NCBI RefSeq assembly: GCF_003206615.1
Contig: NZ_PZJW01000012.1
Span: 186,001-250,000 of the forward strand
Direction of reading: 5' to 3'
Length of the DNA: 64,000 nucleotides
Source of the DNA: Salinicola acroporae
GTDB lineage: Bacteria > Pseudomonadota > Gammaproteobacteria > Pseudomonadales > Halomonadaceae
The notes under the pieces are model-generated. The model did not search any database. It was not told the DNA's origin and saw only the letters and a program-made list of their open reading frames with translations. The translations under genes and the position numbers were made by a program. Each line of letters begins with the position of its first letter. The stretch's first letter is position 1. This document shows, one piece after another, positions 1-64,000 of this stretch.

Positions 1-263
1 CAGACCTGCCCGCACGCGGCCTGGTCGATGATTCACTGACCGCGACGCTCAGGGCCGCCGGACTCGAGGTGGCGCGCGGCGAACAGAGCGTCGATATCGC
101 CTATCTGGATGAAGAAAGCGCCAACCTGCTCACCCGAGACGTCGGCACGCCTGTGCTGCGGTCGACGCGAACGACGTTCAATCAGCAGGGTTCACTGGTC
201 GAGCACGTGGTGAGCTTGCTCGATCCCGACCATTTTCGATTACATCTGCATTTTGGAACCTGA
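1..263 (+). CDS. GntR-family (HutC/UTRA) transcriptional regulator, C-terminal fragment
   Basis: The reading frame is open from base 3 to the stop at 261-263, so only the last 86 residues are present; the N-terminal helix-turn-helix lies upstream of the window. The visible part fits the end of a UTRA effector-binding domain: a segment on leaving or losing an effector pocket, then 'TPVLRSTRTTFNQQG' and 'VEHVVSLLDPDHFRLHLHF', the usual closing beta strands of HutC-type regulators. It is followed after 2 bases by an ADP-ribosylglycohydrolase and a PfkB kinase, the same set as E. coli yegW-yegU-yegV, so it is probably the local regulator of that sugar or nucleoside module. The family call is good; the effector is unknown. 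Confidence 0.8.
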   Translation, partial: DLPARGLVDDSLTATLRAAGLEVARGEQSVDIAYLDEESANLLTRDVGTPVLRSTRTTFNQQGSLVEHVVSLLDPDHFRLHLHFGT

Positions 264-265
264 TC

Positions 266-1294
266 ATGTTCGATGCCGCCGATCACGAGTCTCCGCTGCG
301 TCAACGGGCACTCGGTGCCTTCTACGGGCTCGCACTGGGAGACGCCTTGGGCATGCCGACTCAGTCACTGAGCCGACAGCAGATCGTGGCGACCTTCGGC
401 GAGATCACCACGTTGGTCGATGCTCGCGCGGACCAACCGATCGCGCCCGGCATGCCGGCGGGCAGCATCACGGACGACACCGAACAGGCCATGCTGGTCG
501 CGGACCTGCTCATCGACGGTCGCGGCTCGATAGATCCCCTGACCTTCGCCGAGCGGCTGATCGCCTGGGAAGATGACATGCGCGCCCGCGGTTCGCGGGA
601 CCTGCTGGGACCGTCGACCCAACGGGCGGTGGCGCGCATCACCCAAGGCATTCCGCCCGAGGAGGCCGGCCGCCTGGGCGCCACCAATGGTGCGGCGATG
701 CGCGTCACACCGGTCGGCATCGCGTTCGATGTGGCGCACGCGGAACGCTTCATGGAGGCCGTCTACGCTGCCAGCAGCGTGACCCACAATACCGGCCTGG
801 GCATGGCTGGGGCCGCCTCGGTGGCGGCGACCATCTCCGCGGGTCTCAATGGCGCGGCGCTGACGCAGGCGCTCGATATCGGCGTCGAATTCGCCGAGCG
901 CGGCGAGAGGCTCGGTTACTGGTTCGCTGGTGCACGCCTCGCGCCGCGCATCCGTTGGGCACGCTCACAAATGGTCGGCATCAGCGACGCCAACGCCATC
1001 ACCCTCCTCAACGACCTGGTCGGCACTTCGGTGCTGGCGCAGGAATCGATCGTGGCCGCCTTTGCCCTGGCCGAGCTGGCGGGCGACGCGCCGCAGCGCG
1101 CGCTTTGCCTGGCAGCCAGCCTGGGCGGCGACACGGATACCATTGCCGCCATCCTCGGCGCGATGCTGGGCGCATGCGCGGGATTGGACGCCTTGCCGAG
1201 TGAATTGATCGACCGGGTCAAACGTTGCAACCGCCTGGATCTCGAGCCTCGGGTCGAGGCGCTGCTGGCGCTACGCGGAAGCACCTCCTCGTGA
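266..1294 (+). CDS. ADP-ribosylglycohydrolase family protein (YegU-like)
   Basis: A 342-residue protein of the ARH/DraG fold, which hydrolyses N- or O-ribosyl bonds using two Mg ions. The N-terminal 'GLALGDALGMPTQS' (residues 15-28), the metal-binding 'DDTEQAM' (about 71-77) and the C-terminal 'GGDTDTIAAILGAMLGA' (about 288-304) are the three conserved metal and ribose motifs, all intact. The ATG lies 2 bases after the upstream GntR stop, and the next kinase gene starts inside its stop codon, so the three are one transcript. The pairing with a PfkB kinase suggests the ribosyl product is phosphorylated next. The substrate could be an ADP-ribosylated small molecule, a nucleoside-like compound or a protein; sequence alone does not say. 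Confidence 0.88.
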   Translation: MFDAADHESPLRQRALGAFYGLALGDALGMPTQSLSRQQIVATFGEITTLVDARADQPIAPGMPAGSITDDTEQAMLVADLLIDGRGSIDPLTFAERLIAWEDDMRARGSRDLLGPSTQRAVARITQGIPPEEAGRLGATNGAAMRVTPVGIAFDVAHAERFMEAVYAASSVTHNTGLGMAGAASVAATISAGLNGAALTQALDIGVEFAERGERLGYWFAGARLAPRIRWARSQMVGISDANAITLLNDLVGTSVLAQESIVAAFALAELAGDAPQRALCLAASLGGDTDTIAAILGAMLGACAGLDALPSELIDRVKRCNRLDLEPRVEALLALRGSTSS

Positions 1295-2247
1295 CTGACC
1301 AGCCCCACTCACCGGCTCCCGCCAGGCTCTGGCACACAGGCCAGGCGATCGTCGATATCGTGATGTCGATCGAGGCGCTACCGCCGCCGGGCGGCGATGT
1401 CATCGCGCAGTCGGCGAATCACGAGGTCGGCGGGGGATTCAATGTCATGGCGGCCGCCCGCCGCTATGGGATGCCAGTCATCTATGCCGGAGAACATGGA
1501 ACCGGGCCCATGGGGTCCCGCGTGCGAGAGGCGCTCGTCAAAGACGGCATCGTGTTGGCGAAAGCGCCAAACCCCGCTGGCGACAGCGGCTTCTGCATCG
1601 CCCTGACCGATGCGGCTGGCGAGCGCACGTTCGTGTCTCATATCGGCGTGGAGGGACAAGTCGGCGCCGAGAGTCTCGAAGCCCTGCCGGTGGCCGACAA
1701 TGACTGGATCTATGTCAGCGGCTACAGCCTGGCGTATCCCGGCAAGGCCTCCGCCCTGCTCGACTGGCTGGACACGCTGCCCGCAACCTGCGCCGTCGTC
1801 TTCGACCCGGGCCCGCTGCTGGCGCGTATCGATCACCGCCAGCTCGCGCGACTGCTGCCACGGATAGCGATATGGAGCAGCAACGCCAGTGAAACGCGAA
1901 CGTTCGCCGGCCGTGACGATCTGGAAGCGGGTATCGCTGTGATCGCCTCGCGCTTGAGCGGGTCGGCCGCGGTCGTCGTGCGAGACGGACCGCGGGGGTG
2001 CTGGCTGCATCAAGCCGGCAAGACGCGGGCCATCGAAGGGTTCGCGAGCCAAGCCATCGACACCAATGGTGCAGGGGATGCTCATACCGGCGTCATGATC
2101 GCGGCACTGGCCGAAGGCAGCCCCATGCCCACTGCCTGCGCTCGTGCCAATGCGGCAGCGGCGATCGCCGTCTCCCGCCGGGGACCTGCCACGGCGCCCG
2201 ATCGCGAGGAGCTGGAAAACTATCTCGAAGCCAACCCGGCCCATTAG
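1291..2247 (+). CDS. PfkB-family carbohydrate/nucleoside kinase (YegV-like)
   Basis: A 318-residue ribokinase-fold kinase. I place the start at GTG 1291, which overlaps the preceding stop (GTGA), because homologues begin shortly before the 'GQAIVDIVMSIEALPPPGGDV' segment and an open frame further upstream only shadows the glycohydrolase. It has the N-terminal sugar-binding region 'NHEVGGGFNVMAAARRYG' and the signature 'DTNGAGDAHTGV' (about residues 264-275) whose Asp is the catalytic base. Translational coupling to the ADP-ribosylglycohydrolase suggests that it phosphorylates the ribosyl compound the latter releases. The exact substrate is unknown. Confidence 0.88.
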   Translation: MTDQPHSPAPARLWHTGQAIVDIVMSIEALPPPGGDVIAQSANHEVGGGFNVMAAARRYGMPVIYAGEHGTGPMGSRVREALVKDGIVLAKAPNPAGDSGFCIALTDAAGERTFVSHIGVEGQVGAESLEALPVADNDWIYVSGYSLAYPGKASALLDWLDTLPATCAVVFDPGPLLARIDHRQLARLLPRIAIWSSNASETRTFAGRDDLEAGIAVIASRLSGSAAVVVRDGPRGCWLHQAGKTRAIEGFASQAIDTNGAGDAHTGVMIAALAEGSPMPTACARANAAAAIAVSRRGPATAPDREELENYLEANPAH

Positions 2248-2369
2248 GCGAATGACGCAGTCGGGCGAAGCGGGCTAACCGAGCGGGCGACAACCGTCAG
2301 CGACCCGACCCGGTTGGTTGCCAAGCCGAGCGCCGTCCCGCGCGCCCGGCTCTCGTCTCCCGCCGGCGC

Positions 2370-3668
2370 TCAGAAACTCGCCGTGATCATGGTGCCCGCC
2401 ACCCAGGCGTTGTCGACCGAATCCACCGCCGACGGGTTGGCGACGTACTGTAGGTTCGGGCGCAGGGTGAGCGAGGGGGTCAGGTTGAAGCTGTAGTAGA
2501 TCTCCGCGTCGTACTCGTGCCCCTGGCGCGGCAAGGGCGCAAGCGAGCCGGCCGGTGTGGCGTTGTAGTAGCCGACGTCGTCGTTGACGTGAAGATAGGC
2601 CAGGCCAATGCCCGCGTCGTCCTGCGGGCGGGCATCGAACGGACCCGTGTAGGTCGCGCCGACCGAGACGTAGCGATCGATACCGGCGGTGTCGCCGTTG
2701 TTGGCATTGCCCATGCTGAACAGGGTCAGGCCACGATCGGCGTTGCCGCCACGCGTGGTCACCTGTTGCTGGACCACGTAGTAGAGCCCGGTGTTGGTAT
2801 CGCTGGTGCGAGTGTCCGGTCCATCGCCGTAGGCGCGATTCTCCACGTTCTGGGTGTAGAAACCGAGTTTGTAGGCACCGGCCATGCCATCCAACTTCGG
2901 CGTGTAGCCCACTTCGACGGGGAACAGGGTGCCCTCGGTGCCGCTGGTGCGCAGGTCGAAACCGTTGTCGTTCTCCAGGTTGCTGTCGTTGAGATTGAAA
3001 GCGCCGACCTGGGCGTACCACTCGGGGGTGAAGTTGGCACGGATCACCGCCGCCCACTGGGCGATCGGCCAGTTGTAGATGTTGTTGCCCCAGTTGCCGG
3101 GCTGGGCGCTGCCAAAGGCAAGGTTCTGGAAATTGCTGTCGATGGTGGCGAAGTCGTCACCGAACGGGATTCGCCCGAGCTTGACCGCGAGCGCGTCATT
3201 GAAGAACCGTTGGCGATACCAGAACTGGGTCAGTCGTGTGACCGGCCCGCGCCCCTGGACTTCCTGCACCGACGAGCCACCAACGGTGGCGCCGGGATCG
3301 CTCATCCGGTCATTGACGCTGTGGCCGTTGCGATTGGTGACGGTGACCTGAAACTCAGCCGAGGGAATGCCAGCGAGCTTATCGAGGTCGAAATTGGCAC
3401 CGACCGCGAACTGGTCCGAGTATTTCGCCACATGGCTATCGTGGTAGCCGCCATCGAGGATCGTGGCCGCCTCGCCCACGTAGTCGAAGTCGAAGGAGAT
3501 CCCGGCGTTCTCCAGCGCCGTGCGCTCACCTCCCCAATCCCCCAGCAGGTATGGCGAATCCGGAGAAAATGCCGAGTAGGCCTGCGCCGGGCCGATGATT
3601 CCGAGACCGCCCAACAGTAACGCCGACGCCCCACCGATTCTGATGACCCGCAACGTGACATGCATCAT
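2370..3668 (-). CDS. Carbohydrate-selective porin, OprB family
   Basis: A 432-residue outer-membrane beta-barrel. The start is ATG 3668, preceded by a GGGAG ribosome binding site; the ORF extends 10 residues upstream without a site. Residues 1-30 are a signal peptide with a hydrophobic core 'ASALLLGGLGIIG' ending at 'AQA'. The mature N-terminus 'YLLGDWGGERTALENAG' is the OprB hallmark, followed by alternating aromatic barrel strands and a C-terminal Phe ('TMITASF') recognised by the BAM machinery. It probably admits sugars or other small polar solutes. It is monocistronic, divergent from the GlxA-type regulator and convergent with the kinase. Confidence 0.9.
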   Translation of the reverse strand: MMHVTLRVIRIGGASALLLGGLGIIGPAQAYSAFSPDSPYLLGDWGGERTALENAGISFDFDYVGEAATILDGGYHDSHVAKYSDQFAVGANFDLDKLAGIPSAEFQVTVTNRNGHSVNDRMSDPGATVGGSSVQEVQGRGPVTRLTQFWYRQRFFNDALAVKLGRIPFGDDFATIDSNFQNLAFGSAQPGNWGNNIYNWPIAQWAAVIRANFTPEWYAQVGAFNLNDSNLENDNGFDLRTSGTEGTLFPVEVGYTPKLDGMAGAYKLGFYTQNVENRAYGDGPDTRTSDTNTGLYYVVQQQVTTRGGNADRGLTLFSMGNANNGDTAGIDRYVSVGATYTGPFDARPQDDAGIGLAYLHVNDDVGYYNATPAGSLAPLPRQGHEYDAEIYYSFNLTPSLTLRPNLQYVANPSAVDSVDNAWVAGTMITASF

Positions 3669-3910
3669 GACCTGAACTCCCAAAAAAATAATTAGCACGT
3701 CACTAATGCGCAGAGAATGATAGTCCCGACGGCCCCGCTCCGGTAGTCAATCGATCCGCGCCAGCCGACAAAGCCGACTAAAGGATGAAGCGCCGTCATC
3801 GGGGGAGTACTGCGGCGACAGGATTGAATGTCGTTTCTGGTGGCCATGGTGTCATTGCCGACATCTCCCGACCGGCGCAAACTGCCCGTCGAATGCCACC
3901 GGACGATGCC

Positions 3911-4906
3911 ATGACCCACACCGTCGACCTGTTCGTCTATCCGGACTGCCAGTTGCTGGACGCCAGCGGCCCCTGGCAGGTCTTCGCCAGTGCCAACACG
4001 CTGCTGGGGCGGCCGCATTACGAGCTCCGCCTCAATGCCGTCGAACCCGGCGAGGTCCGGACCAACGGCGGCATGACGCTGGTCGCGACCCATGCCCTGG
4101 CGACGACAACCGTGGGCGGCACGCTGCTGGTGGCCGGCGGCCATGGCGTGCATGAGCTGGACGACACGGTCATCCGCAAGCTCGCCGAACGCGCCGCCTC
4201 GGCGTCGCGGGTCGGCTCGATCTGCAGCGGGGCCTTCGCGCTGGCCAGGACCGGACTGCTCGACGGCTGCTGTGTCACCACGCACTGGCGCCAGGCCGAA
4301 CGCCTGGCGCGGGAGTTTCCCGAGATCGATGTCGCGGCCGATGCGCTCTACCGGAACAGCGGCAACCTCTACACCAGTGCCGGTGTCACCGCGGGCATGG
4401 ACCTGGCGCTCGCCCTGGTCGCGGCGGACCACGATCATCGCCTGGCCGGCGAGGTCGCCCGCGAGCTGGTGATGTTCCTGCATCGGCCCGGAGACCAGGC
4501 GCAATTCAGTGAAGGGTTGCGCTGCCAGCTCGCCAGCCATGGCCGGCTACGCGCGTTGATCGATCGCGTGCTGAACGATCCGCTGGCCGACTGGAACAGC
4601 GAGGGTCTGGCCGCCGCGATGGCGGTGACACCACGCCACTTTCAACGTCTGTTTCGCCAGCAACTCTCGATGACCCCGATGGAGTTCCTGAGCCGGCTGC
4701 GGCTGGAGTCGGCGCGGCGGCTACTGGCCGAGAGCGATGCCCCGCTGGGACGGATTGCCGAACACTGCCGCATCGGTGGCGCCGAGCAACTGCGCCGCCA
4801 GTTCCAGCGCCGCTACGGACTCGCGCCCAGCGCCTATCGCGCTCGCTTCGGCCGAACCCTGTCCAGCCCGGCCCCGACCCACACCAGCAACCGAGAAGCC
4901 TCATGA
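3911..4906 (+). CDS. GlxA-family transcriptional regulator (DJ-1/PfpI + AraC HTH)
   Basis: A 331-residue regulator. Residues 1-190 form a class-I amidotransferase-like DJ-1/PfpI domain ('VDLFVYPDCQLLDASGPWQVF' region at the start; Cys in the elbow 'SICSGAFALARTG'), and residues about 220-315 carry two AraC-type helix-turn-helices ('LAAAMAVTPRHFQRLFRQQ', 'APLGRIAEHCRIGGAEQLRRQF'). I start at ATG 3911; an in-frame ATG at 3893 is an alternative, and neither has a strong ribosome site. Its stop overlaps the ATG of the following MFS gene by 4 bases, so it probably controls that transporter. The ligand is unknown; characterised relatives respond to choline, carnitine or glycine-betaine derivatives. 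Confidence 0.88.
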   Translation: MTHTVDLFVYPDCQLLDASGPWQVFASANTLLGRPHYELRLNAVEPGEVRTNGGMTLVATHALATTTVGGTLLVAGGHGVHELDDTVIRKLAERAASASRVGSICSGAFALARTGLLDGCCVTTHWRQAERLAREFPEIDVAADALYRNSGNLYTSAGVTAGMDLALALVAADHDHRLAGEVARELVMFLHRPGDQAQFSEGLRCQLASHGRLRALIDRVLNDPLADWNSEGLAAAMAVTPRHFQRLFRQQLSMTPMEFLSRLRLESARRLLAESDAPLGRIAEHCRIGGAEQLRRQFQRRYGLAPSAYRARFGRTLSSPAPTHTSNREAS

Positions 4907-6102
4907 CGACCTCCGCGCCTTCCCGCCTGCCGCTCACCGTCTGGGGTCTGGCGCTGTGCCAGGCGCTGCTGGTCAGCGGCAATATCCTGCTCATCGCCGT
5001 CTCGCCGCTGGTCGGCGCCCAGCTCTCCGGCGATGCCGACTGGAGCACGCTGCCGGTCGCTACCCAGTTGCTGGGATTGACCGCAGCGACACTTCCCTCC
5101 GGCTGGTTGACCGCGCGCCTGGGACGCAAGCGTACCTTCCTGATCGGCAACGCCGCCGGGCTCATTGGCATCGCCATCTGCCTGCTGGCGTTGAAGGGTG
5201 CCGCCTTCCCGCTGTTCACTCTCGGCACCTTCGCCATCGGCATGAGTATCGGTGCGGGTATGCTCTATCGCTTCGCCGCCATCGATGCGGCGAGCCAGTC
5301 GCAGCGCGACCGCGCCCTCAGTCTGGTGATGGCGGGCGGCGTCATCGCCGCCTTCGCCGGGCCCTGGCTGGCGCGCTACACCCAACACGCCTTCGCGACA
5401 CCGTTCCTGGGCTGTTTCGTCGGCCTGGCGGGACTCTACGCCCTGGCGCTGCTGCTGCTCTCGCGACTCGAACTGCCATCGCCCCGGGGTGCAGTCGACG
5501 GTGAATCGCCCCGCCGCCCCGGCCAGCTACTGCGAGAACCGCAGCTGCTGGCGGCGGTGGTCATCGCCACCTTGAGCTACGCCATCATGAATCTGGCCAT
5601 GACCGCGACGCCGCTGGCCATGACGCACGCCGGCCACGGCTTCGCCGACGTCACCAACGTCATCCAGTGGCACATCCTGGCGATGTTCGCCCCCTCGTTC
5701 GTCACCGGCGACCTGACCCGGCGCTTCGGCTACCGGCCAATGATCGCCGCGGGGTCGCTGGCCCTGCTGGCCAGCCTGCTCTGCGCCCTGCTCCCGACCA
5801 CGTTCTGGACCTTCGCGATCGGGCTGTTCCTGCTGGGACTGGGCTGGAACTTCACCTTCCTGCCCGCCAGCGCCTGGCTAACCACCACCTACCGGCCCGG
5901 CGAGGCGCCTCGCGTCCAGGCCATCAACGACTGCGCGGTCTTCTCGCTGACCACCCTCTCCGCGCTGCTGGCCGGTCCGCTCAACGCCTGGCTCGGCTGG
6001 CAGACGCTCAACCTCCTGCTGCTGCCGCTGGTCATGGTGCTGATGGTCGTGGGGCTCGGCATGTCCCGCCTGCAACGACCACTCATTGCCAAGCGGGATT
6101 GA
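4903..6102 (+). CDS. MFS transporter
   Basis: A 399-residue, twelve-helix major facilitator protein in the inner membrane. Visible are the A-like motif 'GWLTARLGRKRTF' between helices 2 and 3, a second 'GDLTRRFGYRP' between helices 8 and 9, and alternating hydrophobic segments throughout. The ATG overlaps the stop of the GlxA-type regulator (ATGA), which implies co-transcription and coupled translation. It looks like the YbjJ/CynX-type efflux or uptake branch, but I cannot name the substrate. It is convergent with the sodium symporter gene. Confidence 0.85.
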   Translation: MTTSAPSRLPLTVWGLALCQALLVSGNILLIAVSPLVGAQLSGDADWSTLPVATQLLGLTAATLPSGWLTARLGRKRTFLIGNAAGLIGIAICLLALKGAAFPLFTLGTFAIGMSIGAGMLYRFAAIDAASQSQRDRALSLVMAGGVIAAFAGPWLARYTQHAFATPFLGCFVGLAGLYALALLLLSRLELPSPRGAVDGESPRRPGQLLREPQLLAAVVIATLSYAIMNLAMTATPLAMTHAGHGFADVTNVIQWHILAMFAPSFVTGDLTRRFGYRPMIAAGSLALLASLLCALLPTTFWTFAIGLFLLGLGWNFTFLPASAWLTTTYRPGEAPRVQAINDCAVFSLTTLSALLAGPLNAWLGWQTLNLLLLPLVMVLMVVGLGMSRLQRPLIAKRD

Positions 6103-6230
6103 CCGGTCATTCCGTGACGGTGATCTACGACTAGGCATGCATGGCGATCGCCGCCGCGTGGCGGGAGCGTCTTGCCGTCGCCATCGCCAGGGCGACGGCC
6201 GGCATTGATCCCGGCCCTTCAGACGCCACA

Positions 6231-6265
6231 CAGGACAAGCCCGGCACACCGCCGGGCTCATCCTG
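6231..6265. terminator. Hairpin between convergent MFS and symporter genes
   Basis: Fifteen bases (6231-6245) pair with 6251-6265 with two mismatches: CAGGA, two unpaired bases, then AGCCCGGC against its complement, with a 5-base loop. It sits between two convergent stop codons, so a bidirectional terminator is likely. No strong T-run follows on either strand, which lowers confidence in intrinsic termination. Confidence 0.5.
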
Positions 6266-6290
6266 TCGTCACGCTTGCCGCTGATTCATC

Positions 6291-7757
6291 TCAGCGCCGC
6301 CTGGCGGTCTCCATGAACTCATTGGCCCGCTCGCGATTGGCCCGGGTCACCAGACTGACCGCCACGAACAGCACCACCGCGACCGGCAGCGCCCAGATCC
6401 CCGCCGGCAGCCCCAGCGGTTTGACACCGCTCAGGTAAAGATAGATGACGACCAGGCCGCCGCCGATGATGCTCGCAAGGGCCCCCGCCGCGGTGCCACG
6501 TTGCCAGTAGAAGGCGCCGATGATCGCTGGCACGATCACCACCAGGCCCGTCGAGGCCGCCACGGAGAGCACCGCAATCAGGTTGAGTTGCAGCTCCGCG
6601 AACAGGAAGGCGAGGATCGCGATGATCGGCAACACCCACTTGCCCACCTTGAGCTGCTTCGCCTCGCTGGCGTCGGCGACGACATTGGCATAGACGTCCC
6701 GCGACAGCATCGAGGAGAGCGTCAGCATGATCGAGTCGATGGTCGAGACCGCAGCAGCCAGAATACCCACCATGACGATCACGCCGAGCACGGGCGGCAC
6801 ATGCTCGGAAGCCAGCAGCGTCGGCGTTGCCAGATCCGACTTGGCCAGCTCGGGGAAGGCCACCAGCGCCGAGAAGCCCCAAAGCACCGAGACCACGGTG
6901 TAGATGAAGCCGAAGATCAGAAAGCCGATCAGCATCTGGCGCATCGACTTGAGCGATGACGGCATGAACAGACGCTGGCTGACCTGGGGGTTGGAGAGGC
7001 TGAAGAAGAACCAGGGAATGGTTAGCCCCAGAAAAGTGGTGAAACTGAAAAGGCCGGGCCCGGGTACGCTGAGAGAAGCCGGGTGCTCGCTGGCCAGCGT
7101 ATCGAACAGTTCCGAAAAGCCGCCGAGCGAATGGACCACGAGAAGCGCCACCAATGTCGAAGCGACGATCATGAACAGCGCCTGCAGCGAATCGGTCCAC
7201 ATCACCGAACGGATCCCGGCAATGTAGGAGAACAGGATCGCCAGCAGCGTCGACACGATCACACCGGTGGTGAACGAGATCGCCCCGCCGCTCATGCCCG
7301 CCAGCAGGTAGCCGACGCCTGCCAGTTGCACCGCGGCATAAGGGATCAGAAACACGCAGCTGGCGACGGCGGTCGCCACCGCGACTTTTCCGTTGCCATA
7401 GCGATGACCCAGCATCTCGCTCGGCGTGACGAAACCGAAGCGCTTGCCCACCGCCCAGAACCTGGGTCCGAAGATCGCCACCAGCGAAACGCCGGCGAAG
7501 TAGACGATCTCGAACCCGAACGCCCCGACGCCGCCCGCGTAGGTAAGCCCCGCCAGCCCCACCATCATGAACGCGCTGTAGGTCGTGGCGCTGTAGCTGA
7601 GCGCCGAGACAAAGCCATTCATCTGGCGATTGCCGAGAAAGTAGCCAGACATGTCGACGCCCTTGCCGTTGGTCGCCTCGCCCCGCGACAGGTAGGCGAC
7701 CACCACGGCCACCACGAGATAGATGAGGACCGCCCCCCAGATCAGATTGGTACTCAT
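6291..7757 (-). CDS. Sodium:solute symporter (SSS family)
   Basis: A 488-residue inner-membrane Na+-coupled symporter of the PanF/PutP/ActP superfamily with about 13 helices. The conserved 'LSYSATTYSAFMMVGLAGLTY' stretch (helix 2) and 'GIRSVMWTDSLQALFMI' (about residue 185) are typical. It follows a DUF3311-type small membrane protein after 3 bases, the common two-gene SSS arrangement (compare yhdT-panF), and is the last gene of the nicA operon through a chain of stop-start overlaps. That context suggests uptake of nicotinate, another carboxylate or a pathway product. The substrate is not readable from sequence. Confidence 0.9.
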   Translation of the reverse strand: MSTNLIWGAVLIYLVVAVVVAYLSRGEATNGKGVDMSGYFLGNRQMNGFVSALSYSATTYSAFMMVGLAGLTYAGGVGAFGFEIVYFAGVSLVAIFGPRFWAVGKRFGFVTPSEMLGHRYGNGKVAVATAVASCVFLIPYAAVQLAGVGYLLAGMSGGAISFTTGVIVSTLLAILFSYIAGIRSVMWTDSLQALFMIVASTLVALLVVHSLGGFSELFDTLASEHPASLSVPGPGLFSFTTFLGLTIPWFFFSLSNPQVSQRLFMPSSLKSMRQMLIGFLIFGFIYTVVSVLWGFSALVAFPELAKSDLATPTLLASEHVPPVLGVIVMVGILAAAVSTIDSIMLTLSSMLSRDVYANVVADASEAKQLKVGKWVLPIIAILAFLFAELQLNLIAVLSVAASTGLVVIVPAIIGAFYWQRGTAAGALASIIGGGLVVIYLYLSGVKPLGLPAGIWALPVAVVLFVAVSLVTRANRERANEFMETARRR

Positions 7758-7760
7758 GGC

Positions 7761-7949
7761 TCAGCTCCCCGACTCGTCCTTGAAACCCTGGGTGATCATG
7801 ATGTTGGCGACGATGACCAGGACGCCGACGACGAACCAGAACAGAAAACTGCCGTACCAGGCCTGCACCTGCCCGAGCAGACCGTAGGGCACCACGTAAC
7901 ACGAAAGGACCAGCGCCCAGACGAGCCATATCCAGCGGCGAGAATTCAT
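7761..7949 (-). CDS. DUF3311/YhdT-like small membrane protein, symporter partner
   Basis: A 62-residue protein with two predicted transmembrane helices ('WLVWALVLSCYVVPYGLLG' and 'FLFWFVVGVLVIVANIMI'). An AAAGGAG ribosome site sits 7 bases before the ATG, inside the 3' end of the upstream 64-aa ORF, whose stop overlaps this start by 4 bases. Small proteins of this kind usually precede an SSS symporter gene and are thought to be accessory subunits. Assignment rests on size, topology and position. Confidence 0.8.
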   Translation of the reverse strand: MNSRRWIWLVWALVLSCYVVPYGLLGQVQAWYGSFLFWFVVGVLVIVANIMITQGFKDESGS

Positions 7950-8140
7950 TGCGTCACTCCTTTATTGTTGCCGTTGTTATCGAAATCGCTGCTATTGAAA
8001 CCGTTGTCGTTGAGACACTCGTTATCGAAACCACCGTTGGCGAGTGCCGCTATCGAGCCGATACCGCCAGCGTCGGACGGCCACGCTCGCGCCGGCTGAC
8101 GAGGCGAGGCCGTCGAGATCCCGGCGCGCGCGTCGCTCAT
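7946..8140 (-). CDS. Small 64-aa ORF with Asn/Asp/Phe-rich tail, unknown function
   Basis: I do not recognise this protein. Its ATG overlaps the stop of the cytochrome gene (ATGA at 8137-8140) and its stop overlaps the ATG of the next membrane protein (7946-7949), so it bridges the two genes without a gap. Residues 1-35 are Ala/Arg/Gly/Ser-rich; residues 36-60 are an imperfect repeat of Asn, Asp, Gly and Phe ('GGFDN', 'NGFNSSDFDNNGNN'). No signal peptide or transmembrane helix is visible. It could be a real small protein, or merely an open frame that keeps ribosomes moving into the transporter genes. The double overlap is the only strong evidence. Confidence 0.45.
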   Translation of the reverse strand: MSDARAGISTASPRQPARAWPSDAGGIGSIAALANGGFDNECLNDNGFNSSDFDNNGNNKGVTQ

Positions 8141-11127
8141 GGCGACGACGCACCGCGCAGCTCGCCGATCCTTGCCGAAAGATGTTCCCAGGCCGGCTGG
8201 TCCGGGGCGAAACGCGCGCGCAGGTAACTCACCAGCGCGGTCAGTTGGCTGTCGCTGAAATCGGCACGGAACCCGGGCATCTCGCCAGCGCTTCCCCCGC
8301 TCGAACTGGGCGCCACGACGCCGTCGAGGATGGCCTGAATGACATTGTCCGGGCGCGCGCTGTGGAGGTTGGTGTTGAGCGCCAGCGAGGTTTCGGCCCG
8401 GGAATAGACCGGCATGTCACTGCCTTCGTGACAGGAAGCACAAGCGCCGTTGTAGAGTCGCTCTCCAGCATCGAACCCCGGCGGCGTGGCGGCCGAGAGG
8501 GCCAGACGATCGTCGGCGATCTCGGAGGCTTGCGCGGCATCGACCGCGGTCGGCATGAACGACGCCACGTAATGCGCGATGGCGCGCACATCGCTCTCCG
8601 GCAACTCACCCAGCCCCGCCACCACCGGCGCCATGGGCCCGGCGGCAACCCCATGATGCGCCGCCCGGCCCGTGCGGAGATAATCGTACAGCGCGGTTTC
8701 GCTCCACGGCACCGGGGCCTTCGACAGCTGACTCAACGCCGGCGCCTCCCAGCCGTCGACCAGCGCGCCGGCGAGATGATCATCGCCGCGCTTTTCCGCC
8801 CCTAGCGCGTTACGCGGCGAATGGCAGGCGCTGCAATGCCCAGCGCCCTCGGCCAGATAGGCACCGCGATTCCACAGTGCGCTGCGCGTCGGGTCCGGCG
8901 TGAAGGGTTTGGGGTCGTGATACAACAGGTTCCAACCCGCCATCAGTCCGCGGATATTGAAAGGAAAACGCATCTGATTGTCCACGGCTGGCGACGCCAC
9001 CGCCGGTTGCGCCATCAGGTACGCATACAGCGATTGCAGGTCGGTGTCGCTCAGTTTGGCAAACGCCGTATAGGGGAATGCCGGGTAGAGGTGGCTGCCG
9101 TCGCGGCTGATACCGTGACGCATGGCGCGCGCGAAGGCGGCATACGACCAGCGGCCGATACCGGTCGCCTCGTCGGGCGTGAGGTTGGTGCTGTAGACGA
9201 TTCCGAACGGGGTCTCGAAGGCGCGCCCCCCCACGTTGGCCGCGCCACCTTGGCTGGCGGTGTGGCAAACCGCGCAGTCGCCGGCCTCGGCGACCAGCCG
9301 CCCGCGCTCGATGGTCGCCTGCGAGTAAAGATTCGCGGCGGGGCGTGGCACCGGATCGATCGCCGCCTTCCACGGCAACCCCACCGCCGCCGCGCCGCCG
9401 AGCGAGATCAGCGACGCGGCGGCGGCGCCCACCCAGCGCCAACGCCGTCTACCCAAGAATGGCGCCGACCTGGCGGCTCGAGCATCGCCGCCGGTCGACT
9501 CACACAGCCCGGCGCGAATGCGCGCCGCCGTGAAAGGCGGCTCGCGAAAACGCTGCCCGGTGGCGTCGAACAGCGCATTGGCGATCGCCGCCGTGCCCGA
9601 GGCCAGCGTCTGCGCACTGAGACGCAGCGGCATCGAGACCGGGCTGTCGGCGGTGTCGTTCGGCGCCAGGGCGTCCGGCATACGGGCCGGTGGCGCATGA
9701 CCACCAGCATCCAGCGTCAGTGCATCGATCGCTGGTAGCGTCGCACGAGATGCAGCGGCAAACTCGCCCCATTCATCGATGCCATCAGCGTGTCGCAACA
9801 GCAGCGTCGACTCGGGCAGCAACTGCTGACGCAGCGCCGAGGCCAGCACCTCGCGGTCGACCGGTTCGCCGGCATCCTGCCCCACCACCAGGCGGGTCAG
9901 CTGCACGCTACCCGTCACCGGATCGACGCTCACATCGGCGATCCAGGCGGAACGGGTACCACTTTCCCATTCTCCCTTGGCATCCGGCAGATGACTGTAG
10001 GCGAACCCTCGGCCCGTCAGCAGCCCGACGCCATCCTCGGCGGGATCGGGCTTCGGACCAGGGTGCCACGCCGCGCGTTGGCGGACGGCCTCGATCAGTG
10101 CCTGCCCGCGGCGATCATCAAGGTGCCGCAGGCGCAGCTCGAGCGGGTCACTCGCCTGTCGCCGGCTCCATTCATCGAAGAACGACTCTTCGGCGAAGAC
10201 ACGCACGCGATCGCTTGCCCTGCCGCTCTCGCCGCCCTCGTCGTCCTCTCGAACGGGATTGGCATGCCGATAAGGTGAGCGTGCCGGCCGGTCGGCGGGC
10301 GCTCCGGCGGACTCGGTGACGCCGGTCAGCAGCAGCGCCATGGCCGGCGCGGGCCTCGCCGCCCCGTACCCCAGTGCCAGCGCATCCAGTGTGTGCCCAC
10401 CACTGGCCGCCACATCCCACGTCTCGGCCAGGCCCAGCGCGTCGACGTCCCGCTGATAGTCGGCATCCAGCCAGATCGCGACCGGCGCCCCGACCTGCCG
10501 CGAGACCAGCGCCGCGTCTGCGGCGGCATCGTCACAGGCGAGACGGCCAAGGCTTACCCCCTCCTGATCGCTGCGCTCGCTGGAGAGGCCGATCGCGGCC
10601 GGCGCCAGCGAAAGCAGTGCCGCGAGATCGCCACGCAGTGCTTCGGGCGTGGCGGTGTCGACCCACAGGCGGGCCCGGGTCGGAGAGACGTCGGCAATCA
10701 CCCAGCCGGCACGCTCTCCCCAACGCAATCGGTTGGGCCAACCGTAGCGCCGGGACATGCCGTCCGACCGCCGGCCACTGAGCACCGCCCCGCGCCCGCC
10801 CGATCGCTCGCCACCCGCGCCGAGGTGATCGTCCAACAGCGGTGGCGGCGCCCAGTGCAGCCGCAGGCGCCGGGACGCCTGTCGCGCCAGGTCAGGATCG
10901 GCCGCCACCACCGCCACGAAATTGGCGATCTCGACAACGGTGGTGACGGTGGCCCACTCGCCCAGGGAGGCATGATCGATATCCAGCAGTCTCGAGCAGC
11001 CGAAGCGTCCCTCGTGAAACGCGACATCGGGGGGCCGGACGACCGCGGCATAGCGAAGGAGGCCGGAAAGAGCGTCGAAATCGCCGGGAACCGGGAGGTG
11101 TTCGACGGACGAAGCAGGCATGCTCAT
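8137..11127 (-). CDS. nicB: Nicotinate dehydrogenase cytochrome c subunit with degenerate molybdopterin domain
   Basis: A 996-residue protein whose ATG overlaps the nicA stop (ATGA at 11124-11127). Residues about 1-550 resemble the molybdopterin-binding part of NicB/isoquinoline-oxidoreductase large subunits but are shortened and eroded. The closing 'FDATGQRFREPPFTAARIRAGL' is clear, yet the preceding active-site 'GVGE' motif is absent, so catalytic Glu is missing. A hydrophobic segment follows ('WVGAAAASLISLGGAAAVG', about 565-585). After it lies a triheme cytochrome c region with CAVCH (618-622), CSACH (765-769) and CASCH (896-900). P. putida NicB is a single catalytic-cytochrome fusion of about 1,190 residues; here this protein probably passes electrons from NicA to the respiratory chain while the protein at 25709-27964 does the catalysis. 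Confidence 0.8.
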   Translation of the reverse strand: MSMPASSVEHLPVPGDFDALSGLLRYAAVVRPPDVAFHEGRFGCSRLLDIDHASLGEWATVTTVVEIANFVAVVAADPDLARQASRRLRLHWAPPPLLDDHLGAGGERSGGRGAVLSGRRSDGMSRRYGWPNRLRWGERAGWVIADVSPTRARLWVDTATPEALRGDLAALLSLAPAAIGLSSERSDQEGVSLGRLACDDAAADAALVSRQVGAPVAIWLDADYQRDVDALGLAETWDVAASGGHTLDALALGYGAARPAPAMALLLTGVTESAGAPADRPARSPYRHANPVREDDEGGESGRASDRVRVFAEESFFDEWSRRQASDPLELRLRHLDDRRGQALIEAVRQRAAWHPGPKPDPAEDGVGLLTGRGFAYSHLPDAKGEWESGTRSAWIADVSVDPVTGSVQLTRLVVGQDAGEPVDREVLASALRQQLLPESTLLLRHADGIDEWGEFAAASRATLPAIDALTLDAGGHAPPARMPDALAPNDTADSPVSMPLRLSAQTLASGTAAIANALFDATGQRFREPPFTAARIRAGLCESTGGDARAARSAPFLGRRRWRWVGAAAASLISLGGAAAVGLPWKAAIDPVPRPAANLYSQATIERGRLVAEAGDCAVCHTASQGGAANVGGRAFETPFGIVYSTNLTPDEATGIGRWSYAAFARAMRHGISRDGSHLYPAFPYTAFAKLSDTDLQSLYAYLMAQPAVASPAVDNQMRFPFNIRGLMAGWNLLYHDPKPFTPDPTRSALWNRGAYLAEGAGHCSACHSPRNALGAEKRGDDHLAGALVDGWEAPALSQLSKAPVPWSETALYDYLRTGRAAHHGVAAGPMAPVVAGLGELPESDVRAIAHYVASFMPTAVDAAQASEIADDRLALSAATPPGFDAGERLYNGACASCHEGSDMPVYSRAETSLALNTNLHSARPDNVIQAILDGVVAPSSSGGSAGEMPGFRADFSDSQLTALVSYLRARFAPDQPAWEHLSARIGELRGASSP

Positions 11128-11618
11128 TCGCCACCCCCCGGCGCCACACCGGCGGCATCCAGCTCGGCCGCCAGGGTGGCGGCTTCGAGAATTTCGACAT
11201 GGGTTCCGCAACGGCAGAGATTGTATTTGAGCGCGCTGACGATCTGGTCACGTGACGGCTGCGCACAGTGATTGAGCAGCCCCCGCACCGTCATGATCAT
11301 GCCGTTGAGGCAGTAGCCGCACTGGGCCGCCTGGCATTCGACGAACGCGGCCTGCACCGGATCGAGACGACCCGACTCGCCCAGGCCCTCGAGCGTGACG
11401 ACGTCGCGGCCGGCCACGGCCCCCAGGGAGATTACGCAGGAGCGGGCAACACGACCCTCGACCAGTACGCTGCAAGCCCCGCACTGACCCAGGCCGCAAC
11501 CGTACTTGGGGCCATTGAGACAGAGATCGTTGCGTAGAACCTGAAGTAGCGGGGTCGCGGGGTCGAGCGACAGGTGCCGTATTTGGCCATTGACCCGCAA
11601 AGCGATGCTGTCCGTCAT
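11124..11618 (-). CDS. nicA: Nicotinate dehydrogenase small [2Fe-2S] subunit
   Basis: A 164-residue iron-sulfur subunit of a xanthine-oxidase-type hydroxylase that converts nicotinate to 6-hydroxynicotinate. The plant-type ferredoxin cluster ligands are in 'KYGCGLGQCGACSVL' (about residues 39-53), with the further Cys in 'VARSCVI'. The second cluster uses 'CGYCLNGM' and 'LCRCGTH' (about 97-138). Length and motif order match P. putida NicA (157 aa). It is the first gene of the minus-strand operon and is divergent from nicC. The cytochrome subunit gene overlaps it. Homology to small subunits of other ring hydroxylases is high, so the substrate assignment rests on the nic genes around it. Confidence 0.9.
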   Translation of the reverse strand: MTDSIALRVNGQIRHLSLDPATPLLQVLRNDLCLNGPKYGCGLGQCGACSVLVEGRVARSCVISLGAVAGRDVVTLEGLGESGRLDPVQAAFVECQAAQCGYCLNGMIMTVRGLLNHCAQPSRDQIVSALKYNLCRCGTHVEILEAATLAAELDAAGVAPGGGE

Positions 11619-11772
11619 GCCGTTCTCGATTGGAGTTGTTCGTCAATTTGGCACTACCGTGGTGCAAGCTCGAACGCCATCGTACTTTTATAGTGCACAC
11701 ACCAGAAATGACGCTATCTAAACTTATACCATCCCCGCAAAGCGTAAAACAAGCGGCCTTTATAACCCCACA

Positions 11773-11792
11773 AAAATATAAATTTATATTTT
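11773..11792. promoter_or_regulatory. 20-bp perfect AT palindrome
   Basis: The bases at 11773-11792 read AAAATATAAATTTATATTTT, a perfect self-complementary sequence of A and T only. In GC-rich DNA this is unlikely by chance, and it sits in the shared nicA/nicC control region. It may be a regulator or nucleoid-protein binding site, or an easily melted cruciform element. There is no T-run after it and no gene ends here, so a terminator is unlikely. Confidence 0.55.
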
Positions 11793-11851
11793 AACAACAA
11801 TGACTTAATGAAAAAACAGAGCATCCTGTCGAATCTGTAATTTTACGATAG

Positions 11852-13222
<1,371 letters not shown>

Positions 13223-13336
13223 TGCGTTGCCACACGGCCATGGCCCAGGCACCCGGCAACGACAGCCGGGATGCTGGAAACCCCTAGCAGGCCGACGTAT
13301 CGACGCTTCCCAGACGTCCACGAGGAAAGACCTGAC

Positions 13337-14152
13337 ATGAGCACTTATCTCTACGGCGCCAATGTCCATGCCAACGGCATTCGTCAGCACTATCTGCGTT
13401 TCGGCGGCGAACGCGCCGCGACTGGCCAGCCGCTGGTGCTGATTCCCGGCATCACCAGCCCGGCGATCACCTGGGCTTTCGTGGCCGAGCGCCTGGGCGA
13501 GAGTTTCGATACCTACGTTCTCGATGTGCGTGGCCGAGGGCTGTCATCGACCGGCCCGGAGCTCGCCTATGACACCGATACCTGCGCCGCCGACGCCGCC
13601 GCTTTCATTGCCGCGCTGGGGCTCGAGAACGTCATTCTGGCAGGCCATTCGATGGGTGCCCGCTTCGCGATCCGCGCCGCCAGCCGCGGCGTGCCGACGC
13701 TCGACAAGCTGGTATTGATCGATCCGCCGGTCTCCGGGCCAGGCCGGCGCGAATATCCCAGCAAACTGCCGTGGTACGTCGACTCCATTCGCGACTGCAT
13801 CAAAGGCTGCGACCTGGAGACGATGCGCCAGTACTGCCCGACCTGGAGCGACGAGCAGCTAGCGCTGCGAGCGGAGTGGCTGCATACCTGCTTCGAGCCG
13901 GCCATCGTGCAGGCCTTCGAGGAGTTTCATACGGTCGATATCCATCAGGACCTGTCTGCAATCACGGTGCCGACGCTGCTGATCTGCGCGGGCAGAGGCG
14001 GCGTCATTCAGGCGGAAGACAAGGCTGAAATCCAGACGCTTCTTCCGAGCATCCAGATCACCACGGCAGACAACGCCGGCCACATGATCCCGTGGGATGA
14101 CTTCGAAGGTTTTTTTCTCGCCTTCGAGGATTTTCTGGGCCGCCGGCTATGA
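13337..14152 (+). CDS. nicD: N-formylmaleamate deformylase
   Basis: A 271-residue alpha/beta hydrolase that splits N-formylmaleamate into maleamate and formate. ATG 13337 follows a GAGGAAAG site. The nucleophile is Ser105 in 'LAGHSMGARFA', the acid Asp129 in 'LVLIDPP' and the base His about 249 in 'DNAGHMIPWDD'. These lie four residues after Ser101, Asp125 and His245 of P. putida NicD, and the oxyanion region 'IPGITSPA' is present. It follows nicC by 114 bases, and nicE/nicF lie further along the run. A generic esterase is the alternative, unlikely here. Confidence 0.92.
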   Translation: MSTYLYGANVHANGIRQHYLRFGGERAATGQPLVLIPGITSPAITWAFVAERLGESFDTYVLDVRGRGLSSTGPELAYDTDTCAADAAAFIAALGLENVILAGHSMGARFAIRAASRGVPTLDKLVLIDPPVSGPGRREYPSKLPWYVDSIRDCIKGCDLETMRQYCPTWSDEQLALRAEWLHTCFEPAIVQAFEEFHTVDIHQDLSAITVPTLLICAGRGGVIQAEDKAEIQTLLPSIQITTADNAGHMIPWDDFEGFFLAFEDFLGRRL

Positions 14153-14340
14153 CGGCATCGACAGCCTGACAGACACGGCACAACGGCAGCGAAGAGACCA
14201 TCAGAACAACTGCCAACGAGGATTCGATGCCGCCATGAACCGTGTGGCGTCATCGACGAAGACCGCCCGCACGGCGGTCGGCCCGGCGATCGCGTCAGAC
14301 AGCCGATGACAACCAGCAACAACAACGATCGGGAATCGCT

Positions 14341-15651
14341 ATGTCTACCCTCTCCTCGGTGGCCGGCACTGCAGAGGTGTCGCCACACGACGAACTCTAC
14401 CGACGCGTGATCTGGCGTCTGATACCGCTGTTGGGACTGTGCTACCTGACGGCCTATCTCGATCGGATCAACATCGGCTTCGCCAAGCTGCAGATGGCCG
14501 AACAGCTATCGTTCAGCGAGACCGCCTATGGTCTCGGCGCCGGATTGTTCTTCGTCGGCTACATCCTGTTCGAGGTGCCCAGCAACCTGGTGCTGGAGAA
14601 GGTCGGGGCGAGGCTCTGGCTCGCCCGCATCATGATCAGTTGGGGCATCCTCTCCGGCCTGACGATGCTGGTGACCCAGGCCTGGCAGTTCTATCTGCTG
14701 CGCTTCCTGCTGGGCGCGGCGGAGGCCGGATTCCTGCCCGGGGTGCTGTTCTATCTCACCGGCTGGTTCCCCTCCTGGCGCCGCGCCCGCATCATCGCCC
14801 TGTTCATGATCGGCCTGCCGCTCTCCAGTCTCGTCGGCGGGCCGCTATCCGGCACCATCATGACCTTCGCCGACGGCTGGCACGGGCTGTTCGGCTGGCA
14901 ATGGCTATTCCTGCTGGAGGCGATTCCCACGGTCATTCTTGGACTGGTCCTGCTGGTGGCACTGCCCGACAGCCCGCATCAGGCCAGGTGGCTGAGTACC
15001 CACGAGCGGCAGGCGCTGGAATCGGAACTCGCCCGCGACAGCGCCGCCAACCCGAGTCAGCAGACCACTTTTCGCGACGGTTTCTTCAACCTGAAGGTAT
15101 GGATGCTGGGCGGCATCGATTTCGCCATCCTGCTGAGTGCCTACGCCATCGGCTTCTGGCTGCCGACCTTCATTCGCAACGCCGGCGTCAGCGACAGCTC
15201 GACCATCGGCTGGCTGACCTCGATATCCAGTCTGGCCGGGCTGGTCGGGATGCTACTGGTCGGCTTCAGTTCCGACCGCCATCGCGAACGCCGTTGGCAT
15301 ATCATCGTGCCGTTTCTGATCGGCGCGGCGGCGATGTCGCTAAGCACGCTATTCGCCCACAACGCCGTGGCGACCGTGATCGTATTCGCCATCGCATCGT
15401 GCGCGATCATGGGCGCGATTCCGGTCTTTTTCAGCCTGCCGGCAACCTTTCTCAGGGGACAGGCGGCGGCGACCGGATTCGCGCTTGCCTGTTCGCTGGC
15501 CAATATCGCGGGCCTGGTCAGCAATTCGTTGATGGGCTGGATTCTGGATCTCACGGGGAGCAGTGCACTCGCCCTGCTCTGCTTCGCGGCGGCCCTGCTG
15601 TTGGGCTGCCTGTTGGTCCTGGCCTTGCCCAGCCACCAGGTCAACCGCTGA
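14341..15651 (+). CDS. nicT: MFS transporter, anion:cation symporter (ACS) type, probable nicotinate permease
   Basis: A 436-residue twelve-helix transporter. 'CYLTAYLDRINIGFAKLQM' after helix 1 is the signature of the ACS family (tartrate, phthalate, hydroxyphenylacetate permeases). Other typical pieces are 'RFLLGAAEAGFLPGVLFYL' and 'GWFPSWRRARI'. P. putida has a related permease, NicT, in its nic cluster, and the position between nicD and the other nic genes supports nicotinate or 6-hydroxynicotinate uptake. The symbol is by analogy; another aromatic carboxylate cannot be excluded, especially since two more transport systems are encoded nearby. Confidence 0.8.
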   Translation: MSTLSSVAGTAEVSPHDELYRRVIWRLIPLLGLCYLTAYLDRINIGFAKLQMAEQLSFSETAYGLGAGLFFVGYILFEVPSNLVLEKVGARLWLARIMISWGILSGLTMLVTQAWQFYLLRFLLGAAEAGFLPGVLFYLTGWFPSWRRARIIALFMIGLPLSSLVGGPLSGTIMTFADGWHGLFGWQWLFLLEAIPTVILGLVLLVALPDSPHQARWLSTHERQALESELARDSAANPSQQTTFRDGFFNLKVWMLGGIDFAILLSAYAIGFWLPTFIRNAGVSDSSTIGWLTSISSLAGLVGMLLVGFSSDRHRERRWHIIVPFLIGAAAMSLSTLFAHNAVATVIVFAIASCAIMGAIPVFFSLPATFLRGQAAATGFALACSLANIAGLVSNSLMGWILDLTGSSALALLCFAAALLLGCLLVLALPSHQVNR

Positions 15652-15790
15652 ACCGCGTCATGCCACCATCACCAACAGGAGTCGAAGCCCCACCCAACCC
15701 ACGACAACCTTGATTAAACTCATCGACCTCATAGCGCGTCGAGCAGCCCGTTTCTCGAACAACACAACGACAAATCTGGAGAACAGAGCA

Positions 15791-16777
15791 ATGATCAAGC
15801 AACTCATCACCGCCGGCGTGATCGCCAGCAGCCTCGGGCTGGGCTTCTCGGCCCAGGCCGCACCACTCAACGAGAACCTGTGCGGTGGCAGTCCGAATGG
15901 CCTGTGGCAACTGCTGGGTGTCGGCATGGACGGCGTGCTCAAGGCCGAGAATCCGGATTCCAGCGTCACCTATCAGACGTCGTCCGGCGGCTTTGCCAAC
16001 ATCATCCAGATGCAGGGCGATACCTGTGACCTCGCCATCGTCCACGCCGGCGAAGCGATGAAGGCGATCTCCGGCGAACCGCCATTCCCCAAGGCGGTAA
16101 ACAACTTCCGGGCGATCGGCGTGCTGTATAACTGGGCCCCGATGCAGTGGGTCATGACCCAGGACTTCTCCGACAAGTACGGCATCCACTCGCTGCAGGA
16201 TATCGCCGACAAGAAGCCACCGCTGAGACTGGTACTCAATCGCAAGGGCATTCTTCCCTCGATGGTCGGCGAGTCGTCCCTCAAAGCGCTCGGCGTGACC
16301 CCGGACGACATCGAGTCCTGGGGAGGCAGCGTGGTCTACCAGGGCTCAGCGGTCGCCACCGAGCTGGTCCAGAACCGTCGCGCCGACATGTGGGCCAACG
16401 AGACCTTCGTCGGCAGCAGCGCGATCAGTGGCATGGCGGAAAATCGCCCAATGACCTTGCTGGCAGTGCCGGATAGCGTGATCAAGGCCATGGAGGAGGA
16501 GTACGGCGACAAGCCCTATACCGTATCGGCCGATGCCTATACCTGGCTCGATCATCCGGTTCAGACGCATACCGCCGCGGCCATGCTGGTGGCGCCGGCC
16601 ACGATGGCCGACGATGAGGCTTACCGCATCACCAAGGATCTGATCGAACACATCGACGTCATGCAAGGGGTGCACCCGGCGATGAAGCAGCTCACACCCG
16701 AAACCCTGCTCGGGCAATCGGTCGTCGAGTTGCATCCCGGCGCCAAGCGCGCTTACGAGGAGGCGGGTCTACTCTAG
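15791..16777 (+). CDS. TAXI-family TRAP transporter solute receptor
   Basis: A 328-residue periplasmic binding protein with an N-terminal signal peptide (residues 1-22, cleavage after 'SAQA') and the TAXI core: 'GSPNGLWQLLGVGMDGVLKAE' early on, 'TSSGGFANIIQMQGDTCDLAI' and the late 'VHPAMKQLTPE'. The start ATG has GGAGA 9 bases upstream. TAXI receptors feed fused TRAP permeases, and exactly such a permease is the next gene. The usual ligands are C4/C5 dicarboxylates or amino acids; in this operon a pyridine carboxylate such as quinolinate, or maleate/fumarate, is plausible. No ligand can be read from sequence. Confidence 0.85.
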   Translation: MIKQLITAGVIASSLGLGFSAQAAPLNENLCGGSPNGLWQLLGVGMDGVLKAENPDSSVTYQTSSGGFANIIQMQGDTCDLAIVHAGEAMKAISGEPPFPKAVNNFRAIGVLYNWAPMQWVMTQDFSDKYGIHSLQDIADKKPPLRLVLNRKGILPSMVGESSLKALGVTPDDIESWGGSVVYQGSAVATELVQNRRADMWANETFVGSSAISGMAENRPMTLLAVPDSVIKAMEEEYGDKPYTVSADAYTWLDHPVQTHTAAAMLVAPATMADDEAYRITKDLIEHIDVMQGVHPAMKQLTPETLLGQSVVELHPGAKRAYEEAGLL

Positions 16778-17036
16778 CAGCCTTTCGGGCTTGACCGATC
16801 GTCGCGAAAACGACGGATTTTGTGTCAGATTGATCGATCGGATGAGGCGAATAGCCCCGCTATTTAACGAGTCCGAGCGAGTGAAGCTGACCAAAAGCCC
16901 GAGGTTTGCAGCAGATCAGCGTTACGTCCGACAGGCTGCCAGGCGGTCCGCGCGGCGCCGGAAGCCTTGGTGACCGGCGCCGGCGACGCCGCCAATGCCA
17001 CTCGACCTCACGACACCACTCTCATGGGACGACAAC
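16778..17036 (+). other. Gap between TRAP receptor and permease
   Basis: 259 bases without a convincing gene. A short inverted repeat AATAGC-CCC-GCTATT lies at 16850-16864; its stem is only 6 bp and no T-run follows. It may moderate transcription or mRNA stability between receptor and permease, which usually need different amounts. Confidence 0.4.
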
Positions 17037-18971
17037 ATGACTCGCGGTAATCTCACTCGCCTGGCCAACGGCCTGATGTCGACGGGGCGCCGCCGCCAGC
17101 CGCAAGGCATCTTCAGCTGGCTGCTGAAGTGCTATGCAGCCGTCATTGCCGTGTGGGTAATCTGGACGACGATCTTCTCCACGGCGGATGTGCTGGCGCT
17201 GACCATCGTCTTCCTGACCCTGATGCTGGTGCTGGTGTTCTTCCTGATCGCGCCCAACGACAAACCCGGCGCGGAGACGCCGAGCCCGCTCGACTGGGGT
17301 CTGGTGGTTGCCAGTGCCTCCTGCGCCATCTTCTTCATCGGTTCGATCGACGATCTGGCCAACCGGATCAGCCTGTTGACGCCCCTGACCCCCGCACAGC
17401 TCGGCTTCGGTGTGCTGATCACCCTGCTCACCCTGGAGGCCACACGTCGCACCGTCGGTCTTGGCCTGACCCTCATCGCCACCGTTTTCATCATTTACAA
17501 CCTGGCGGGACACCTGCTGTCGGGAATGTTCCGTCACGGCTACCTGCCGTTATCCTATTTCATCGATGTCAACGTCTATACCAGCGACGGGCTGTTCGGC
17601 GTTCCGGTTCGCGTCGCCGCCACCTACGCCTTTCTGTTCGTGATGTTCGGGACCTTTCTCGACAGCGTCCGCGGCGGCGATTTCTTCTTCAATCTCGCCG
17701 CCCGCCTGACCGGACGCTCGACCGGCGGGCCGGCCAAGGTCGCGGTGGTCTCCTCGGCGCTGTTCGGTACGGTTTCCGGAAGCCCCACCGCGGACGTGGT
17801 CACCACCGGCTCCATCACCATTCCCCTGATGCAGCGCCTCGGTTTCTCGCGCAACCTGGCGGCCGGGATAGAAGTCGCCGCCTCCACCGGTGGCAGTATC
17901 CTGCCGCCGGTCATGGGCTCGGTCGCCTTCATCATGGCCGAGTACACCGGCATCGCCTACAGCGAGATCATCATCGCCGCCCTAGTCCCCGCGCTGCTCT
18001 ACTACATGGGCGTACTGGTGCAGGTGCATCTGTACTGCAAGCGCCACGGACTCGGCCAGCTGGCAGCCGAGGCAGTGCCGTCATGGTCTACGGTGATGCG
18101 TGGCGCCTGGCTATTTTTGATCCCGCTGGCGGCGATGGTGATTCCCCTGGTGATCGGTTACTCGCCGACCTTCGTGGCGCTGTTCGGTACCGGCGCGATC
18201 GTGATCTGCTCGCTGTTCAGTCGCCAGCACCGGCTGACACCGAAGTCGCTGCTCGACGCCCTGGCCACCACCACCTTTCGCATGGTCGGCGTCACGGCCG
18301 CCTGCGCCGCGGCGGGACTGGTGATCGGCGGCATCACCATGACCGGTCTCGCGACCAAGTTCTCGTCGATCGTGATGCTGCTGGCCGGCGACAGCACCTT
18401 CATGACGCTGTTCTTCACCGCGATCATCACCATCATCCTCGGCATGGGCATGCCGACACCCAGCGCCTACATCCTGGCCGCCGTGCTGCTCGGGCCAACC
18501 CTGGTCAACACGCTCGGGCTGCCGATGATGTCGTCGCATCTGTTCATCCTCTACTACGCGGTACTCTCGGCATTGACGCCACCGGTCGCCGTCGCGGCCT
18601 ACGCGGCATCGGCGATCTGCGGGGGTAACCCGGTGAGCATCGCGGCACAGGCGGTACGCCTGGCGATCTTCGCCTTCGTGTTCCCGTTCGCCATCGTCTA
18701 CAACCCCAGCATCACGCTGGACGGCACGCTGCTGAGCTGCGGGCTGGAGATCGCCCAGGCCTTCATCGCGACCCTGGCCATCGCCATTGCGACCGAGGGC
18801 TATCTCCGCCAGCGGTTGTCTCCCGGCGTACGACTGCTGCTGATGGCCGCCGGGCTGACCCTGCTCTCTCCGAGCGGCTGGCCGGTACTCGGCGGCCTCA
18901 TCGTGGTTGCCGTCATTGTCGCGTATCAACTGTTCGGCGCTGGCGCTCGTCGCCCGGCAACCCATCCGTGA
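17037..18971 (+). CDS. Fused TRAP transporter permease (4TM + 12TM)
   Basis: A 644-residue inner-membrane protein. The first part (to about residue 150) holds the small DctQ-like segment, and the rest is the DctM-like large permease with 'FGTVSGSPTADVVTTGSITIPLMQ' (about 240-265), 'GGSILPPVMGSVAFIMAEYTG' and 'GMGMPTPSAYILAAV'. All are typical of TAXI-associated TRAP permeases. I use ATG 17037; an upstream in-frame ATG at 16995 has no better ribosome site. It works with the receptor just upstream, driven by a sodium gradient. Its place in the nic run suggests import of a pathway substrate. Confidence 0.88.
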   Translation: MTRGNLTRLANGLMSTGRRRQPQGIFSWLLKCYAAVIAVWVIWTTIFSTADVLALTIVFLTLMLVLVFFLIAPNDKPGAETPSPLDWGLVVASASCAIFFIGSIDDLANRISLLTPLTPAQLGFGVLITLLTLEATRRTVGLGLTLIATVFIIYNLAGHLLSGMFRHGYLPLSYFIDVNVYTSDGLFGVPVRVAATYAFLFVMFGTFLDSVRGGDFFFNLAARLTGRSTGGPAKVAVVSSALFGTVSGSPTADVVTTGSITIPLMQRLGFSRNLAAGIEVAASTGGSILPPVMGSVAFIMAEYTGIAYSEIIIAALVPALLYYMGVLVQVHLYCKRHGLGQLAAEAVPSWSTVMRGAWLFLIPLAAMVIPLVIGYSPTFVALFGTGAIVICSLFSRQHRLTPKSLLDALATTTFRMVGVTAACAAAGLVIGGITMTGLATKFSSIVMLLAGDSTFMTLFFTAIITIILGMGMPTPSAYILAAVLLGPTLVNTLGLPMMSSHLFILYYAVLSALTPPVAVAAYAASAICGGNPVSIAAQAVRLAIFAFVFPFAIVYNPSITLDGTLLSCGLEIAQAFIATLAIAIATEGYLRQRLSPGVRLLLMAAGLTLLSPSGWPVLGGLIVVAVIVAYQLFGAGARRPATHP

Positions 18972-19003
18972 ACACGCCCTGACCACCCACAAGGAGCAAC
19001 GAC

Positions 19004-19876
19004 ATGACCCTCGAAAGACGAACGCCCCCCCAGGCCTGGCAGCTCGACCCGCTGGTGCTGGACGACCAGATCCGTGCCTTCCTGCGCGAAGATATCGGCT
19101 ACTTCGATCTCACCGCGACGCTACTGATCGATGCCGAGCTGCCCGGTCGCTTCGAGATGCGCGCTCGGGAACCGATGACGCTCGCCGGCCTTGCCGCTGC
19201 CGCCCGTGTTTTCACGTTCTACGACGCCAGCATTCAGGTCGAGGTGCTGGCAAGGGATGGCCAGCAGGTCGACAAGGGCACCACCCTGCTCAAGATCGAA
19301 GGTCCGGCGCGCAGCATTCTGACCGCCGAACGCACCGCACTGAACCTGGCCCAGCATCTTTCCGGCATCGCCACCGTCACCGCGACCTATATCGAGCGGA
19401 TCGCCGGTACCCGGGCGCAATTGATCGATTCCCGCAAGACCACGCCAGGGCTTCGCGCCATGGAGAAGCATGCCGTGGCCTGCGGTGGCGGTCGCAACCA
19501 CCGCCTGGGTCTGGACAACGGCATCATGCTCAAGGACAACCACATCGCCGTCTGCGGCAGCATCACCGCCGCCGTCGCCCGCGCCAGGTCCAGCGTGCCG
19601 GTGCTGACCAAGGTCGAGGTCGAGTGCGACCGCTTCGACCAGGTGGAAGAAGCGCTCGCCGCCGGGGCCGACGTGATCATGCTCGACAACATGGCGGTGG
19701 AAGAGATGCAGCGGGCGGTGGCCATGGTCGATGGCCGTGTGCTGCTGGAGGCGTCCGGCGGCGTGCGCCTGGAAACCATTCGCGCCATCGCCGAGACCGG
19801 CGTCGACTTCATCTCGGTCGGACGCATCACGCAGTCGTCGCCAGCGCTGGACATCGGCCTCGACGACGCGGAGTGA
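19004..19876 (+). CDS. nadC: Quinolinate phosphoribosyltransferase (NadC-type, carboxylating)
   Basis: A 290-residue type-II phosphoribosyltransferase: quinolinate + PRPP gives nicotinate mononucleotide + CO2 + PPi. All key stretches look intact: 'TAERTALNLAQHLSGIAT' (about 108-125), 'DSRKTTPGLRAMEKHAVACG' (about 144-163), 'NHRLGLDNGIMLKDNH' (165-180), 'KVEVEC' (about 203-208), and 'DVIMLDN' with 'LEASGGVRLETI'. The conserved Arg, Lys and His residues that hold the two carboxylates are present. Canonical nadC genes sit with nadA/nadB or elsewhere; this one lies 32 bases after a TRAP permease and just before a PhnN-phosphorylase fusion inside the nic operon. It may serve catabolism rather than NAD synthesis. 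Whether a second nadC exists cannot be seen here. Confidence 0.88.
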   Translation: MTLERRTPPQAWQLDPLVLDDQIRAFLREDIGYFDLTATLLIDAELPGRFEMRAREPMTLAGLAAAARVFTFYDASIQVEVLARDGQQVDKGTTLLKIEGPARSILTAERTALNLAQHLSGIATVTATYIERIAGTRAQLIDSRKTTPGLRAMEKHAVACGGGRNHRLGLDNGIMLKDNHIAVCGSITAAVARARSSVPVLTKVEVECDRFDQVEEALAAGADVIMLDNMAVEEMQRAVAMVDGRVLLEASGGVRLETIRAIAETGVDFISVGRITQSSPALDIGLDDAE

Positions 19877-19881
19877 GCGGG

Positions 19882-21942
19882 ATGCGTTCGAACAATCCGC
19901 CGCGCGGCTTACTGGTACTGGTCGTCGGCCCCAGCGGGGCCGGCAAGGATACCCTGATGGAGCGGGCGCTGGCCGATTACACCTGCACCCAGCATGTGCT
20001 CCTGACGAGGCGGGTCATCACCCGTCCTGCCGATGCGGGCGGTGAAGATCATCAGGCGATGAGCGATTCGGATTTCGACGCGGCGCTCGGCGCCGGCGAG
20101 TTCCTGATCCACTGGCATGCCCACGGCCTGCGCTATGCGCTGCGCGCGTCGATTCGCGATGACCTGGCCCGCGGGCGCACGGTGCTGGCCAATGTGTCGC
20201 GCAAGGTCATCGGCGCCATCGCCGGACTGGGGCGGCCGGTTGCCGTGATCGACATCACGGCATCGCGCGAGGTCCGCGCGCGGCGCCTGTCGATGCGCGG
20301 GCGCGAAACCGCCAGCGACATCCTCGCCCGGCTCGAGACGCTGGAATGGCAGCCACCACGAGGCGTAGACCACTATCGGGTCGATAACGATGCCGACCTG
20401 AACACCGGCATCGAACGCTTTCTCATTGCGCTGGCCCGGGCCTGTGGTGGCGACACGCCGATTCGCCACCTGCCGATCGATAGCGGTCCTCGCCTGATCG
20501 GCTTCCTGTCGCTCCGCCACCCGCTGCGCGATGCGATACAGGCACTGCCCACGCCCCGCGTCGAGGTCGATATCCTCGGCCGGCCGCTGGTACTGGAAGT
20601 GCAGTGGGTCGACGACGACCACTGGCTGGCCCCCGATGCCATCGGCCTGGCTCGCGCCACCCTGGCACGGCTCGGGCTGATCGCCGGCATGCCCCTGCAA
20701 CTGCAACCGGCACCACCGCCTGTCGGCGCTGCGGCACTGCGGCGCAAGCTTCGCGGCCAGTCATTGAACGAAGACGAGTTCTTCGGCGTGGTCCACGACA
20801 TCGCCGACAACCGCTTCGACGAAGCGTCGACCGGGGCATTCCTGGCCAGCCTGGCCAATCACCTCGACGACGACGAGATCATCGCGCTGACCCGTGCCCG
20901 GGCGCGGATCGCCCAGACGTTGCACTGGGATCGCCCGATGGTGGTCGACAAGCACTCGATAGGTGGGCTCCCCGGCAGCCGGATCACGCTGATCGTGATC
21001 CCGATCGTCGCCGCGCATGGGCTGACCATTCCCAAGGCGTCGTCACGGGCGATCACCTCGCCGGCCGGCACCGCCGATACCATGGCGCTGTTCGCCGATG
21101 TCGAGCTCGGCCCGGACGACGTTCGCCGCGTCGTCAACGGGGCCAACGGCTGCATCGTCTGGAACGGGCGTCTGTCGCACACGCCCTTCGACGACATGAC
21201 CAACGCCATCGTGCGGCCGCTGGATCTGGACTCGGCGCGGATGAGCGTCGCTTCTATCCTGTCCAAGAAGCTGGCCGCCGGCGTCACCCATCTGGTCGTC
21301 GACCTGCCGACCGGGCCCCAGGCCAAGTTGCCGACCCAGGAGAAGGCGCAGGAGCTGAAGCGGCTGATGGAGTCGGTGGGGGCCGCGCTCGGCATCCGGG
21401 TACTGGCACGGATCACCGACGGCACCCAGCCGGTGGGCAGGGGCATCGGCCCCAACCTGGAAGCACGCGACGTCCTGCAGGTGCTGAACAACGACCCCGG
21501 CGCGCCGCGAGACCTGCGTGACAAGGCGCTCGATTTCGCCGGTGCGCTGCTCGACTGGGCACCGGACGTGAGACCCGGCGAGGGGCGTGCGCGCGCCGAG
21601 ACTCTGCTCGCCAGTGGCGCGGCAAAAGCCCGCTTCGAGCGCATCATCGAGCTGCAGGGTCGGCGTGGACTTCCGGCCGCGCCCGGCCCTTTTCACGCCG
21701 ATATCGTCGCGCCGGCTAGTGGCCGTATCAACCATATCGATATCTGGCGACTCAACTCGATCGCTCGACTCACCGGCGCCCCGGGCGACACACTGGCCGG
21801 ACTCGACCTCGTCGCCCACAAGGGTGAGCAGGTCGACATCGGTCAACCGCTCTACCGGCTATACGCCTCCAGCCAAAGCGCGCTCGACCGGGTCGTCGCC
21901 TTTGCCCGGACCGGCAACGCCTTCGAGCTGAAACGGGAGTGA
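19882..21942 (+). CDS. Fusion: ribose 1,5-bisphosphokinase (PhnN) + AMP-phosphorylase/thymidine-phosphorylase-like
   Basis: A 686-residue two-domain protein. Residues 10-185 are PhnN-like, with P-loop 'GPSGAGKDT' (16-24) and the Arg-rich 'RRLSMRGRET' lid; PhnN makes PRPP from ribose 1,5-bisphosphate and ATP. Residues about 195-686 match archaeal-type AMP phosphorylases of the DeoA superfamily: a small N-terminal beta domain, 'DKHSIGGLPGSR' (from 355), 'SSRAITSPAGTADTM' (from 388), and a C-terminal domain. AMP phosphorylase converts NMP + Pi to base + ribose 1,5-bisphosphate, the substrate of the fused kinase, so the fusion would channel it to PRPP. Start ATG 19882 is chosen; GTG 19873 overlapping the nadC stop is possible. 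With NadC upstream, NaMN is an attractive nucleotide substrate (inference). Confidence 0.85.
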   Translation: MRSNNPPRGLLVLVVGPSGAGKDTLMERALADYTCTQHVLLTRRVITRPADAGGEDHQAMSDSDFDAALGAGEFLIHWHAHGLRYALRASIRDDLARGRTVLANVSRKVIGAIAGLGRPVAVIDITASREVRARRLSMRGRETASDILARLETLEWQPPRGVDHYRVDNDADLNTGIERFLIALARACGGDTPIRHLPIDSGPRLIGFLSLRHPLRDAIQALPTPRVEVDILGRPLVLEVQWVDDDHWLAPDAIGLARATLARLGLIAGMPLQLQPAPPPVGAAALRRKLRGQSLNEDEFFGVVHDIADNRFDEASTGAFLASLANHLDDDEIIALTRARARIAQTLHWDRPMVVDKHSIGGLPGSRITLIVIPIVAAHGLTIPKASSRAITSPAGTADTMALFADVELGPDDVRRVVNGANGCIVWNGRLSHTPFDDMTNAIVRPLDLDSARMSVASILSKKLAAGVTHLVVDLPTGPQAKLPTQEKAQELKRLMESVGAALGIRVLARITDGTQPVGRGIGPNLEARDVLQVLNNDPGAPRDLRDKALDFAGALLDWAPDVRPGEGRARAETLLASGAAKARFERIIELQGRRGLPAAPGPFHADIVAPASGRINHIDIWRLNSIARLTGAPGDTLAGLDLVAHKGEQVDIGQPLYRLYASSQSALDRVVAFARTGNAFELKRE

Positions 21943-21949
21943 TGATGCC

Positions 21950-23116
21950 ATGTCGCGGACGGATGTAAGCGACGATGCCACGGTCGACGCCTTCGGGCGT
22001 CTGATCGGGAGCCTGCTCGATCAGAATCTCGATCAGCGCAAGCCACAGGTGGTGACATTCTGGTGCGGTGCCGGGTTCTCCAAGGCATGGGACCCTCGCT
22101 CTCCCACCGATGGCGAGCTGTTCGCGATCGATCTCGACGATATTCGTGACTTCCCCAACCTGCAGCACTTGATGCACGTCATCGGCTGGGAGGATTACCG
22201 TCATCTCGATTTCGAGCGTTTCAAGAACCTGCGCTACGTGCTCGACATGCAGGTGCGCTATCCCGATATCCGCAACCGGTATTTCGACGATCAGAACCTG
22301 CGCCTGAGCATCAACGAGTTGCGAACGCTGGTCATGCGCCGCTTCACCGCCGCCTGCGACATCCACAACGTCGACGACGCCAGTCTGCGTTTCACCTCGC
22401 CTTACGACAGCGACGGCCAGCGCGCCATCGTCCGGCTGTTCTCCGCACTGGAAGACCGTGCCAGCAGCGCGAACCTGGGCGCCAACTGGCCGCTATACCA
22501 TTTCCTGACCACCAACTACGACTTCACCATCGAGACCATCCTCGAACACGTCTATCGCCAGAACGCGCCGGTCTTTGGTCGTCTCTATCGGGGCGTCACG
22601 CCTCAACGGATCTGTGGCGGCACGATCTGGGAGCATCTGCCACGCACCGTCGACCGCAACGTGATCAAGATCAACGGCGGATTCGAGATTCTGCCGACGG
22701 CTCAAGGCTTCGACTTCGAATATCGCCAGCGCAGCGACGCCGAGATTCGCCAGGAGCCGCCGCTGCTGATCCTGCCATCCCAGGTCCAGGACTACGACGA
22801 GCCCTATTTCCATCAGGTATTCCCCAAGGCCGTGCGCCTGTTGCGGGAAACCGATGTCCTGGTGATCGTCGGATACAGCATGCCGCAGGAAGACTCCCTG
22901 GTGCGCTTCATCCTGCGTCAGCTCGCCGAGAGCCCCTTCGACGCCACCGGCAAGCATGTCTTCGTCATCGATACCAAGAACCACGCCACCATCAAGTCGC
23001 GACTGGAAGAGATGTTCTTCTATCTGCCGCGCACCGGCTGGCCACGCGAGCACTATTTCAGTGGCCGTTTCGAAGATTTCTGTCAACGCGTCGTCGAGCA
23101 GGGCGAGGTGCGGTAA
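21950..23116 (+). CDS. SIR2-like NAD-binding-fold protein
   Basis: A 388-residue protein starting 7 bases after the phosphorylase stop, with GGGAG upstream. It has the SIR2_2 Rossmann elements: 'WCGAGFSKAWDP' (GAG at 40-42, Ser44), 'LTTNYDFTIE' (Asn189, Asp191) and 'VIVGYSMPQEDSLVRFIL' (about 304-321). In active relatives a catalytic His is expected in a 'KLHG'-like motif; here the equivalent looks like 'IKINGG' with Asn242. The protein may therefore bind or sense NAD-like molecules, or work on another N-ribosyl bond, rather than being a standard NADase. Many SIR2-like proteins act in phage defence, but no defence partner is visible and it is embedded in a pyridine-nucleotide operon. Function unknown. 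Confidence 0.75.
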   Translation: MSRTDVSDDATVDAFGRLIGSLLDQNLDQRKPQVVTFWCGAGFSKAWDPRSPTDGELFAIDLDDIRDFPNLQHLMHVIGWEDYRHLDFERFKNLRYVLDMQVRYPDIRNRYFDDQNLRLSINELRTLVMRRFTAACDIHNVDDASLRFTSPYDSDGQRAIVRLFSALEDRASSANLGANWPLYHFLTTNYDFTIETILEHVYRQNAPVFGRLYRGVTPQRICGGTIWEHLPRTVDRNVIKINGGFEILPTAQGFDFEYRQRSDAEIRQEPPLLILPSQVQDYDEPYFHQVFPKAVRLLRETDVLVIVGYSMPQEDSLVRFILRQLAESPFDATGKHVFVIDTKNHATIKSRLEEMFFYLPRTGWPREHYFSGRFEDFCQRVVEQGEVR

Positions 23117-23218
23117 TGCCATGCCCGCCCACTCGACTTGCCACGACCCTGAGCCCGAGCGCAGCTCGCCCGCGTCGGACTCGCAATGCACCCAGGCCTG
23201 TTCACCGAGGAAAGCGCC

Positions 23219-23974
23219 ATGACCCAGCTGTATCGCATCGGCCAGATCGTCCCGAGCTCCAACGTCACCATGGAAACCGAGATTCCCGCGATGCTGACCG
23301 CCCGACAACTCATCCGCCCGGCGCAGCGTTTCACCTTCCACTCCAGCCGAATGCGCATGAAGACCGTGCGCAAGGAGGAGCTGGCCGCCATGGACGGGGA
23401 ATCCGATCGCTGTGCGCTGGAACTCTCCGATGCCCATGTCGACGTGATGGGCTATGCGTGTCTGGTCGCGATCATGTCGATGGGCCCCGGCTACCACCGT
23501 GAATCGCAGAAGCGCCTTCATCAGCGCAGCGTCGAGAACGGGCATCCCACGCCGGTCATCACCAGCGCGGGCGCGTTGGTCGACGCGCTGAAAGTAATGA
23601 ACGCCCGTCGCGTCGTTGTCGTGGCGCCATACATGAAACCGCTCACCGAGCTGGTGGTGAACTACATCCGCGAAGAGGGCGTCGAGGTGCTCGGTTATCG
23701 CGCCCTGGAGATACCCGACAACCTCGATGTCGCCCGCCACGACCCGATGCGCCTGCCGGAGATCGTCGCCGAACTCGACGTCAGCGACGCCGATGCCATC
23801 GTGCTGTCGGCATGCGTGCAGATGCCGTCGCTGGCTGCCGTCTCCAAGGTCGAGGCATTGACCGGCAAGCCCGTGGTGACCGCCGCCATCGCCACCACCT
23901 ACGCCATGCTCAAGGCACTCGACCTCGAGCCCGTCGTTCCGGGCGCCGGCGCGCTGCTCTCGGGCGCCTATTGA
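23219..23974 (+). CDS. nicE: Maleate cis-trans isomerase
   Basis: A 251-residue Asp/Glu-racemase-fold enzyme converting maleate to fumarate, the last step of the Nic pathway. ATG 23219 has a GAGGAAAG site. Two catalytic cysteines are visible: Cys81 in 'GYACLVAIMS' and Cys199 in 'LSACVQMPS', aligning with Cys82 and Cys200 of P. putida NicE. The N-terminal 'GQIVPSSNVTMETEIP' and 'HSSRMRM' are typical of maleate isomerases rather than of arylmalonate decarboxylases. It is followed by nicF after 84 bases. Confidence 0.93.
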   Translation: MTQLYRIGQIVPSSNVTMETEIPAMLTARQLIRPAQRFTFHSSRMRMKTVRKEELAAMDGESDRCALELSDAHVDVMGYACLVAIMSMGPGYHRESQKRLHQRSVENGHPTPVITSAGALVDALKVMNARRVVVVAPYMKPLTELVVNYIREEGVEVLGYRALEIPDNLDVARHDPMRLPEIVAELDVSDADAIVLSACVQMPSLAAVSKVEALTGKPVVTAAIATTYAMLKALDLEPVVPGAGALLSGAY

Positions 23975-24058
23975 ACAGGTTCATCGCCAGCAGGCAAGCC
24001 CGCGGCCGGGCTGGCCTGCTTTCCGCTATTCGTGAAGCCCATTCTCAAGGGGGTCGTC

Positions 24059-24685
24059 ATGTCTGAATCCGCCGCCAGCAACTACGCCGGCGTCTGGGGC
24101 AACCGCATCGGCTTCGGCCACAAGGCTGCCCTGCTGGTCATCGATTTCATGAAGGGATATACCACCGAAGGCGCGCCGCTCTACGCCCCGGGCGTGGTCT
24201 CCGCCGTCAAGATAGGCGGTGAGCTGTTGCAGGTCGCCCGCGAGACCGCGACCCCGATCATCCACACCAATATTCGCTATCAGCCTGGCAGCTTCCAGGA
24301 TGGCGGCATGTGGGTGAAGAAGGCCCCGGTGATGCGGGACATGGTCGAGGGCAACCCGCTGGCCGAATTCTGCGCCGAGGTGGCGCCTCGAGACGACGAG
24401 CTGGTCGTCACCAAGCAGTACGCCAGTGCGTTTTTCGGTACCTCGCTGGCGCCGACGCTGCATAGCCAGGGAGTCGATACGCTGATCGTGATCGGCTGCT
24501 CCACCAGCGGCTGCGTGCGGGCCACCGCCGTCGATGGCGTGCAGCACGGGTTCCGCGTCATGGTGGTCCGCGATGGCGTCGGTGATCGACATGAAGGGCC
24601 GCACGAGGCCAACCTGTTCGACATCGACAGCAAGTATGGCGACGTCATCGACAGCGACGAGGCCATGGCGTGGCTCAAGCGCTGA
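24059..24685 (+). CDS. nicF: Maleamate amidohydrolase (isochorismatase family)
   Basis: A 208-residue cysteine hydrolase that deamidates maleamate to maleate and ammonia. The catalytic triad is Asp29 ('LLVIDFMKGY'), Lys119 ('LVVTKQYASAFFGT') and Cys152 ('CSTSGCVRATAVDG'). ATG 24059 is chosen because AAGGGGG lies just upstream; the open frame extends nine residues further. Length and motifs match P. putida NicF. It is the last gene of the plus-strand run and convergent with nicR. Nicotinamidases and N-carbamoylsarcosine amidases share the fold; the position beside nicE decides. Confidence 0.92.
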   Translation: MSESAASNYAGVWGNRIGFGHKAALLVIDFMKGYTTEGAPLYAPGVVSAVKIGGELLQVARETATPIIHTNIRYQPGSFQDGGMWVKKAPVMRDMVEGNPLAEFCAEVAPRDDELVVTKQYASAFFGTSLAPTLHSQGVDTLIVIGCSTSGCVRATAVDGVQHGFRVMVVRDGVGDRHEGPHEANLFDIDSKYGDVIDSDEAMAWLKR

Positions 24686-24836
24686 GAAACCCATGTCGAA
24701 CGCCACGGCGCTCGTCCCGGGAACCGACGTGCCTGCCCCGGGATACGAATGGACTTGCCTCGAGAGCTCGAGACCGACACCGCCGCGGATCCAGATCGAG
24801 CGGTGTCGCTCGGTGACCGGCCGTATGGAGGGGTTA

Positions 24837-25328
24837 TCACTCCTCCGAGGCGTTCATCTTGTCCAGCAGGTGCATGAGCGCCACGCGCTCGGCAGGATTG
24901 AGCTTGCCCATCGTCATATCGGAGATACGCTTGGCTCGCGGCACCATCGTCGCGACCAGCTCGCGCCCGGCCAGCGTGATGTCGACGATCACCTTGCGTT
25001 GATCGTTGGGATCGGATGACAGCGATATCCAGTCACGCGCCTTGAGCCGCTTGATCACGCCGCGAATGGTAGCGGGGTCGATGGCCGTCGCCTTGACCAG
25101 ATCGGTGAGCGCGCTAGGGCCGTTGTCCATGATCGTGCAGAGCGTGACGAACTGTATGGCGGTGAGCTGTTTGTCACAGCTCTGGCTTTGGAAGATCGCG
25201 GTATGCCGCTGATAGGCACGCCGCAGCAGATGGCCGACCTGCTCGGAGAATTCGTAATCCTGCTGGTGGGGCGTCGCGGCGGCGTTCGGGTCCACTTCAT
25301 CGACGGCATGACCGAAGGCATTCGACAT
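24837..25328 (-). CDS. nicR: MarR-family repressor of the nic genes
   Basis: A 163-residue winged-helix regulator. ATG 25328 has GGAG 9 bases upstream; a TTG 15 bases earlier is an inferior alternative. The central part 'LTAIQFVTLCTIMDNGP' and 'LTDLVKATAIDPATIRGVIKRLKARDWI' is the DNA-binding helix-turn-helix, with the wing Asp-Arg motif varied to 'SDPNDQRKVIVDIT'. P. putida NicR is a MarR protein released by 6-hydroxynicotinate. The gene lies between nicF and the catalytic dehydrogenase operon and is divergent from the latter, a usual place for a local repressor. Confidence 0.87.
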   Translation of the reverse strand: MSNAFGHAVDEVDPNAAATPHQQDYEFSEQVGHLLRRAYQRHTAIFQSQSCDKQLTAIQFVTLCTIMDNGPSALTDLVKATAIDPATIRGVIKRLKARDWISLSSDPNDQRKVIVDITLAGRELVATMVPRAKRISDMTMGKLNPAERVALMHLLDKMNASEE

Positions 25329-25708
25329 GATCTCACTCTCCAAGCACCATCCTCCAGGCCTCGCCCAGCCGCCACCGCCCGCCGGGCATCGTCGATTTGC
25401 ATCGCGGCGGCGGGCGCGGCAAGCAGGGAAAAAGCGCAGAGCGAGGCTGTGATTTTAGGTGTAGTCGCTGTAATTTCTGAGAAAAATACTACACCATTTG
25501 GTCAAATTTCATCCACCCACAAACCGAAAGAATCGCCATTCAACTGTTTTTCATGAATTAATTACCAGCTGATGGCGAGACAGGAAATCATCGACGATCG
25601 CAGTAACAGTGTCTACGTGCATTTCTACGCGAAATGATTGACTCACCGGCTCGCCAGCCAGCCTGTTTCCGGTGGAGACTTTCCCTACAACAACAGAGGC
25701 CGTGCGGC
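25329..25708. promoter_or_regulatory. Divergent nicR / dehydrogenase control region
   Basis: 380 bases, AT-richer at 25450-25560. GGTGTAGT at 25458-25465 is mirrored by ACTACACC at 25488-25495 (8-base perfect inverted repeat, 22-base spacer). GTGTCTACG occurs at 25609-25617, followed closely by TTCTACGCG. The same GTGTCTACG core is in the nicX promoter region. These are candidate regulator sites. On the minus strand TTGACC overlaps this region but no good -10 is at the right distance. Confidence 0.5.
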
Positions 25709-27964
25709 ATGACGTCGACTTCACTCCCCACTCGCGAGCATCTACTGCAGGGCACCGACATGCTGGTGGTCTATCGCGCTCCGGTGATACCGCCGAAGCC
25801 CGCTCCCGGCCAGCCGGGCACACGCTCCGATTTCATCCCCACCGAGCCGGAGCTGTTCATCGCCCTGCTTGCCGATGGCCGCTTCCTCGCCTTCAACGGC
25901 CACGTCGACCTGGGCACCGGCGTCCGGACTGCGCTGACGCAGATCGTCGCGGAGGAACTCGATGTCGATGTCGAGCGCGTCATCATGGTATTGGGCCATC
26001 CGTTCGAGGTGCCGAATCAGGGGCCGACCATCGCCAGCGCCACCATCCAGATTTCCGCCGCACCGCTGCGCTGCGCTGCCGCCCAGGCCAGGCAGTACCT
26101 GCTGGCGCGGGCCGCCCGGCGCCTCGACATACCGGCGCAACAGCTGCAGGTGGAAGACGGGATCGTCTCCGTGACTCCGGGCGATGCCAGCCGAGGGCTG
26201 CGTTACGAGTCACTGCTGGCCGGCGAGCGCGTCGCCCTCGAGCTCGACACCGAGATACCGACCAAGGCGAGCCGTGACTACCGGGTGGTGGGACGCAGCA
26301 CGCCGCGGGTCGACATTCCCGCCAAGGCCAGCGGCGAGTTCGTTTATGTCCACGATGTTCGCCTGCCTGGCATGCTGCACGGGCGCGTCGTGCGACCACC
26401 TTACGCGGGGCATGATCTGGGCACGTTCGTCGGTCGCAGCCTGATCGAGGCCGAGGAGGCGTCTGTGCGAGACCTGCCGGGTTTCGTTGCCCTGATCGTC
26501 AAGGGGGATTTCGTCGGTGTCGTGGCCGAGCGGGAAGAGCAGGCCGCGCTCGCCGCCAAGCGCCTCAAGGTCCGCTGGCGTCCACTGCCGGCACTTCCCG
26601 ATCTCGACGATCTGGAGACCGCGCTGCGCCGCCAGCCGGCCGAACATCGCCCGTTGCTGCAGCAAGGCGACGTCGATGCGGCGCTGGCCACGGCATCGAC
26701 GGTACTCGAGCGCACCTACCTCTGGCCCTATCAGTTGCACGGCTCGATCGGCCCCTCCTGTTCGGTCGCCGATTATCGCGACGGCTATCTGACGCTTCAT
26801 TCCGGCACCCAGAATCCGCACAGCCTGCGTGCCGATATCGCGACGCTGCTGGCCATGGACGAAAGCCGTATCGAGATCCGCCGCCATGAAGCGGCCGGCT
26901 GCTACGGTCGCAACTGTGCCGATGACGTCGGCGCCGACGCCGCGCTGCTGTCGAACGCCGTGGGCCGGCCGGTGCGCGTGCAGCTGGATCGCGCTCAGGA
27001 ACATGAATGGGAGCCGAAGGGAACCGCGCAATTGATGGATATCCGTGGCGGCAGCGACGACGACGGCAAGCTCTGCGCCTATGACTTCGTGACTCGCTAC
27101 CCCTCCAACGACGCCCCGACACTGGCCCTGCTGTTGACCGGTGCCAGACAGCCCAGCGACGTACCTTTCCAGATGGGGGATCGAACCTCGGTGCCTCCTT
27201 ATCGCTACCCGCACCTGAGAGTCGCCTGCGACGATGTCGCGCCGATCGTCCGAGCCTCCTGGCTACGCGGAGTCTCGGCCCTTCCCAACTGTTTCGCTCA
27301 CGAGAGCTTCATCGACGAACTGGCCGAACGCGCCGGCGTCGACCCGGTGGAATATCGGCTACACTACCTGGAGCCGCGCGCGCAGGCGCTGGTGGCCGCC
27401 GTTGCCGAGCGGGCCAACTGGTTCGACCGACCGCCGGCAACCGCTGTCGGCGATGGCTGGTCCGAGGGCCATGGTTTCGCCTATGGCCACTACGTGCACA
27501 GCAGGTTCCCGGGATTCGGCGCGGCCTATGCCGCCTGGGCAGTGACCCTCCAGGTTCATCGCGATAGCGGCCGGATTCGTGTCGTGCGCCTCACGGTGGG
27601 CCAGGATGCCGGGCTGATGATCAATCCCGCCGGCGTGCGCCATCAGGTTCACGGCAACGTCATCCAGACCCTGAGCCGAACGCTGAAGGAGTGCGTGAGC
27701 TTCGAACGGGGCCTACCGGTCAGCCGCGAATGGGGTGGCTATCCGATCCTGCGATTCGACGAACTGCCGCTCATCGATCTGCTGCTGCTCGACAATGCCG
27801 GCGAGGCGCCGCTGGGCGTGGGTGAATCCACGTCACTGCCCGGGGCCCCGGCCATTGCCGCGGCGCTTTTCGATGCCACCGGCGTCCGTTTTCGCGAGCC
27901 CCCCTTCACCCCGGAGCGGGTGCGGTCGGCGTTGGCTTCGGCAGGGTCGACGGTCGCCGCCTGA
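25709..27964 (+). CDS. nicB: Molybdopterin-binding nicotinate dehydrogenase catalytic subunit
   Basis: A 751-residue xanthine-oxidase-family large subunit lacking the cytochrome c tail of NicB. ATG 25709 has a GAGG site. N-terminal 'FNGHVDLGTGVRTALTQIVAEEL' and 'GPTIASATIQISAAPLR' are early molybdopterin-binding segments. The middle part carries 'RHEAAGCYGRNCADDVGADAALL'-type pterin contacts, and the C-terminal 'GVGESTSLPG' has the catalytic Glu706. It has no iron-sulfur or heme motif, so it must use NicA (11124-11618) and the cytochrome subunit (8137-11127) for electron flow. XdhC and MocA genes follow in the same operon. Assignment to nicotinate rests on context; hydroxylation of a related ring is possible. 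Confidence 0.82.
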   Translation: MTSTSLPTREHLLQGTDMLVVYRAPVIPPKPAPGQPGTRSDFIPTEPELFIALLADGRFLAFNGHVDLGTGVRTALTQIVAEELDVDVERVIMVLGHPFEVPNQGPTIASATIQISAAPLRCAAAQARQYLLARAARRLDIPAQQLQVEDGIVSVTPGDASRGLRYESLLAGERVALELDTEIPTKASRDYRVVGRSTPRVDIPAKASGEFVYVHDVRLPGMLHGRVVRPPYAGHDLGTFVGRSLIEAEEASVRDLPGFVALIVKGDFVGVVAEREEQAALAAKRLKVRWRPLPALPDLDDLETALRRQPAEHRPLLQQGDVDAALATASTVLERTYLWPYQLHGSIGPSCSVADYRDGYLTLHSGTQNPHSLRADIATLLAMDESRIEIRRHEAAGCYGRNCADDVGADAALLSNAVGRPVRVQLDRAQEHEWEPKGTAQLMDIRGGSDDDGKLCAYDFVTRYPSNDAPTLALLLTGARQPSDVPFQMGDRTSVPPYRYPHLRVACDDVAPIVRASWLRGVSALPNCFAHESFIDELAERAGVDPVEYRLHYLEPRAQALVAAVAERANWFDRPPATAVGDGWSEGHGFAYGHYVHSRFPGFGAAYAAWAVTLQVHRDSGRIRVVRLTVGQDAGLMINPAGVRHQVHGNVIQTLSRTLKECVSFERGLPVSREWGGYPILRFDELPLIDLLLLDNAGEAPLGVGESTSLPGAPAIAAALFDATGVRFREPPFTPERVRSALASAGSTVAA

Positions 27965-28025
27965 TCCGGTCACCTCACATCGCGGCCAGGGATGGCTCAG
28001 CTCTCAGGAAGGAACGACGCTCCTC

Positions 28026-28997
28026 ATGCAACATCTCGATCTTCAGGTACTCGACGCGGCGCTCGAATGGGCCAACGACGGCGAGACGATCTGGTTATGC
28101 AGCGTACTGGCGACGTTCGGCTCGTCACCGCGCGAGCCGGGCTCGATGCTGGTCGCGAAAGCGGACGGCAGCCATGTCGGCTCGCTCTCCGGTGGCTGTA
28201 TCGAGGAGGATTTCCTCGGCAGGATCGCCGAGGGGCATTTCGGCGATGCGCTGTCGGTGGTGCGCTACGGCGAAGGGGCCGACGAATCGCCCCAGGTCTC
28301 GCTGCCCTGTGGCGGGATTCTGGATGTGCTCGTCGAACGTCTGACGCCGGATGCCGAGACCCTGACACATCTGGAGGTGCTCCATGCCACCCTGCTCGGT
28401 CAACGCTCGCTGGTGCGCCGGATCGACCTGGCGAGCGGGCGCAAGCGCTTCATCGAAGCCGGCGAGAACGGCCCCCGGGTCGAGCGCGACGGCGAGGTCA
28501 TCCACCTTCGCGTGGGGCCGGCGCTGCGCCTGATCATCGCCGGAATCTCGCCGGTTTCCCGTTTCTGCGCCGAATTCGCCCGTGCGCTGGGCTTCGAGGT
28601 GATCGTCTGCGATCCCAGGGAAGAAGCCCGGCGCGATTTCCCGATCGCGGGGATCGAGCTGCAGTCGGTGCTGCCGTCGCTGTTCATCGGCTCCGGCGCC
28701 GCGCATGCCGCCACTGCCATTGTCGCGCTGACCCATGACCCCCGGATCGACGATCTGGCCATGATCGAAGCCGTACGCACGCCGGCGTTCTACATCGGGG
28801 TGATGGGATCGAGGCGGACGTCCGAAAAGCGGGCCGAACGCCTCAAGCGCTCCGGCGGGCTGGATGACGACGCCATCGCGCGCATCCAGATGCCGATCGG
28901 GCTGCACCTCGACAGCAAGACGCCGGCCGAGATCGCCCTCGCCGTCGTCGCCGATGTGCTCCGCGTGCGGCGCGGCAAGTCACGCCATGAGCTCTGA
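28026..28997 (+). CDS. xdhC: XdhC/CoxI-family molybdenum cofactor maturation protein
   Basis: A 323-residue protein that binds molybdenum cofactor and promotes its sulfuration and insertion into xanthine-oxidase-type enzymes. The N-terminal CoxI part has 'ATFGSSPREPGSMLVA', 'GSLSGGCIEEDFL' and 'LPCGGILDVLVERL'. The C-terminal Rossmann-like XdhC part has 'GVMGSRRTSEKRAERL' and 'HLDSKTPAEIALAVVADVL'. ATG 28026 has AGGAAGGA upstream. It lies 61 bases after the catalytic dehydrogenase gene and overlaps the next gene by 11 bases, so it is presumably dedicated to that enzyme. Confidence 0.9.
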   Translation: MQHLDLQVLDAALEWANDGETIWLCSVLATFGSSPREPGSMLVAKADGSHVGSLSGGCIEEDFLGRIAEGHFGDALSVVRYGEGADESPQVSLPCGGILDVLVERLTPDAETLTHLEVLHATLLGQRSLVRRIDLASGRKRFIEAGENGPRVERDGEVIHLRVGPALRLIIAGISPVSRFCAEFARALGFEVIVCDPREEARRDFPIAGIELQSVLPSLFIGSGAAHAATAIVALTHDPRIDDLAMIEAVRTPAFYIGVMGSRRTSEKRAERLKRSGGLDDDAIARIQMPIGLHLDSKTPAEIALAVVADVLRVRRGKSRHEL

Positions 28998-29598
28998 CCC
29001 CCAGCCCGACTCGCCAGCCGTCGTGGCACTGGTGATGGCGGCCGGTGTCTCCCGGCGCTTCGGCGGCGACAAGCGCCGCGCCACGCTACCGGATGGTCGT
29101 ACCCTGCTGGCGACCACGCTGACCACCGTCGCCCTGGCCTATCCTCGCTGGTGGCTGGTCACTCGCCCGGAGGACGACCTGGAGCTGGGTGAGGCGTTCG
29201 ATCCCGCCCGGCACCGACGGCTGGTCTCCGCCCAGGCACGGCACGGCCTGGGCGGGAGCCTGGGTGACGCGTTTCGCCATCTGATCGCCGAGGGCGACAC
29301 GGCGACCGCCGCCGCCGTGGTACTGGCCGACATGCCGTGGCTCAGTGTCGCCACCTGTGCCCGACTCCAGCGGCATGCCGATGCCGAGCATATCGTCATT
29401 CCCAGTCACCGTGGCAGGCGCGGCCACCCGGTACTGTTCGGGCGACGTTTCTGGCCGACACTGGCCGCACTGGAGGCGGGCGACGGCGCCAGGGCCGTGG
29501 TGCAGACCAACCGGGAGGCGGTGTCCGTCATCGATGTCGACGACGACGGCATCTGGCGGGATATCGATACGCCGCAGGACTTGCCCGAGCCGTCGTGA
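28987..29598 (+). CDS. mocA: Molybdenum cofactor cytidylyltransferase (MocA-like)
   Basis: A 203-residue nucleotidyltransferase of the MobA/MocA/GlmU type. 'VMAAGVSRRFGGDKRRATLPDG' near the N-terminus is the NTP-binding signature, 'VLADMPWLS' carries the metal-binding Asp, and 'SHRGRRGHPVLFG' and 'IDIDTPQD'-type ends ('DIDTPQDL') are conserved in MocA. It attaches CMP to the molybdenum cofactor, the form used by nicotinate-dehydrogenase-type enzymes. The start overlaps xdhC by 11 bases, so translation is coupled. Confidence 0.87.
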   Translation: MSSDPQPDSPAVVALVMAAGVSRRFGGDKRRATLPDGRTLLATTLTTVALAYPRWWLVTRPEDDLELGEAFDPARHRRLVSAQARHGLGGSLGDAFRHLIAEGDTATAAAVVLADMPWLSVATCARLQRHADAEHIVIPSHRGRRGHPVLFGRRFWPTLAALEAGDGARAVVQTNREAVSVIDVDDDGIWRDIDTPQDLPEPS

Positions 29599-29611
29599 GC
29601 GGCGGGCCGGG

Positions 29612-29983
29612 TCAACCGAAGAACTTGTCCCAGGCCAGCAGGCCCCAGGTCACCGCCGCCATGCCCAGCGCCAGCATCACCGCCGCCGAGCCGATATCCT
29701 TGGCCCGCCCGGAGAGTTCATGGTGTTCCGGCCCAATCCGGTCGACCACTGTCTCGACCGCGCTGTTGAGCAGCTCGACGATCAGCACGAAGATGCAGCT
29801 ACCGACCAGTACCAGCCACTCGACGGGGTTCTTGCCGATCCACCAGGCAAAAGGCACCAGCACGATGCAGAGCGCCACTTCCTGACGAAAGGCGGTCTCG
29901 TTGCGGAATGCCGCCACCAGCCCCTTCAGTGAGTATCCGGTGGAGTAGATCAGGTGGCGAAAACCGGTATCGCGAGATTTCAT
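29612..29983 (-). CDS. dgkA: Diacylglycerol kinase
   Basis: A 123-residue three-helix inner-membrane enzyme phosphorylating diacylglycerol to phosphatidate during recycling of lipids used for osmoregulated glucans. Typical motifs are 'FRNETAFRQE' (about 27-36), 'ELLNSAVETVVDR' (about 70-82) with the catalytic Glu, and 'KDIGSAAVMLAL'. Its length is that of the family. It is convergent with mocA, only 13 bases apart, and divergent from the iminopeptidase. It is unrelated to the nic pathway. Confidence 0.95.
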   Translation of the reverse strand: MKSRDTGFRHLIYSTGYSLKGLVAAFRNETAFRQEVALCIVLVPFAWWIGKNPVEWLVLVGSCIFVLIVELLNSAVETVVDRIGPEHHELSGRAKDIGSAAVMLALGMAAVTWGLLAWDKFFG

Positions 29984-30066
29984 GGATGTCCGTTGCAGTC
30001 GGGTTGCGACTGCCCTCTAACGTGACCGAGTATCGGCGCGCTGCCGTGTATAGGCGACGATGGTAG

Positions 30067-31176
<1,110 letters not shown>

Positions 31177-31204
31177 AGCGGGGTCGCGGAGCATAACCGT
31201 GAAA

Positions 31205-31243
31205 CGCGAACCGCGGGAAACCACGAGTTTCCCGCGGTTCGCG
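31205..31243. terminator. Bidirectional terminator after pip
   Basis: CGCGAACCGCGGGAAA (31205-31220) pairs perfectly with 31228-31243 across a 7-base loop. It lies between the convergent stops of pip and the next minus-strand gene. The inner A/T triplets are part of the stem; there is no long T-run. Confidence 0.75.
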
Positions 31244-31255
31244 AGCCGTGGCGAC

Positions 31256-31708
31256 TCAGTTCTGGGGACGTTGCTTGGTGGCGTCGAGCCCGGTCTTCTT
31301 CTCGGTGGTCAGCTTGGTGATCTCGGCGGAGCTCTTGATGGCGCGGTCGAAGACATCCTTCAGGTCGGCCATCGTGCCGGTGCTTCCCAGGGCACCATTG
31401 GCGGCATCCTGGAAGTTCCAGTGACCGGACAGGCCATCCGCGTTCGGATTGTCGAGGGTCTCGATGGCGGTATAGACGTCGGGATGGCTCAGCATATAGC
31501 TGGCGGCCGCAGATACCTCCGGCGGCGTGTTGCCGCTGGTATCGTTGGCCAGCGCCTCGAGATCGCTCTTCCACACCGCGCCACCGTGATCCTTGACGTA
31601 GTCCGCGAGGATCTTGCTGGACCGGGCGACGGTGAGTTGATCTTCGAAGGAAGAGAAGGAGGACGGCTGGTTGGCGGGACTGTTGCCCGTCGGCGTCACG
31701 GTAGACAT
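31256..31708 (-). CDS. Small protein with NolX/HrpF-like segment, unknown function
   Basis: A 150-residue protein with ATG 31708 (the frame is open further upstream, with Lys/Arg-rich residues that look non-native). The N-terminus is Ser/Thr/Pro/Asn-rich and without a signal peptide. The middle 'WKSDLEALANDTSGNTPPEV' and 'AAASYMLSHPDVYTAIE', then the Ca-binding-like loop 'DNPNADGLSGHW', resemble segments of type III translocon proteins of the NolX/HrpF/HrpK group. The tail is Lys/Thr-rich. No secretion genes are nearby. The match is from memory of the pattern, so treat it as tentative. It is monocistronic. Confidence 0.55.
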   Translation of the reverse strand: MSTVTPTGNSPANQPSSFSSFEDQLTVARSSKILADYVKDHGGAVWKSDLEALANDTSGNTPPEVSAAASYMLSHPDVYTAIETLDNPNADGLSGHWNFQDAANGALGSTGTMADLKDVFDRAIKSSAEITKLTTEKKTGLDATKQRPQN

Positions 31709-31947
31709 CGGCTTTTTCCCTGGCAGAAGGTTCGTTTTGATGATTGTGGCGCGGCTCGATGACATCGGCATGAACCTGGCGCGTTCTGCGAGCTCCCGTG
31801 CGCCGGGAACCAACCCGATTATGAAACGCCGCAAGCGCCACGAGGGGGCCGAAACGTGTCATTGATCGACACAATGAAAACGAACCGTCATCGAAGGTAA
31901 CCCAATGATACGTTTCGCCACCTGGCGAACCGGCGGCGCGCCGTCGT

Positions 31948-33144
31948 TCAGGCGGTCCCCCTCTCCTCGCAGGCGAGATCGATGATCGTCGCCGCAACGG
32001 CCTGGGCCCTCGGCACCAACGTCTCGAGACGGCAATACTCCTCGTCGGTATGCATCTTGGCGCCAACCGGGCCGGTGCCGCACAGCGTAGGGATGCCCAG
32101 GCTGGCAGTGGTCCCGGCGTCCGAGCAGCCGCCGGTGAACTCGCCCTCGACATGGAACCCGAGCCGTTCGGCCTGGGCCCGGTAGCGCACGAACAGGGCC
32201 TCGCTCATGGCAGGCTCCATCGGCAGGAATCCTGAAATCTGGCGGATCGTCGCCCGCGTTCCGGGAACCTCCTCCTCGGCGATGATCGCCTCGATCGCCG
32301 TCAGCAGATCCAGGCGCTGCTGATGGGTGACGAAGCGCGTGTCCAGTTGAGCCGTCGCCGAAGGGGCCACGGTATTGCGCGAGATACCGCCCTCGATCAA
32401 GCCGACATTGGTGGTCACGCCACCATCGTAGTCGGTCAGCGCATGGAGCTTGACGATCTTGCGCGCCAGCGCCTCGACGGCACTGGCACCATCGGCGTGG
32501 CTGACACCGGAATGGGCCGCCTTGCCGGTCACTTCGATCAGGAAGGCTGCCCCGCCCTTTCGACCGGTGACGACATTGCCACTGATCCTGCCGGGTTCGG
32601 CGTTGAGCACGGCTCGTGCACCGCTGGCGGCTTGGCGAATGAAGGCCGTTCCGTCGCGGGAACCGATCTCCTCGTCCGCCGTGAACAGCGCCCGCACCGG
32701 GAACGGCAACGGCGCCACCCGCTTGAGCGCCCGCAGCACGAAGATATTGAGCACCAGTCCCGATTTCATGTCGGCGACACCGGGACCGAAAGCGGTGTCG
32801 CCGTCGCGGGTGAAGCCGCGCTCGGCAACCGTTCCCGTCGGGAAGACCGTATCGCGATGCCCCATCATCAGCACGTGACCGGCGCCTGCATCGCTGCCAT
32901 CACCCTCCAGCCGAGCCTCGAGGATATCGCCGGCGTCCGGGCGCGGCGTGCGCGTCACCTCAATCCCGTCGGCCTCCAGCCACTCGACGATGACATCCGC
33001 CACCGCATCGGTACCGGCCTTGTCGTAGCTGTTGGAGTCGATATCCACCAGTCTCTGCAGGCACTCGATCATCGCCACCTGCTGCCCGGCCAGCCACTCG
33101 CAGGCCGTGGCCGTGATCCTCTCCGCGTCGTTCAGCGGTGCCAT
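31948..33144 (-). CDS. M20-family metallopeptidase (glutamate carboxypeptidase/ArgE-like)
   Basis: A 398-residue zinc hydrolase. Metal ligands are visible in 'LMMGHRDTVFPTG' (His and Asp, about 93), 'FGPGVADMKSG' (bridging Asp), 'TADEEIGSRDG' (catalytic Glu) and the late 'CSDAGTTASLGIPTLCG'. It most resembles carboxypeptidase G2-type enzymes that release C-terminal Glu or similar. Its start overlaps the end of the upstream M20 gene (33132-33144), and it is the last gene of the oligopeptide transporter operon, so it probably degrades imported peptides. Confidence 0.88.
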   Translation of the reverse strand: MAPLNDAERITATACEWLAGQQVAMIECLQRLVDIDSNSYDKAGTDAVADVIVEWLEADGIEVTRTPRPDAGDILEARLEGDGSDAGAGHVLMMGHRDTVFPTGTVAERGFTRDGDTAFGPGVADMKSGLVLNIFVLRALKRVAPLPFPVRALFTADEEIGSRDGTAFIRQAASGARAVLNAEPGRISGNVVTGRKGGAAFLIEVTGKAAHSGVSHADGASAVEALARKIVKLHALTDYDGGVTTNVGLIEGGISRNTVAPSATAQLDTRFVTHQQRLDLLTAIEAIIAEEEVPGTRATIRQISGFLPMEPAMSEALFVRYRAQAERLGFHVEGEFTGGCSDAGTTASLGIPTLCGTGPVGAKMHTDEEYCRLETLVPRAQAVAATIIDLACEERGTA

Positions 33145-34550
33145 CGTTCACGCTCCTTCTTGATGTCTCGACCCTGCTCGGCCAGATCCCACCATAACCC
33201 GGCCATGATACCCAGACCTTCCCGCAGAATGCTCGCCAGGGCGTGCTCGTCGGGGGCGTGCTGGGAGCAGGCCGGGTAGGAGTGCGGTACCCATAGCGTC
33301 GGCAGCCCCAGCGTCTCGGCAAAGACATCGTTGGGCAGTGAACCGCCCAGGTTGGGCAGCAGCGTCGGCGACTTGCCGCTGGACTCGCGCATCGATGCCA
33401 GCGCCCAGCCCACCCACGGGTCCGTCGGGTCGAGTCGGGTGGCGTTCATCTGCGACATCCGCGCACTGCTGACCTCGATATCCTCGAAGCCGTGGGCATC
33501 CAGATGTTGGCGCAGATGCTCGAGGAAGCGCTCGCGGTCACTGCCGACGACGAAGCGCAGCTGGCAGTGCGCGTAGGCCTCTCCAGGAATGGCATTGGCC
33601 GGCGCCTCCGGATTGCCGGCCTTGATCGCCAGCAGCTCCAGGGTGTTCCAGCCGAACAGCCTTTCCGCCGGCAGCAATTCCGGTTCGCCCCAACTCGCAT
33701 CGATCGCCGGGTCCCCCGGTGTCGCCCCGACCTCGAGTGAGGCAACGGCGTCACGAACCGGCGCAGGAATCGCCGGCGGGCGCAGGCCCTCGATCAGGAT
33801 CCTGCCGTGGGCATCGACCAGCGTCGCCCAGGCATTGGCCAGCCGGGTGGCCGGGTTGGAGAGCACCCCGCCCCAGTTGCCGGAGTGATGGGCGCCGTCG
33901 CGGGCACGCAGGCGCAGGTCGAAGTTGAACGAGCCGCGGGAGCCGAGAAACAGCGTTGGCGAGTCCGCCGCCAGGCGCGGACCATCGGAGGCGATGAACA
34001 GATCCGCCGCCAGGCGCTCGCGGTGGGCTTCGCAGACCGCCTTCAAGCCCGGTGATCCGGTCTCCTCGCCCATCTCCAGGATCAACTTGACGTTGTAGCC
34101 CAGCCGGCCATCGCGCGCCTCGATGACGCTCTTCAGCGCCGTGAAATTGAGCGTGTGCTGCCCCTTGTTGTCGGCGGTGCCTCGGCCATACCAGCGCTCG
34201 CCCTCGACCACGATCTGCCACGGCGAAAGCCCTTCCCGCCACTGTGTGTCGTAGCCGCGCACCACATCGCCGTGACCATAGGTGAGCAGCGTCAAGGCCG
34301 CGTCGACCTCGATCCGCTCGGCCAGCAGGAAGGGCCCGAAGCCGCCGACCGGGTTGTCGACGATCTCCCAGGTGAAGCCCAGCTTTTCGATCTCGGGGAT
34401 CACGAAGTCGGTCAGGTAACGGCGCAGTTCGCCGTCGCGACCCGCTTCCTGGCTTTCGCTACGCACGGCGATACGGGCGTCGAGTCGATCCAGGAAGTCG
34501 CCGCTGTCGAAGGCGTGCCAGGCGTGTTGCAGCGCTTTTGCTCGCGCCAT
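33132..34550 (-). CDS. M20-family metallopeptidase (dipeptidase-like)
   Basis: A 472-residue zinc peptidase. ATG 34550 has a GAGGAGA site; the frame extends 21 residues further without one. Motifs are 'LTYGHGDVVRGYD' (His/Asp), 'YGRGTADNKGQH' (bridging Asp), 'LEMGEETGSPGLKAV' (catalytic Glu), and 'PNLGGSLPNDVFAETLG' near the end. It belongs to the larger M20 branch acting on dipeptides or acylated amino acids. It lies 59 bases after the ABC ATPase gene and overlaps the second M20 gene. Confidence 0.88.
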   Translation of the reverse strand: MARAKALQHAWHAFDSGDFLDRLDARIAVRSESQEAGRDGELRRYLTDFVIPEIEKLGFTWEIVDNPVGGFGPFLLAERIEVDAALTLLTYGHGDVVRGYDTQWREGLSPWQIVVEGERWYGRGTADNKGQHTLNFTALKSVIEARDGRLGYNVKLILEMGEETGSPGLKAVCEAHRERLAADLFIASDGPRLAADSPTLFLGSRGSFNFDLRLRARDGAHHSGNWGGVLSNPATRLANAWATLVDAHGRILIEGLRPPAIPAPVRDAVASLEVGATPGDPAIDASWGEPELLPAERLFGWNTLELLAIKAGNPEAPANAIPGEAYAHCQLRFVVGSDRERFLEHLRQHLDAHGFEDIEVSSARMSQMNATRLDPTDPWVGWALASMRESSGKSPTLLPNLGGSLPNDVFAETLGLPTLWVPHSYPACSQHAPDEHALASILREGLGIMAGLWWDLAEQGRDIKKERERWHR

Positions 34551-34609
34551 GAATCTCTCCTCGTTGAATACGAACAGGGGTAACGGGCTGTCAGTCACGA
34601 AGGCCGGGC

Positions 34610-35653
34610 TCAAGCGAGATGACAGGCCACACGAGTGCTATCGTCACGAAACGCCTCCAGCCGCGGCCGTTGCTGTCGGCAGATCGCCTGCGCCTTGGGG
34701 CAGCGCGGGTGAAACGCGCAACCGGCGGGCGGATCGCTCGGGTCGGGCATGGTATCGCCCAGCCCGATATCCGGCACGCCCAGTCCCGGCTCCGGGGTCA
34801 GCGCCGAGTCCAGCAGTGCCCGGGTGTAGGGATGGCGTGGGGCGGCGAAGATCTGCTCCCGCGTTCCCTCCTCGACGATACGCCCCAGGTACATCACCGC
34901 GACCCGATCCACCAGATGCTCGACCACGGCCAGATCGTGGCTGATGAACAGATAGGTCAGCCCGAACTCGGCCTTGAGATCCAGCAGCAGGTTGAGGATC
35001 TGGGCCTGGACCGAGACATCCAGCGCCGAGGTCGGCTCGTCGCAGATCACGATGTCCGGACGCATGATCAACGCGCGGGCGATGGCCACACGCTGGCGCT
35101 GGCCGCCAGAGAGCTGGCCTGGGAACTGGTCGGCGGCGCGGCGCGGCAGCCCGACCACATCCAGGGTCTCGGCGACGCGTGCCGCCTGCTCGCGGGAGGT
35201 GCCGATGCCGTGCACCTGCAACGGCAACCCGACGATCTGGGCGATCCGCTTGCGCGGATTGAGCGAGGAGTAAGGATCCTGGAAGATCGGCTGGATGCGT
35301 CGCGCCAGCGCTTTCTGGCTGGCGCCCCGCAGCGGCCTGCCATCCACCAGCACGTCGCCCTCGCTCGGCGTGGTCAGCCCCAGCAGCATCTTGGCCAGGG
35401 TGCTCTTGCCGCAGCCCGACTCGCCCACCAACCCCATGACCTGGCCGCGCGGAATCCGCAGCGAGACATCGCTGACGGCGCCCAACGCGCGTCCGCGCCT
35501 GAACAGCCCGCCGCCCAGGGTGAAGGTTTTCGACAGTCCGCAAAGCTCCAGCGCCGGGGTCGGCGATCGCGAGGTCCGGGGCGACATGGACGCAGAGGGC
35601 ATTGTTCGTGAAGGGCGGGAGTCGGCGACCCCGGTGGTCGAATGTGCGTTCAT
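34610..35653 (-). CDS. Oligopeptide ABC transporter ATP-binding protein (OppF/DppF-like)
   Basis: A 347-residue ATPase. Walker A '[16 protein letters not shown]', signature '[15 protein letters not shown]', Walker B '[14 protein letters not shown]' and the switch '[13 protein letters not shown]' are intact. The C-terminal oligopeptide-type extension has Cys-rich '[20 protein letters not shown]'. The ATG overlaps the upstream ATPase stop (35650-35653). It energises the peptide importer encoded by the same operon. Homologues start near residue 30; the first 35 residues here are Ser/Thr/Pro-rich and poorly conserved. Confidence 0.9.
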
Positions 35654-36651
35654 GACATCGTCTCCGGTTGACGCGGCGCCGGTACCGGCCGGTCGGCGTA
35701 GTGACAGCGGGCCCGGTGATCGCCCGGCAACGACATCAGCGGAGGCGTGCGCTCGCAGGTCGGTTGGGCCTGCGGACAGCGATTGCGGAAGGCGCATCCC
35801 TCGACATCACCGACGAGACTGGGCACGACACCGGGGATCGCCTGCAACCGGCTGCCGGGGGGTGTCCTGCCCGGCGTGGGTATGCAGCTCAATAGCCCGC
35901 GGGTATAGGGGTGTCCGGGGGCGGCGTAGAGTGCCGGCGTCGGTGCGGATTCGATCACCTCGCCGGCGTACATCACCGCCACCCGGTCGGCAATGCGCGC
36001 CACGACACCGAGATCGTGAGTGATGAAGATCACCGCGGTTCCGAATTCCCGCTGCAGCTCTCGCAGCAGGCGCAGGATCTGCGCCTGGATCGTCACGTCG
36101 AGGGCCGTGGTCGGCTCGTCGGCGATGATCAGGTCGGGTTCGCACATCAGCGCCATGGCGATCATGACCCGTTGGCGCAGCCCGCCGGAGAGTTGGTGGG
36201 GGTACTGGTCGAGGCGATCTTTCGCGGCGCTGATACCGACCCTCCCCAGCAGATAGATCGCCCGCTCGCGCGCCTCCCGCCGGCTGACGCCGCGGTGCCG
36301 GATCAAACCTTCGCAGAGCTGGTTGCCCAGGGTGTAGGCCGGATTCAGCGCGGTCATCGGCTCCTGGAAGATCATCGCCATCCGCGCCCCGCGCAGATCG
36401 CTGCGACGGCGTTCGGAGAGCGTGGTCAGATCGGTCCCGTCGAACTCGAGACGGTCGGCACTGAGCCTGGCCTTGCGCGGCAGCAGCCCCATCAGGGCCA
36501 GCGAGGTCATCGACTTGCCGCAGCCGGACTCCCCCACCAGGCAGAGCATCTCGCCGCGCTCGACATGAAAGTCGATCCCGCGCACGGCATGCAGCATGCC
36601 CGCCTCCACCGGCAGGTCGACACGCAGGTTGTTCACGTTCAGTAGTGGCAT
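35650..36651 (-). CDS. Oligopeptide ABC transporter ATP-binding protein (OppD/DppD-like)
   Basis: A 333-residue ATPase starting at ATG 36651, whose last base overlaps the permease stop. Walker A is '[16 protein letters not shown]', signature 'LSGGLRQRVMIAMAL', Walker B 'LIIADEPTTALDVT' and switch 'IFITHDLGVVARI'. The C-terminal 'CAFRNRCPQAQPTCERTPP' cysteine motif is usual in this family. The frame is open upstream to 37344, but that part only shadows the permease. It pairs with the neighbouring OppF-like ATPase. Confidence 0.9.
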   Translation of the reverse strand: MPLLNVNNLRVDLPVEAGMLHAVRGIDFHVERGEMLCLVGESGCGKSMTSLALMGLLPRKARLSADRLEFDGTDLTTLSERRRSDLRGARMAMIFQEPMTALNPAYTLGNQLCEGLIRHRGVSRREARERAIYLLGRVGISAAKDRLDQYPHQLSGGLRQRVMIAMALMCEPDLIIADEPTTALDVTIQAQILRLLRELQREFGTAVIFITHDLGVVARIADRVAVMYAGEVIESAPTPALYAAPGHPYTRGLLSCIPTPGRTPPGSRLQAIPGVVPSLVGDVEGCAFRNRCPQAQPTCERTPPLMSLPGDHRARCHYADRPVPAPRQPETMS

Positions 36652-37586
36652 CAGTTGCGTCCTCCCGGGGCGTTGAGATCCCGCAGTCCGTCGCCGAGCA
36701 GGTTGATCGCCAGTACCAGCACGAACAGCGCGATACCGGGAATCGCGATGACCCAGGGCTGGAAGAACATGTAGGCCTTGCCCTCGGCGACCATCAGTCC
36801 CCACGACGGCAGCGGCGGCTGTACCCCCATGCCGAGGAACGACAGCGTCGCCTCGAGCAGGATCGCGTGGGCCATTTCCAGGGTCATCACCACGATCAGC
36901 GAGCCGGCGATGTTGGGCAGCACTTCGCGCAGCAGGATATAGGGCAGCGAGCAGCCCAGCGTGCGCGCTGCGTAGACGTATTCGGCGTCGCGCATCTGCT
37001 GGGTGACCGAACGCGACACCACCGCGAAGCGGTCCCACAGCAGCAGGCCCAGCAGCACGATCACCGTGGTCAGGGAGCCGCCGGTCAGCGATGCCAGCGC
37101 CAACGCCACCAGCACCACCGGCATCGCCAGACGGGTGGTGATGATGTAGCTGACGACCGCATCCACGCGGCCACCGAAATAGCCGGCCAGGACACCCAGC
37201 GTGGTACCGATGACACCGGAGATCAGCGCGACCACCAGCCCGATGGTCAACGAGATGCGAGTCCCGAACAGCAGCCGGCTCAAGGTGTCGCGGCCCAGCT
37301 TGTCGGTGCCCAGCACATGCGTCCACGAGCCCTTGTCGTGCCACACCGGCGGCACCATCCGGTTGGCGATGTCCTGGTGATAGGGGTCATGCGGGGCCAG
37401 CAGCGGCGCGAAGATGGCGATCAACACCGCCAGCGCGACCAACACCAGCCCGATCGCCAGCCCGCGATGGCCGAAGACCCGGCGCGTCACCCGCGACCAG
37501 GCCGGGGCCGGCAATGGAATCTCGCCGCCGAAGACAGCGGAACTCGCGGCTGAAGAAGCGCGAGGCGAAACATGGGAAGTCGTCAT
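36651..37586 (-). CDS. Oligopeptide ABC transporter permease (OppC/DppC-like)
   Basis: A 311-residue inner-membrane permease. ATG 37586 follows GAGGAG at 6 bases; the open frame continues 18 residues upstream. It has the N-terminal OppC segment, a helix at about 45-65, 'GTDKLGRDTLSRLLFGTRISL' (about 110-130) typical of DppC, and the ATPase-contacting EAA-like loop 'YVYAARTLGCSLPYILLREVLPN'. About six helices. It forms a heterodimer with the next permease. Confidence 0.9.
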   Translation of the reverse strand: MTTSHVSPRASSAASSAVFGGEIPLPAPAWSRVTRRVFGHRGLAIGLVLVALAVLIAIFAPLLAPHDPYHQDIANRMVPPVWHDKGSWTHVLGTDKLGRDTLSRLLFGTRISLTIGLVVALISGVIGTTLGVLAGYFGGRVDAVVSYIITTRLAMPVVLVALALASLTGGSLTTVIVLLGLLLWDRFAVVSRSVTQQMRDAEYVYAARTLGCSLPYILLREVLPNIAGSLIVVMTLEMAHAILLEATLSFLGMGVQPPLPSWGLMVAEGKAYMFFQPWVIAIPGIALFVLVLAINLLGDGLRDLNAPGGRN

Positions 37587-37596
37587 GTCATGCTCC

Positions 37597-38514
37597 TCAG
37601 CGGGTGCGAATACGGGGATCGAGCGCGGCGTTGGCGACATCCGCCAGCAGCGTCAACACGATGTAGAACAGCGCGATGATCAGCACCACGGCCTGCACCA
37701 CGGGATAGTCGTTGCGCGAGATCGCATCCCAGGCCAGTTGGCCCAGGCCGTTGAGCGAGAAGACCGATTCGATGACCACCGACCCGCCCAGCATGAAGCC
37801 GAGCTCCACCGCGGCCAGTGCCACCACCGGGATCACCGCGTTGCGCAGCGCATGCTTGAAGATCACCGAACCGCCGCGCAGCCCCTTGGCCCGCGCCGTG
37901 CGGATATAGTCGGACTCGAGCACCTCGAGCATGCCGGTCCGGGTCAGGCGCATCATCGCGGGCGTGGCGTAATAGCCAAGGGCGATCGCCGGTAGCACGA
38001 AATGCTGCCAGCCGTCGCTACCGGCGGCCGGCAGCCACTGTAGCGTCACCGCGAAGATCACGATCAGCGTCAGACCGAACCAGAAACTCGGCATCGCCTG
38101 CCCTACCACGGCGAACAGCAACGACAGCCGATCGATCCAGGTATCTCGCTTTAGCGCCGCCAGGACGCCGAGCGGAATCGAGATAGCGACCGCCAGCGCC
38201 AGCGCGAGGCCGCCCAGCGTCAACGTGATCGGCATGCGATCGACGATCAGGTCGACCACCGTGCTCTGGTAGTAATAGGAACGGCCGAAGTCGAAGGTCA
38301 GCGCGCCACCCAGCCAGTCCAGGTACTGGCTGACGATGGGCCGATCGAGCCCGTAATCGACGCGGATTCGCTCGACCTGCTCGGCGGTGGCCTCTGGTCC
38401 GGCGATCGATGTGGCCAGATCGCCGGAGAGATGCAGCAGCATGAAGCTGACGATCGAGATAGTGAGTGCCACGCTGATCGCGACCAAAACCCGGCGGATG
38501 ATGAAAGTGCCCAT
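37597..38514 (-). CDS. Oligopeptide ABC transporter permease (OppB/DppB-like)
   Basis: A 305-residue inner-membrane permease with the DppB N-terminus 'FIIRRVLVAISVALTISIV', the conserved extracytoplasmic loop 'RVDYGLDRPIVSQYLDWLGG', and the EAA-like loop 'YIRTARAKGLRGGSVIFKHA' with 'RNAVIPVVALAAVELG'. About six helices. It follows the binding-protein gene by 76 bases and precedes the second permease by 10 bases. Confidence 0.92.
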   Translation of the reverse strand: MGTFIIRRVLVAISVALTISIVSFMLLHLSGDLATSIAGPEATAEQVERIRVDYGLDRPIVSQYLDWLGGALTFDFGRSYYYQSTVVDLIVDRMPITLTLGGLALALAVAISIPLGVLAALKRDTWIDRLSLLFAVVGQAMPSFWFGLTLIVIFAVTLQWLPAAGSDGWQHFVLPAIALGYYATPAMMRLTRTGMLEVLESDYIRTARAKGLRGGSVIFKHALRNAVIPVVALAAVELGFMLGGSVVIESVFSLNGLGQLAWDAISRNDYPVVQAVVLIIALFYIVLTLLADVANAALDPRIRTR

Positions 38515-38590
38515 GGTACCTCCTCACGCTGCGCGGCCTCGTCTTGCCAGACACGGGGCCGCGCAGGCGGTTAGCGGATGTCGGAAAGCG

Positions 38591-40111
38591 TCACTTCCAG
38601 CTGGCCTCGGCAAAGCGCGGCAGCTCATCCGGGTAGGGCGTGAAATTCAGGTCGGCGGTATAGGCGTAGTAGGTGGAGTAGGAAAACAGCGGCGCCCAGT
38701 AGGCCTGCTCGGAAATCCGCTGCAGCGCCTTGCGATAATTGTCCTTGCGGACGTCTGGGTCGACCGAGGTGTCGGCGGTGTGCAGCCACTGCTGGACCTG
38801 CTCGTCCTGCCAGTGGTCGTCGGCGCCGCCACCGAAGTAGACGCTGGTGATCGCGGAAACGTCGTTGACCGAGTAGGAGCCCCAGGTCTTGAACGACATG
38901 TCGGTGTTGCCCCCGCGCTGCTGCTCCAGCAGTGCCGGCGAGGTCATGAAGCGCAGATTGGCGCGAATGCCGACATTGCGCAGATCGCCGATCATCGCCT
39001 CGGCGTAGTCCCGCTCGCGATAGGCGTAGAGGTTCAGCTCGAAGCCATCGCCATAGCCGGCGTCCGCCAGTAGCTGGCGCGCCTTGTCGGGGTCGTAGTC
39101 GTACTTGACGACATCCTGGGTCTCGCAGCCGAACTGGGCCGGGAAGCAGGGAGCATAAAGCGGACGACTGCCGCCCCGCACCAGGTTGTCGGCCATGCCC
39201 TGGCGATTGATCGCGTGATTGATCGCCTGGCGAACCTCGAGATGGCTCAGTGGCGAGCTCTCGCGCCTGGCCGCATCGAAGGAGAGGTAGCCGACCCGCA
39301 TGGTCTCGCCGCTGTCCACGGTCAGGTTGGGCATGGCCTCCATCTGCTCGGCCTGGTCTGCCGGGACTCGCCAGATCCAATCGACCTGGCCGGTCATCAG
39401 TTGCGCCACGCGGGAGTCCTGATCGGGAATCACCTTGAACTCGAGCTTGCCGATCTGGGGCTGGCCGACCGGGCTATCGGCGAAGTAGTTGTCGTTGCGG
39501 ACCATCTTGACGCCTTCCCCCGGCGTCACTTCGGTAATCCGGTAGGGGCCGGTGCCGATGGGCTGCCTGCTGAACCCCTCGAGGCCCATCTGCTGAAAAT
39601 ACTGATCCGGGAACACCGGAAGCGGCCCGGAAAGATACTCCAGCGCCGCCGGGAAAGGGCCGTTGAGATGGAAGCGGACATGGGTGTCGTCGATCTTCTC
39701 GACGCTCTCGATCCAGTCGGTGTTCTGACGCGTGACCACCTTGGAGTCCGGCGATACCACGTAGTTGAAAGTGAAGACCACGTCATCGGCATTGAACGGC
39801 TCGCCGTTCTGGAACTCGACGCCCTGCCGCAGCGTCATCTCCAGGGTGGTGTCATCGACCCAGTGCCATTCGGTGGCGAGCATCGGCTCGTAGTCGTTGG
39901 TCTCCGGGTTGCGGTAGATCAGCGTATCCCAGGCCAGGTGCGAGATGATCACCCCCTCCCGCAGGTTGTTGTGATACGGGCTGATGTTCTCGGGTTCGCT
40001 GTCGGAAGCGTAGACCAGGGTATCGTTGGCCTTGTTGGCCAGCGCCGGTAGCGACAGGCAGCACAGCGCCGTGCCGGCCACGATGTGGCGAAGCGTCAGG
40101 TTGGAGCGCAT
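38591..40111 (-). CDS. Periplasmic oligopeptide-binding protein (family 5)
   Basis: A 506-residue solute-binding protein and first gene of the peptide-import operon. ATG 40111 begins a clear signal peptide ('IVAGTALCCLSLPALA', cleavage about residue 26). Then come 'TLVYASDSEPENISPYHNN', 'YRNPETNDYEPMLATEWHW' and 'TLRQGVEFQNGEPFNADDV', standard for SBP_bac_5 proteins. It binds short peptides or similar cations; the ligand is unknown. It is divergent from the LysR regulator, which lies 247 bases away. Confidence 0.92.
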   Translation of the reverse strand: MRSNLTLRHIVAGTALCCLSLPALANKANDTLVYASDSEPENISPYHNNLREGVIISHLAWDTLIYRNPETNDYEPMLATEWHWVDDTTLEMTLRQGVEFQNGEPFNADDVVFTFNYVVSPDSKVVTRQNTDWIESVEKIDDTHVRFHLNGPFPAALEYLSGPLPVFPDQYFQQMGLEGFSRQPIGTGPYRITEVTPGEGVKMVRNDNYFADSPVGQPQIGKLEFKVIPDQDSRVAQLMTGQVDWIWRVPADQAEQMEAMPNLTVDSGETMRVGYLSFDAARRESSPLSHLEVRQAINHAINRQGMADNLVRGGSRPLYAPCFPAQFGCETQDVVKYDYDPDKARQLLADAGYGDGFELNLYAYRERDYAEAMIGDLRNVGIRANLRFMTSPALLEQQRGGNTDMSFKTWGSYSVNDVSAITSVYFGGGADDHWQDEQVQQWLHTADTSVDPDVRKDNYRKALQRISEQAYWAPLFSYSTYYAYTADLNFTPYPDELPRFAEASWK

Positions 40112-40358
40112 TTCGACCTCATTGTTGTGTTGTTGGCTGAGAGCGTGTTGCTGGAGCACCCGCCGTGCCGCTGGCGGTGTCGTGGCGGCGATCGGATCTT
40201 GTTGTGCAACCCCTTCGGCCGATGCCGTTTCCCTCGAAGCTATCGAACGCCCACCCATGCCACAAGTACAATGTTTAGAACCAACCATTGCCATTTCGGC
40301 AAAGGTTAATAAAAACAACATCAACCACAGTGCCGTGGAGAAGATCGGGGAGAGCACA

Positions 40359-41279
40359 ATGGCAATGAACAGTCGCGCCCTTCAGGAAACTGCGCTTCGC
40401 TACTTCCTGGCGGTGGTGAAAAATGGCTCGATCAGCGCGGCGTCGCTCAAGCTGAACGTCGCGGCCTCGGCGATCAGCCGTCAGATCGCCCGGCTCGAGA
40501 CCGAGCTCGACACCCAGCTGTTCGAGCGCCGCGCCAGGGGGATGGTGCCCAGCGCCGCCGGCGAACTGCTCGCCGCCCATGCCAGACGCATGCAACTGGA
40601 AACCGACCGAATTGCCAGCGAGATTCAGGCCTTGCAGGGGCTCGAGCGCGGCACGGTGCGCCTGGCCAGCTCGGAGGGGTTCGCGGTGGATTTCATTCCC
40701 TTGGCGATCGCCCGATTCCGGCGCCACTACCAGGGCATCCAGTTTCGGCTCAGCGTCAGTTCACCGGCCGAAGTGACACGCCGGGTACGCGAGGGAGAGG
40801 TGGATATCGGGCTGACGTTCAGCCTGGCGCCGGAGCGCGACATTCAGGTGGAATCGCGTCAGCGATCGCGGATTCAGGCGCTGATGGCCCACGATCACCC
40901 GCTGGCCGGCCGACGCGAGGTGAAGCTGTCACAGCTGCAGCCCCACCCTATCGCCCTGCCACCCCCGGAGACCACGCTGCGCCAGCTGTTCGACATCTGC
41001 TGCAGCCAGCAGAACCTGATCTTCGAGTCCGTCTTCACCAGCAACTACACCGAGGCGCTGGTCAACTTCGCCATGCTGGGTGGCGGGATCGCCCTGGCCG
41101 GCGAGATCTCGATTCGCCATCGGCTTCTCCAAGATCGGCTGGTCGCGGTGCCGATCCGCGATACCGGCATGGACGCACGCCACGTCGAACTGCAGACGCT
41201 CGCCAATCGCACCCTGCCGGCGGCCACCGGGGCATTCGTCGAGCATCTCAAGGGGATGATGGAAGCCAGCGGGCCGTAA
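40359..41279 (+). CDS. LysR-family transcriptional regulator
   Basis: A 306-residue regulator. ATG 40359 has GGGGAG 6 bases upstream. The N-terminal helix-turn-helix reads 'FLAVVKNGSISAASLKLNVA' followed by 'AISRQIARLETELDTQLFER' (residues about 14-55), and the rest is the periplasmic-binding-like effector domain with 'VRLASSEGFAVDFIPLAIARF'. It is divergent from the peptide ABC operon, the classic LysR layout, so it probably controls that operon. The effector is unknown. Confidence 0.9.
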   Translation: MAMNSRALQETALRYFLAVVKNGSISAASLKLNVAASAISRQIARLETELDTQLFERRARGMVPSAAGELLAAHARRMQLETDRIASEIQALQGLERGTVRLASSEGFAVDFIPLAIARFRRHYQGIQFRLSVSSPAEVTRRVREGEVDIGLTFSLAPERDIQVESRQRSRIQALMAHDHPLAGRREVKLSQLQPHPIALPPPETTLRQLFDICCSQQNLIFESVFTSNYTEALVNFAMLGGGIALAGEISIRHRLLQDRLVAVPIRDTGMDARHVELQTLANRTLPAATGAFVEHLKGMMEASGP

Positions 41280-41285
41280 CGATTC

Positions 41286-41432
41286 TCAGCCGGCGTGGCA
41301 CTTCTTGAACTTCTTGCCGCTGCCGCAGGGGCAAGGGTCGTTACGTCCGATATCCTTCATGGCGTTACGCACCGGCGCCTGCGCTTCGTGGTGGTGCTGG
41401 CAATGCGGGCCGTGGACGTGTGGCTGGGTCAT
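41286..41432 (-). CDS. SEC-C motif small protein
   Basis: A 48-residue protein. ATG 41432 is chosen; the frame continues upstream without support. The C-terminal '[20 protein letters not shown]' is a full SEC-C zinc-binding motif, as at the end of SecA, and the N-terminus is His-rich ('[11 protein letters not shown]'), perhaps adding metal affinity. Many bacteria have such free-standing SEC-C peptides of unknown role. It lies 7 bases from the LysR stop (convergent) and downstream of nicX on the same strand. Confidence 0.8.
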
Positions 41433-41505
41433 GGGACGATACCGTGTCGAAGGGAGGATAACCGAGGCGCGATTATCCTCCAGAGTCACGCCTTGTGCCA
41501 CGCCG

Positions 41506-42531
41506 TCAGTCGCGGCGCTGCATCTCCTTCACCGCGATGTCGCCATCGAGCACGATCGGCTCGTCATCGAGAAACAGGCTGCAGTTGCGCATCGGAATGT
41601 CGAGATGGCAGGCGGTGTCGTTACTGCCGCCCAGCTCGTTGTTGGGACCGGTCGAGAACATGACGTTACCGTAGAACGAACGCAGCTCCATCCCCATGCC
41701 TCCGGGGAACTGGGTCAGTCCGTGCCAGTCGGCGCGATGATCCAGGCCCCAGCCGACATGCGACATGCCGAGCCCGCGAGGATCCTTGAAGGTACCCATG
41801 TAGGACTTGATCAGCTCGGCATCCAGCCCACCACGAATATCGGTGATGAAGCCCTTCTCGATGGTGTAGGTCACCGGTTCGCGCACGTAGGTGTTGAACG
41901 GTAGCAGCACATCGCCCGGCGCCAGCACGATCTGGCCGTCGACCCCGTCGTCGGCACCACCGGTGAACACGAACGCCGCCGGCCAGTGATCCCAGCGCCC
42001 GGGCTCGTCGGTAAAGCCGTACTCACTCATGGTCGGATAGACGCCGAGGCGATAGGTGACATCGGTGCCGTGCGGGCTGGTAATCCGCATCGTGCTCGCC
42101 TTGGCGAGCAGCTCGGCCCCGACCTCGACCCGCTCGCGCAGCTCCTGGGTCGGCATCAACTTGGCGAGTAACGGTGCTGGCTCGACGGCGGTCAGAACCC
42201 GCGCGCCCGCCGCCTGGATCGCCATCTGTTCATCGCTGAACAGCAGGAAGATCAGATCGACGACCATATCGGCCTGCTTGAGCGCTTCCACCGCTTCCGG
42301 GTTGGAGGCCAGCCCCGTTTCGCCGACGGCCCAGGCGCCGCTGCCCGGCATCGGGGCCGGCAGGCGCATGTGATACATCCGCGCGCCGAGACGCTGCCCC
42401 GCGGCGAGGAAGGCATCTGCGTAATCCAACCGCTCCTGGCCCTGGGACAACACCACGACCTTTTCACCCTCGTGAACGCCGCTGAGCGTCAACTGCTGCA
42501 GACACATCTCGATCAGTACATGCTGTTCCAT
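41506..42531 (-). CDS. nicX: 2,5-dihydroxypyridine 5,6-dioxygenase
   Basis: A 341-residue extradiol-type Fe(II) dioxygenase that opens 2,5-dihydroxypyridine to N-formylmaleamate, joining the NicC and NicD steps. It belongs to a fold related to M29 aminopeptidases, so automatic annotation as leucyl aminopeptidase is likely. The late segments '[15 protein letters not shown]' and '[20 protein letters not shown]' hold the His, His and Asp iron ligands known in P. putida NicX (350 aa). GGAGG lies 11 bases before ATG 42531. It sits 12 kb from the rest of the nic genes, beyond dgkA, pip and the peptide operon, and has its own promoter region. Confidence 0.9.
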
Positions 42532-42617
42532 GATGCGCTAAACCTCCGAAATAGACGGTGTACGCCAGAACACGATCATCCCACTCGTGACCAACCTTTT
42601 TTGTATTGCCGCCCTGA

Positions 42618-42637
42618 CGAGGATAGCGCGATCCTCG
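42618..42637. repeat. Inverted repeat upstream of nicX
   Basis: CGAGGAT and ATCCTCG are exact complements separated by AGCGCG. They lie in the nicX leader, 40 bases downstream of the promoter-like -35 on the minus strand. It may be an operator or an RNA hairpin in the leader. Confidence 0.5.
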
Positions 42638-42644
42638 GAAAACC

Positions 42645-42672
42645 TAAATAGGGTGTCTACGCCATAATTGAA
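42645..42672 (-). promoter_or_regulatory. Putative nicX promoter with embedded repeat motif
   Basis: On the minus strand TTCAAT (42672-42667) and TATTTA (42650-42645) are spaced 16 bases. The spacer contains GGCGTAGACACC (plus-strand GGTGTCTACGCC, 42652-42663). A similar GGTGTACGCC is at 42557-42566, closer to the gene, and GTGTCTACG also occurs upstream of the catalytic dehydrogenase. A repressor site inside the core promoter fits negative control by NicR, but this is inferred. Confidence 0.45.
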
Positions 42673-42785
42673 CGATCTATCTCGAAGCGCTGCCGGGAAT
42701 GACGCCGATCTGGCACGCCCCCCAAGACGCCCGCTGAACAGAGCGAGTGACAGCAAGGCAATGGCAATGGAGTCGGGGGCTGGGC

Positions 42786-43076
42786 TTACTTGATTTCGAT
42801 CTCGATGAACACGAATTCGAAATCGTTGGCGTTGACCACGTTGTGTTCGACGCCCTTGTCCCGGTAGTAGGAGACACCGGTTTCCAGGGTCGAGAAGGTG
42901 TGGCCGTCCAGCGTCTCGAGTTCGAGCTTGCCGGTGGTCCGCGGCACCACGACGTAGTCGCGATCATGGGCGTGCCAGCCCGTCTCGGCGCCAGGCGGGA
43001 ATCGCCACTCGGTCACCACGACACGGTCATTGTCGATCTGTACGGTTGGCTGGGCCTGGGGGCGCGAAGCGCTCAT
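42786..43076 (-). CDS. Small cupin-domain protein
   Basis: A 96-residue single-domain cupin. The first conserved motif is visible in 'PPGAETGWHAHDRDYVVVPRTTG' (His-x-His with Asp) and the second in 'DKGVEHNVVNAND' (Glu-His, Asn). It could bind a metal and a small carboxylate or act as a regulator or isomerase; the substrate is unknown. It is upstream of nicX on the same strand but separated by 254 bases containing the nicX promoter, and is downstream of glpQ. A role in pyridine catabolism is possible but unproven. Confidence 0.8.
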   Translation of the reverse strand: MSASRPQAQPTVQIDNDRVVVTEWRFPPGAETGWHAHDRDYVVVPRTTGKLELETLDGHTFSTLETGVSYYRDKGVEHNVVNANDFEFVFIEIEIK

Positions 43077-43148
43077 GCAGCAACTCCTCTGTCGAAATCG
43101 GGGGCCTGGACGGGCATCGGCGCGATCTCGCCGATGCCCGAGGGGGTG

Positions 43149-44300
43149 TCAGTAGCCGTGGCGCTCGAGGATCGCTTCCTGGTCCTGCGCCGGGTGGCCG
43201 TAGAATGTCAGCAGCTGTTCTGCCCGGTTGGTGAAGAAGCCATCGACGCCGCGCTGCCGGTAGCGCTCGAAGTCGGCCGGCTCGTCGACCGTGTAGAGAT
43301 GCACCAGCATGCCGTCGTCGTGGGCCATGCCGATCATCCATGGCTCGGCCAGTTCCATGTAGCTGAACTGGCTACTGAATTTGCCATCATGCTCGGTCTG
43401 GACCGCCGACGGGCCGATCCCGACAGCACCATGATCCTTGGCGAAGTCGAGCCAGGTCCGGAAGGCTTCCGGCGAGGCCACCTGCTGGCGCGCGTAGTAG
43501 TCGGCCTTGCTCTCGCCCTCACCCTGCGGCTCGCTCGGCGCGGCCTCGATGCCGCCCTCGCCCAGCCACAGCAGCAACACCTGCGGCACCTCCGGCATGG
43601 TCTGTTCCAGCGCTTCGAGGCTGGCCTTGGAGAAGGTCTGCATGACCAGGCGTCCAGGGCCGTCGCCCACCCTTACCGCCCCGCCCTCCGCGGCCGGCCG
43701 AGTCTTGGCGGCGTCACCCAGCCAGCCACGCGCCTCGAGCTTGTCGCGCAGGTCCTGCTCGATCCCCGGGAACTGTTCGGGCACCTTGGTCTCGATATAG
43801 AGCCCCGGATGGTTGTCGCCGTTCTCGGCGATGTCGATCACCTCGTCCAGGGTCAGGATCTCGAGCCCGGAGTAGCTGTCGCGGGCGCGCTCCGGATAGC
43901 TCGCGTTGAACCAGCTGCCGGCGTCGAGCTGCTTGAGCTCATCCAGCGTGAAGCTCGACACCGGCGCGTCGGCCCGGTCGGGGAACACCTCGGCCACGTC
44001 GGTATTGCGGCCCAGGGTATTGTCATGGACGGCCACCAGGACGCCGTCCTTGGTACGCTGCAGGTCCAGCTCCAGATAGTCGACCCCGAGATCCCGTGCC
44101 AGGAGATAGGCGGGCCGGGTCGATTCCGGCGCCTGATAGGACGCGCCGCGATGAGCGATCACCGCATCGCAGGGTATCGGGATCTTGGTGCAAAGCGTCG
44201 AACCTTGGGGGGTCGCCCCGTCGTCGGCCTGGGCGGCCGCGAACGGCAGCATCAGGCTCAAGCCGCAGATCCGCAGCCAGTGTCGCTTCGCCTTGATCAT
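43149..44300 (-). CDS. glpQ: Periplasmic glycerophosphodiester phosphodiesterase
   Basis: A 383-residue enzyme hydrolysing glycerophosphodiesters to glycerol 3-phosphate and an alcohol. ATG 44300 has GAGGAG upstream. Residues 1-25 are a signal peptide ending 'AAAQA'. The TIM-barrel motifs are 'IAHRGASYQAPESTRPAY' (catalytic His/Arg/Glu), 'YLELDLQRTKDGVLVAVHDNTLGR' (Glu, Asp, His; the second catalytic His) and 'GLYIETKVPEQFPG'. Its length is nearer the larger periplasmic class than cytosolic UgpQ. It seems monocistronic. Confidence 0.93.
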   Translation of the reverse strand: MIKAKRHWLRICGLSLMLPFAAAQADDGATPQGSTLCTKIPIPCDAVIAHRGASYQAPESTRPAYLLARDLGVDYLELDLQRTKDGVLVAVHDNTLGRNTDVAEVFPDRADAPVSSFTLDELKQLDAGSWFNASYPERARDSYSGLEILTLDEVIDIAENGDNHPGLYIETKVPEQFPGIEQDLRDKLEARGWLGDAAKTRPAAEGGAVRVGDGPGRLVMQTFSKASLEALEQTMPEVPQVLLLWLGEGGIEAAPSEPQGEGESKADYYARQQVASPEAFRTWLDFAKDHGAVGIGPSAVQTEHDGKFSSQFSYMELAEPWMIGMAHDDGMLVHLYTVDEPADFERYRQRGVDGFFTNRAEQLLTFYGHPAQDQEAILERHGY

Positions 44301-44502
44301 CGTCGTCTCCTCGGAGGTTGTCGGGGTGCTGCAGGGAACGCTCCAGCGCTGGCCAAGGAAACACTGCATCAATGACTGCGCGGGCAAATCACGTCGTTGT
44401 GCGGTGCCGGGGCCGGAATCCTCACCTATCCCCATGGGCTCCGGTTCCTGTGCTCCGTACGCCTCGTGCTTTACGTCGCTCGCCAATTTATTCCGCGTTT
44501 CC

Positions 44503-45180
44503 CTAGCGCATGATCTCCACGTTATGCCGCGTGGCGGCCATCAACTCGCCGAAAGCGGCCACCGCCGCTTCGACATCGCGCCGGCGCATCGCCGCCAACA
44601 GCGTCAGGTGGTGCGGAAAACTGGCATCGAAGACCTGGTTTCTGTCCTGGGGCGTCTGCCACGAGACGTAGAGTTCGGAGTGAATCGAGCGTATCAGCTC
44701 GACCAGTACCTGATTGTGACTGGCGCGATAGATGGCAAGGTGGAACGCCGAGTCCGCCTCGTGGACCCGCAGGAAATCGTCGGCGGCGCGAGCGACCTGG
44801 TAGTCCGACAGAAACTGCTCCATCTCGTCGAGCTGAGCCTCGCTGGCATGCCGGGTGGCCAGCGCGATGGCCTTCTCCTCCAGCACCAGGCGCACATCCA
44901 GCATCTCCAGCAGGTGGCGCCGCGCATCCGTCACGTGCAGTCGCGAGAACAGGCGGAAGGTCTGCTGGTCGCTGACGTAGATCCCCTTGCCGTTGACGAC
45001 CTGGATCACGCCCTCGGCCTCGAGCCGCTTCAGCCCCTCCCGCAGCGTGGAGCGCCCCACCCGCAGGCGCTGCATCCATTCGGCCACCGATGGCAGTCGA
45101 TCCCCGGCCGACAGCCGTTGTTCGGCGATATAGCTGCCGATCTCGCCGGCCACCGTGTCAGATAAGTAGAGTCTTTTCAT
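44503..45180 (-). CDS. GntR-family (FadR/FCD) transcriptional regulator
   Basis: A 225-residue regulator (a second ATG three bases earlier gives 226). The N-terminal winged helix-turn-helix includes 'AGDRLPSVAEWMQRLRVGRS' and 'TLREGLKRLEAEGVIQVVNG' (about 25-65). The C-terminal all-helical FCD domain has metal-binding-type residues in 'VHEADSAFHLAIYRASHN' and the late 'HHLTLLAAMRRRDVEAAVAA'. It is divergent from the PLP enzyme and NhaC antiporter genes, which it probably controls. The effector is unknown. Confidence 0.9.
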   Translation of the reverse strand: MKRLYLSDTVAGEIGSYIAEQRLSAGDRLPSVAEWMQRLRVGRSTLREGLKRLEAEGVIQVVNGKGIYVSDQQTFRLFSRLHVTDARRHLLEMLDVRLVLEEKAIALATRHASEAQLDEMEQFLSDYQVARAADDFLRVHEADSAFHLAIYRASHNQVLVELIRSIHSELYVSWQTPQDRNQVFDASFPHHLTLLAAMRRRDVEAAVAAFGELMAATRHNVEIMR

Positions 45181-45247
45181 CACTGTCCCGCTGATGCCGC
45201 TGGGCGGCCGTAGGCAAAAACGGTAACCACAAACCCGCTTAGGTTCA

Positions 45248-45275
45248 ATTGAAGCGCCAGTCGCCCTGTGATAAT
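45248..45275 (+). promoter_or_regulatory. Possible promoter for the PLP lyase/NhaC operon
   Basis: ATTGAA (45248-45253) and GATAAT (45270-45275), preceded by TGT, are spaced 16 bases. They lie 60 bases before the coding start. The GntR regulator encoded on the other side may bind here; the nearby CCTATCAGACAGG is only partly symmetrical. Confidence 0.35.
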
Positions 45276-45335
45276 CCTACCTATCAGACAGGCTGACACC
45301 ATGACACTTCCCGCTCACCCACCCTGGCGATTTTG

Positions 45336-46499
45336 ATGGCACTCGACGACAACACCTCCGACGCCGCTCGGGATTCCGAGATCTGTACCCACGCCTTCGA
45401 GGAACACCAGCGCTACGAGGGGGCGATCGCGCCCCCCATCTATCAGACCAGCCTGTTCACGTTCCCGACACTGGAGCGCTTCACCGAGGTGATGCGCGAC
45501 GAGCGCAGTCATTTCGTCTACAGCCGCGGGCTCAACCCCACTGTCAAGCTGCTCGAGGACAAGCTCGCCGCGTTGGAGCGGGGGGAGATGGCCAAGGCCT
45601 TCGCCTCGGGCATGGGCGCGATCAGCGCGACGATGATGACGCTACTCGACCAGGGCGACCATGTGCTGCTGGTCAACCAGGCCTACGGCCCGACGCGCCA
45701 GTTGCTGGAGCAGATGGCACGATTCGGCGTGAGCTTCAGCGAGACCGGCGGGAGTCGCGGCGAGGTCGAGGCGGCTCTGCGGGACGATACCCGGTTGATC
45801 TACATCGAGAGCCCCTCATCGATGCGCATGGCGCTGGCCGATCTCGACGGTATCGCCGAACTGGCCCGAAGCCGGGGCGTGCTCACCGCCATCGACAACA
45901 CCTGGGCGACCCCGCTATACCAGAAGCCGCTGACTCACGGCATCGACCTGACCCTGCATACGCTCTCCAAGTACATCGGCGGCCACAGCGACCTGGTCGG
46001 CGGAGTCGTCGTCGGCCGGCGGGAGCTGGTGGCGTCGATCTTCGAGCACGGCCACCAGTTGCTGGGAGCGGCGCTCTCGCCCCACAGCGCCTTCCTGGCC
46101 CTGCGCGGCCTGCGCACGCTGCCGATAAGGATGCGCCAGCACCAGGCCAACGTGCTGGAAGTCATCCGCTACCTGGCGACCAAACCCTCGGTGGCGGGAC
46201 TCCACCACCCGTGCCTCGCCACCGGCGAGCAGGCGGCGTGGGCCGAGAGACAGCTGAGCGGCCACGCCGGACTGCTCAGTTTCGAGATCGTCGATCCGTC
46301 CTATGTCCGCATCGCCGGTTTCATCGACACCCTGCGCGTCTTCCGCATCGGGGTGAGCTGGGGCGGCTACGAGTCGCTGGCCATCTCCCAGCGCCAGCCC
46401 GACGACACCGGCCCCGCCCTGATCCGCCTGGCGATCGGCCTGGAGGACGTGCAATCCCTGCTCGACGATCTGGAGCGCGCCTTCCGCACGCTGCAATAA
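45336..46499 (+). CDS. metC: PLP-dependent trans-sulfuration enzyme (cystathionine beta-lyase type)
   Basis: A 387-residue fold-type I PLP enzyme of the Cys/Met metabolism family. ATG 45336 is used (a TTG just before is possible); no clear ribosome site is seen. Motifs are 'PPIYQTSLFTFPT', 'YSRGLNPTVKLLEDKLAALE' (phosphate-binding Tyr/Arg), 'AFASGMGAISATMMTLL', 'AIDNTWATPLYQKPL' (Asp) and 'LHTLSKYIGGHSDLVGG' with the Schiff-base Lys. It most resembles MetC-type beta-lyases, which split cystathionine or cystine, but methionine gamma-lyase or related activity cannot be excluded. Co-transcription with an NhaC transporter suggests catabolic use. Confidence 0.82.
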   Translation: MALDDNTSDAARDSEICTHAFEEHQRYEGAIAPPIYQTSLFTFPTLERFTEVMRDERSHFVYSRGLNPTVKLLEDKLAALERGEMAKAFASGMGAISATMMTLLDQGDHVLLVNQAYGPTRQLLEQMARFGVSFSETGGSRGEVEAALRDDTRLIYIESPSSMRMALADLDGIAELARSRGVLTAIDNTWATPLYQKPLTHGIDLTLHTLSKYIGGHSDLVGGVVVGRRELVASIFEHGHQLLGAALSPHSAFLALRGLRTLPIRMRQHQANVLEVIRYLATKPSVAGLHHPCLATGEQAAWAERQLSGHAGLLSFEIVDPSYVRIAGFIDTLRVFRIGVSWGGYESLAISQRQPDDTGPALIRLAIGLEDVQSLLDDLERAFRTLQ

Positions 46500-46527
46500 T
46501 CCCGCCACGTCAACCGGAGACGCCACG

Positions 46528-48006
46528 ATGGCCACCACCCGACAACAACAACCCGGGTTTCTCGCCTCGCTCGGACTACTGCTCGTCATTGCCGCCACCA
46601 TCATCTACGGCATCGTCATCGCAGCGTACGAAACGGAGATGGTCCTGATCACCGTCGGCGTCCTGGCGACGCTGTTCGCCGTCGCTCACGGCCGCCGCTG
46701 GGACGACATCATGACCATCCTCGCGGACAAGATCCGCACCGCGACCATCGCCATCCTGGTGCTCTACAGCATCGGGCTGATCATCGGGACCTGGCTGGTG
46801 GCCGGCGCCATCCCCTACTTCATCTACTACGGGCTGGAGCTGATCGACCCCGGCTATCTCTACGTCATGGCGTTCGTCGCCACCGCCATCGTCTCGACCT
46901 GCACCGGGACCTCATGGGGATCGGCAGGCACCATCGGCGTGGCGATCATGGGGATCGCCGGAGCCATGGAGATCAACCTGGCGATCACCGCCGGCGCCGT
47001 CATCTCGGGGGCCTATTTCGGCGACAAGCTGTCACCGCTCTCCGATACCACGATCATGGCGTCGATGGTGGTCAAGGTGGACCTCTACCGCCATATTCGC
47101 TACCTGATGTTCACCTCGGTGCCATCCTGCCTGGTCGCGGCACTCGCCTACTGGGTGCTGGGCACCAGCCTCCATGGCGATGCCCAGTCGCCGGCGATCG
47201 CCGCCACCACCACCCAGATCGAAGCGCTGTTCACCCTCAATCCGATCCTGCTGCTCCCGGCGGTCATCATCCTGACCGGATCGATACTGAAGAAGCCGAC
47301 GCTGGTGGTACTGTTCGCCTCGACGCTGTGCGCCATGCTGCTGGCGCTGTGGGTACAGGGTCTGCCGCTGTCGGTGGTGGTCCAGGCCGCCGTCTCCGGC
47401 TTCAGCGTCGACATGCTGCCCTCCGCCCAGGCGGGAGAGATCAACGACACGCTGCGGACGCTGCTGGAACGGGGCGGCCTCTACAGCATGCACGGCACCG
47501 TGCTGTTCGTGTTCTGCGCGTTCTTCTTCGCCTCGGCGCTGGAGGCCTCGGGAGCGCTCCATGTGGTTCTCCACCGGACGCTGGAGCACGTGCGTTCCGC
47601 CAGCGGCACCATCCTCGCCTCACTGCTCGCCGGCCTCTGCATCATCTTCGCCACCGGCAACAGCTACGTGACCTTCTTCCTGACCCGCGAGATCTTCGCC
47701 GACCAGTACGCCAGCAAAGGGCTTCATCCGCTCAATCTCTCGCGCAGCCTGGAAGACGGCGGCATGATCCCCGAGCCGCTGGCGCCATGGACGGTCTCGG
47801 CGGTCTACATGGCGGCGACGCTCGGCGTATCCACGCTCGACTACGCCCCCTGGGCGCTGTTCAACTATCTCGGGATCGTGTTCTCGGCGCTGCTGGCGAT
47901 CGCCGCGCCCTGGACGGGTAGCTTCGGCGTACGCCGACTGGCGCAGAAGGGAAATCCGCCTCGCTCGCGATTCGCCGGAGCCTCCGCGGCCAGCGATCCC
48001 CGCTGA
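46528..48006 (+). CDS. nhaC: Na+/H+ antiporter, NhaC family
   Basis: A 492-residue, about twelve-helix inner-membrane antiporter. 'TAIVSTCTGTSWGSAGTIGVA' and 'AGAVISGAYFGDKLSPLSDTTIMAS' (about 130-185) are the conserved NhaC/ArcD-superfamily half-site motifs, and the mirrored 'CIIFATGNSYVTFFLTREIF' occurs in the second half. It lies 28 bases after the PLP lyase. NhaC-type proteins exchange sodium for protons, and some exchange amino or organic acids; the operon partner makes an amino-acid-linked role conceivable. Confidence 0.87.
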   Translation: MATTRQQQPGFLASLGLLLVIAATIIYGIVIAAYETEMVLITVGVLATLFAVAHGRRWDDIMTILADKIRTATIAILVLYSIGLIIGTWLVAGAIPYFIYYGLELIDPGYLYVMAFVATAIVSTCTGTSWGSAGTIGVAIMGIAGAMEINLAITAGAVISGAYFGDKLSPLSDTTIMASMVVKVDLYRHIRYLMFTSVPSCLVAALAYWVLGTSLHGDAQSPAIAATTTQIEALFTLNPILLLPAVIILTGSILKKPTLVVLFASTLCAMLLALWVQGLPLSVVVQAAVSGFSVDMLPSAQAGEINDTLRTLLERGGLYSMHGTVLFVFCAFFFASALEASGALHVVLHRTLEHVRSASGTILASLLAGLCIIFATGNSYVTFFLTREIFADQYASKGLHPLNLSRSLEDGGMIPEPLAPWTVSAVYMAATLGVSTLDYAPWALFNYLGIVFSALLAIAAPWTGSFGVRRLAQKGNPPRSRFAGASAASDPR

Positions 48007-48051
48007 GTCTCCCCGCCACCCATCGCCGAGATGGCGATGGGTGTCCCGCGA

Positions 48052-48426
48052 TCATGCCCAGGCATTGACGTTGTCGGCATCCTCGAAATCCGGCCGCTGC
48101 GGGTGGACGACACAGAACCGGTGGCCGGTCGGCGCCTCCATGATGGTCCAGCGCTCCAGCCGCTCGACCACCTGCGCACCCAACCCCTCCAGCCGGGCCA
48201 CCTCCGCCTCGATATCGTCGGTCTCGATATCCAGATGAACCCGACTGGGGTGATCCACCTGCTGTATCAGCACATCGAGCTGATCCGGAGGCGTGGCCAG
48301 CTTGCCGTATTTCTCGTCGGTCTCGTGACAGGGCCAGCCCAGTGCCCGGGCCCAGAACTCGATGGCGGAAGACTTCTCACCGCCCTGGCTGTCGATGACG
48401 AGTCCCGCCAGACGACTCTTGTGCAT
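48052..48426 (-). CDS. VOC-superfamily (glyoxalase/bleomycin-resistance-like) protein
   Basis: A 124-residue single vicinal-oxygen-chelate protein. ATG 48426 has AGGAG 7 bases upstream; an earlier ATG at 48447 has none. The two beta-alpha-beta-beta-beta units are seen as 'GLVIDSQGGEKSSAIEFWARALG' and 'DIETDDIEAEVARLEGLGAQVV', with the closing 'MEAPTGHRFCVVHPQRPDF'. It resembles the actinobacterial-type glyoxalase-like group (Glyoxalase_6). The substrate is unknown. It is convergent with nhaC. Confidence 0.82.
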   Translation of the reverse strand: MHKSRLAGLVIDSQGGEKSSAIEFWARALGWPCHETDEKYGKLATPPDQLDVLIQQVDHPSRVHLDIETDDIEAEVARLEGLGAQVVERLERWTIMEAPTGHRFCVVHPQRPDFEDADNVNAWA

Positions 48427-48802
48427 TGTCGTTCTCCTCTCCGTCATGCAGATTCAAAAGGCGTATCACTCCCCAGCATAGCCAGCGTCGGGCACGACGA
48501 CCTCCCCCGATCGACGCTCACCGCCCCAGTCAGTCCTCACTTCGCCGCGAGCCCTTTTCGCCCCGGCCCCGCCCCGAGTTCGAATCCATTCATGCCAGTC
48601 ATCGCAACGGGATGGCGGAGGCGGCGCACATGCGTTAAGCTGCGGGCCCATTGCCGTTATCTGTCTGACCGTCGTCACGCGAAGCTGAAAGAGTCGACGA
48701 CCCTCCATTTTGCCGCCTCCAGGCGCATCAGCCAGCACTGGCATTCCCCGGTAGAGCGTAGCCGCTTCGCTTCGCCATTCGCCGCGACCTAGAGAATACC
48801 GA
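48427..48802. other. Non-coding gap upstream of rhlE
   Basis: 376 bases without a supported gene. It carries the leaders of the VOC gene and rhlE. Long 5' leaders of RNA-helicase genes are often regulatory, but I see no strong hairpin or clear promoter here. Open frames in the region lack family similarity or ribosome sites. Confidence 0.4.
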
Positions 48803-50281
48803 ATGAGTTTTGCCTCACTGGGCCTTAGCGCCCCGTTGCTGAAAGCCGTTGCCGAGCAAGGCTATGACACCCCCTCCCCGATCCAGTCACAGGCGATTCC
48901 CGCCGTTCTCGAGGGAAGAGACGTCATGGCCGCCGCGCAGACCGGCACCGGCAAGACGGCGGGTTTCACCCTGCCGATCCTTCACCGCCTGTCCCAAGGC
49001 GATCGCCCCCGCGCCGGTTCACAGATTCCGGTGCGCGCGCTGATCCTGACCCCGACCCGCGAGCTTGCCGCTCAGGTCGGCGAGAGCGTGGCGACCTACG
49101 GCAAGCACCTGCCGTTGAAAAGCGCCGTGGTCTTCGGCGGCGTCAAGATCAATCCGCAGATCGCCACGCTGCGCCAGGGCGTCGACATTCTCGTCGCCAC
49201 CCCTGGTCGCCTGCTCGATCTCTACCAGCAGAAAGTGGTTCGCTTCGACAAGCTCGAAGTGCTGGTACTGGATGAAGCCGACCGCATGCTCGACATGGGC
49301 TTCATCCATGACATCCGCAAGATTCTGGCCGTGCTGCCCAAGCAGCGCCAGAACCTGCTGTTCTCGGCGACCTTCTCCAACGACATCCGCAATCTCGCCA
49401 AGGGCCTGGTCAACGATCCGGTCGAGATCTCGGTGACCCCGCGCAACGCCGCCGCGGCGACGGTGAAGCAGTGGGTCCATCCGGTGGACAAGAGCCGCAA
49501 GCCGGCGCTGCTGTCGCACCTGATCCAGACTCACCAGTGGCAACAGGTGCTGGTCTTCACCCGCACCAAGCACGGCGCCAACCGCCTGACCAAGTATCTC
49601 GAGGGTCAGGGCATCGAGGCCGCGGCGATTCATGGCAACAAGAGCCAGAATGCCCGCACCAAGGCGCTGGCCGACTTCAAGAGCGGTGGCGTCCGCGCCC
49701 TGATCGCGACCGATATCGCCGCACGCGGGCTGGATATCGATCAGTTGCCGCAGGTGGTGAACTTCGAGCTGCCCAACGTGGCGGAGGACTACGTCCACCG
49801 CATCGGCCGTACCGGCCGTGCCGGCGCCAGCGGCCAGGCCGTCTCGCTGGTGAGCCTGGACGAGAAGAAGGAACTGGCCGGTATCGAACGCCTGATCAGC
49901 CAGCGTCTGACCAGCGAAGCGGTGGCGGGCTTCGAACCCACGCCCGGCGGTGGCCCCAAGGTCGACGAGAACGAAGGACGCCAGCCCCGCGGCGGCCAAC
50001 GGCGTGGCGATGGCGGCCAGCGTCGCGGCAATGGCGGTGGTGGCCGCGGCAACAGTGCCGGCGGGCGCGGTAACGGCGGCGGCCGCGGTGGCGATTCACG
50101 CCGAAGCGAAGGCCGTGGCGCTTCCTCGGGCCAGGGCGGCTCTCAAGACGACAACCGTGGCAACCGCATCGACAGCGGCAACCGTGGCAACCGCAGCGGC
50201 GATGCCCCGGCCCAGCGCCGCCAGCGTTCGCGCGGTGGCCAGCGCCGCAGCGGCGGCGGCACGCCCAACGGTAACGTCTGA
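48803..50281 (+). CDS. rhlE: ATP-dependent RNA helicase RhlE
   Basis: A 492-residue DEAD-box helicase that remodels RNA in ribosome assembly and decay. The Q motif is '[13 protein letters not shown]', Walker A 'AAQTGTGKT', then 'PTRELAAQ', 'ATPGRLLD', '[13 protein letters not shown]', 'LLFSATFS', '[20 protein letters not shown]' and '[15 protein letters not shown]'. Residues 390-492 form a long low-complexity Arg/Gly/Asn tail that likely binds RNA, typical of RhlE in halophilic and pseudomonad gammaproteobacteria. It is monocistronic, ending in a perfect hairpin. Confidence 0.94.
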
Positions 50282-50305
50282 CACCCGCCTCTCGGCCAGC
50301 CCCAA

Positions 50306-50342
50306 ACGACAACGCCACCGTCATTGACGGTGGCGTTGTCGT
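50306..50342. terminator. Bidirectional hairpin terminator after rhlE
   Basis: Eighteen bases (50306-50323) are exactly complementary to 50325-50342, so the physical hairpin has about 16 bp and a 5-base loop. It lies between the convergent rhlE and TPM-domain genes. No long T-run follows. Confidence 0.8.
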
Positions 50343-50381
50343 ATCCGGACGTCGGATCCTCGCCGAGGCGAGGCCCGGCGC

Positions 50382-51017
50382 TCAGTCGAGCACGATGAGC
50401 CGGTTGGGCAGTTCATTGCGCTCGTGGGTCGCCGGCACATGGGTCTCGAGCAGTTCGCCACAGCTATCGATGCAGTCGAGAAAGCCCTGCAGTGTCTCGC
50501 CGGCTTTGACGCGAGCGGTGAACGCCTCGACGATCGCCTGCCAGGTATCGTCGCTCAAGCGTGCCGAGATGCCCCGATCGACGAGGATTTCGACGTAGCG
50601 CTCTGCCTCGGAGACGAAGATCAGCATGCCGGTGCCTGCCTCGGTGTGATGCAGGTTCTGCTCCAGGAACTGGCGCCTGGCCAGGTTGGAGGCGCGCCAG
50701 AAACGCACATGCCGCGGAATCAGTCGCGTCAGCACCGATGGCAGCCGGAACACCACCGCCAGAACGATGAAGACCAGCCACTGCGCCAGCAGCAGATACC
50801 AGGCGCTGGCCCCGCCCAGCCAGCCCAGCCAACTGGCGATGACGCTCAGCGCGCCTGGGACGATGAGCGCCGTCAGTCCGGCCCACAGCAGCGGAATATA
50901 GGTGTAATCGTCCGCCTGGCGCGCCAGGACGGTGACGACCTCGGCATCGGTGTCGCGCTCGATCCGCGTGATCGCATCGCCGACTTGCCGTTGTTCGCTT
51001 TCACTCAATAAAGCCAT
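50382..51017 (-). CDS. TPM-domain membrane protein
   Basis: A 211-residue protein. Residues 1-40 begin like a TPM (TLP18.3/Psb32/MOLO-1) domain ('VGDAITRIERDTDAEVVTVLA'), two transmembrane helices follow ('LLWAGLTALIVPGALSVIASW' region and 'WYLLLAQWLVFIVLAVVF', about 43-90), and the rest completes the domain with 'TGMLIFVSEAERYVEILVDRGI'. The in-frame region upstream of ATG 51017 is Ala-rich shadow of the Gly-rich neighbour. Its neighbours are a second TPM protein and LemA, a frequent trio that may support envelope integrity. Function uncertain. Confidence 0.85.
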   Translation of the reverse strand: MALLSESEQRQVGDAITRIERDTDAEVVTVLARQADDYTYIPLLWAGLTALIVPGALSVIASWLGWLGGASAWYLLLAQWLVFIVLAVVFRLPSVLTRLIPRHVRFWRASNLARRQFLEQNLHHTEAGTGMLIFVSEAERYVEILVDRGISARLSDDTWQAIVEAFTARVKAGETLQGFLDCIDSCGELLETHVPATHERNELPNRLIVLD

Positions 51018-51036
51018 GCTGTCGTTATCCTGTCGT

Positions 51037-51846
51037 CTACCAGCCACCGGACGCGCCACCGCCGCCGAAACCACCACCGCCGCCGCCAAAGCCGCCGCCA
51101 CCGAAACCACCGCCGCCGAAGCCGCCGGAACCACCGAGAGCGCCGCCCAGCAGCACGCCGCCCATGGCGCCCCCGCGCCGACGCCGTCTGCCGCCGCGTC
51201 CACCGCCGCCGCCACCGCCACCGCCACGTACGATCAGCATGACGATCATGAACAGCGCGAAGAACCAGATCCCGGCCCCCCCCAGGTGTCGGGATTCCTG
51301 CTGGGCGGGCTGGGGCGGCGGAGCCGTCTCGGCCTGGGCGTCGCCGCCGAGCGCTGCGATCATCGCCTGAACACCACCCGTGATCCCACCGGCGTAATCC
51401 CCCTTGCGAAATGCCGGAGTGATGGTCTGGTTGATGATCGCGGAAGACCGGGCGTCGGTCAGCCGGCCCTCGAGGCCGTAACCCACTTCGATTCGAACGG
51501 CGCGCTCGTCCACGGCGACGATCAGCAGCGCGCCGTTATCCTCCCCCTCCTGGCCGATACCCCAGTGGCGGCCGAGCTGATAGCCGTAGTCCTCGATGGC
51601 CTCTCCCTGGAGGTTCGGCAGCGTCACCACGACGAGCTGCTCGCCGGTCGCCTCCTCGTGGGCCGCGAGCATGTCGGTCAGCCGATCGCGGGTCGAGGCA
51701 TCCAGCAGGTCGGCGTTGTCGACGACGCGCCCGGTCAATTCGGGAAAGTCCGGGGCCGCCTGGGCGAGCAACGCGAATGCCAGTAGCCAGAGGCCCAGCG
51801 TCAGCGAGATAGCGCGCGTGTACGTTCGTCGCGTCGGACAGCGCAT
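51037..51846 (-). CDS. TPM-domain protein with Gly-rich tail (YgcG family)
   Basis: A 269-residue protein. Residues 1-30 are a signal peptide ending 'LLAQAA'. The TPM domain spans about 33-180 ('GRVVDNADLLDASTRDRL', 'LVVVTLPNLQGEAIEDYG', 'GKEGEDNG'-like 'GQEGEDNGALLIVAVDER', 'VEVGYGLEG'-like 'IEVGYGLEGRLTD'). A transmembrane helix at about 195-210 ('IWFFALFMIVMLIV') anchors it, leaving a Gly/Arg- then Gly/Phe-rich tail. The start overlaps the lemA stop by one base. TPM proteins of this type act in the envelope; no enzymatic activity is certain. Confidence 0.87.
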   Translation of the reverse strand: MRCPTRRTYTRAISLTLGLWLLAFALLAQAAPDFPELTGRVVDNADLLDASTRDRLTDMLAAHEEATGEQLVVVTLPNLQGEAIEDYGYQLGRHWGIGQEGEDNGALLIVAVDERAVRIEVGYGLEGRLTDARSSAIINQTITPAFRKGDYAGGITGGVQAMIAALGGDAQAETAPPPQPAQQESRHLGGAGIWFFALFMIVMLIVRGGGGGGGGGRGGRRRRRGGAMGGVLLGGALGGSGGFGGGGFGGGGFGGGGGGFGGGGASGGW

Positions 51847-52469
51847 CAGAACTCCACCTTGGGCGCCTGGTCGGCGTTCTCCGCGGTGGCCTCGAAGTTC
51901 TCGCGAATCGGCATATCGCTGTAGAGCACGCTATGCCAGATCTTGCCCGGGAAGGTCCGGATTTCGGTGTTGTACGCCTCGACCGCCTGGATGAAATCGC
52001 GACGTGCCACCGCGATCCGGTTTTCGGTGCCTTCCAGCTGCGACTGCAGCGCCAGGAAGTTCTGATTCGACTTCAGATCGGGATAGCGCTCGGAAACCGC
52101 CATCAGCCGGCTCAGAGCGCCGGTCAACTGGCTCTGGGCCTGCTGGAATTGCTGCAGTTGCTGGGGATCGTTCAGCGTATCGGCGTCGACCTGGATCGAG
52201 GTCGCCTTGGCACGCGCCTCGGTCACCGCCGTCAGCGTCTCCCGCTCCTGGCTGGCGAAGCCCTTGACCGTCTCCACCAGGTTGGGCACCAGGTCTGCAC
52301 GGCGCTGATACTGGTTCTCGACCTGGGACCAGGCCGACTTCACCTTCTCGTCCAGGGTCGGAATGTTGTTGATACCGCAGCCGGAGAGCGACAGCATCAA
52401 TACCAGCAGCAATAGCCACCGCCACGGTTGACGGGCGGCGATGGGCAAGGCGGTCACGGGTGTCTGCAT
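51846..52469 (-). CDS. lemA: LemA-family lipoprotein
   Basis: A 207-residue protein. ATG 52469 gives a signal sequence with lipobox 'LSGC' (about residue 31), so it should be lipid-anchored. The mature part is a long helical LemA domain: 'NNIPTLDEKVKSAWSQVENQ', 'YQRRADLVPNLVETVKGFASQE' and 'RYPDLKSNQNFLALQSQLEG' are near-universal in the family. It is the first gene of the LemA/TPM/TPM operon. The biological role of LemA is not settled. Confidence 0.93.
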   Translation of the reverse strand: MQTPVTALPIAARQPWRWLLLLVLMLSLSGCGINNIPTLDEKVKSAWSQVENQYQRRADLVPNLVETVKGFASQERETLTAVTEARAKATSIQVDADTLNDPQQLQQFQQAQSQLTGALSRLMAVSERYPDLKSNQNFLALQSQLEGTENRIAVARRDFIQAVEAYNTEIRTFPGKIWHSVLYSDMPIRENFEATAENADQAPKVEF

Positions 52470-52594
52470 GAAGGGTTCCCGGTTGAAGGAGATTGGAAAT
52501 CGGAGCCTCGAGGGTTCCCGAGTGCGCGGGCCCTGGCGGCGATGACGCCAAGTTACAGGTTGGCCGGCGCCATGGGAAGGCGGTTCCCCGCCGC

Positions 52595-53062
52595 TCACTC
52601 CGCGGCGTCGGTGGCACGGATCCGGGCGGCAAGCGCTGCCAGCCCGGCATCGTCCGCACGCCGGTAGTCATGGGAGGAGAGATAGCCTTCGTAGACATCG
52701 AAGAACTTGTCGACCCTGGACTCGACCGGCTTGAACGCGGCGTCGTCCCCCGTGCCATGCATGGGGAACAGCTTGGCGTGGAGATGGTCGACGCCGTAGC
52801 CCTCGAAGAACATGCCGCAGCGAGCCACGCCGTCCAGCGCCCGATCCAGCCGCCTGGCCACCTGCTTGGTCGCCACGATCAGCTCACGCAGCACCGCGTC
52901 TTCCTGTTCGAAGGCATAGCTACCGTGATGCGCCTTGGGGATCACCACCGAAAAGCCCTCGGTATTGGGGAAGATGGAGAGAAAAGCCAGGTGCGATTCG
53001 TCTTCCCAGATACGGTGTGCCGGCGCGCGACCGGCGACGATGTCGCAAAAGATGCAACTCAT
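52595..53062 (-). CDS. HIT-family nucleotide hydrolase/transferase
   Basis: A 155-residue histidine-triad protein. 'CIFCDIVAGRAPAHRIWEDE' at the N-terminus, with a zinc-type Cys pair, and 'DHLHAKLFPMHG' (about 97-108) are typical; the triad reads His-x-His-x-Lys, with Lys replacing the third His, so the activity may differ from Hint or Fhit enzymes. It probably acts on AMP-linked substrates. It is monocistronic, 125 bases upstream of lemA on the same strand. Confidence 0.85.
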   Translation of the reverse strand: MSCIFCDIVAGRAPAHRIWEDESHLAFLSIFPNTEGFSVVIPKAHHGSYAFEQEDAVLRELIVATKQVARRLDRALDGVARCGMFFEGYGVDHLHAKLFPMHGTGDDAAFKPVESRVDKFFDVYEGYLSSHDYRRADDAGLAALAARIRATDAAE

Positions 53063-53259
53063 GAAGGCCCCTCTCGTGGCATCGATGGCCGACCTACGGA
53101 TAGCCGGACAATGGCAGGCCCTCTATTAGTCATGACCCATGGGACGACGTCAATGCGGGTCACCGAGCGCGAACGAAGAGGAGAAGCCCGGGCTATCCGA
53201 AAGTCTTAAGCGAGCGTATGTTAGGTCAGGCCCATCCGATGCACCGACACCTGCCCGCC

Positions 53260-53706
53260 ATGAACAAACTCGATAACGCCCTGCTCAATTTGCTGCTCAA
53301 GGATGGCCGCATGTCCTATGCGGACATGGCCCGCGAGCTCGACATTTCACGGGCCCACGCTCGCGACCGGGTGCAGTTACTGGTGGAAAGCGGTGTCATC
53401 GAACAGTTCACCGCCGTGGTCAACCCGTCGAAGCTCGGCAAGATCATCTCGACCTTCGTCGACCTGAAGGTCGCGCCTTACGCCATCGAGGCGATGGCGG
53501 CCGAGCTGGCGGAATGCCACGAGGTCATCAATCTCTACATCATGAGCGATCTTCGCAGTCTCCATATGCACACGCTGACGGACAGCCAGGAGACCTTCGA
53601 CCGTTTCGCCCGCGAACATATCCTGGGCCGCCAGGAGGTCATCTCGGTGAACTGCACCACGCTGATGTCCCGCGTCAAACACGGACGCGGTGGCGCCAAG
53701 ATCTGA
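53260..53706 (+). CDS. Lrp/AsnC-family transcriptional regulator
   Basis: A 148-residue regulator with N-terminal helix-turn-helix 'DNALLNLLLKDGRMSYADMA' and 'RELDISRAHARDRVQLLVESG' (about 4-44), then an AsnC ligand-binding domain with 'FVDLKVAPYAIEAMAAELAE'. I start at ATG 53260; upstream ATGs at 53239 and 53218 are in frame. No clear ribosome site decides. It is convergent with the gamma-glutamyltransferase gene, which lies next to an import operon; it may respond to an amino acid or keto acid and control them. Confidence 0.85.
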   Translation: MNKLDNALLNLLLKDGRMSYADMARELDISRAHARDRVQLLVESGVIEQFTAVVNPSKLGKIISTFVDLKVAPYAIEAMAAELAECHEVINLYIMSDLRSLHMHTLTDSQETFDRFAREHILGRQEVISVNCTTLMSRVKHGRGGAKI

Positions 53707-53725
53707 GTGCCGCACTGGCGCGCCA

Positions 53726-55309
53726 TCAATCGCCCTCGACACTGCCGTCGCTGCGCGGATCCGCACCGCCCTCCAGGCGCCCGTCGGCATGGCGAGTGAT
53801 GCCGCCAGCGTGCCCCATGGTGTCGCTGTAGGCGTCGATGACATCCACCTGATGGCCGGCCTGGCGCAAGGCCGCGATCAGCGTCGGGTCGAAGCGCGAC
53901 TCCAGCTTGAGTGACGTCGTGCCCTCCCCCCAGGTTCTTCCCAGCAACCAGCGCGGCGCATCGACGGCCTGCTGCAACGGCTGACCGTAGACCACGTGCC
54001 GCGTGAAGACCGCCGACTGGGTCTGCGGCTGCCCTTCGCCGCCCATGGTGCCGTAGACCATGGTTCGGCCGTCGTTGAGCCGCGCCAGGGCCGGATTGAG
54101 CGTGTGGAACGGCTTGCGCCCGGGCACCAGCGCCTGACGCGCCTGCGGATCGAGTGAAAAGCCGATCCCCCGGTTCTGCCACAGTACCCCGGTGGAGGGT
54201 AACACCACGCCGGAACCGAACTCCCAGAAGGTACTCTGAATGAAGCTCACCGCCCGCCCCTCACCGTCGATACACCCCATCCAGATGGTATCGCCAGGTT
54301 CTCCTACGTGCGGCCAGGCAAGCGCACGGGCCGGATCGATCCGCGCCGCCAGCCGGTCCAGAGTGGCGTCTGCCAGCAGGTCGAGTGGGTCGACGTCCAT
54401 CCAGCGGGGATCGGTCACATGCCGATCTCGCACCAGAAACGCCTGCTTGGTGGACTCGACGAGCGCGTGAACGTAATCGAAACCCTCGGCTTCAGCGATT
54501 TTCAGGCGCTCGAAGAGCCCCAGGATCATCAGCGAGGAGACGCCTTGCGTGGGCGGCGGTAGATTCCACACCTGCCCCTGCTTGAGGCTCAGCGACAGCG
54601 GTGTGACCGCCTGCGGCGCGTAGCCGGCGAGATCGGCCCGGCGTAGCGGGCTGCCGAATCGCTCCAGCTCCTCGCCCATGGCCGTTCCCAGCTCGCCCCG
54701 ATAGAAATCTCCCAGGCCGGCGTGCGCCAGCCGCTCGAAGGTCGAGGCCAGGGTCGGTTGACGAAATGTCTCGCCCTGCTGCGGCGCCGCACCCTCGCTA
54801 AGCAGATGGCCGGCAAACCCGGGAACGTCCGCCAGCTCACCGAGCTTGGCCGCCGTCAGCGCCGCCTGCCCCCGTGTCACGGGAACTCCCTGACGCGCAT
54901 GGGCGATCGCCGCCTCGAACAGCCGTGACAGCGGCAACGTGCCCCCCCAGCGGCGCGAATGCGCGAGGGCCATCTCCCACCCCCCCACGGTCCCCGCTGT
55001 GGTCAAGGCGGCCAGCGGGCCGCGGGCGGGAATGCCTACATGCCCAGCGTAATAATCCCTATCCGCCAACTGCGCGGCGGCGCCACAGGCCTCGATGGCG
55101 ACCGGCGTTTTGCCGGGCTCGGAGATGAGCCAGAAGCCATCGCCACCGATCGAGTTCATGTGCGGATAGACGGTGGCAATGGTCGATGCCGCCGCCACCA
55201 TTGCCTCGATGGCATTGCCACCCTCACGCAGGATATCCCGACCGGCCTTGGCAGCCAGATGATGAGGCGCGACGACCATGCCGCGACTGGGCTTAGCATT
55301 ACTCTGCAT
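53726..55309 (-). CDS. Gamma-glutamyltransferase family protein
   Basis: A 527-residue Ntn-hydrolase precursor that self-cleaves before a Thr. The N-terminal 'VVAPHHLAAKAGRDILREGG' and 'NAIEAMVAAASTIATVYPHM' are standard, as is the 'SIGGDGFWLI' loop. The processing Thr lies in 'GEPGDTIWMGCIDGEG' (about 351), replacing the usual 'TTHYSVVD', and the later 'QNRGIGFSLDPQ' and 'TPTMVY'-like 'GRTMVYGTMGGEGQPQ' complete the active site. No signal peptide is visible, so it looks cytoplasmic, unlike E. coli Ggt. It is the last gene of the DctPQM TRAP operon. The substrate could be a gamma-glutamyl compound or another amide. Confidence 0.87.
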   Translation of the reverse strand: MQSNAKPSRGMVVAPHHLAAKAGRDILREGGNAIEAMVAAASTIATVYPHMNSIGGDGFWLISEPGKTPVAIEACGAAAQLADRDYYAGHVGIPARGPLAALTTAGTVGGWEMALAHSRRWGGTLPLSRLFEAAIAHARQGVPVTRGQAALTAAKLGELADVPGFAGHLLSEGAAPQQGETFRQPTLASTFERLAHAGLGDFYRGELGTAMGEELERFGSPLRRADLAGYAPQAVTPLSLSLKQGQVWNLPPPTQGVSSLMILGLFERLKIAEAEGFDYVHALVESTKQAFLVRDRHVTDPRWMDVDPLDLLADATLDRLAARIDPARALAWPHVGEPGDTIWMGCIDGEGRAVSFIQSTFWEFGSGVVLPSTGVLWQNRGIGFSLDPQARQALVPGRKPFHTLNPALARLNDGRTMVYGTMGGEGQPQTQSAVFTRHVVYGQPLQQAVDAPRWLLGRTWGEGTTSLKLESRFDPTLIAALRQAGHQVDVIDAYSDTMGHAGGITRHADGRLEGGADPRSDGSVEGD

Positions 55310-55378
55310 GGATCGTGATGCTCCCTGTATCCAAGGTATTGACCGAAACGCCAGCCACTAGACACCCGCCCTGGTGGG

Positions 55379-56704
55379 TTACCAGCCGATCGCCTTGGGC
55401 AGCCAAGTGACCAGCGCAGGCATCAGGCATAGCAGCGCCAACGTCAGGAACTGGATACCGATGTACGGCAGCACGCCGACATAGATATCCCGCGTGGAGA
55501 TCTCTGGTGGCGCCACCCCCTTGAGGTAGAACAGCGACCATCCGAACGGCGGGGTCAGAAACGAGGTCTGCAGGTTCATCGCCACCAGAATGCAGAGCCA
55601 GGCGAGATCGACCCCCTGGGCCTGAAAATAGGGAAGCAGCAGCGGCATCAGGATATAGGAGATCTCGATCCAGTCGAGAAAGAACCCCAGCAGAAAGACC
55701 AGCGCCATCATGAACAGAATGCCGCCCCAGACCCCACCGGGCAGAAACGCGAACAGCGAATCGATCAGTCGATCGCCGCCCAGCCCCCGGAACGCCAGGC
55801 TGAAGACCTGCGCAGCGATCAGCACGAACAGCGTCATGCCGGTGATCTTGAAGGTCGAGATGACGGTGTCGCTCATCACTTTCCGAGTCAATCGACCGGT
55901 GCAGGCCACCAGAACGATGGCACCGATCGCGCCGACTGACGCCGCCTCCGTGGGCGCCGCCACCCCCCCGATGATCGACCCCAGCACCAGCACGATCAGC
56001 ACCAGCGGTGGCGCGACCACCTTGGCAAGATCGATCATCAGCGTGCGGTTGTCGACCGTCGCGCGCTCAGCGGCATCGATCGGTGGCATCGTGTGCGGCT
56101 TCAGCTTGGCCATGATCACCAGATAGATCACGTAGAGCCCGGACAACAACAGTCCCGGTATCAACGCGCCCGCGAACAGCGTGCCGACGGACTCGCCAGA
56201 GATGTCCGCGAGCACGATCAGCACCAGGCTGGGCGGAATGATCTGGCCGAGGGTGCCGGCCGCGCAGATCGTGCCGCAGGCCAGGGCCTTGTTGTACTGG
56301 CGTGCCAGCAGCGTCGGCAGGCTGATCAACCCGACGGTGACGACGGTAGCCGCCACGATGCCGGTGGAAGCCCCCATCAGCACGCCGACGATGATGATGG
56401 CAACCGTCATTCCGCCCGGACGCGCACCGGCGACATGGCCGATGACATCGAGCATGCGCTCGGCCAGCCGTGACTTTTCCAACATCACGCCCATGAACAC
56501 GAACAGCGGAATGGCGAGCAAGGTGTAGTTGGTGACGACCCCATAGACACGCAGGGGCAGGAGCCCGAACAGCGAGATCCCGAAGCCGAACACCCCGAAC
56601 ACGATACCGCTGGCGGCCAAGGCAAACGGTACCGGGATACCGATCAACAACAAGGCAAAGAGCGCCAGCACCATACCGACGGCCATCATTTCAAGCCCCA
56701 TCAC
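55379..56704 (-). CDS. dctM: TRAP transporter large permease DctM
   Basis: A 441-residue, twelve-helix inner-membrane permease of the classical DctPQM TRAP systems. 'GASTGIVAATVVTVGLISLPTL' (about 110-130), 'GTICAAGTLGQIIPPSLVLIVLA' (about 145-168) and 'GFFLDWIEISYILMPLLLPYFQ' are typical. The start overlaps the dctQ stop by 14 bases. It is sodium-driven and works with the DctP and DctQ proteins of this operon. Confidence 0.92.
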   Translation of the reverse strand: MMGLEMMAVGMVLALFALLLIGIPVPFALAASGIVFGVFGFGISLFGLLPLRVYGVVTNYTLLAIPLFVFMGVMLEKSRLAERMLDVIGHVAGARPGGMTVAIIIVGVLMGASTGIVAATVVTVGLISLPTLLARQYNKALACGTICAAGTLGQIIPPSLVLIVLADISGESVGTLFAGALIPGLLLSGLYVIYLVIMAKLKPHTMPPIDAAERATVDNRTLMIDLAKVVAPPLVLIVLVLGSIIGGVAAPTEAASVGAIGAIVLVACTGRLTRKVMSDTVISTFKITGMTLFVLIAAQVFSLAFRGLGGDRLIDSLFAFLPGGVWGGILFMMALVFLLGFFLDWIEISYILMPLLLPYFQAQGVDLAWLCILVAMNLQTSFLTPPFGWSLFYLKGVAPPEISTRDIYVGVLPYIGIQFLTLALLCLMPALVTWLPKAIGW

Positions 56705-57263
56705 GCACCTCCGGCGAGTGTCCCGCCACCAGCGTGATCAGGTCGAGCAAGCCCCGCACGATACCCTGCCATGCCACCAGGGCGAAGCCGAGGGGAACGA
56801 AGGCCTTGATCACGTAGCGAGCCGGTAGCCCACCTGGATCGGGAGATCCTTCATTCAACGACCAGGATTGGTAGACAAAATCCAGACACATCCAGGCCAG
56901 GAACAGCATGCTCGGCACGACGATCAACAGCGAGATGATGATGTCGAGAATCTGCCGGGCACGCGGGCTGTAACACTGATAGAAAATGTCGACCCGTACG
57001 TGCTCGTTCTGCTGGAAGGTATAAGAGGCGCTGATCATCGCGATGACCGCCAGCAGATGCCATTGCAGCTCCTGCTCGGCCACGGACCCCACGTGCCAGA
57101 CGTAGCGGAACAGCACATCGCCTGCCACCATCAGCACCAGCGCTAGCGTCAGCCATGCCGTGGCGCGACCCAGCCGCTCCATGCCGCGATCCAGACCGCG
57201 CAGGCAACGGACCAGGCCGAGCACGAACGGCTGGCTCTCGCGATCGGTTTCCATCGTAGTCAT
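56691..57263 (-). CDS. dctQ: TRAP transporter small permease DctQ
   Basis: A 190-residue four-helix membrane subunit. ATG 57263 is chosen; the frame extends 29 residues upstream without support. Typical parts are 'VLMVAGDVLFRYVWHVGSV' and 'AEQELQWHLLAVIAMISASYTF', then 'HVRVDIFYQCYSPRARQILD'. It bridges DctP docking and DctM. It overlaps dctM by 14 bases and follows dctP by 83 bases. Confidence 0.9.
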   Translation of the reverse strand: MTTMETDRESQPFVLGLVRCLRGLDRGMERLGRATAWLTLALVLMVAGDVLFRYVWHVGSVAEQELQWHLLAVIAMISASYTFQQNEHVRVDIFYQCYSPRARQILDIIISLLIVVPSMLFLAWMCLDFVYQSWSLNEGSPDPGGLPARYVIKAFVPLGFALVAWQGIVRGLLDLITLVAGHSPEVRDGA

Positions 57264-57346
57264 GACGTCAATATCCCCTGGACAACGAGAGAGCGAGTCC
57301 CGGCCAACGCTCGGCCATAGACTCGCCAAAACGGAGGGTGCCCGGC

Positions 57347-58438
57347 TCAAAGATCGAGGTTGAGAACGACCTTTTCGCTGACATCCAGCCAGGATTTCGC
57401 CGTTTTCATGAAGTCGAAATAGGCGGTATTGACCTTGGCGACCACGGGGTCCTTGGCGGCCTCTGCCGACAGGGTATCCATGGTCACTTCACGCAGTCTG
57501 GGCAATACGCCATCGGGTAGCTGGCGAACCGTCACGCCCTGATTCTGGGTCAGGTCGTTGAGCGCCTCGGAGTTGTTGGCATTGCACCAGGCGAAGCTGA
57601 TTTCGTTGCAGGCAGCCGCGCAGTTCCGCACGACGGCCTTGAGCTCGTCCGGTAACTGCTCCCAGGCGCTGGCATTGATCAGCAGTTCCGATACGTTGGA
57701 GGGCTCGTGCCAGCCAGGGGTGTAATAGTTGCTGGCGGCGTTCTGCAGGCCCAACTGCCGATCGAGATAGGGACCGACGAATTCGGCGGCATCGATGACA
57801 CCACGCTCCAGTGCCGGGAAGATCTCGCCACCGGGCAACACCTTGACATTGACGCCCAACTGCTCGTAGACCTTTGCCGACAGGCCCGCGATGCGCATGC
57901 GCAACCCTTTGAAGCTGTCGATGTTCTCGAGCGGCTTCTTGAACCAGCCGGTCATCTGCATGCCGGTATTGCCGACCGGCAACGCCTTGAGCCCGAAGTC
58001 GGCATAGACCTCGTCCCACAGTGCCTGCCCGCCGCCGTGGTAGAGCCAGGCGTTGACCATCATGACGTCCATGCCAAAGGGGACGGCGGTGAAATATTGC
58101 GCGGCGAAAGAGCGTCCCGCCCAGAAGAACGAGTTCCCCCAGTTCATCTGCACGGTGCCGCTGCGCACCGCATCGAAACCGCCCAATGCCGGCACCAGCT
58201 CGCCGGCCGGGAAGAAGTCGATCTTCATTCGGCCACCGGATGCCGCTTCGACCCGCTTGGCAAAATCGCTGGCCGATCCCGGCCCGGTGGAGTAGAAAGG
58301 CGCCCCGGCTGGATAGGCGCCGGTCATGCGCCAGTGAAATTGCTGCGCATCTGCGCCGCGCGCGATCATCGGGGCCCCGGCCAGGCCCACCAGCGCTCCG
58401 GCCCCCGTCTTGATGAAATCCCGTCGTTTGTAGGTCAT
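57347..58438 (-). CDS. dctP: TRAP solute-binding protein DctP, keto-acid (TakP) type, Tat-exported
   Basis: A 363-residue periplasmic receptor. The N-terminus has a twin-arginine signal ('YKRRDFIKTGAGALVGLAGA', cleavage about residue 30), so it is exported folded. The DctP core includes 'FAKRVEAASGGRMKIDFFPAGELVP', 'GLRMRIAGLSAKVYEQLGV' (the Arg that binds the ligand carboxylate) and 'ALERGVIDAAEFVGPYLD', the last typical of alpha-keto-acid receptors such as TakP. It is first in the operon with DctQ, DctM and a gamma-glutamyltransferase. Keto-acid binding is inferred from the subfamily look. Confidence 0.9.
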   Translation of the reverse strand: MTYKRRDFIKTGAGALVGLAGAPMIARGADAQQFHWRMTGAYPAGAPFYSTGPGSASDFAKRVEAASGGRMKIDFFPAGELVPALGGFDAVRSGTVQMNWGNSFFWAGRSFAAQYFTAVPFGMDVMMVNAWLYHGGGQALWDEVYADFGLKALPVGNTGMQMTGWFKKPLENIDSFKGLRMRIAGLSAKVYEQLGVNVKVLPGGEIFPALERGVIDAAEFVGPYLDRQLGLQNAASNYYTPGWHEPSNVSELLINASAWEQLPDELKAVVRNCAAACNEISFAWCNANNSEALNDLTQNQGVTVRQLPDGVLPRLREVTMDTLSAEAAKDPVVAKVNTAYFDFMKTAKSWLDVSEKVVLNLDL

Positions 58439-58973
58439 TGCACTGTGCTCTCCGCCGAATGGTTGTTCGCGTTGTGTTCATCACGTCCTGAACAACCCTT
58501 CGCAAGCGCCGTGCCAACATCCTGCAGAAAACGCTCAAACCACTGATTTATAAAAACAGTTTGTTACCGTTTCGCATTACCGATCAGCGCCGCGCCGCCT
58601 TTGGCTACGCACCACGCTAGCGCCAGGGTTCGAGGCACGAAATGGACAATCGGCGAAAGAAACGACGTCCTGCTTTCGTATGTCAGAATCCGTGATCGCT
58701 TAATGTAAAAATCCGCTGGGTCGGTCACTCGAATCGGTAGCATTTGTAAAGCTGGCATCAAAATGATCAGCAATCTCCATTTCAGTGCAGTTTTCACCCG
58801 CACTATCCGCCGGAGGACCACTATCCACCATGCGCCCCTGGGCCCGGCGCTGGTCATTCGCCGAGGCCTGCGCCACCATGAACGAACGGCGTGATCCCGG
58901 ATCATCGTCGCTACCGATAGTTCACCAATAAGCACAAGGGCCCTCAGAAGGCCATCGACCAAGGATTTTTCTC
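58439..58973. other. Divergent control region, dctP / amino-acid binding protein
   Basis: 535 bases between divergent genes. The part near 58545-58575 is AT-rich and probably holds the dctP promoter. A minus-strand open frame (58564-58980) fills much of it but shows no family resemblance or ribosome site and I do not accept it. No strong hairpin or repeat is seen. Confidence 0.45.
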
Positions 58974-59795
58974 GTGACACGACGTTTTGACTCTCGTCTC
59001 GCTATCCCGCTTGCCGCCCTGGCGATCGGGCTTGGCCTGGCTTCCACCGCTCAGGCTGCCGCTCCGCAGCACGTTCGCATCGCCGTCGACGTGCCCTATC
59101 CGCCGTTCGAATACCGCAATGCTGCCGGTGAGCTGGAGGGCTTCGAGATCGACCTGGGCAACATTCTGTGCCAGCGCGCCAAGCTCGACTGCGAATGGGT
59201 GGTACAGGGCTGGGACGGCATCATCCCCGGCCTGCTCTCGCGCAAGTACGACGCCATCATGTCGTCGATGCGGATCACCCCGGCGCGGGAGCGCCAGGTG
59301 CGGTTCACGCGCCCCTATGCGATGTCACCCAAGGTGTGGGTCGCCCGCCGCGGCGAGACGATCGACCTCGATGACCCCGCCTCGCTGAAGGGGTTGTCGG
59401 TCGGCGTGCAGCGCGGCACCACTCAGGACAGCTACATCACTCAGCAGTACGCTGGCACGCTCGACATTCAGCGCTATGCCACCGCGGCCGATGTGGCGCT
59501 GGACCTGGAGTCGCAGCGGCTCGATCTGGCTTTCCTCAACTATCCGGTGGCGCTGGATTCACTGGAGATCGGCAATCCCGACAGCCCGTTCGTCCAGGTG
59601 GGCCCGCGCATCGACCGGCCGGAGTCGATCTTCGGCAAGGGCAACGCCATCGCCGTGCGCCCTCGCGACAAGGATCTGGCCGACATCTTCAACCAGGCGC
59701 TGGATGGCGTTTACGCGGATGGCACGTTCGAGACCCTGATGCACCAGTATTTCGACTACGACCTCCGCCCCGCTTCCCGCAAGACGGATAGCTGA
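58974..59795 (+). CDS. Amino-acid-type periplasmic binding protein (family 3)
   Basis: A 273-residue solute-binding protein starting at GTG 58974, with AAGGA 8 bases upstream. Residues 1-26 are a signal peptide ending 'STAQA'. The SBP_bac_3 core reads 'VRIAVDVPYPPFEYRNAAGE', 'LEGFEIDLGNILCQRAKLDC', 'QGWDGIIPGLLSRKYDAIMSS' and 'MRITPARERQVRFTRPYAMSP', like lysine/arginine/ornithine-type receptors. No ABC permease or ATPase lies beside it; either it serves a transporter elsewhere or it is a sensor partner. It ends before a strong hairpin. Confidence 0.9.
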   Translation: MTRRFDSRLAIPLAALAIGLGLASTAQAAAPQHVRIAVDVPYPPFEYRNAAGELEGFEIDLGNILCQRAKLDCEWVVQGWDGIIPGLLSRKYDAIMSSMRITPARERQVRFTRPYAMSPKVWVARRGETIDLDDPASLKGLSVGVQRGTTQDSYITQQYAGTLDIQRYATAADVALDLESQRLDLAFLNYPVALDSLEIGNPDSPFVQVGPRIDRPESIFGKGNAIAVRPRDKDLADIFNQALDGVYADGTFETLMHQYFDYDLRPASRKTDS

Positions 59796-59818
59796 CAGCG
59801 ATCGGAAGGAATGAAAAA

Positions 59819-59850
59819 GCGCCGCCGGACAGGCATCTGTCCGGCGGCGC
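59819..59850. terminator. Hairpin terminator between binding protein and oxidoreductase genes
   Basis: GCGCCGCCGGACAG (59819-59832) pairs exactly with 59837-59850 across a 4-base loop. AAAAA just before it gives a T-run on the minus strand, so it is a good intrinsic terminator for the oxidoreductase gene. It lies between convergent genes and may also stop the plus-strand transcript. Confidence 0.85.
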
Positions 59851-59895
59851 TTGCGGTCTGCCCTCGGGGTCCGCGCTAGCGGTTGGCGCTCTTGA

Positions 59896-60903
59896 TCAGA
59901 ACTCCAGGCAGATCTTGCCAAAGTGCTTGCCGGACTCCTGGTGGCGGAAGGCATCCGCGATCCGGTCGAGCGAGAACGAGCTATCGATGACCGGCTTGAG
60001 TCCGGTGATCTCGAGGGCGCGAATCATCTCGACCTGATGACGGCGGCTGCCCACGATCAGCCCCTGCAGCCTGGCCTGCTTCGCCATCAGCTTGGAGGTG
60101 GGAATATCGCCGCCGCGACCGGTCAGGACACCGATCAGCGAGATGTGGCCGGCAATGGCCACGGCGTCGATGGATTGCGGCAAGGTGCCCGGTCCGCCGA
60201 CTTCGATGACGTGATCGGCACCGCGACCGCTGGTCAGCGCCTGGACTTTCTTGCCCCATTCCGGCTCTTCGCGGTAGTTGATGGTGTGATCGGCGCCCAG
60301 CGCCTTGAGCCGAGCGATCTTCTCCTCGGTGGACGACGTCGAGATGACCCTCGCCCCCATCGCCTTGGCCAGTTGCAGCGCGAAGATCGAGACACCGCCG
60401 GTCCCCAACGTGAGCACGGTATCGCCGGCCTTGAGGCCACCATCGACCACCAGTGCGCGCCAGGCGGTGAGGCCGGCCGTGGTCAGCGTGGCCGCTTCGG
60501 CATGGGTATAACCTTCGGGCGCGTGGGTGAACCAGTGGGCGGGGCGTACCACCTGCTCGCGGGCGTAGCCATCGACGCCGTCCCCCGGCACCGTCTTGAA
60601 GTCGGCCACGCGCGCCGGACCGTCGAGCCAGTGGGGGAAGAAGGTCGAGACGACGTGGTCGCCGGTGGCGAACTCCGTGACGCCCTTGCCGACGGCTTCG
60701 ACGACGCCCGCGCCGTCGGCCATGGGGATGCGCCCCTCCTCGGTCGGGGATTTCCCGCTGGCGACGATGTAGTCGTGGAAGTTGAGCGAACTGGCGTGAA
60801 GGCGGACGCAGATTTCTCCCGGGCCCGGCTCTCCCGGCCCTTCGACCTCGTGCAGCTTGAGCTGGTCCAGGCCTCCGGGAGACTTGAGATTGATGACTCG
60901 CAT
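59896..60903 (-). CDS. Zinc-binding-dehydrogenase-like / quinone-oxidoreductase-like NAD(P)-dependent enzyme
   Basis: A 335-residue medium-chain dehydrogenase/reductase. ATG 60903 has AAGGAG 7 bases upstream. The GroES-like N-terminal domain holds 'LNFHDYIVASGKSPTEEGRIP' and 'GVVEAVGKGVTEFATGDHVVS'; the structural four-Cys zinc loop is absent. The Rossmann part has 'VLTLGTGGVSIFALQLAKAMG' and 'ISTSSTEEKIARLKALGADHT'. It looks like the NAD(P)H:quinone-oxidoreductase or alcohol-dehydrogenase-like branch. The substrate is unknown. It is monocistronic. Confidence 0.87.
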   Translation of the reverse strand: MRVINLKSPGGLDQLKLHEVEGPGEPGPGEICVRLHASSLNFHDYIVASGKSPTEEGRIPMADGAGVVEAVGKGVTEFATGDHVVSTFFPHWLDGPARVADFKTVPGDGVDGYAREQVVRPAHWFTHAPEGYTHAEAATLTTAGLTAWRALVVDGGLKAGDTVLTLGTGGVSIFALQLAKAMGARVISTSSTEEKIARLKALGADHTINYREEPEWGKKVQALTSGRGADHVIEVGGPGTLPQSIDAVAIAGHISLIGVLTGRGGDIPTSKLMAKQARLQGLIVGSRRHQVEMIRALEITGLKPVIDSSFSLDRIADAFRHQESGKHFGKICLEF

Positions 60904-61041
60904 GCGGCACTCCTTGAACGCGACGACCTCGAAAGATCGCTTGATGGTGTGCTCAGAGTGTAGACGCTCCCCTCCCGCACCGTTCAAGCCGTGCCGACAA
61001 CGCCACGCTTTTTGCCGGGGTGACAGCTGTCTCGTCGCCCT

Positions 61042-61902
61042 CTACCATGCCGGCTCGTCGTCATCCTGCTCCCGCGCCTGGCGCTCCGCCGCTTCTTCGC
61101 GAGCGGCATCGATGACCTGCATGACATCGCTGACATCGACGAGTGTCGCATCCGGCACGAACCGTCCCGTGAGCCGAACCTCGGGGTGGAGTTCGCCCGC
61201 CTCGTAGAGCGCCCAGATCTCCTTGCCGTAGTCGGTCTTCAGCAGTGCCGGTTCAAAGCGACCGAAGTAGCCGCGCAGATTGTCGACGTCGCGCACCAGC
61301 ATCCAGGGCGCGTTGTTGTTGCCGGCCGCATCCACCGCCTGGGGCAGGTCGATGATCACCGGCCCTTCGGCGCCGACCAGGATGTTGAACTCCGACAGGT
61401 CACCGTGGATCAGCCCCGCGCACAGCATCTGGACCACCTCGCCGATCAGGCGCTGGTGATACTCGAGCGCCAGCTCCGGCGTCAATTCGACGTCATCGAG
61501 ACGTGGCGCAACGTCGCCATCGGCATCGACGATCATCTCCATCAGCAGCACGCCATCGACGAAGCCATGAGGCGTCGGCACCCGCACGCCCGCCTCGGCG
61601 AGGCGGTAGAGCGCGTCGACTTCCGCGTTCAACCAGGCCGACTCCTGCTCGCGCTGGCCGTAGCGGGTCTTCTTCGACATCGCCCGCGCGCGGCGGCTGT
61701 TGCGCACCTTGCGGCCCTCCTGGTAGGCCACCGCCTGCTTGAAGCTGCGCTGCCTGGCTTCCTTGAACACCTTGGCACAACGCAGCTCGTCACCGCAGCG
61801 AACCACGAAAACCTGGGCCTCCTTGCCACTCATCAGTTGACTGACGACCTCGTCCACCAGGCCATCCTCGACCAACGGCTGCAATCGCTTGGGTACTTTC
61901 AT
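61042..61902 (-). CDS. RIO1-family serine protein kinase
   Basis: A 286-residue bacterial RIO kinase. The ATP-binding region is 'SGKEAQVFVVRCGDELRCAKVFKE' with the P-loop-like Ser-Gly-Lys and the catalytic Lys in 'CAKVFK'. The catalytic loop is 'LIHGDLSEFNILVGAEGPVIIDLPQAVD' (about 180-205), with the Asp, Asn and metal-binding Asp intact. The C-terminal tail is acidic and Gln/Glu-rich. Homologues next to dbpA and other translation-related genes are common; a role in ribosome biogenesis or stress is inferred. It lies 32 bases downstream of dbpA, so the two may be co-transcribed. Confidence 0.92.
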   Translation of the reverse strand: MKVPKRLQPLVEDGLVDEVVSQLMSGKEAQVFVVRCGDELRCAKVFKEARQRSFKQAVAYQEGRKVRNSRRARAMSKKTRYGQREQESAWLNAEVDALYRLAEAGVRVPTPHGFVDGVLLMEMIVDADGDVAPRLDDVELTPELALEYHQRLIGEVVQMLCAGLIHGDLSEFNILVGAEGPVIIDLPQAVDAAGNNNAPWMLVRDVDNLRGYFGRFEPALLKTDYGKEIWALYEAGELHPEVRLTGRFVPDATLVDVSDVMQVIDAAREEAAERQAREQDDDEPAW

Positions 61903-61934
61903 GCTTTCGCCATCCTCACAGGTCCTCGCTATCC

Positions 61935-63383
61935 TCAGCGTCCGATTCGGCGCACCCGGCAGCTGCGCCCTTTCAGTTTACCGGCGCTCAACGTCGTCAG
62001 CGCCTGCTTGGCGATACCGCGCTCGACCGCGACATAAGCGCTGCGATCGAGCACCTTGATCTTGCCCACCTGATCGCCTTCGATGGCATCGTCGCCGTTG
62101 GTCAAGGCGCCCAGCACATCGCCCGGGCGGATCTTCTGCTTCTTGCCGGCATCGATCTGGAGCGTCGCCATGCGCGGTTGAAACGGTTGCTGTCCGGCGC
62201 CGGCACGGCCCGGCAGCGGCTCCACCGGCAGCCGTTCACCCAGGAACGCCTCGAGACGCTCGAGTCGATAGGCCTCCTTCTCGGTCAACAGCGTGCAGGC
62301 CACGCCGCGCGCACCGGCACGCCCCGTTCGGCCGATTCGATGCACATGCACCTCCAGTTCACGGGCGATCTGGTAATTGAATACCGCATCCAGGGCGTCG
62401 ATATCCAATCCGCGTGCCGCCACATCGGTCGCGACCAGCACCGAGAGACTCTTGTTGGCGAACCGGATCAACGTCTGGTCGCGATCGCGCTGCTCGAGAT
62501 CGCCATGCAGCGCCTCGGCGCTGAATCCCATGGCGGCCAGTTCGTCCGCCACTGCCTGGGTCTCGCGCTTCGTATTGCAGAACACCACGCTGGATTCCGG
62601 CCGGTAGTGCAGCAGCAACTGGCGCAGGGCCGCGAGACGGGCCGGCTCGTCGGCGACCTGATGGAAATGCTGGTGGATGCTCTGCTCGTCGTGGGTCGAG
62701 GCCACTTCCACCGTCACCGGCTCGCGCAGCATGCGGGCGGCCACCGGTCGCACGCTGTCACCATAGGTGGCACTGAACAGCAGCGTCTGGCGTGTCGCCG
62801 GCGTCGCCGCGACGATGGCGTAGAGGGCGGCCTGAAACCCCATGTCGAGCATGCGGTCGGCTTCATCCAGCACCAGCACGCCGAGCGCGGACAGATCCAG
62901 CGAGCCCTTGCGCAGATGCTCTTCGATGCGGCCCGGCGTGCCGACGACGACGTGCGCCCCGTGGGAGAGCGAGTTCAGTTGCGGACCCAGCGGTGCGCCG
63001 CCACAGAGCGAGAGAATCTTCACGTTGGCCAGCATGCGGGCCAGCCGGCGCAGCTCCTCGGCGACCTGGTCGGCCAGCTCGCGGGTGGGGCACAGCACCA
63101 GCGCCTGGACCTGGAACCGGGCGACCTCGAGCGCCGACAGCAGGCCGAGCCCGAACGCCGCGGTCTTGCCCGAACCGGTCTTGCCCTGGCCGATCACGTC
63201 CCTGCCGTCCAGGATCGGTGGCAGGCTGGCGGCCTGGATCGGGGTCATCGTCAGGTAGCCAAGCGAGGCAAGATTGTCTTGCAGCGTCGGCGGCAACGGC
63301 AGCGAGGAGAACGGCTCGGCCGGGTGCGCTGAGGATGACGATTCCTCGCCGCGACGCGTCTGGTGGTGATCGGTATCGGGCAC
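61935..63383 (-). CDS. dbpA: ATP-dependent RNA helicase DbpA
   Basis: A 482-residue DEAD-box helicase acting on 23S rRNA during 50S assembly. I start at GTG 63383, which has AGGAG 8 bases upstream; ATG 63455 gives 24 more residues without homology. Motifs are 'YLTMTPIQAASLP', Walker A 'GKTGSGKTAAF', 'PTRELADQ', 'GTPGRIEEHL', '[13 protein letters not shown]', 'LLFSATYG' and '[13 protein letters not shown]'. The C-terminal RNA-binding domain that recognises hairpin 92 begins near residue 405 ('MATLQIDAGKKQKIRPGDVLGAL'). Confidence 0.94.
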   Translation of the reverse strand: MPDTDHHQTRRGEESSSSAHPAEPFSSLPLPPTLQDNLASLGYLTMTPIQAASLPPILDGRDVIGQGKTGSGKTAAFGLGLLSALEVARFQVQALVLCPTRELADQVAEELRRLARMLANVKILSLCGGAPLGPQLNSLSHGAHVVVGTPGRIEEHLRKGSLDLSALGVLVLDEADRMLDMGFQAALYAIVAATPATRQTLLFSATYGDSVRPVAARMLREPVTVEVASTHDEQSIHQHFHQVADEPARLAALRQLLLHYRPESSVVFCNTKRETQAVADELAAMGFSAEALHGDLEQRDRDQTLIRFANKSLSVLVATDVAARGLDIDALDAVFNYQIARELEVHVHRIGRTGRAGARGVACTLLTEKEAYRLERLEAFLGERLPVEPLPGRAGAGQQPFQPRMATLQIDAGKKQKIRPGDVLGALTNGDDAIEGDQVGKIKVLDRSAYVAVERGIAKQALTTLSAGKLKGRSCRVRRIGR

Positions 63384-63612
63384 GGCAGGCGCTCCTGGTC
63401 GAAATGAAGGGATCGATGCAGTCAACCGGCGGACGCCTCGGTCTCGCCATGTCATGCTCGGGCGCGGCAGGATAACAGAGCACGGCGAGATTGACGCCGT
63501 CTCGTCGCCCGGGGGTGGTCAATTGGTGCGGAAAAGGCCAAATAAACCTGCAACATCGGCGCGATGTTGCGTAAAATCTCGCCCGTCGTTGACAACCTGA
63601 TAGGTAGTGACA

Positions 63613-64000
63613 ATGGGTAGGGCCTTCCAGAACCGCAAGGAATCCATGGCCAAAACGGCCGATGCCAAGACCAAGGTCTACAGCAAGTATGGTCGCGAAA
63701 TCTATGTCTGCGCCAAGTCCGGTGGCACCGACCCCTCCGGTAACCTGACGCTGCGCGGGCTGATCGACAAGGCCAAGAAGGACCAGGTCCCCTCGCACGT
63801 GATCGACAAGGCGATCGACAAGGCCAAGGGCAGCGGTGGCGAGGACTTCTCGCCGGCACGCTACGAAGGCTTCGGCCCCGGCAACTGCATGGTGATCGTC
63901 GAGTGCCTGACCGACAACCCGAACCGGACCTTCGGCGACGTGCGCGGCTGCTTCACCAAGACCAAGAGCAAGATCGGCACCCAGGGTACGGTCAGCCACA
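63613..64000 (+). CDS. YebC/PmpR-family protein (YeeN type), N-terminal part
   Basis: The first 129 residues of a protein that continues past the window. '[21 protein letters not shown]' at the N-terminus marks the YeeN subgroup rather than YebC proper ('MAGHSKW...'). Then '[22 protein letters not shown]' and '[41 protein letters not shown]' follow the family pattern. YebC-family proteins are transcription- or translation-linked regulators; relatives relieve ribosome stalling. It is divergent from dbpA, with a TTGACA-like hexamer at 63590-63595 in the 230-base gap. Confidence 0.93.

Follow-up and report, generated by a model that had tools for sequence, protein, structure and literature searches.

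We analysed a stretch of 64,000 nucleotides from Salinicola acroporae (contig NZ_PZJW01000012.1, positions 186,001 to 250,000; hereafter the window), in which the following genes and protein regions were delineated.

6291 to 7757, minus strand: SSF-family transporter downstream of the P0001 gene, conserved in halomonads
8137 to 11127, minus strand: NicB2-like protein P0001, 996 aa from ATG, comprising a dead molybdopterin (Mo) domain, a membrane helix and a triheme cytochrome c
8137 to 9369, minus strand: triheme cytochrome c region of P0001, three CxxCH (homology to 8gy3_A; motifs)
9379 to 9441, minus strand: predicted membrane helix of P0001, residues 563-583 (helix in the model; hydrophobicity and charge)
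9493 to 11127, minus strand: dead molybdopterin domain of P0001, residues 1-545 (BLASTP to P0002; 34 pseudo versus 92 catalytic rows; Foldseek)
11124 to 11618, minus strand: NicA-like 2Fe-2S subunit, 164 aa, same operon as P0001 (Fer2 and Fer2_2)
11861 to 13222, plus strand: NicC-like 6-hydroxynicotinate 3-monooxygenase (5eow_A, E 6.8e-172)
13271 to 14152, plus strand: NicD-like alpha/beta hydrolase (Pfam; 65% to the nic-cluster alpha/beta hydrolase of Pseudomonas BYT-5)
23186 to 23974, plus strand: NicE-like maleate isomerase (4fq7_A, E 1.5e-108)
24032 to 24685, plus strand: NicF-like isochorismatase-fold amidohydrolase (assigned in part by cluster position)
24837 to 25343, minus strand: MarR regulator, in the NicR/BpsR position
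25709 to 27964, plus strand: NicB1-like catalytic molybdopterin subunit P0002, 751 aa (longest ORF from 25634, 776 aa), GVGES intact
27735 to 28997, plus strand: XdhC/CoxI maturation factor (coordinates of the ORF; the gene itself probably starts near 27965)
28864 to 29598, plus strand: MobA-like nucleotidyltransferase
41506 to 42531, minus strand: possible NicX (2,5-dihydroxypyridine dioxygenase), 46% to Pseudomonas BYT-5 NicX, ~14 kb beyond the core cluster

The genes for P0001 and the 2Fe-2S subunit overlap by 4 bases on the minus strand, while P0002 is encoded on the opposite strand, with 14.6 kb between the P0001 and P0002 genes (11127 to 25709). The separate and intact 751-residue catalytic subunit that the initial annotation had placed at this distance is present, and the surrounding NicC, NicD-like, NicE, NicF and MarR genes confirm a nic-cluster setting and support its assignment of both proteins to one pathway. 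The make-up is tripartite, with a 2Fe-2S subunit, a separate Mo subunit and a separate cytochrome subunit. The ORF at 21950-23116, considered as a candidate NicX, was dropped, with no PDB match.

Residues 20-541 of P0001 align with residues 244-767 of P0002 at 32% identity over 554 columns (BLASTP, E 2e-49), so that the molybdopterin-type region of about 550 residues previously ascribed to the cytochrome protein was recovered, at ~545 aa. The Mo regions of both proteins close with the same C-terminal segment, FDATG.RFREPPFT, again as noted before. The reported loss of the GVGE Glu was also seen: where P0002 has GVGES at 728-732 (Glu731 in the 776-aa ORF, i.e. Glu706 in the 751-aa protein), P0001 reads LRLSAQ. 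More weighty than this missing Glu is the absence of the entire N-terminal cofactor subdomain (~215 residues, with the cofactor-loop motifs); the RASWLRG loop is absent as well. As aligned, then, the N-terminal part of P0001 is without the cofactor loops and catalytic Glu of the xanthine oxidase family. GxGES is found in 92/92 catalytic rows and GxGE at the same place of the alignment in none of the 34 pseudo rows, seven of which have an isolated E in that column, loosely aligned there. Duplicates or broken copies (L040, L047, L085, L101) and loci with the cytochrome part cut by the stretch end were excluded from the 34 pseudo rows, both parts being required for entry, and six duplicates and the unfused outgroups were removed beforehand from the catalytic rows; L106, one of 45 rows labelled split, is actually a fused NicB cut by a contig end. 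Since the pseudo rows have lost cofactor subdomain, RASWLRG and GxGE, they are unlikely to bind the cofactor in the normal way. Scaffold motifs of the domain are kept across gamma and beta lineages.

Pfam and NCBIfam searches with full-length P0001 returned the cytochrome only and no Mo domain; recognising the dead domain took comparison with its paralogue and orthologues. A 560-aa fragment of P0001 matched MoCoBD_2 at E 0.005 only (Pfam), and MoCoBD_1 was matched by 6 of the 9 members of the pseudo-domain alignment (best 8.6e-10). The structure predicted for the dead domain alone (pTM 0.79) resembles residues 220-771 of 8gy3_C, the large subunit of a Gluconobacter membrane aldehyde dehydrogenase (Z 22.6, rmsd 5.8, 442 residues; Foldseek 1.9e-18), although this model is not independent of homology because 12 of the 34 rows in its input alignment were catalytic. 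As modelled, the N-terminal part of P0001 has the Mo fold of the xanthine oxidase family.

With three CxxCH motifs and homology to solved cytochrome subunits (8gy3_A, E 4e-104; structural Z 39.6 over 400 residues), the C-terminal part of P0001 has the features of a triheme cytochrome c subunit. Basic residues flank the predicted helix (563-583) on its N-terminal side, and the pre-helix stretch is more basic than the post-helix stretch in 28/31 split and 42/43 fused proteins. NicAB of the P. putida KT2440 type has a fused NicB, a single chain with both the catalytic Mo domain and the triheme domain. As encoded, P0001 is not such a protein, the live Mo domain sitting in another gene.

The dead domain is no oddity of this locus: its gene occurs in 45 of the 275 family genomes, and the separate catalytic gene is also present in all 45. 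The frame is open over at least 966 aa in 42 of them, but not in G022 (where it is broken), G610 or G640. The same gene pair lies within a nic cluster in Achromobacter, Herbaspirillum, Caballeronia, Pandoraea and Burkholderia. Among 80 named loci 36 are split, and a pseudo-domain ORF was found in 33 of these, none being visible in the stretches of the other three. nicA stays adjacent to the pseudo-cytochrome gene. The dead domain, ~545 aa long in halomonads, has shrunk in Pandoraea to ~340-360 aa, and contiguous unfused operons at three loci (L154, L182, L184) have no pseudo-domain, so an unfused cytochrome can probably work without one. A search of phage records gave one match, to the cytochrome part only. 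A permissive pattern for Tat motifs matched 6 of 84 catalytic rows, from which we draw no conclusion; twin-arginine stretches can be seen in L043 and L155.

The initial annotation had called the Mo domain “eroded”. This is apt for the sequence losses but not as free decay, since dN/dS is 0.083-0.296 in 16/16 pairs (which share rows and are not independent), indicating purifying selection. Selection on the domain is nevertheless relaxed about twofold relative to its partners, and the domain evolves faster than both the cytochrome and the catalytic subunit in 16/16 pairs. Its distances correlate best with those of the fused cytochrome (0.685), and plain linkage therefore accounts for much; with the catalytic subunit, a partial correlation of 0.35 was obtained after removing cytochrome and NicA (1/2000 permutations). 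We infer that the dead domain anchors or docks the live catalytic copy, an idea consistent with its retained C-terminal part (residues ~309-541), its membrane tether and its dN/dS. Alternatively, it might have no binding role and persist, slowly trimmed, only because the membrane-anchored cytochrome has its N-terminus there on the cytoplasmic side, which would make it a relic or topology spacer. Its rate relative to both subunits, the drop in length to ~340 aa in Pandoraea and the presumably functional operons that do without it all fit such trimming, but dN/dS values no higher than 0.30 in every pair, scaffold motifs kept over gamma and beta lineages and a long open frame in nearly all of the family genomes that carry it do not, and we consider this explanation somewhat unlikely.

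A phylogeny of the Mo regions against NicB proteins, as the initial annotation had suggested, places the pseudo-domains within the NicB tree, alongside fused and separate catalytic domains. All 22 pseudo-domains form one clade (support 99.9), as do 9/9 rows in a second tree (99.4); the AU test does not separate three alternative placements of its attachment (p-AU 0.246, 0.384 and 0.279), with long-branch warnings. The NicB-family position and the kept nicA-nicB order together indicate that a fused NicB probably duplicated, one copy losing the cytochrome and the other catalysis. The earlier proposal of duplication and division of labour within the NicB family gains support from this tree position, from nicA adjacency and from the 45/45 co-occurrence. 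A concatenated tree recovers the split rows as one clade (96.7) nested among fused NicB, and a single origin of split NicB in gamma and beta lineages is favoured on these sequences, although not proven. Two origins, by independent splitting in the two lineages or by replacement of the fused catalytic gene with one from outside, would account for the cytochrome-only tree, where gamma and beta split rows fall apart. Their forced union in that tree is not rejected, however (p-AU 0.077), the catalytic-only tree (94.1) joins them as the concatenated one does, and the single pseudo-domain clade shares the loss of the N-terminal part; we therefore regard two origins as unlikely.

Could the second domain be functional in some other way? 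It might hold NicA or a cofactor, or activate NicB1 as a regulatory dead partner. The enzyme of Alcaligenes faecalis JQ135 is described, in the available part of the report, as having two molybdenum-containing subunits (PMC6403243), and nicA remains paired with the dead-domain gene; the losses in the pseudo rows listed above speak against it, and we judge such a role improbable. The separation of P0001 and P0002 and their opposite strands might suggest two distinct enzymes, each with its own substrate, but this is very improbable given their co-occurrence in 45 of 45 family genomes, their shared nic cluster and a genome with no other close Mo partner (next match 59.5 bits versus 1763 and 164).

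Homology, losses, co-occurrence, synteny, purifying selection and predicted fold are established at the level of sequence, and the model that we put forward as likely, though far from certain, is a tripartite nicotinate dehydrogenase of NicA, NicB1 and NicB2, an enzyme of vitamin B3 degradation, in which NicB2 derives from a fused NicB and its dead domain clamps the partners at the cytochrome. NicB1 (25709-27964) would hold the molybdenum cofactor and hydroxylate nicotinate, the substrate suggested by the gene cluster, to 6-hydroxynicotinate, NicA would carry two [2Fe-2S] clusters, and the cytochrome part of NicB2 (8137-11127) would pass electrons to the respiratory chain. NicB2 would have arisen by duplication of fused NicB, in a presumed order of events whereby the second copy retained catalysis and shed the cytochrome, and the first shed the N-terminal cofactor subdomain and active-site loops while retaining the remaining fold joined to the helix. 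The dead domain would then lie on the cytoplasmic side, clamping NicB1 and NicA beside the cytochrome. More tentatively, and in our view doubtfully, NicB2 may be a conserved, cofactor-less pseudo-molybdoenzyme that pairs with the catalytic subunit across gamma- and betaproteobacteria, holding NicB1 cytoplasmically and perhaps activating it only when the cytochrome is present.

If correct, this would explain the “two molybdenum subunits” of some nicotinate hydroxylases, one of them apparently unable to bind cofactor. It would also define a graded series, from fused, through split with a full dead domain and then a shortened one, to fully unfused: a redox enzyme coming apart. For annotation, NicB2-type proteins ought not to be labelled catalytic.

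The three-part nicotinate dehydrogenase is itself not new. NicA/NicB1/NicB2 hydroxylases with three components, as here, are known from Bordetella, Burkholderia gladioli, Delftia and Alcaligenes faecalis JQ135 (published, in the portions available, in PMC10269826, PMC4572682 and PMC6403243), and the Delftia order given in the accessible text (marR, nicT, nicB2, nicA, nicC, nicE, nicD, nicX, nicF, nicB1; PMC4572682) is that of the beta-proteobacterial loci found here. In the available parts of the Bordetella, Delftia and JQ135 accounts, which we liken to our system by description, the second Mo part is not called dead or cofactor-less, and this reading of NicB2 was not found in the literature searched, a coverage outside which the early founding papers fall. 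The fused NicAB of Pseudomonas sp. BYT-5 (L158) also combines NicA, a Mo domain, a helix and three haems (57.5% identity in the catalytic part and 51% in the cytochrome), but its NicB is a single chain of 1195 aa whose Mo domain is live, whereas here there are two genes. Two subunits of 8gy3 correspond to the two halves of P0001, yet they are separate cytochrome and catalytic chains, with no dead copy among the matched chains. The IorAB-like deoxyribose dehydrogenase, as far as the available text of PMC6365646 goes, likewise has 2Fe-2S and Mo subunits and a membrane-anchored cytochrome c, and needs mobA; it differs in being unfused and in its Mo subunit, which has a potential Tat signal and is thought to be periplasmic. 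Lastly, the trypanosome prozyme is likewise a dead paralogue retained beside a live one, but in an unrelated enzyme, and activation of the partner is reported there (accessible part of PMC5201418) and not here.

Two parts make up P0001, the 996-aa NicB2-like protein: its last ~430 residues are a triheme cytochrome c that matches 8gy3_A, the cytochrome chain of the Gluconobacter aldehyde dehydrogenase, at E 4e-104, while its first ~545 residues align with a separate molybdopterin protein, the NicB1-like P0002, at 32% identity (E 2e-49). A diheme cytochrome c in a sequence filed as a freshwater phage (MW462191.1, 84788-85306) is 43.7% identical to part of P0001. P0001 and a 2Fe-2S protein form an operon running from 11618 to 8137, with a 4-base overlap. 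The genes are:

8137-11127, minus strand: P0001
11124-11618, minus strand: NicA-like 2Fe-2S protein, 164 aa
25709-27964, plus strand: P0002, catalytic molybdopterin protein, 751 aa
near the operon and the catalytic gene: NicC (5eow, E 6.8e-172)
same cluster: NicD-like hydrolase
same cluster: NicE (4fq7, E 1.5e-108)
same cluster: NicF-like protein
same cluster: MarR regulator
same cluster: XdhC and MobA-like maturation genes

Because of this surrounding nic cluster, we infer that the substrate of the enzyme is nicotinate. The only NicX candidate in the window is a 46% homologue (41506-42531); NicX was found within the same stretch in 18 other fetched loci, some of which are one genome under two ids, and the match in L036 is partial and weaker. 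Most of the nic set accompanies the pair of pseudo-cytochrome and catalytic genes in halomonads, Herbaspirillum, Caballeronia, Pandoraea and Achromobacter. The nic cluster proteins of Marinobacter azerbaijanicus (L048) and Billgrantia lactosivorans (L062), which belong to different families, are 98-100% identical, reflecting either recent transfer or a contaminated assembly. Inside the Salinicola cluster, a single ORF (18907-21942), adjoining TAXI-TRAP transporter genes, encodes a PhnN-like kinase and a thymidine/AMP-phosphorylase-like domain. A 388-aa protein (21950-23116) with a weak SIR2_2 match (4.9e-6), for which no relative was found in the PDB, is kept in other Salinicola nic clusters.

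Motifs were compared between 34 pseudo-domain rows and 92 catalytic rows. The N-terminal ~215 residues, which in catalytic rows contain FNGHVDLGTG and NQGPTIASATIQ, are missing from pseudo-domains (mean occupancy 0.07), and the RASWLRGVSALPN loop and GxGES are also gone. GxGES is present in 92/92 catalytic rows and GxGE in the same position in 0/34 pseudo rows, 7 of which have an isolated E at the loosely aligned column. By analogy with the fold of the xanthine oxidase family, the lost stretches are probably cofactor-binding. The scaffold motifs FAxESFxDE, GRGFAY, VGQD and FDATGxRFRxPPFT are kept. The initial annotation, which had described a cytochrome protein with about 550 residues of molybdopterin-type sequence, devoid of the catalytic Glu motif and sharing its closing segment with the catalytic protein, holds on all these points.

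In the full-length model of P0001 (pLDDT 72.9, pTM 0.51), a helix at 563-583 separates the two parts. In Foldseek both parts hit one enzyme, the cytochrome through 8gy3_A (5.9e-34) and the dead domain through its large subunit, 8gy3_C (5.8e-17). For the cytochrome of the predicted model, VIA-align scored Z 39.6 across 400 residues; the dead domain modelled alone (pTM 0.79) aligned with 8gy3_C 220-771 with Z 22.6 and an rmsd of 5.8 over 442 residues. In 28/31 split and 42/43 fused proteins, the segment preceding the helix has a more basic character than the one following it, which suggests that the molybdopterin part would lie inside and the haems outside. No signal peptide is visible by eye in P0002, and the molybdopterin part of the fused NicB of Pseudomonas sp. 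BYT-5 (L158) is likewise without an export signal. In the NicB family the molybdopterin part lacks a visible export signal although the haems must be periplasmic; two more distant relatives (L043, L155) have twin-arginine stretches. With this topology, electrons would have to pass from clusters in the cytoplasm to haems in the periplasm, in the NicAB family as a whole.

A family search matched 53 of 275 genomes. A pseudo-cytochrome gene is present in 45, all with a separate catalytic gene (at least 300 bits in total; in two pieces in G527); in the other 8 the match is weak and falls on separate proteins of a different kind. Within the genus the count is 4 of 18. The catalytic alignment also served to fetch 80 named loci, of which 44 have the fused arrangement (one of them, L106, ends short of the cytochrome) and 36 the split one. 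In 33 of the latter a pseudo-domain ORF is visible; it was not seen in the other 3 stretches. In 16/16 overlapping pairs, dN/dS of the dead domain (0.083-0.296) exceeds that of both the cytochrome and the catalytic gene (0.055-0.155), indicating constraint weaker than that on its partners. On these data, the domain is a product of neither chance nor decay. Its length is ~545 aa in halomonads and ~340-360 in Pandoraea. In Cobetia crustatorum (L040/L047) the pseudo-cytochrome gene is broken into three reading frames and the catalytic gene is open, which points either to decay of the former or to errors in assembly.

When catalytic and cytochrome sequences were combined in a 34-row tree, the 18 split rows all grouped as a single clade (SH-aLRT 96.7) lying among fused NicB, and placing every fused row in one clade was marginally rejected (p-AU 0.048). 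Support for the split clade is 94.1 in the catalytic-only tree. The cytochrome-only tree places gamma and beta splits apart, joining them not being rejected (p-AU 0.077), and another cytochrome tree has an unresolved backbone. In an earlier catalytic tree, built without Pseudomonas and Azospirillum, fused rows form one clade (99), and the test did not discriminate between arrangements of the split rows (p-AU 0.486). Pseudo-domains form one clade on very long branches (22/22 rows, 99.9; 9/9, 99.4 in a second tree), which could be sister to split, fused or both (p-AU 0.246, 0.384 and 0.279). The trees favour the initially proposed duplication of a NicB-like ancestor. Since nicA remains beside the pseudo-cytochrome gene, that gene appears to occupy the original place of nicB, and the catalytic gene appears to be a copy that moved. 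Three loci (L154, L182, L184) carry contiguous unfused nicA-catalytic-cytochrome operons (50-57% identity) with no pseudo-domain, so fusion itself may have arisen or disappeared on more than one occasion.

Mechanistically, NicB1 would hydroxylate nicotinate, NicA would hand electrons onward and the cytochrome part of NicB2 would deliver them into the respiratory chain. Old contact surfaces of NicB are most likely retained in the dead domain, which would use them to keep NicA and NicB1 at the membrane. Three things favour this role: the constraint, the C-terminal part retained beside the helix, and a distance correlation that persists with NicB1 (0.35; 1 of 2000 permutations). Against it stand the larger correlation with the cytochrome (0.685), the shorter domain in some betas and the unfused operons that manage without it.

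In the literature searched, we found no statement that the second molybdenum-type part has lost both its cofactor subdomain and its catalytic residues yet is kept under selection, although other papers may have it; this interpretation would be of specialist interest if docking or activation were demonstrated. The accessible part of one review (PMC10331938) gives no such NicB split. The split itself and the second molybdenum-type part are already published: Burkholderia gladioli and Bordetella are stated to have a tripartite hydroxylase made of NicA, NicB1 and NicB2 (PMC10269826); the enzyme of Alcaligenes faecalis JQ135 is reported to have three components, two of them subunits that contain molybdenum (PMC6403243, citing a 2018 paper); and nicB2, nicA and nicB1 are listed for Delftia (PMC4572682), whose nic gene order, as given there, is that of the beta loci compared here.

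Follow-up and report, generated by a model that had tools for sequence, protein, structure and literature searches.

A quinolinate phosphoribosyltransferase gene (nadC) and the gene directly behind it, which encodes a PhnN-type domain fused to an AMP-phosphorylase-like protein, recur together across the proteobacteria, and we consider it likely that the two constitute a transferable quinolinate-to-nicotinate cassette running a PRPP-recycling cycle. The pair lies within a 64,000-nucleotide stretch of Salinicola acroporae DNA (NZ_PZJW01000012.1:186001-250000, hereafter the window) from a 4.37 Mb genome. In the proposed cycle, quinolinate would be imported by the adjacent transporters, and NadC would convert quinolinate and PRPP to NaMN, PPi and CO2. 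The phosphorylase half of the fusion would split NaMN with Pi into nicotinate and ribose 1,5-bisphosphate, and the PhnN half would use ATP to turn the latter into PRPP and ADP, ready for the next turn. The net reaction would be quinolinate + ATP + Pi to nicotinate + CO2 + ADP + PPi, with the nicotinate entering the NicAB/C/X/D/F/E route. PRPP would thus be a recycled activating group, because N-ribosylation renders the 2-carboxylate of quinolinate labile. The NadC and PhnN reactions are established for their families, and NaMN is the substrate that we infer from sequence for the phosphorylase half. The closest known logic is that of the C-P lyase pathway, where catabolism also proceeds through ribosyl activation and PhnN likewise regenerates the PRPP; here, in contrast, PhnN shares a polypeptide with a phosphorylase and has NadC as its partner, and no phosphonate genes lie alongside.

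The window's nadC (19004..19876, + strand; 290 amino acids) was assigned by its match to the TIGR00078 equivalog (329 bits, cut-off 198) and by its place in a tree. Residues R110, R144, K145, H166, R167, K177, E207 and D228 match the positions of the catalytic residues of E. coli NadC in an alignment, and the same eight are invariant in five cassette copies. The cassette NadC presumably turns quinolinate and PRPP into NaMN, a reaction it would share, along with its family and active-site residues, with the NadC of the de novo NAD pathway (EC 2.4.2.19). It differs from that enzyme in falling into a clade of its own with the fusion-linked copies, and the window's gene lies with the fusion, transport and nicotinate-catabolic genes rather than beside nadA or nadB.

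Five bases separate the nadC stop from the start of the fusion gene (19882..21942, + strand; 686 amino acids). Fusion residues ~9-180 pass the PhnN model TIGR02322 (169.9 bits, cut-off 156), and the P-loop GPSGxGKD is common to E. coli PhnN and all fusions. Residues ~195-680 pass PRK04350 (563 bits, cut-off 434) and TIGR02645 (473 bits, cut-off 435) but not TIGR03327, the equivalog model for AMP phosphorylase (394 bits, cut-off 535); the closest solved structure is the archaeal enzyme 4GA5. Public records annotate the fusion as PhnN only, and a separate stand-alone PhnN-like gene occurs elsewhere in the genome. Family scores and spacing agree with the preliminary description, which had read the locus as a complete NadC gene followed within 6 bases by a PhnN/AMP-phosphorylase-like polypeptide.

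With the fusion rather than nadC as query, we recovered further copies in G383, a genome of another family within the same order, and at lower identity in G983, G1104, G1112, a Variovorax megaplasmid and a Pacificitalea plasmid; a nadC search yielded a Paraburkholderia plasmid copy. With the window and the cassettes of S. corii, S. lusitanus and S. peritrichatus, this gives 11 fusion loci, on chromosomes and plasmids of alpha-, beta- and gammaproteobacteria. In every one nadC lies directly upstream of the fusion, 3-24 bases away wherever both starts could be placed, and the nadC genes at the loci recovered by these searches are 59-83% identical to the window's. Near stand-alone phosphorylase genes, by comparison, nadC was found at none of 18 loci, inspected up to ~10 kb on each side. 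Set against these 18, nadC linkage at 10 of 10 fusion loci gives a Fisher p of ~8e-8, a value that overstates independence, the four Salinicola being relatives. Because the pair recurs at all 11 loci in three proteobacterial classes, the pairing is more than chance. The same spread rules out a quirk of one strain, the outcome that the preliminary description had suggested a linkage search might reveal. The nadC and fusion genes appear to form a widely exchanged, transferable cassette. Relatives of its parts also occur separately: on Sphingobium plasmids, stand-alone phosphorylase homologues adjoin PRPP-synthetase genes, and a related NadC is encoded within a phthalate-dioxygenase-like cluster from which the fusion is absent.

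We aligned the phosphorylase halves of the 11 fusions with E. coli thymidine phosphorylase, 61 stand-alone relatives and the archaeal AMP phosphorylase 4GA5, assigning phosphate-site and base-contact roles to the residues that we take to hold them in the E. coli enzyme. Phosphate-site residues K84, H85, S86, S113 and T123 (E. coli numbering) are kept in all 11 fusions, with S95 as S or T; their counterparts in the window's fusion are K357, H358, S359, S387 and T397. Base-contact residues S186 and K190 are likewise kept throughout. Other columns set the fusions apart from the stand-alone relatives: the Y168 column holds N in the fusions against I in the relatives, the L160 column H against L, the G155 column N against G, the D172 column V, I, T or N against E, the I183 column S (one D) against M or L, and the M63 column R against M. 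The 61 relatives are uniform or nearly so at these columns, of which Y168, I183, D172, L160 and G155 are replaced in 11/11 fusions, and the archaeal enzyme sides with them at the pocket columns: N441, H433, N428 and S455 of the fusion face I, L, G and M in 4GA5, and at 444 the E of 4GA5 is lost. The alignment has a gap around R171. A kept phosphate site combined with a changed base pocket, in which an acid is lost and polar or basic groups are gained, would fit a substrate whose base is neither adenine nor a pyrimidine but, for example, nicotinate.

The archaeal AMP phosphorylase (EC 2.4.2.57) shares its sequence family and phosphate-site residues with the phosphorylase half and presumably, with the pentose bisphosphate pathway, its chemistry, a phosphorolysis that releases the base of a 5'-nucleotide and leaves ribose 1,5-bisphosphate. 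The fusions depart from it in their base pocket, in missing the TIGR03327 cut-off and in carrying PhnN; on the first two grounds we reject the fusion as a plain AMP phosphorylase. Whereas the pentose bisphosphate pathway sends ribose 1,5-bisphosphate to an isomerase and Rubisco, the fusion would return PRPP.

Carboxylate transport genes usually adjoin the cassette, and their type varies by host. TAXI-TRAP genes lie near it in the window, S. lusitanus, S. peritrichatus, G383, Pacificitalea and G1112, MFS genes in G983 and S. corii (at the S. corii cassette locus no TAXI-TRAP gene was found), ABC transport genes in Paraburkholderia and a tripartite-type (TTT) binding protein gene in Variovorax. 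The Variovorax protein scores 457 bits against Bug27 of Bordetella pertussis (PDB 2QPQ), of which it is, on sequence grounds, an orthologue. Bug27 and Bug69 bind quinolinate with a KD of ~0.1 uM and prefer it at least 40-fold over nicotinate and nicotinamide (PMC11452294). We infer that quinolinate is the substrate of the cassette-linked transporters. In Variovorax and Jezberella, bug27 was reported in 2024 to lie beside nadC and phnN and was read as part of a PRPP supply for NAD synthesis, an account from which the phosphorylase half and a catabolic role or nic link are absent (PMC11452294). The Variovorax-type cassette locus is among these published nadC-phnN-bug27 loci (PMC11452294), which, like the nadQ-nadC-bug69 loci of betaproteobacteria, share with the cassette nadC and a quinolinate-binding periplasmic protein (PMC11452294). 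There, quinolinate is taken to be salvaged into NAD (PMC11452294), whereas we propose quinolinate catabolism. The transport genes that accompany the cassette, of one type or another, are an addition to the picture in the preliminary description.

The window carries genes for NicA, NicB, NicC, NicX, NicD, NicE and NicF and with them the whole nicotinate-to-fumarate route. On the minus strand, 8137..11211 encodes a NicB-like subunit with a molybdopterin domain and three cytochrome c domains (Pfam), which also aligns with NicB-like proteins of G383, G983, G1112 and G1104; its molybdopterin domain is ~31% identical to a second molybdopterin-binding hydroxylase subunit (25634..27964, +; Pfam MoCoBD_1, MoCoBD_2). 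A NicA-like 2Fe-2S subunit (11124..11618, -; Pfam Fer2, Fer2_2) lies beside it. On the plus strand follow NicC, 6-hydroxynicotinate 3-monooxygenase (11861..13222; 575 bits to PDB 5EOW), whose real start is probably near 12068, and NicD, N-formylmaleamate deformylase (13271..14152; 305 bits to PDB 4L0C, named Deformylase). The transport genes come next: an MFS transporter (14242..15651, +; HpaX-like by NCBIfam HpaX and 2A0114), a candidate pyridine-carboxylate importer with a homologue in the G983 nic cluster; a TAXI-family TRAP solute-binding protein (15563..16777, +; TIGR02122), whose start is probably downstream of 15563; and a TRAP transporter fused permease (16995..18971, +; TIGR02123, 572 bits). 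The TAXI-TRAP binding-protein gene also precedes the nadC-fusion pair in G383 and Pacificitalea and follows it in G1112.

Behind the fusion lies a SIR2-like gene (21950..23116, +; Pfam SIR2_2) that also comes 3' of nadC at those Salinicola loci without a cassette that we examined; in other hosts the cassette does not include it. Genes for SIR2-like, FRG-domain and ADP-ribosylglycohydrolase proteins occur close to some cassettes. There follow NicE, maleate isomerase (23186..23974, +; 365 bits to PDB 4FQ7), a NicF-type maleamate amidohydrolase of the isochorismatase family (24032..24685, +; Pfam Isochorismatase, PDB 4L07 and 3OT4/3UAO) and a MarR-family regulator (24837..25343, -; Pfam MarR, 39 bits), a NicR candidate whose region matches the G383 nic cluster. 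An absence of NicX was ruled out: 2,5-dihydroxypyridine 5,6-dioxygenase is encoded at 41506..42531 on the minus strand (318 bits to PDB 7CN3; 76% identical to a nic-cluster protein of G1112). Known aerobic nic clusters of the maleamate pathway share nicA-F and nicX with the window; they start at nicotinate, whereas the window seems to add an upstream quinolinate entry step.

The placement inside a nic operon, on which the preliminary description had relied, therefore holds for the window, where nicA-F and nicX are all present, but a nic operon is not the cassette's usual seat. The cassette adjoins nic genes only in Salinicola and in G1104, where NicA-/NicB-like genes lie ~5 kb away and no close NicC was found. 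Three unrelated hosts, G383, G983 and G1112, carry a complete nicA-F cluster away from the cassette, with nicX between or beside those genes. No NicC was found in the cassette-free Salinicola genome G012. The co-occurrence of cassette and nic cluster across hosts is suggestive, and the two may be co-regulated.

The window's nadC is the sole strong nadC match in its genome. A second canonical copy there was rejected, as the only other match, at 22.5 bits, is below the cut-off and is also present in Salinicola G007, which has no real nadC. The four cassette-bearing Salinicola have no separate nadC. Of 18 Salinicola genomes, 16 carry nadA together with nadC and the other two carry neither, and a gene of the nicotinate phosphoribosyltransferase family is present in all 18. 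Since nadC is a sole copy and co-occurs with nadA, the Salinicola cassette nadC must also serve NAD synthesis and cannot be purely catabolic. In G383, by contrast, there is an ordinary nadC (44% identical) in addition to the cassette copy, and NAD synthesis can therefore do without the latter. The second canonical nadC that the preliminary description had proposed to look for thus exists in G383, but not in the window's genome or in the other cassette-bearing Salinicola. That description had also reasoned that a sole, NAD-essential nadC without effect on quinolinate or nicotinate catabolism would speak against the cycle, and half of this is what we find: a sole copy that tracks nadA across the genus.

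In a nadC tree, one clade (support 99/98) unites every Salinicola copy with every copy linked to a fusion and with a single copy from a Paracoccus plasmid; the nadC genes of E. coli, Rhizobium, Azospirillum and other Halomonadaceae fall outside it. Within the clade, nadC of the cassette-bearing Salinicola groups with the G383 cassette copy (99/99), apart from other Salinicola copies. From this grouping, loss of the ordinary nadC seems to have left the genus dependent on the cassette type. At the other Salinicola loci examined, nadC sits between a sodium:solute symporter gene and the SIR2-like gene, followed by the window's downstream genes; in the cassette-bearing strains, this site is flanked by insertions of nic genes, transport genes and the fusion, and its nadC comes from the different branch.

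Other functions can be imagined for the pair. The fusion could cleave AMP, CMP or UMP and its PhnN half make PRPP, with which NadC would salvage quinolinate into NAD. PhnN-made PRPP feeding NadC is close to the reading already in print (PMC11452294), and both the sole nadC that tracks nadA in Salinicola and the PRPP-synthetase genes beside stand-alone homologues in Sphingobium would suit such a supply. We nevertheless regard it as unlikely, since no fusion retains the pocket positions on which the stand-alone bacterial homologues agree with archaeal AMP phosphorylase, since an ordinary nadC is already available in G383, and since the nic clusters of cassette hosts would be left unexplained. 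Moreover, ordinary PRPP synthesis is present in these genomes, and re-salvage of the base by a phosphoribosyltransferase would use up the PRPP gained.

Identical chemistry to that of the proposed cycle would operate if the pair instead returned excess NaMN to nicotinate, trimming NAD pools or recycling pyridine nucleotides rather than feeding on quinolinate. A hint of NAD turnover comes from the neighbors of some cassettes (SIR2-like, FRG-domain and ADP-ribosylglycohydrolase genes), and nicotinate phosphoribosyltransferase could re-salvage the nicotinate; the steady pairing with carboxylate importers and nic genes, the location on plasmids and the second nadC of G383 make this overflow function quite improbable. 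Phthalate inhibits NadC, and the related NadC in the Sphingobium phthalate-dioxygenase-like cluster raises the thought of an extra enzyme tolerant of quinolinate analogues such as phthalate, which would protect NAD synthesis beside catabolic genes. Those clusters lack the fusion, however, which would be left without a job, and the window's NadC is not extra but the only copy; we give this explanation hardly any weight.

The quinolinate-to-nicotinate cycle first proposed for the window is favored by the linkage, the transport genes, the nic clusters, the second nadC of G383 and the remodelled pocket, but it does not stand as a purely catabolic device here, where the genome has no other nadC. 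In such a host, a NaMN phosphorylase made from the same transcript would deplete the NAD-precursor pool unless its synthesis were controlled by induction or its kinetics held it back; the loss could be offset by nicotinate phosphoribosyltransferase, which would convert nicotinate to NaMN again. As to novelty, we found in the open-access literature neither a catabolic route from quinolinate to nicotinate nor an AMP phosphorylase acting on NaMN. The claim that no such route had been described is borne out to that extent, although nadC-phnN-transporter linkage is published for Variovorax and Jezberella (PMC11452294). It seems that the enzyme parts are known and their catabolic assembly is undescribed.

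We think it reasonably probable that PRPP acts here as a recyclable catabolic handle, with a new NaMN-specific phosphorylase and a horizontally spread cassette, and that in Salinicola a NadC of the catabolic clade is now the sole, NAD-making NadC. Quinolinate is a tryptophan breakdown product, an NAD precursor and neuroactive, and its direct decarboxylation is hard. If the proposed cycle is correct, a reaction of NAD synthesis would be used as a catabolic decarboxylase and give pyridine degradation a new entry point, and the cassette would be a second case of ribosyl activation with PRPP recovery, beside C-P lyase. The fusion now annotated only as PhnN would gain a function, with NaMN phosphorylase activity as the prediction, and nadC in a genome would not always signal NAD synthesis alone.

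Two differing molybdenum hydroxylase large subunits (8137-11618 and 25634-27964) flank the cassette formed by nadC and the PhnN-phosphorylase fusion gene in the window. A SIR2-like protein is encoded at 21950-23116, and a SIR2-like gene occupies the equivalent place after nadC in the other Salinicola loci that were inspected, whether or not they carry the cassette. We found no clear defence-family match for the SIR2-like protein. An ADP-ribosylglycohydrolase-family gene lies at 266-1294 (Pfam, 206 bits). Elsewhere, in Variovorax, Paraburkholderia and the cassette-bearing genome G1112 (loci L114, L146 and L151), the cassette is adjoined by a gene encoding an FRG domain, and the Variovorax and G1112 copies match the PADLOC candidate defence family PDC-S15.

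NadC relatives also occur without the fusion. At two Sphingobium plasmid loci (L148 and L149), a NadC from the clade neighbouring the cassette type is encoded inside a phthalate-dioxygenase-like cluster, together with a Rieske oxygenase, a Gfo/Idh dehydrogenase, a substrate-binding-like protein and MarR; the fusion is absent from both clusters, and their NadC is perhaps phthalate-tolerant. A Paracoccus zhejiangensis plasmid (L147) carries a cassette-type nadC without the fusion, adjoined by cobalamin-synthesis genes. On Sphingobium and Novosphingobium plasmids, AMP-phosphorylase-like genes that are not fused to PhnN adjoin a PRPP-synthetase-like gene, a neighbourhood that hints at a further bacterial ribose 1,5-bisphosphate pathway.

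Two Salinicola genomes, G001 and G007, lack both nadA and nadC and retain nicotinate phosphoribosyltransferase, and these strains are therefore predicted to be niacin auxotrophs.

Follow-up and report, generated by a model that had tools for sequence, protein, structure and literature searches.

A stand-alone SIR2 protein with asparagine at the catalytic histidine position is linked to nadC in Salinicola

The window analysed here, a 64,000-nucleotide stretch of the Salinicola acroporae genome, encodes a SIR2 protein of 388 residues with Asn where active relatives have the catalytic His. Its predicted fold is that of the SIR2 class and the Asn is invariant across the family. In Salinicola the gene is linked to nadC and is under strong purifying selection. 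Our leading interpretation, which we hold to be about evenly balanced between right and wrong, is that the protein is a conditional NAD+ N-glycosidase that acts as a guard or homeostat of the NAD pool.

Genomic context

The sequence-only reading had placed the gene in a nicotinate operon, 7 bases behind a phosphorylase fusion. The spacing is confirmed: the fusion ends with a stop codon at 21940-21942 and the SIR2 ATG follows after 7 bases (Table 1). The nadC gene upstream encodes the sole QPRTase found in the genome. For the phosphorylase domain of the fusion, PRK04350 scores 564.9 (cut-off 434) and AMP_phos scores 395.7, under its cut-off of 535; the nearest solved structures are 4ga4-4ga6, which we take to be archaeal AMP phosphorylase. 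On the other side, the ATG of the nicE-like gene lies at 23219, after GAGGAAAG and about 102 bases beyond the SIR2 stop, with an earlier in-frame ATG at 23186. The names nicE, given in the sequence-only reading, and nicF are presumptive. Nicotinate genes around the nadC unit encode an Fe-S subunit, a cytochrome c protein, an FAD monooxygenase, a Mo-binding subunit, XdhC and a MobA-like protein. A search for promoters and terminators across 18900-25700 gave nothing above chance. The nadC unit and the SIR2 gene presumably share a transcript.

Table 1. Features of the window and gene pairs in related loci
Feature	Position	Strand	Basis
TAXI-type TRAP binding protein	15791..16777	+	TIGR02122
TRAP fused permease	16995..18971	+	TIGR02123
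nadC, quinolinate phosphoribosyltransferase	19004..19876	+	NCBIfam TIGR00078, 329 bits against 198.4
PhnN (ribose 1,5-bisphosphokinase)/thymidine/nucleotide-phosphorylase-family fusion	19882..21942	+	TIGR02322, 170.8 bits against 156
NG-type SIR2_2 protein, 388 aa	21950..23116	+	ATG start; Pfam PF13289, AlphaFold2, VIA-align
Asn189 codon in TTNYD	22514..22516	+	Equivalent to Asn of TTNxD in ThsA and Avs5
Asn242 codon AAC (NG motif replacing HG)	22673..22675	+	Aligns with His of KLHGS
nicE-like Asp/Glu-racemase-family protein, maleate isomerase candidate	23219..23974	+	Pfam Amdase on 23186-23974
Isochorismatase-fold hydrolase, nicF candidate	24032..24685	+	Pfam PF00857
MarR-family regulator	24837..25343	-	Pfam PF01047
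Molybdopterin-binding hydroxylase subunit, nicB-like	25634..27964	+	Pfam MoCoBD_1, MoCoBD_2 on 25700-27961
XdhC-like Mo-hydroxylase maturation factor	28116..28997	+	Pfam XdhC_C on 28116-28994
SIR2 and deoxyribosyltransferase-family pairs	L063:8001-9633, L064:4523-6246, L065:8004-9731		

Together, nadC and the fusion (19004-21942) suggest a possible route that leads from quinolinate to nicotinate and recycles PRPP. NadC would convert quinolinate and PRPP to NaMN, the phosphorylase half of the fusion would turn NaMN into nicotinate and ribose 1,5-bisphosphate, and the PhnN half would remake PRPP; the cycle would feed quinolinate into the surrounding nicotinate genes. Plasmids of Variovorax, Pacificitalea and Paraburkholderia carry the nadC-fusion cassette too, as do alphaproteobacteria. 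A TAXI-type TRAP binding protein is likewise found near nadC in loci L066 and L178 and in the plasmid locus L123. Comparable nadC-bug27-phnN neighbourhoods, in which nadC is accompanied by phnN and the gene of a quinolinate-binding protein, are described for Variovorax and Jezberella in a survey that reads them as NAD synthesis and whose text does not contain the word phosphorylase (PMC11452294). Unlike the window, these neighbourhoods have no SIR2 in the part of that paper that describes them.

Protein family and predicted fold

The window protein scores 27.1 bits against the Pfam cut-off of 24.5 for SIR2_2 (PF13289). This is the one Pfam domain in its 388 residues, and an NCBIfam scan of the protein gave no match. 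It contains GAGFS (residues 40-44), TTNYD (187-191) and GYS..D (308-315). An AlphaFold2 model, with 40 family members as input, has a pLDDT of 87.5 and a pTM of 0.89. VIA-align places SIR2-HerA SIR2 subunits closest among solved folds (Z 16.5-19.1 over about 308-332 residues), followed by canonical sirtuins (Z about 14). Foldseek orders them differently, with sirtuins first; we rely on the VIA-align re-alignment, whose rows are confined to Foldseek's list. The SIR2 assignment of the sequence-only reading is borne out. The predicted Rossmann fold, with GAGxS and TxNxD, is that of the SIR2/sirtuin superfamily, and NG takes the place of the HG motif with its catalytic His.

The sequence match to ThsA is weak, with E 0.0075 in PADLOC and E 0.13 in the PDB profile search; a PDB chain named USG protein gives E 0.0052 in the latter.

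Asparagine at the catalytic position

In a profile alignment, KINGG of the window protein aligns with KLHGS of the SIR2-HerA-type SIR2 of [Muricauda] okinawensis (L089), which has a PADLOC SIR2 match of 2.7e-109. Asn242 therefore occupies the position of the catalytic His, as had been proposed from the sequence. The family alignment has 66 rows, namely the window protein and members collected on plasmids, in genomes and on viral contigs. Position 242 is Asn in all 65 readable rows, far beyond chance; L099 has no readable motif. The genome scan was pattern-based and may have missed members. Rows free of the Asn search pattern comprise 15 of the 56 genome-scan rows (14 readable, all 14 Asn) and all five viral rows (all Asn), 19 readable rows in total and every one Asn. 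Two weak cases, L062 (frame broken just after the Asn) and L100 (distant), are counted in both the 65 and the 19. One further member, L044, lies on the minus strand and was omitted from the alignment; it also reads KINGG.

With 65 of 65 rows in agreement, including those 19, local loss is ruled out. Judged from the alignment, the exchange of His for Asn is an old trait common to the family. A catalytic His at another site was sought across the 66 rows and rejected: in every column, His makes up about half of the entries at most. The NAD-site motifs (GAG, TTNYD, KxNGG and GYS..D) are retained with few or no exceptions among 64-65 readable rows; Asn189 is Asn in 64 of 64. E246, Q280 and Y282 are likewise conserved across phyla, each in 63-64 of 65 rows. 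The distant SIR2 protein at L100:7611-8606 (24% identity) reads KLNGS and lies outside the family, so the NG form is also present beyond this SIR2_2 family.

The sequence-only reading had considered that the Asn might leave the protein inactive or directed at a new bond. Neither is required. PaAvs5-1 is described in a 2026 paper as a working NADase with NG instead of HG, in which exchange of the Asn for Ala or Gln abolished protection and exchange for His lowered it, so that Avs5 requires Asn or His at this position; NAD+ dropped threefold upon infection (PMC12931631). This was the only match with both NG and HG motif terms in the open-licence literature searched. Because NG works in Avs5, the default expectation is an active N-glycosidase rather than inactivity or new chemistry, and by this analogy the window protein is probably active. 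By its published description PaAvs5-1 shares GAGxS, TTNxD and NG with the window protein; the NAD+ hydrolysis demonstrated for it (PMC12931631) is a precedent, by which alone NAD+ cleavage may be expected here. Avs5 differs in being a large STAND ATPase joined to a SIR2 domain, whereas the window protein is a single domain with neither a fused STAND NTPase nor a sensor.

Two other systems offer partial parallels. The SIR2 subunits of SIR2-HerA (Nezha) are the nearest solved folds, but the member compared has KLHG and a HerA partner; the window protein has NG, and no HerA ATPase gene was found among the window neighbour genes scanned. ThsA of Thoeris shares a SIR2-like NADase domain, but has His152 and a SLOG-like domain in its published description (PMC7272460). 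No TIR gene (ThsB) was found among the same neighbours.

Binding of NAD(P) or NaMN without cutting, in a sensor or scaffold, would fit the replacement of the general-base His by Asn, and H152A in ThsA is described as abolishing NAD+ cleavage (PMC7272460). However, Asn works in Avs5 (PMC12931631), and the conservation of E246, Q280 and Y282 exceeds the needs of simple binding. The ThsA variant also cannot separate binding from cutting, because neither N112A nor H152A bound NAD+ (PMC7272460). We regard a purely binding role as quite unlikely.

Linkage to nadC in Salinicola

The SIR2 gene is present in 16 of 18 Salinicola genomes searched. The same 16 carry nadC, in one copy each, and nadA. SIR2 and nadC are direct neighbours in 12 of the 16 carriers; in the other four, including the window, only the fusion lies between them. 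The full-length fusion and a nicE homologue are each found in the same 4 of 18 genomes, and the 12 other carriers have neither anywhere. SIR2 therefore tracks nadC, and the fusion tracks nicotinate catabolism. The proposed nicotinate operon holds for the tight spacing in the window, but the constant partner is nadC, and we reject SIR2 as a part of nicotinate catabolism. The XdhC-like gene is retained near SIR2 in all 15 other Salinicola loci examined.

Among 13 loci (78 pairs), the median dN/dS is 0.087 for SIR2, 0.160 for nadC and 0.089 for xdhC. Together with the invariant motifs, this excludes random decay to a pseudogene, S. tamaricis excepted. The SIR2 gene of Salinicola tamaricis (G013, L043:5952-7114/L062) has a frameshift near residue 243, either real or a sequencing error.

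Salinicola NadC shares 58-65% identity with its counterparts in the alpha- and betaproteobacterial nadC-fusion cassettes found here and 44-51% with those in 25 other genomes of Halomonadaceae. All Salinicola NadC used in a tree, which has long-branch warnings, group with the cassette NadC (100/99), apart from other Halomonadaceae. Horizontal insertion of nic genes around an old Halomonadaceae nadC is less likely given this grouping. Instead, the housekeeping NadC of Salinicola appears to have been displaced by one from a catabolic cassette, and most species would later have lost the catabolic genes and kept nadC, SIR2 and xdhC.

The linkage bears on a metabolic alternative, in which SIR2 is an N-glycosidase that acts on NaMN or a similar pyridine nucleotide and provides a second path from quinolinate-derived NaMN to nicotinate. 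SIR2 adjoins NadC, which makes NaMN, and the nucleotide-phosphorylase-like fusion. In three of three alphaproteobacterial loci (L063-L065; Pfam for two), a nucleoside 2-deoxyribosyltransferase-family gene lies directly downstream of SIR2, which also speaks for such chemistry. The 12 carriers with neither full-length fusion nor nicE argue against it, as NaMN breakage there would waste the product of the sole QPRTase, and so do orphan SIR2 members with no nadC or nic homologue nearby. We find this path decidedly improbable.

Relatives and defence neighbourhoods

Halomonadaceae and some alphaproteobacterial SIR2 members form one tree group (93/100). The arrangement TAXI-TRAP-nadC-fusion-SIR2 recurs, with gene order and strand unchanged, in an alphaproteobacterial metagenome-assembled genome (L066) whose SIR2 has 43% identity. 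Six other nadC-fusion cassettes have no adjacent SIR2 (L122, L123, L124, L177, L178 and L145; the L145 genome carries an unlinked SIR2). In Larsenimonas, Halotalea and Caenispirillum the SIR2 gene is located away from nadC. Since Larsenimonas and Halotalea keep it there, linkage to nadC is not needed for SIR2 function.

Of 19 loci sampled outside this subclade, 9 carry a defence-type gene in the neighbourhood of SIR2. Neighbours of SIR2 include a GajB-type helicase (L084), SIR2-HerA (L089), a type III methylase (L068), a DEAD/ResIII helicase (L023), GT4-conflict (L067), SMEK/STAND (L077) and NACHT (L093). At L083:3618-9122, GajA (2.1e-276) and GajB (5.6e-244) of Gabija type are directly followed by an NG-type SIR2. 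PADLOC scans with a threshold of E 1e-30 matched 59 families among 90 neighbours outside the subclade (of 107, from 19 loci) and one family among 66 subclade neighbours (of 79, from 10 loci); short, overlapping and duplicate genes were omitted, as was L061, where the gene caller chose an antisense frame. A defence-island or mobile context is present for many relatives and was not found for the subclade loci sampled. The non-defence setting seen from the sequence is borne out for Salinicola; the defence-island homologues that would have spoken against it do occur, but outside the subclade.

Five viral contigs (L101-L105) have an ATPase gene abutting an NG-type SIR2, AbiLi-like in L101, the one scanned; the two genes are possibly a defence cassette. 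We read these contigs as P2-like prophage-type because their neighbours look portal- and terminase-like. P2-like phages are described as carrying such hotspots, and a figure legend in that source names SIR2 (PMC9122126). The viral SIR2 proteins are remote from the rest, with 25-29% identity and a stem branch of 3.78 in the tree. A tblastn search of the phage collection gave no match; the viral scan gave none with a single sequence and five with a profile.

These neighbourhoods raise the prospect of a plain antiphage NADase that sits in the nadC unit by chance and would deplete NAD+ when triggered by infection. Its relatives stand beside GajA/GajB, SIR2-HerA, a type III methylase, an AbiLi-like ATPase, NACHT and SMEK/STAND, and the gene is scattered in its occurrence, with 20 of 117 relatives and 3 of the order's 293 genomes carrying it. 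Yet the subclade lacks defence-type neighbours, the gene is near-fixed in Salinicola with no mobile-element sign there, and it evolves as slowly as xdhC. We consider this account rather unlikely.

Interpretation

Our preferred reading remains the conditional NAD+ N-glycosidase. A stand-alone SIR2_2 protein, from a cross-phylum family with NG for the catalytic HG, would most likely share the activity of the SIR2 domain of Avs5, likewise of NG type, and cut the bond between nicotinamide and ribose in NAD+ or in a closely related pyridine nucleotide. It would probably be restrained until triggered. The lineage of Halomonadaceae and some alphaproteobacteria would have left the phage-defence setting of its family. 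Fixed directly behind nadC in Salinicola, the protein would be made together with an NAD-precursor enzyme and guard the NAD pool. Trigger, substrate and role are our inference. Against this reading, a triggered NADase is usually accompanied by a partner gene or a sensor domain, and neither was seen for SIR2 in Salinicola.

A bolder possibility, rather unlikely in our judgement, is that an antiviral-type SIR2 lineage has been domesticated into NAD metabolism, and that the NG-type SIR2 of the nadC unit determines how large the pyridine-nucleotide pool (NAD+ or NaMN) is, or how fast it turns over, in healthy cells. If so, a bacterial SIR2 class otherwise tied to immunity would have a metabolic role, and its sister members would have an enzyme of the deoxyribosyltransferase family as partner.

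The NG active site is not peculiar to Avs5 and marks a whole stand-alone SIR2 family. One lineage of this defence-associated family has been fixed beside an NAD-precursor gene, which poses a testable question: can an immune-type NADase turn into a housekeeping regulator of NAD?
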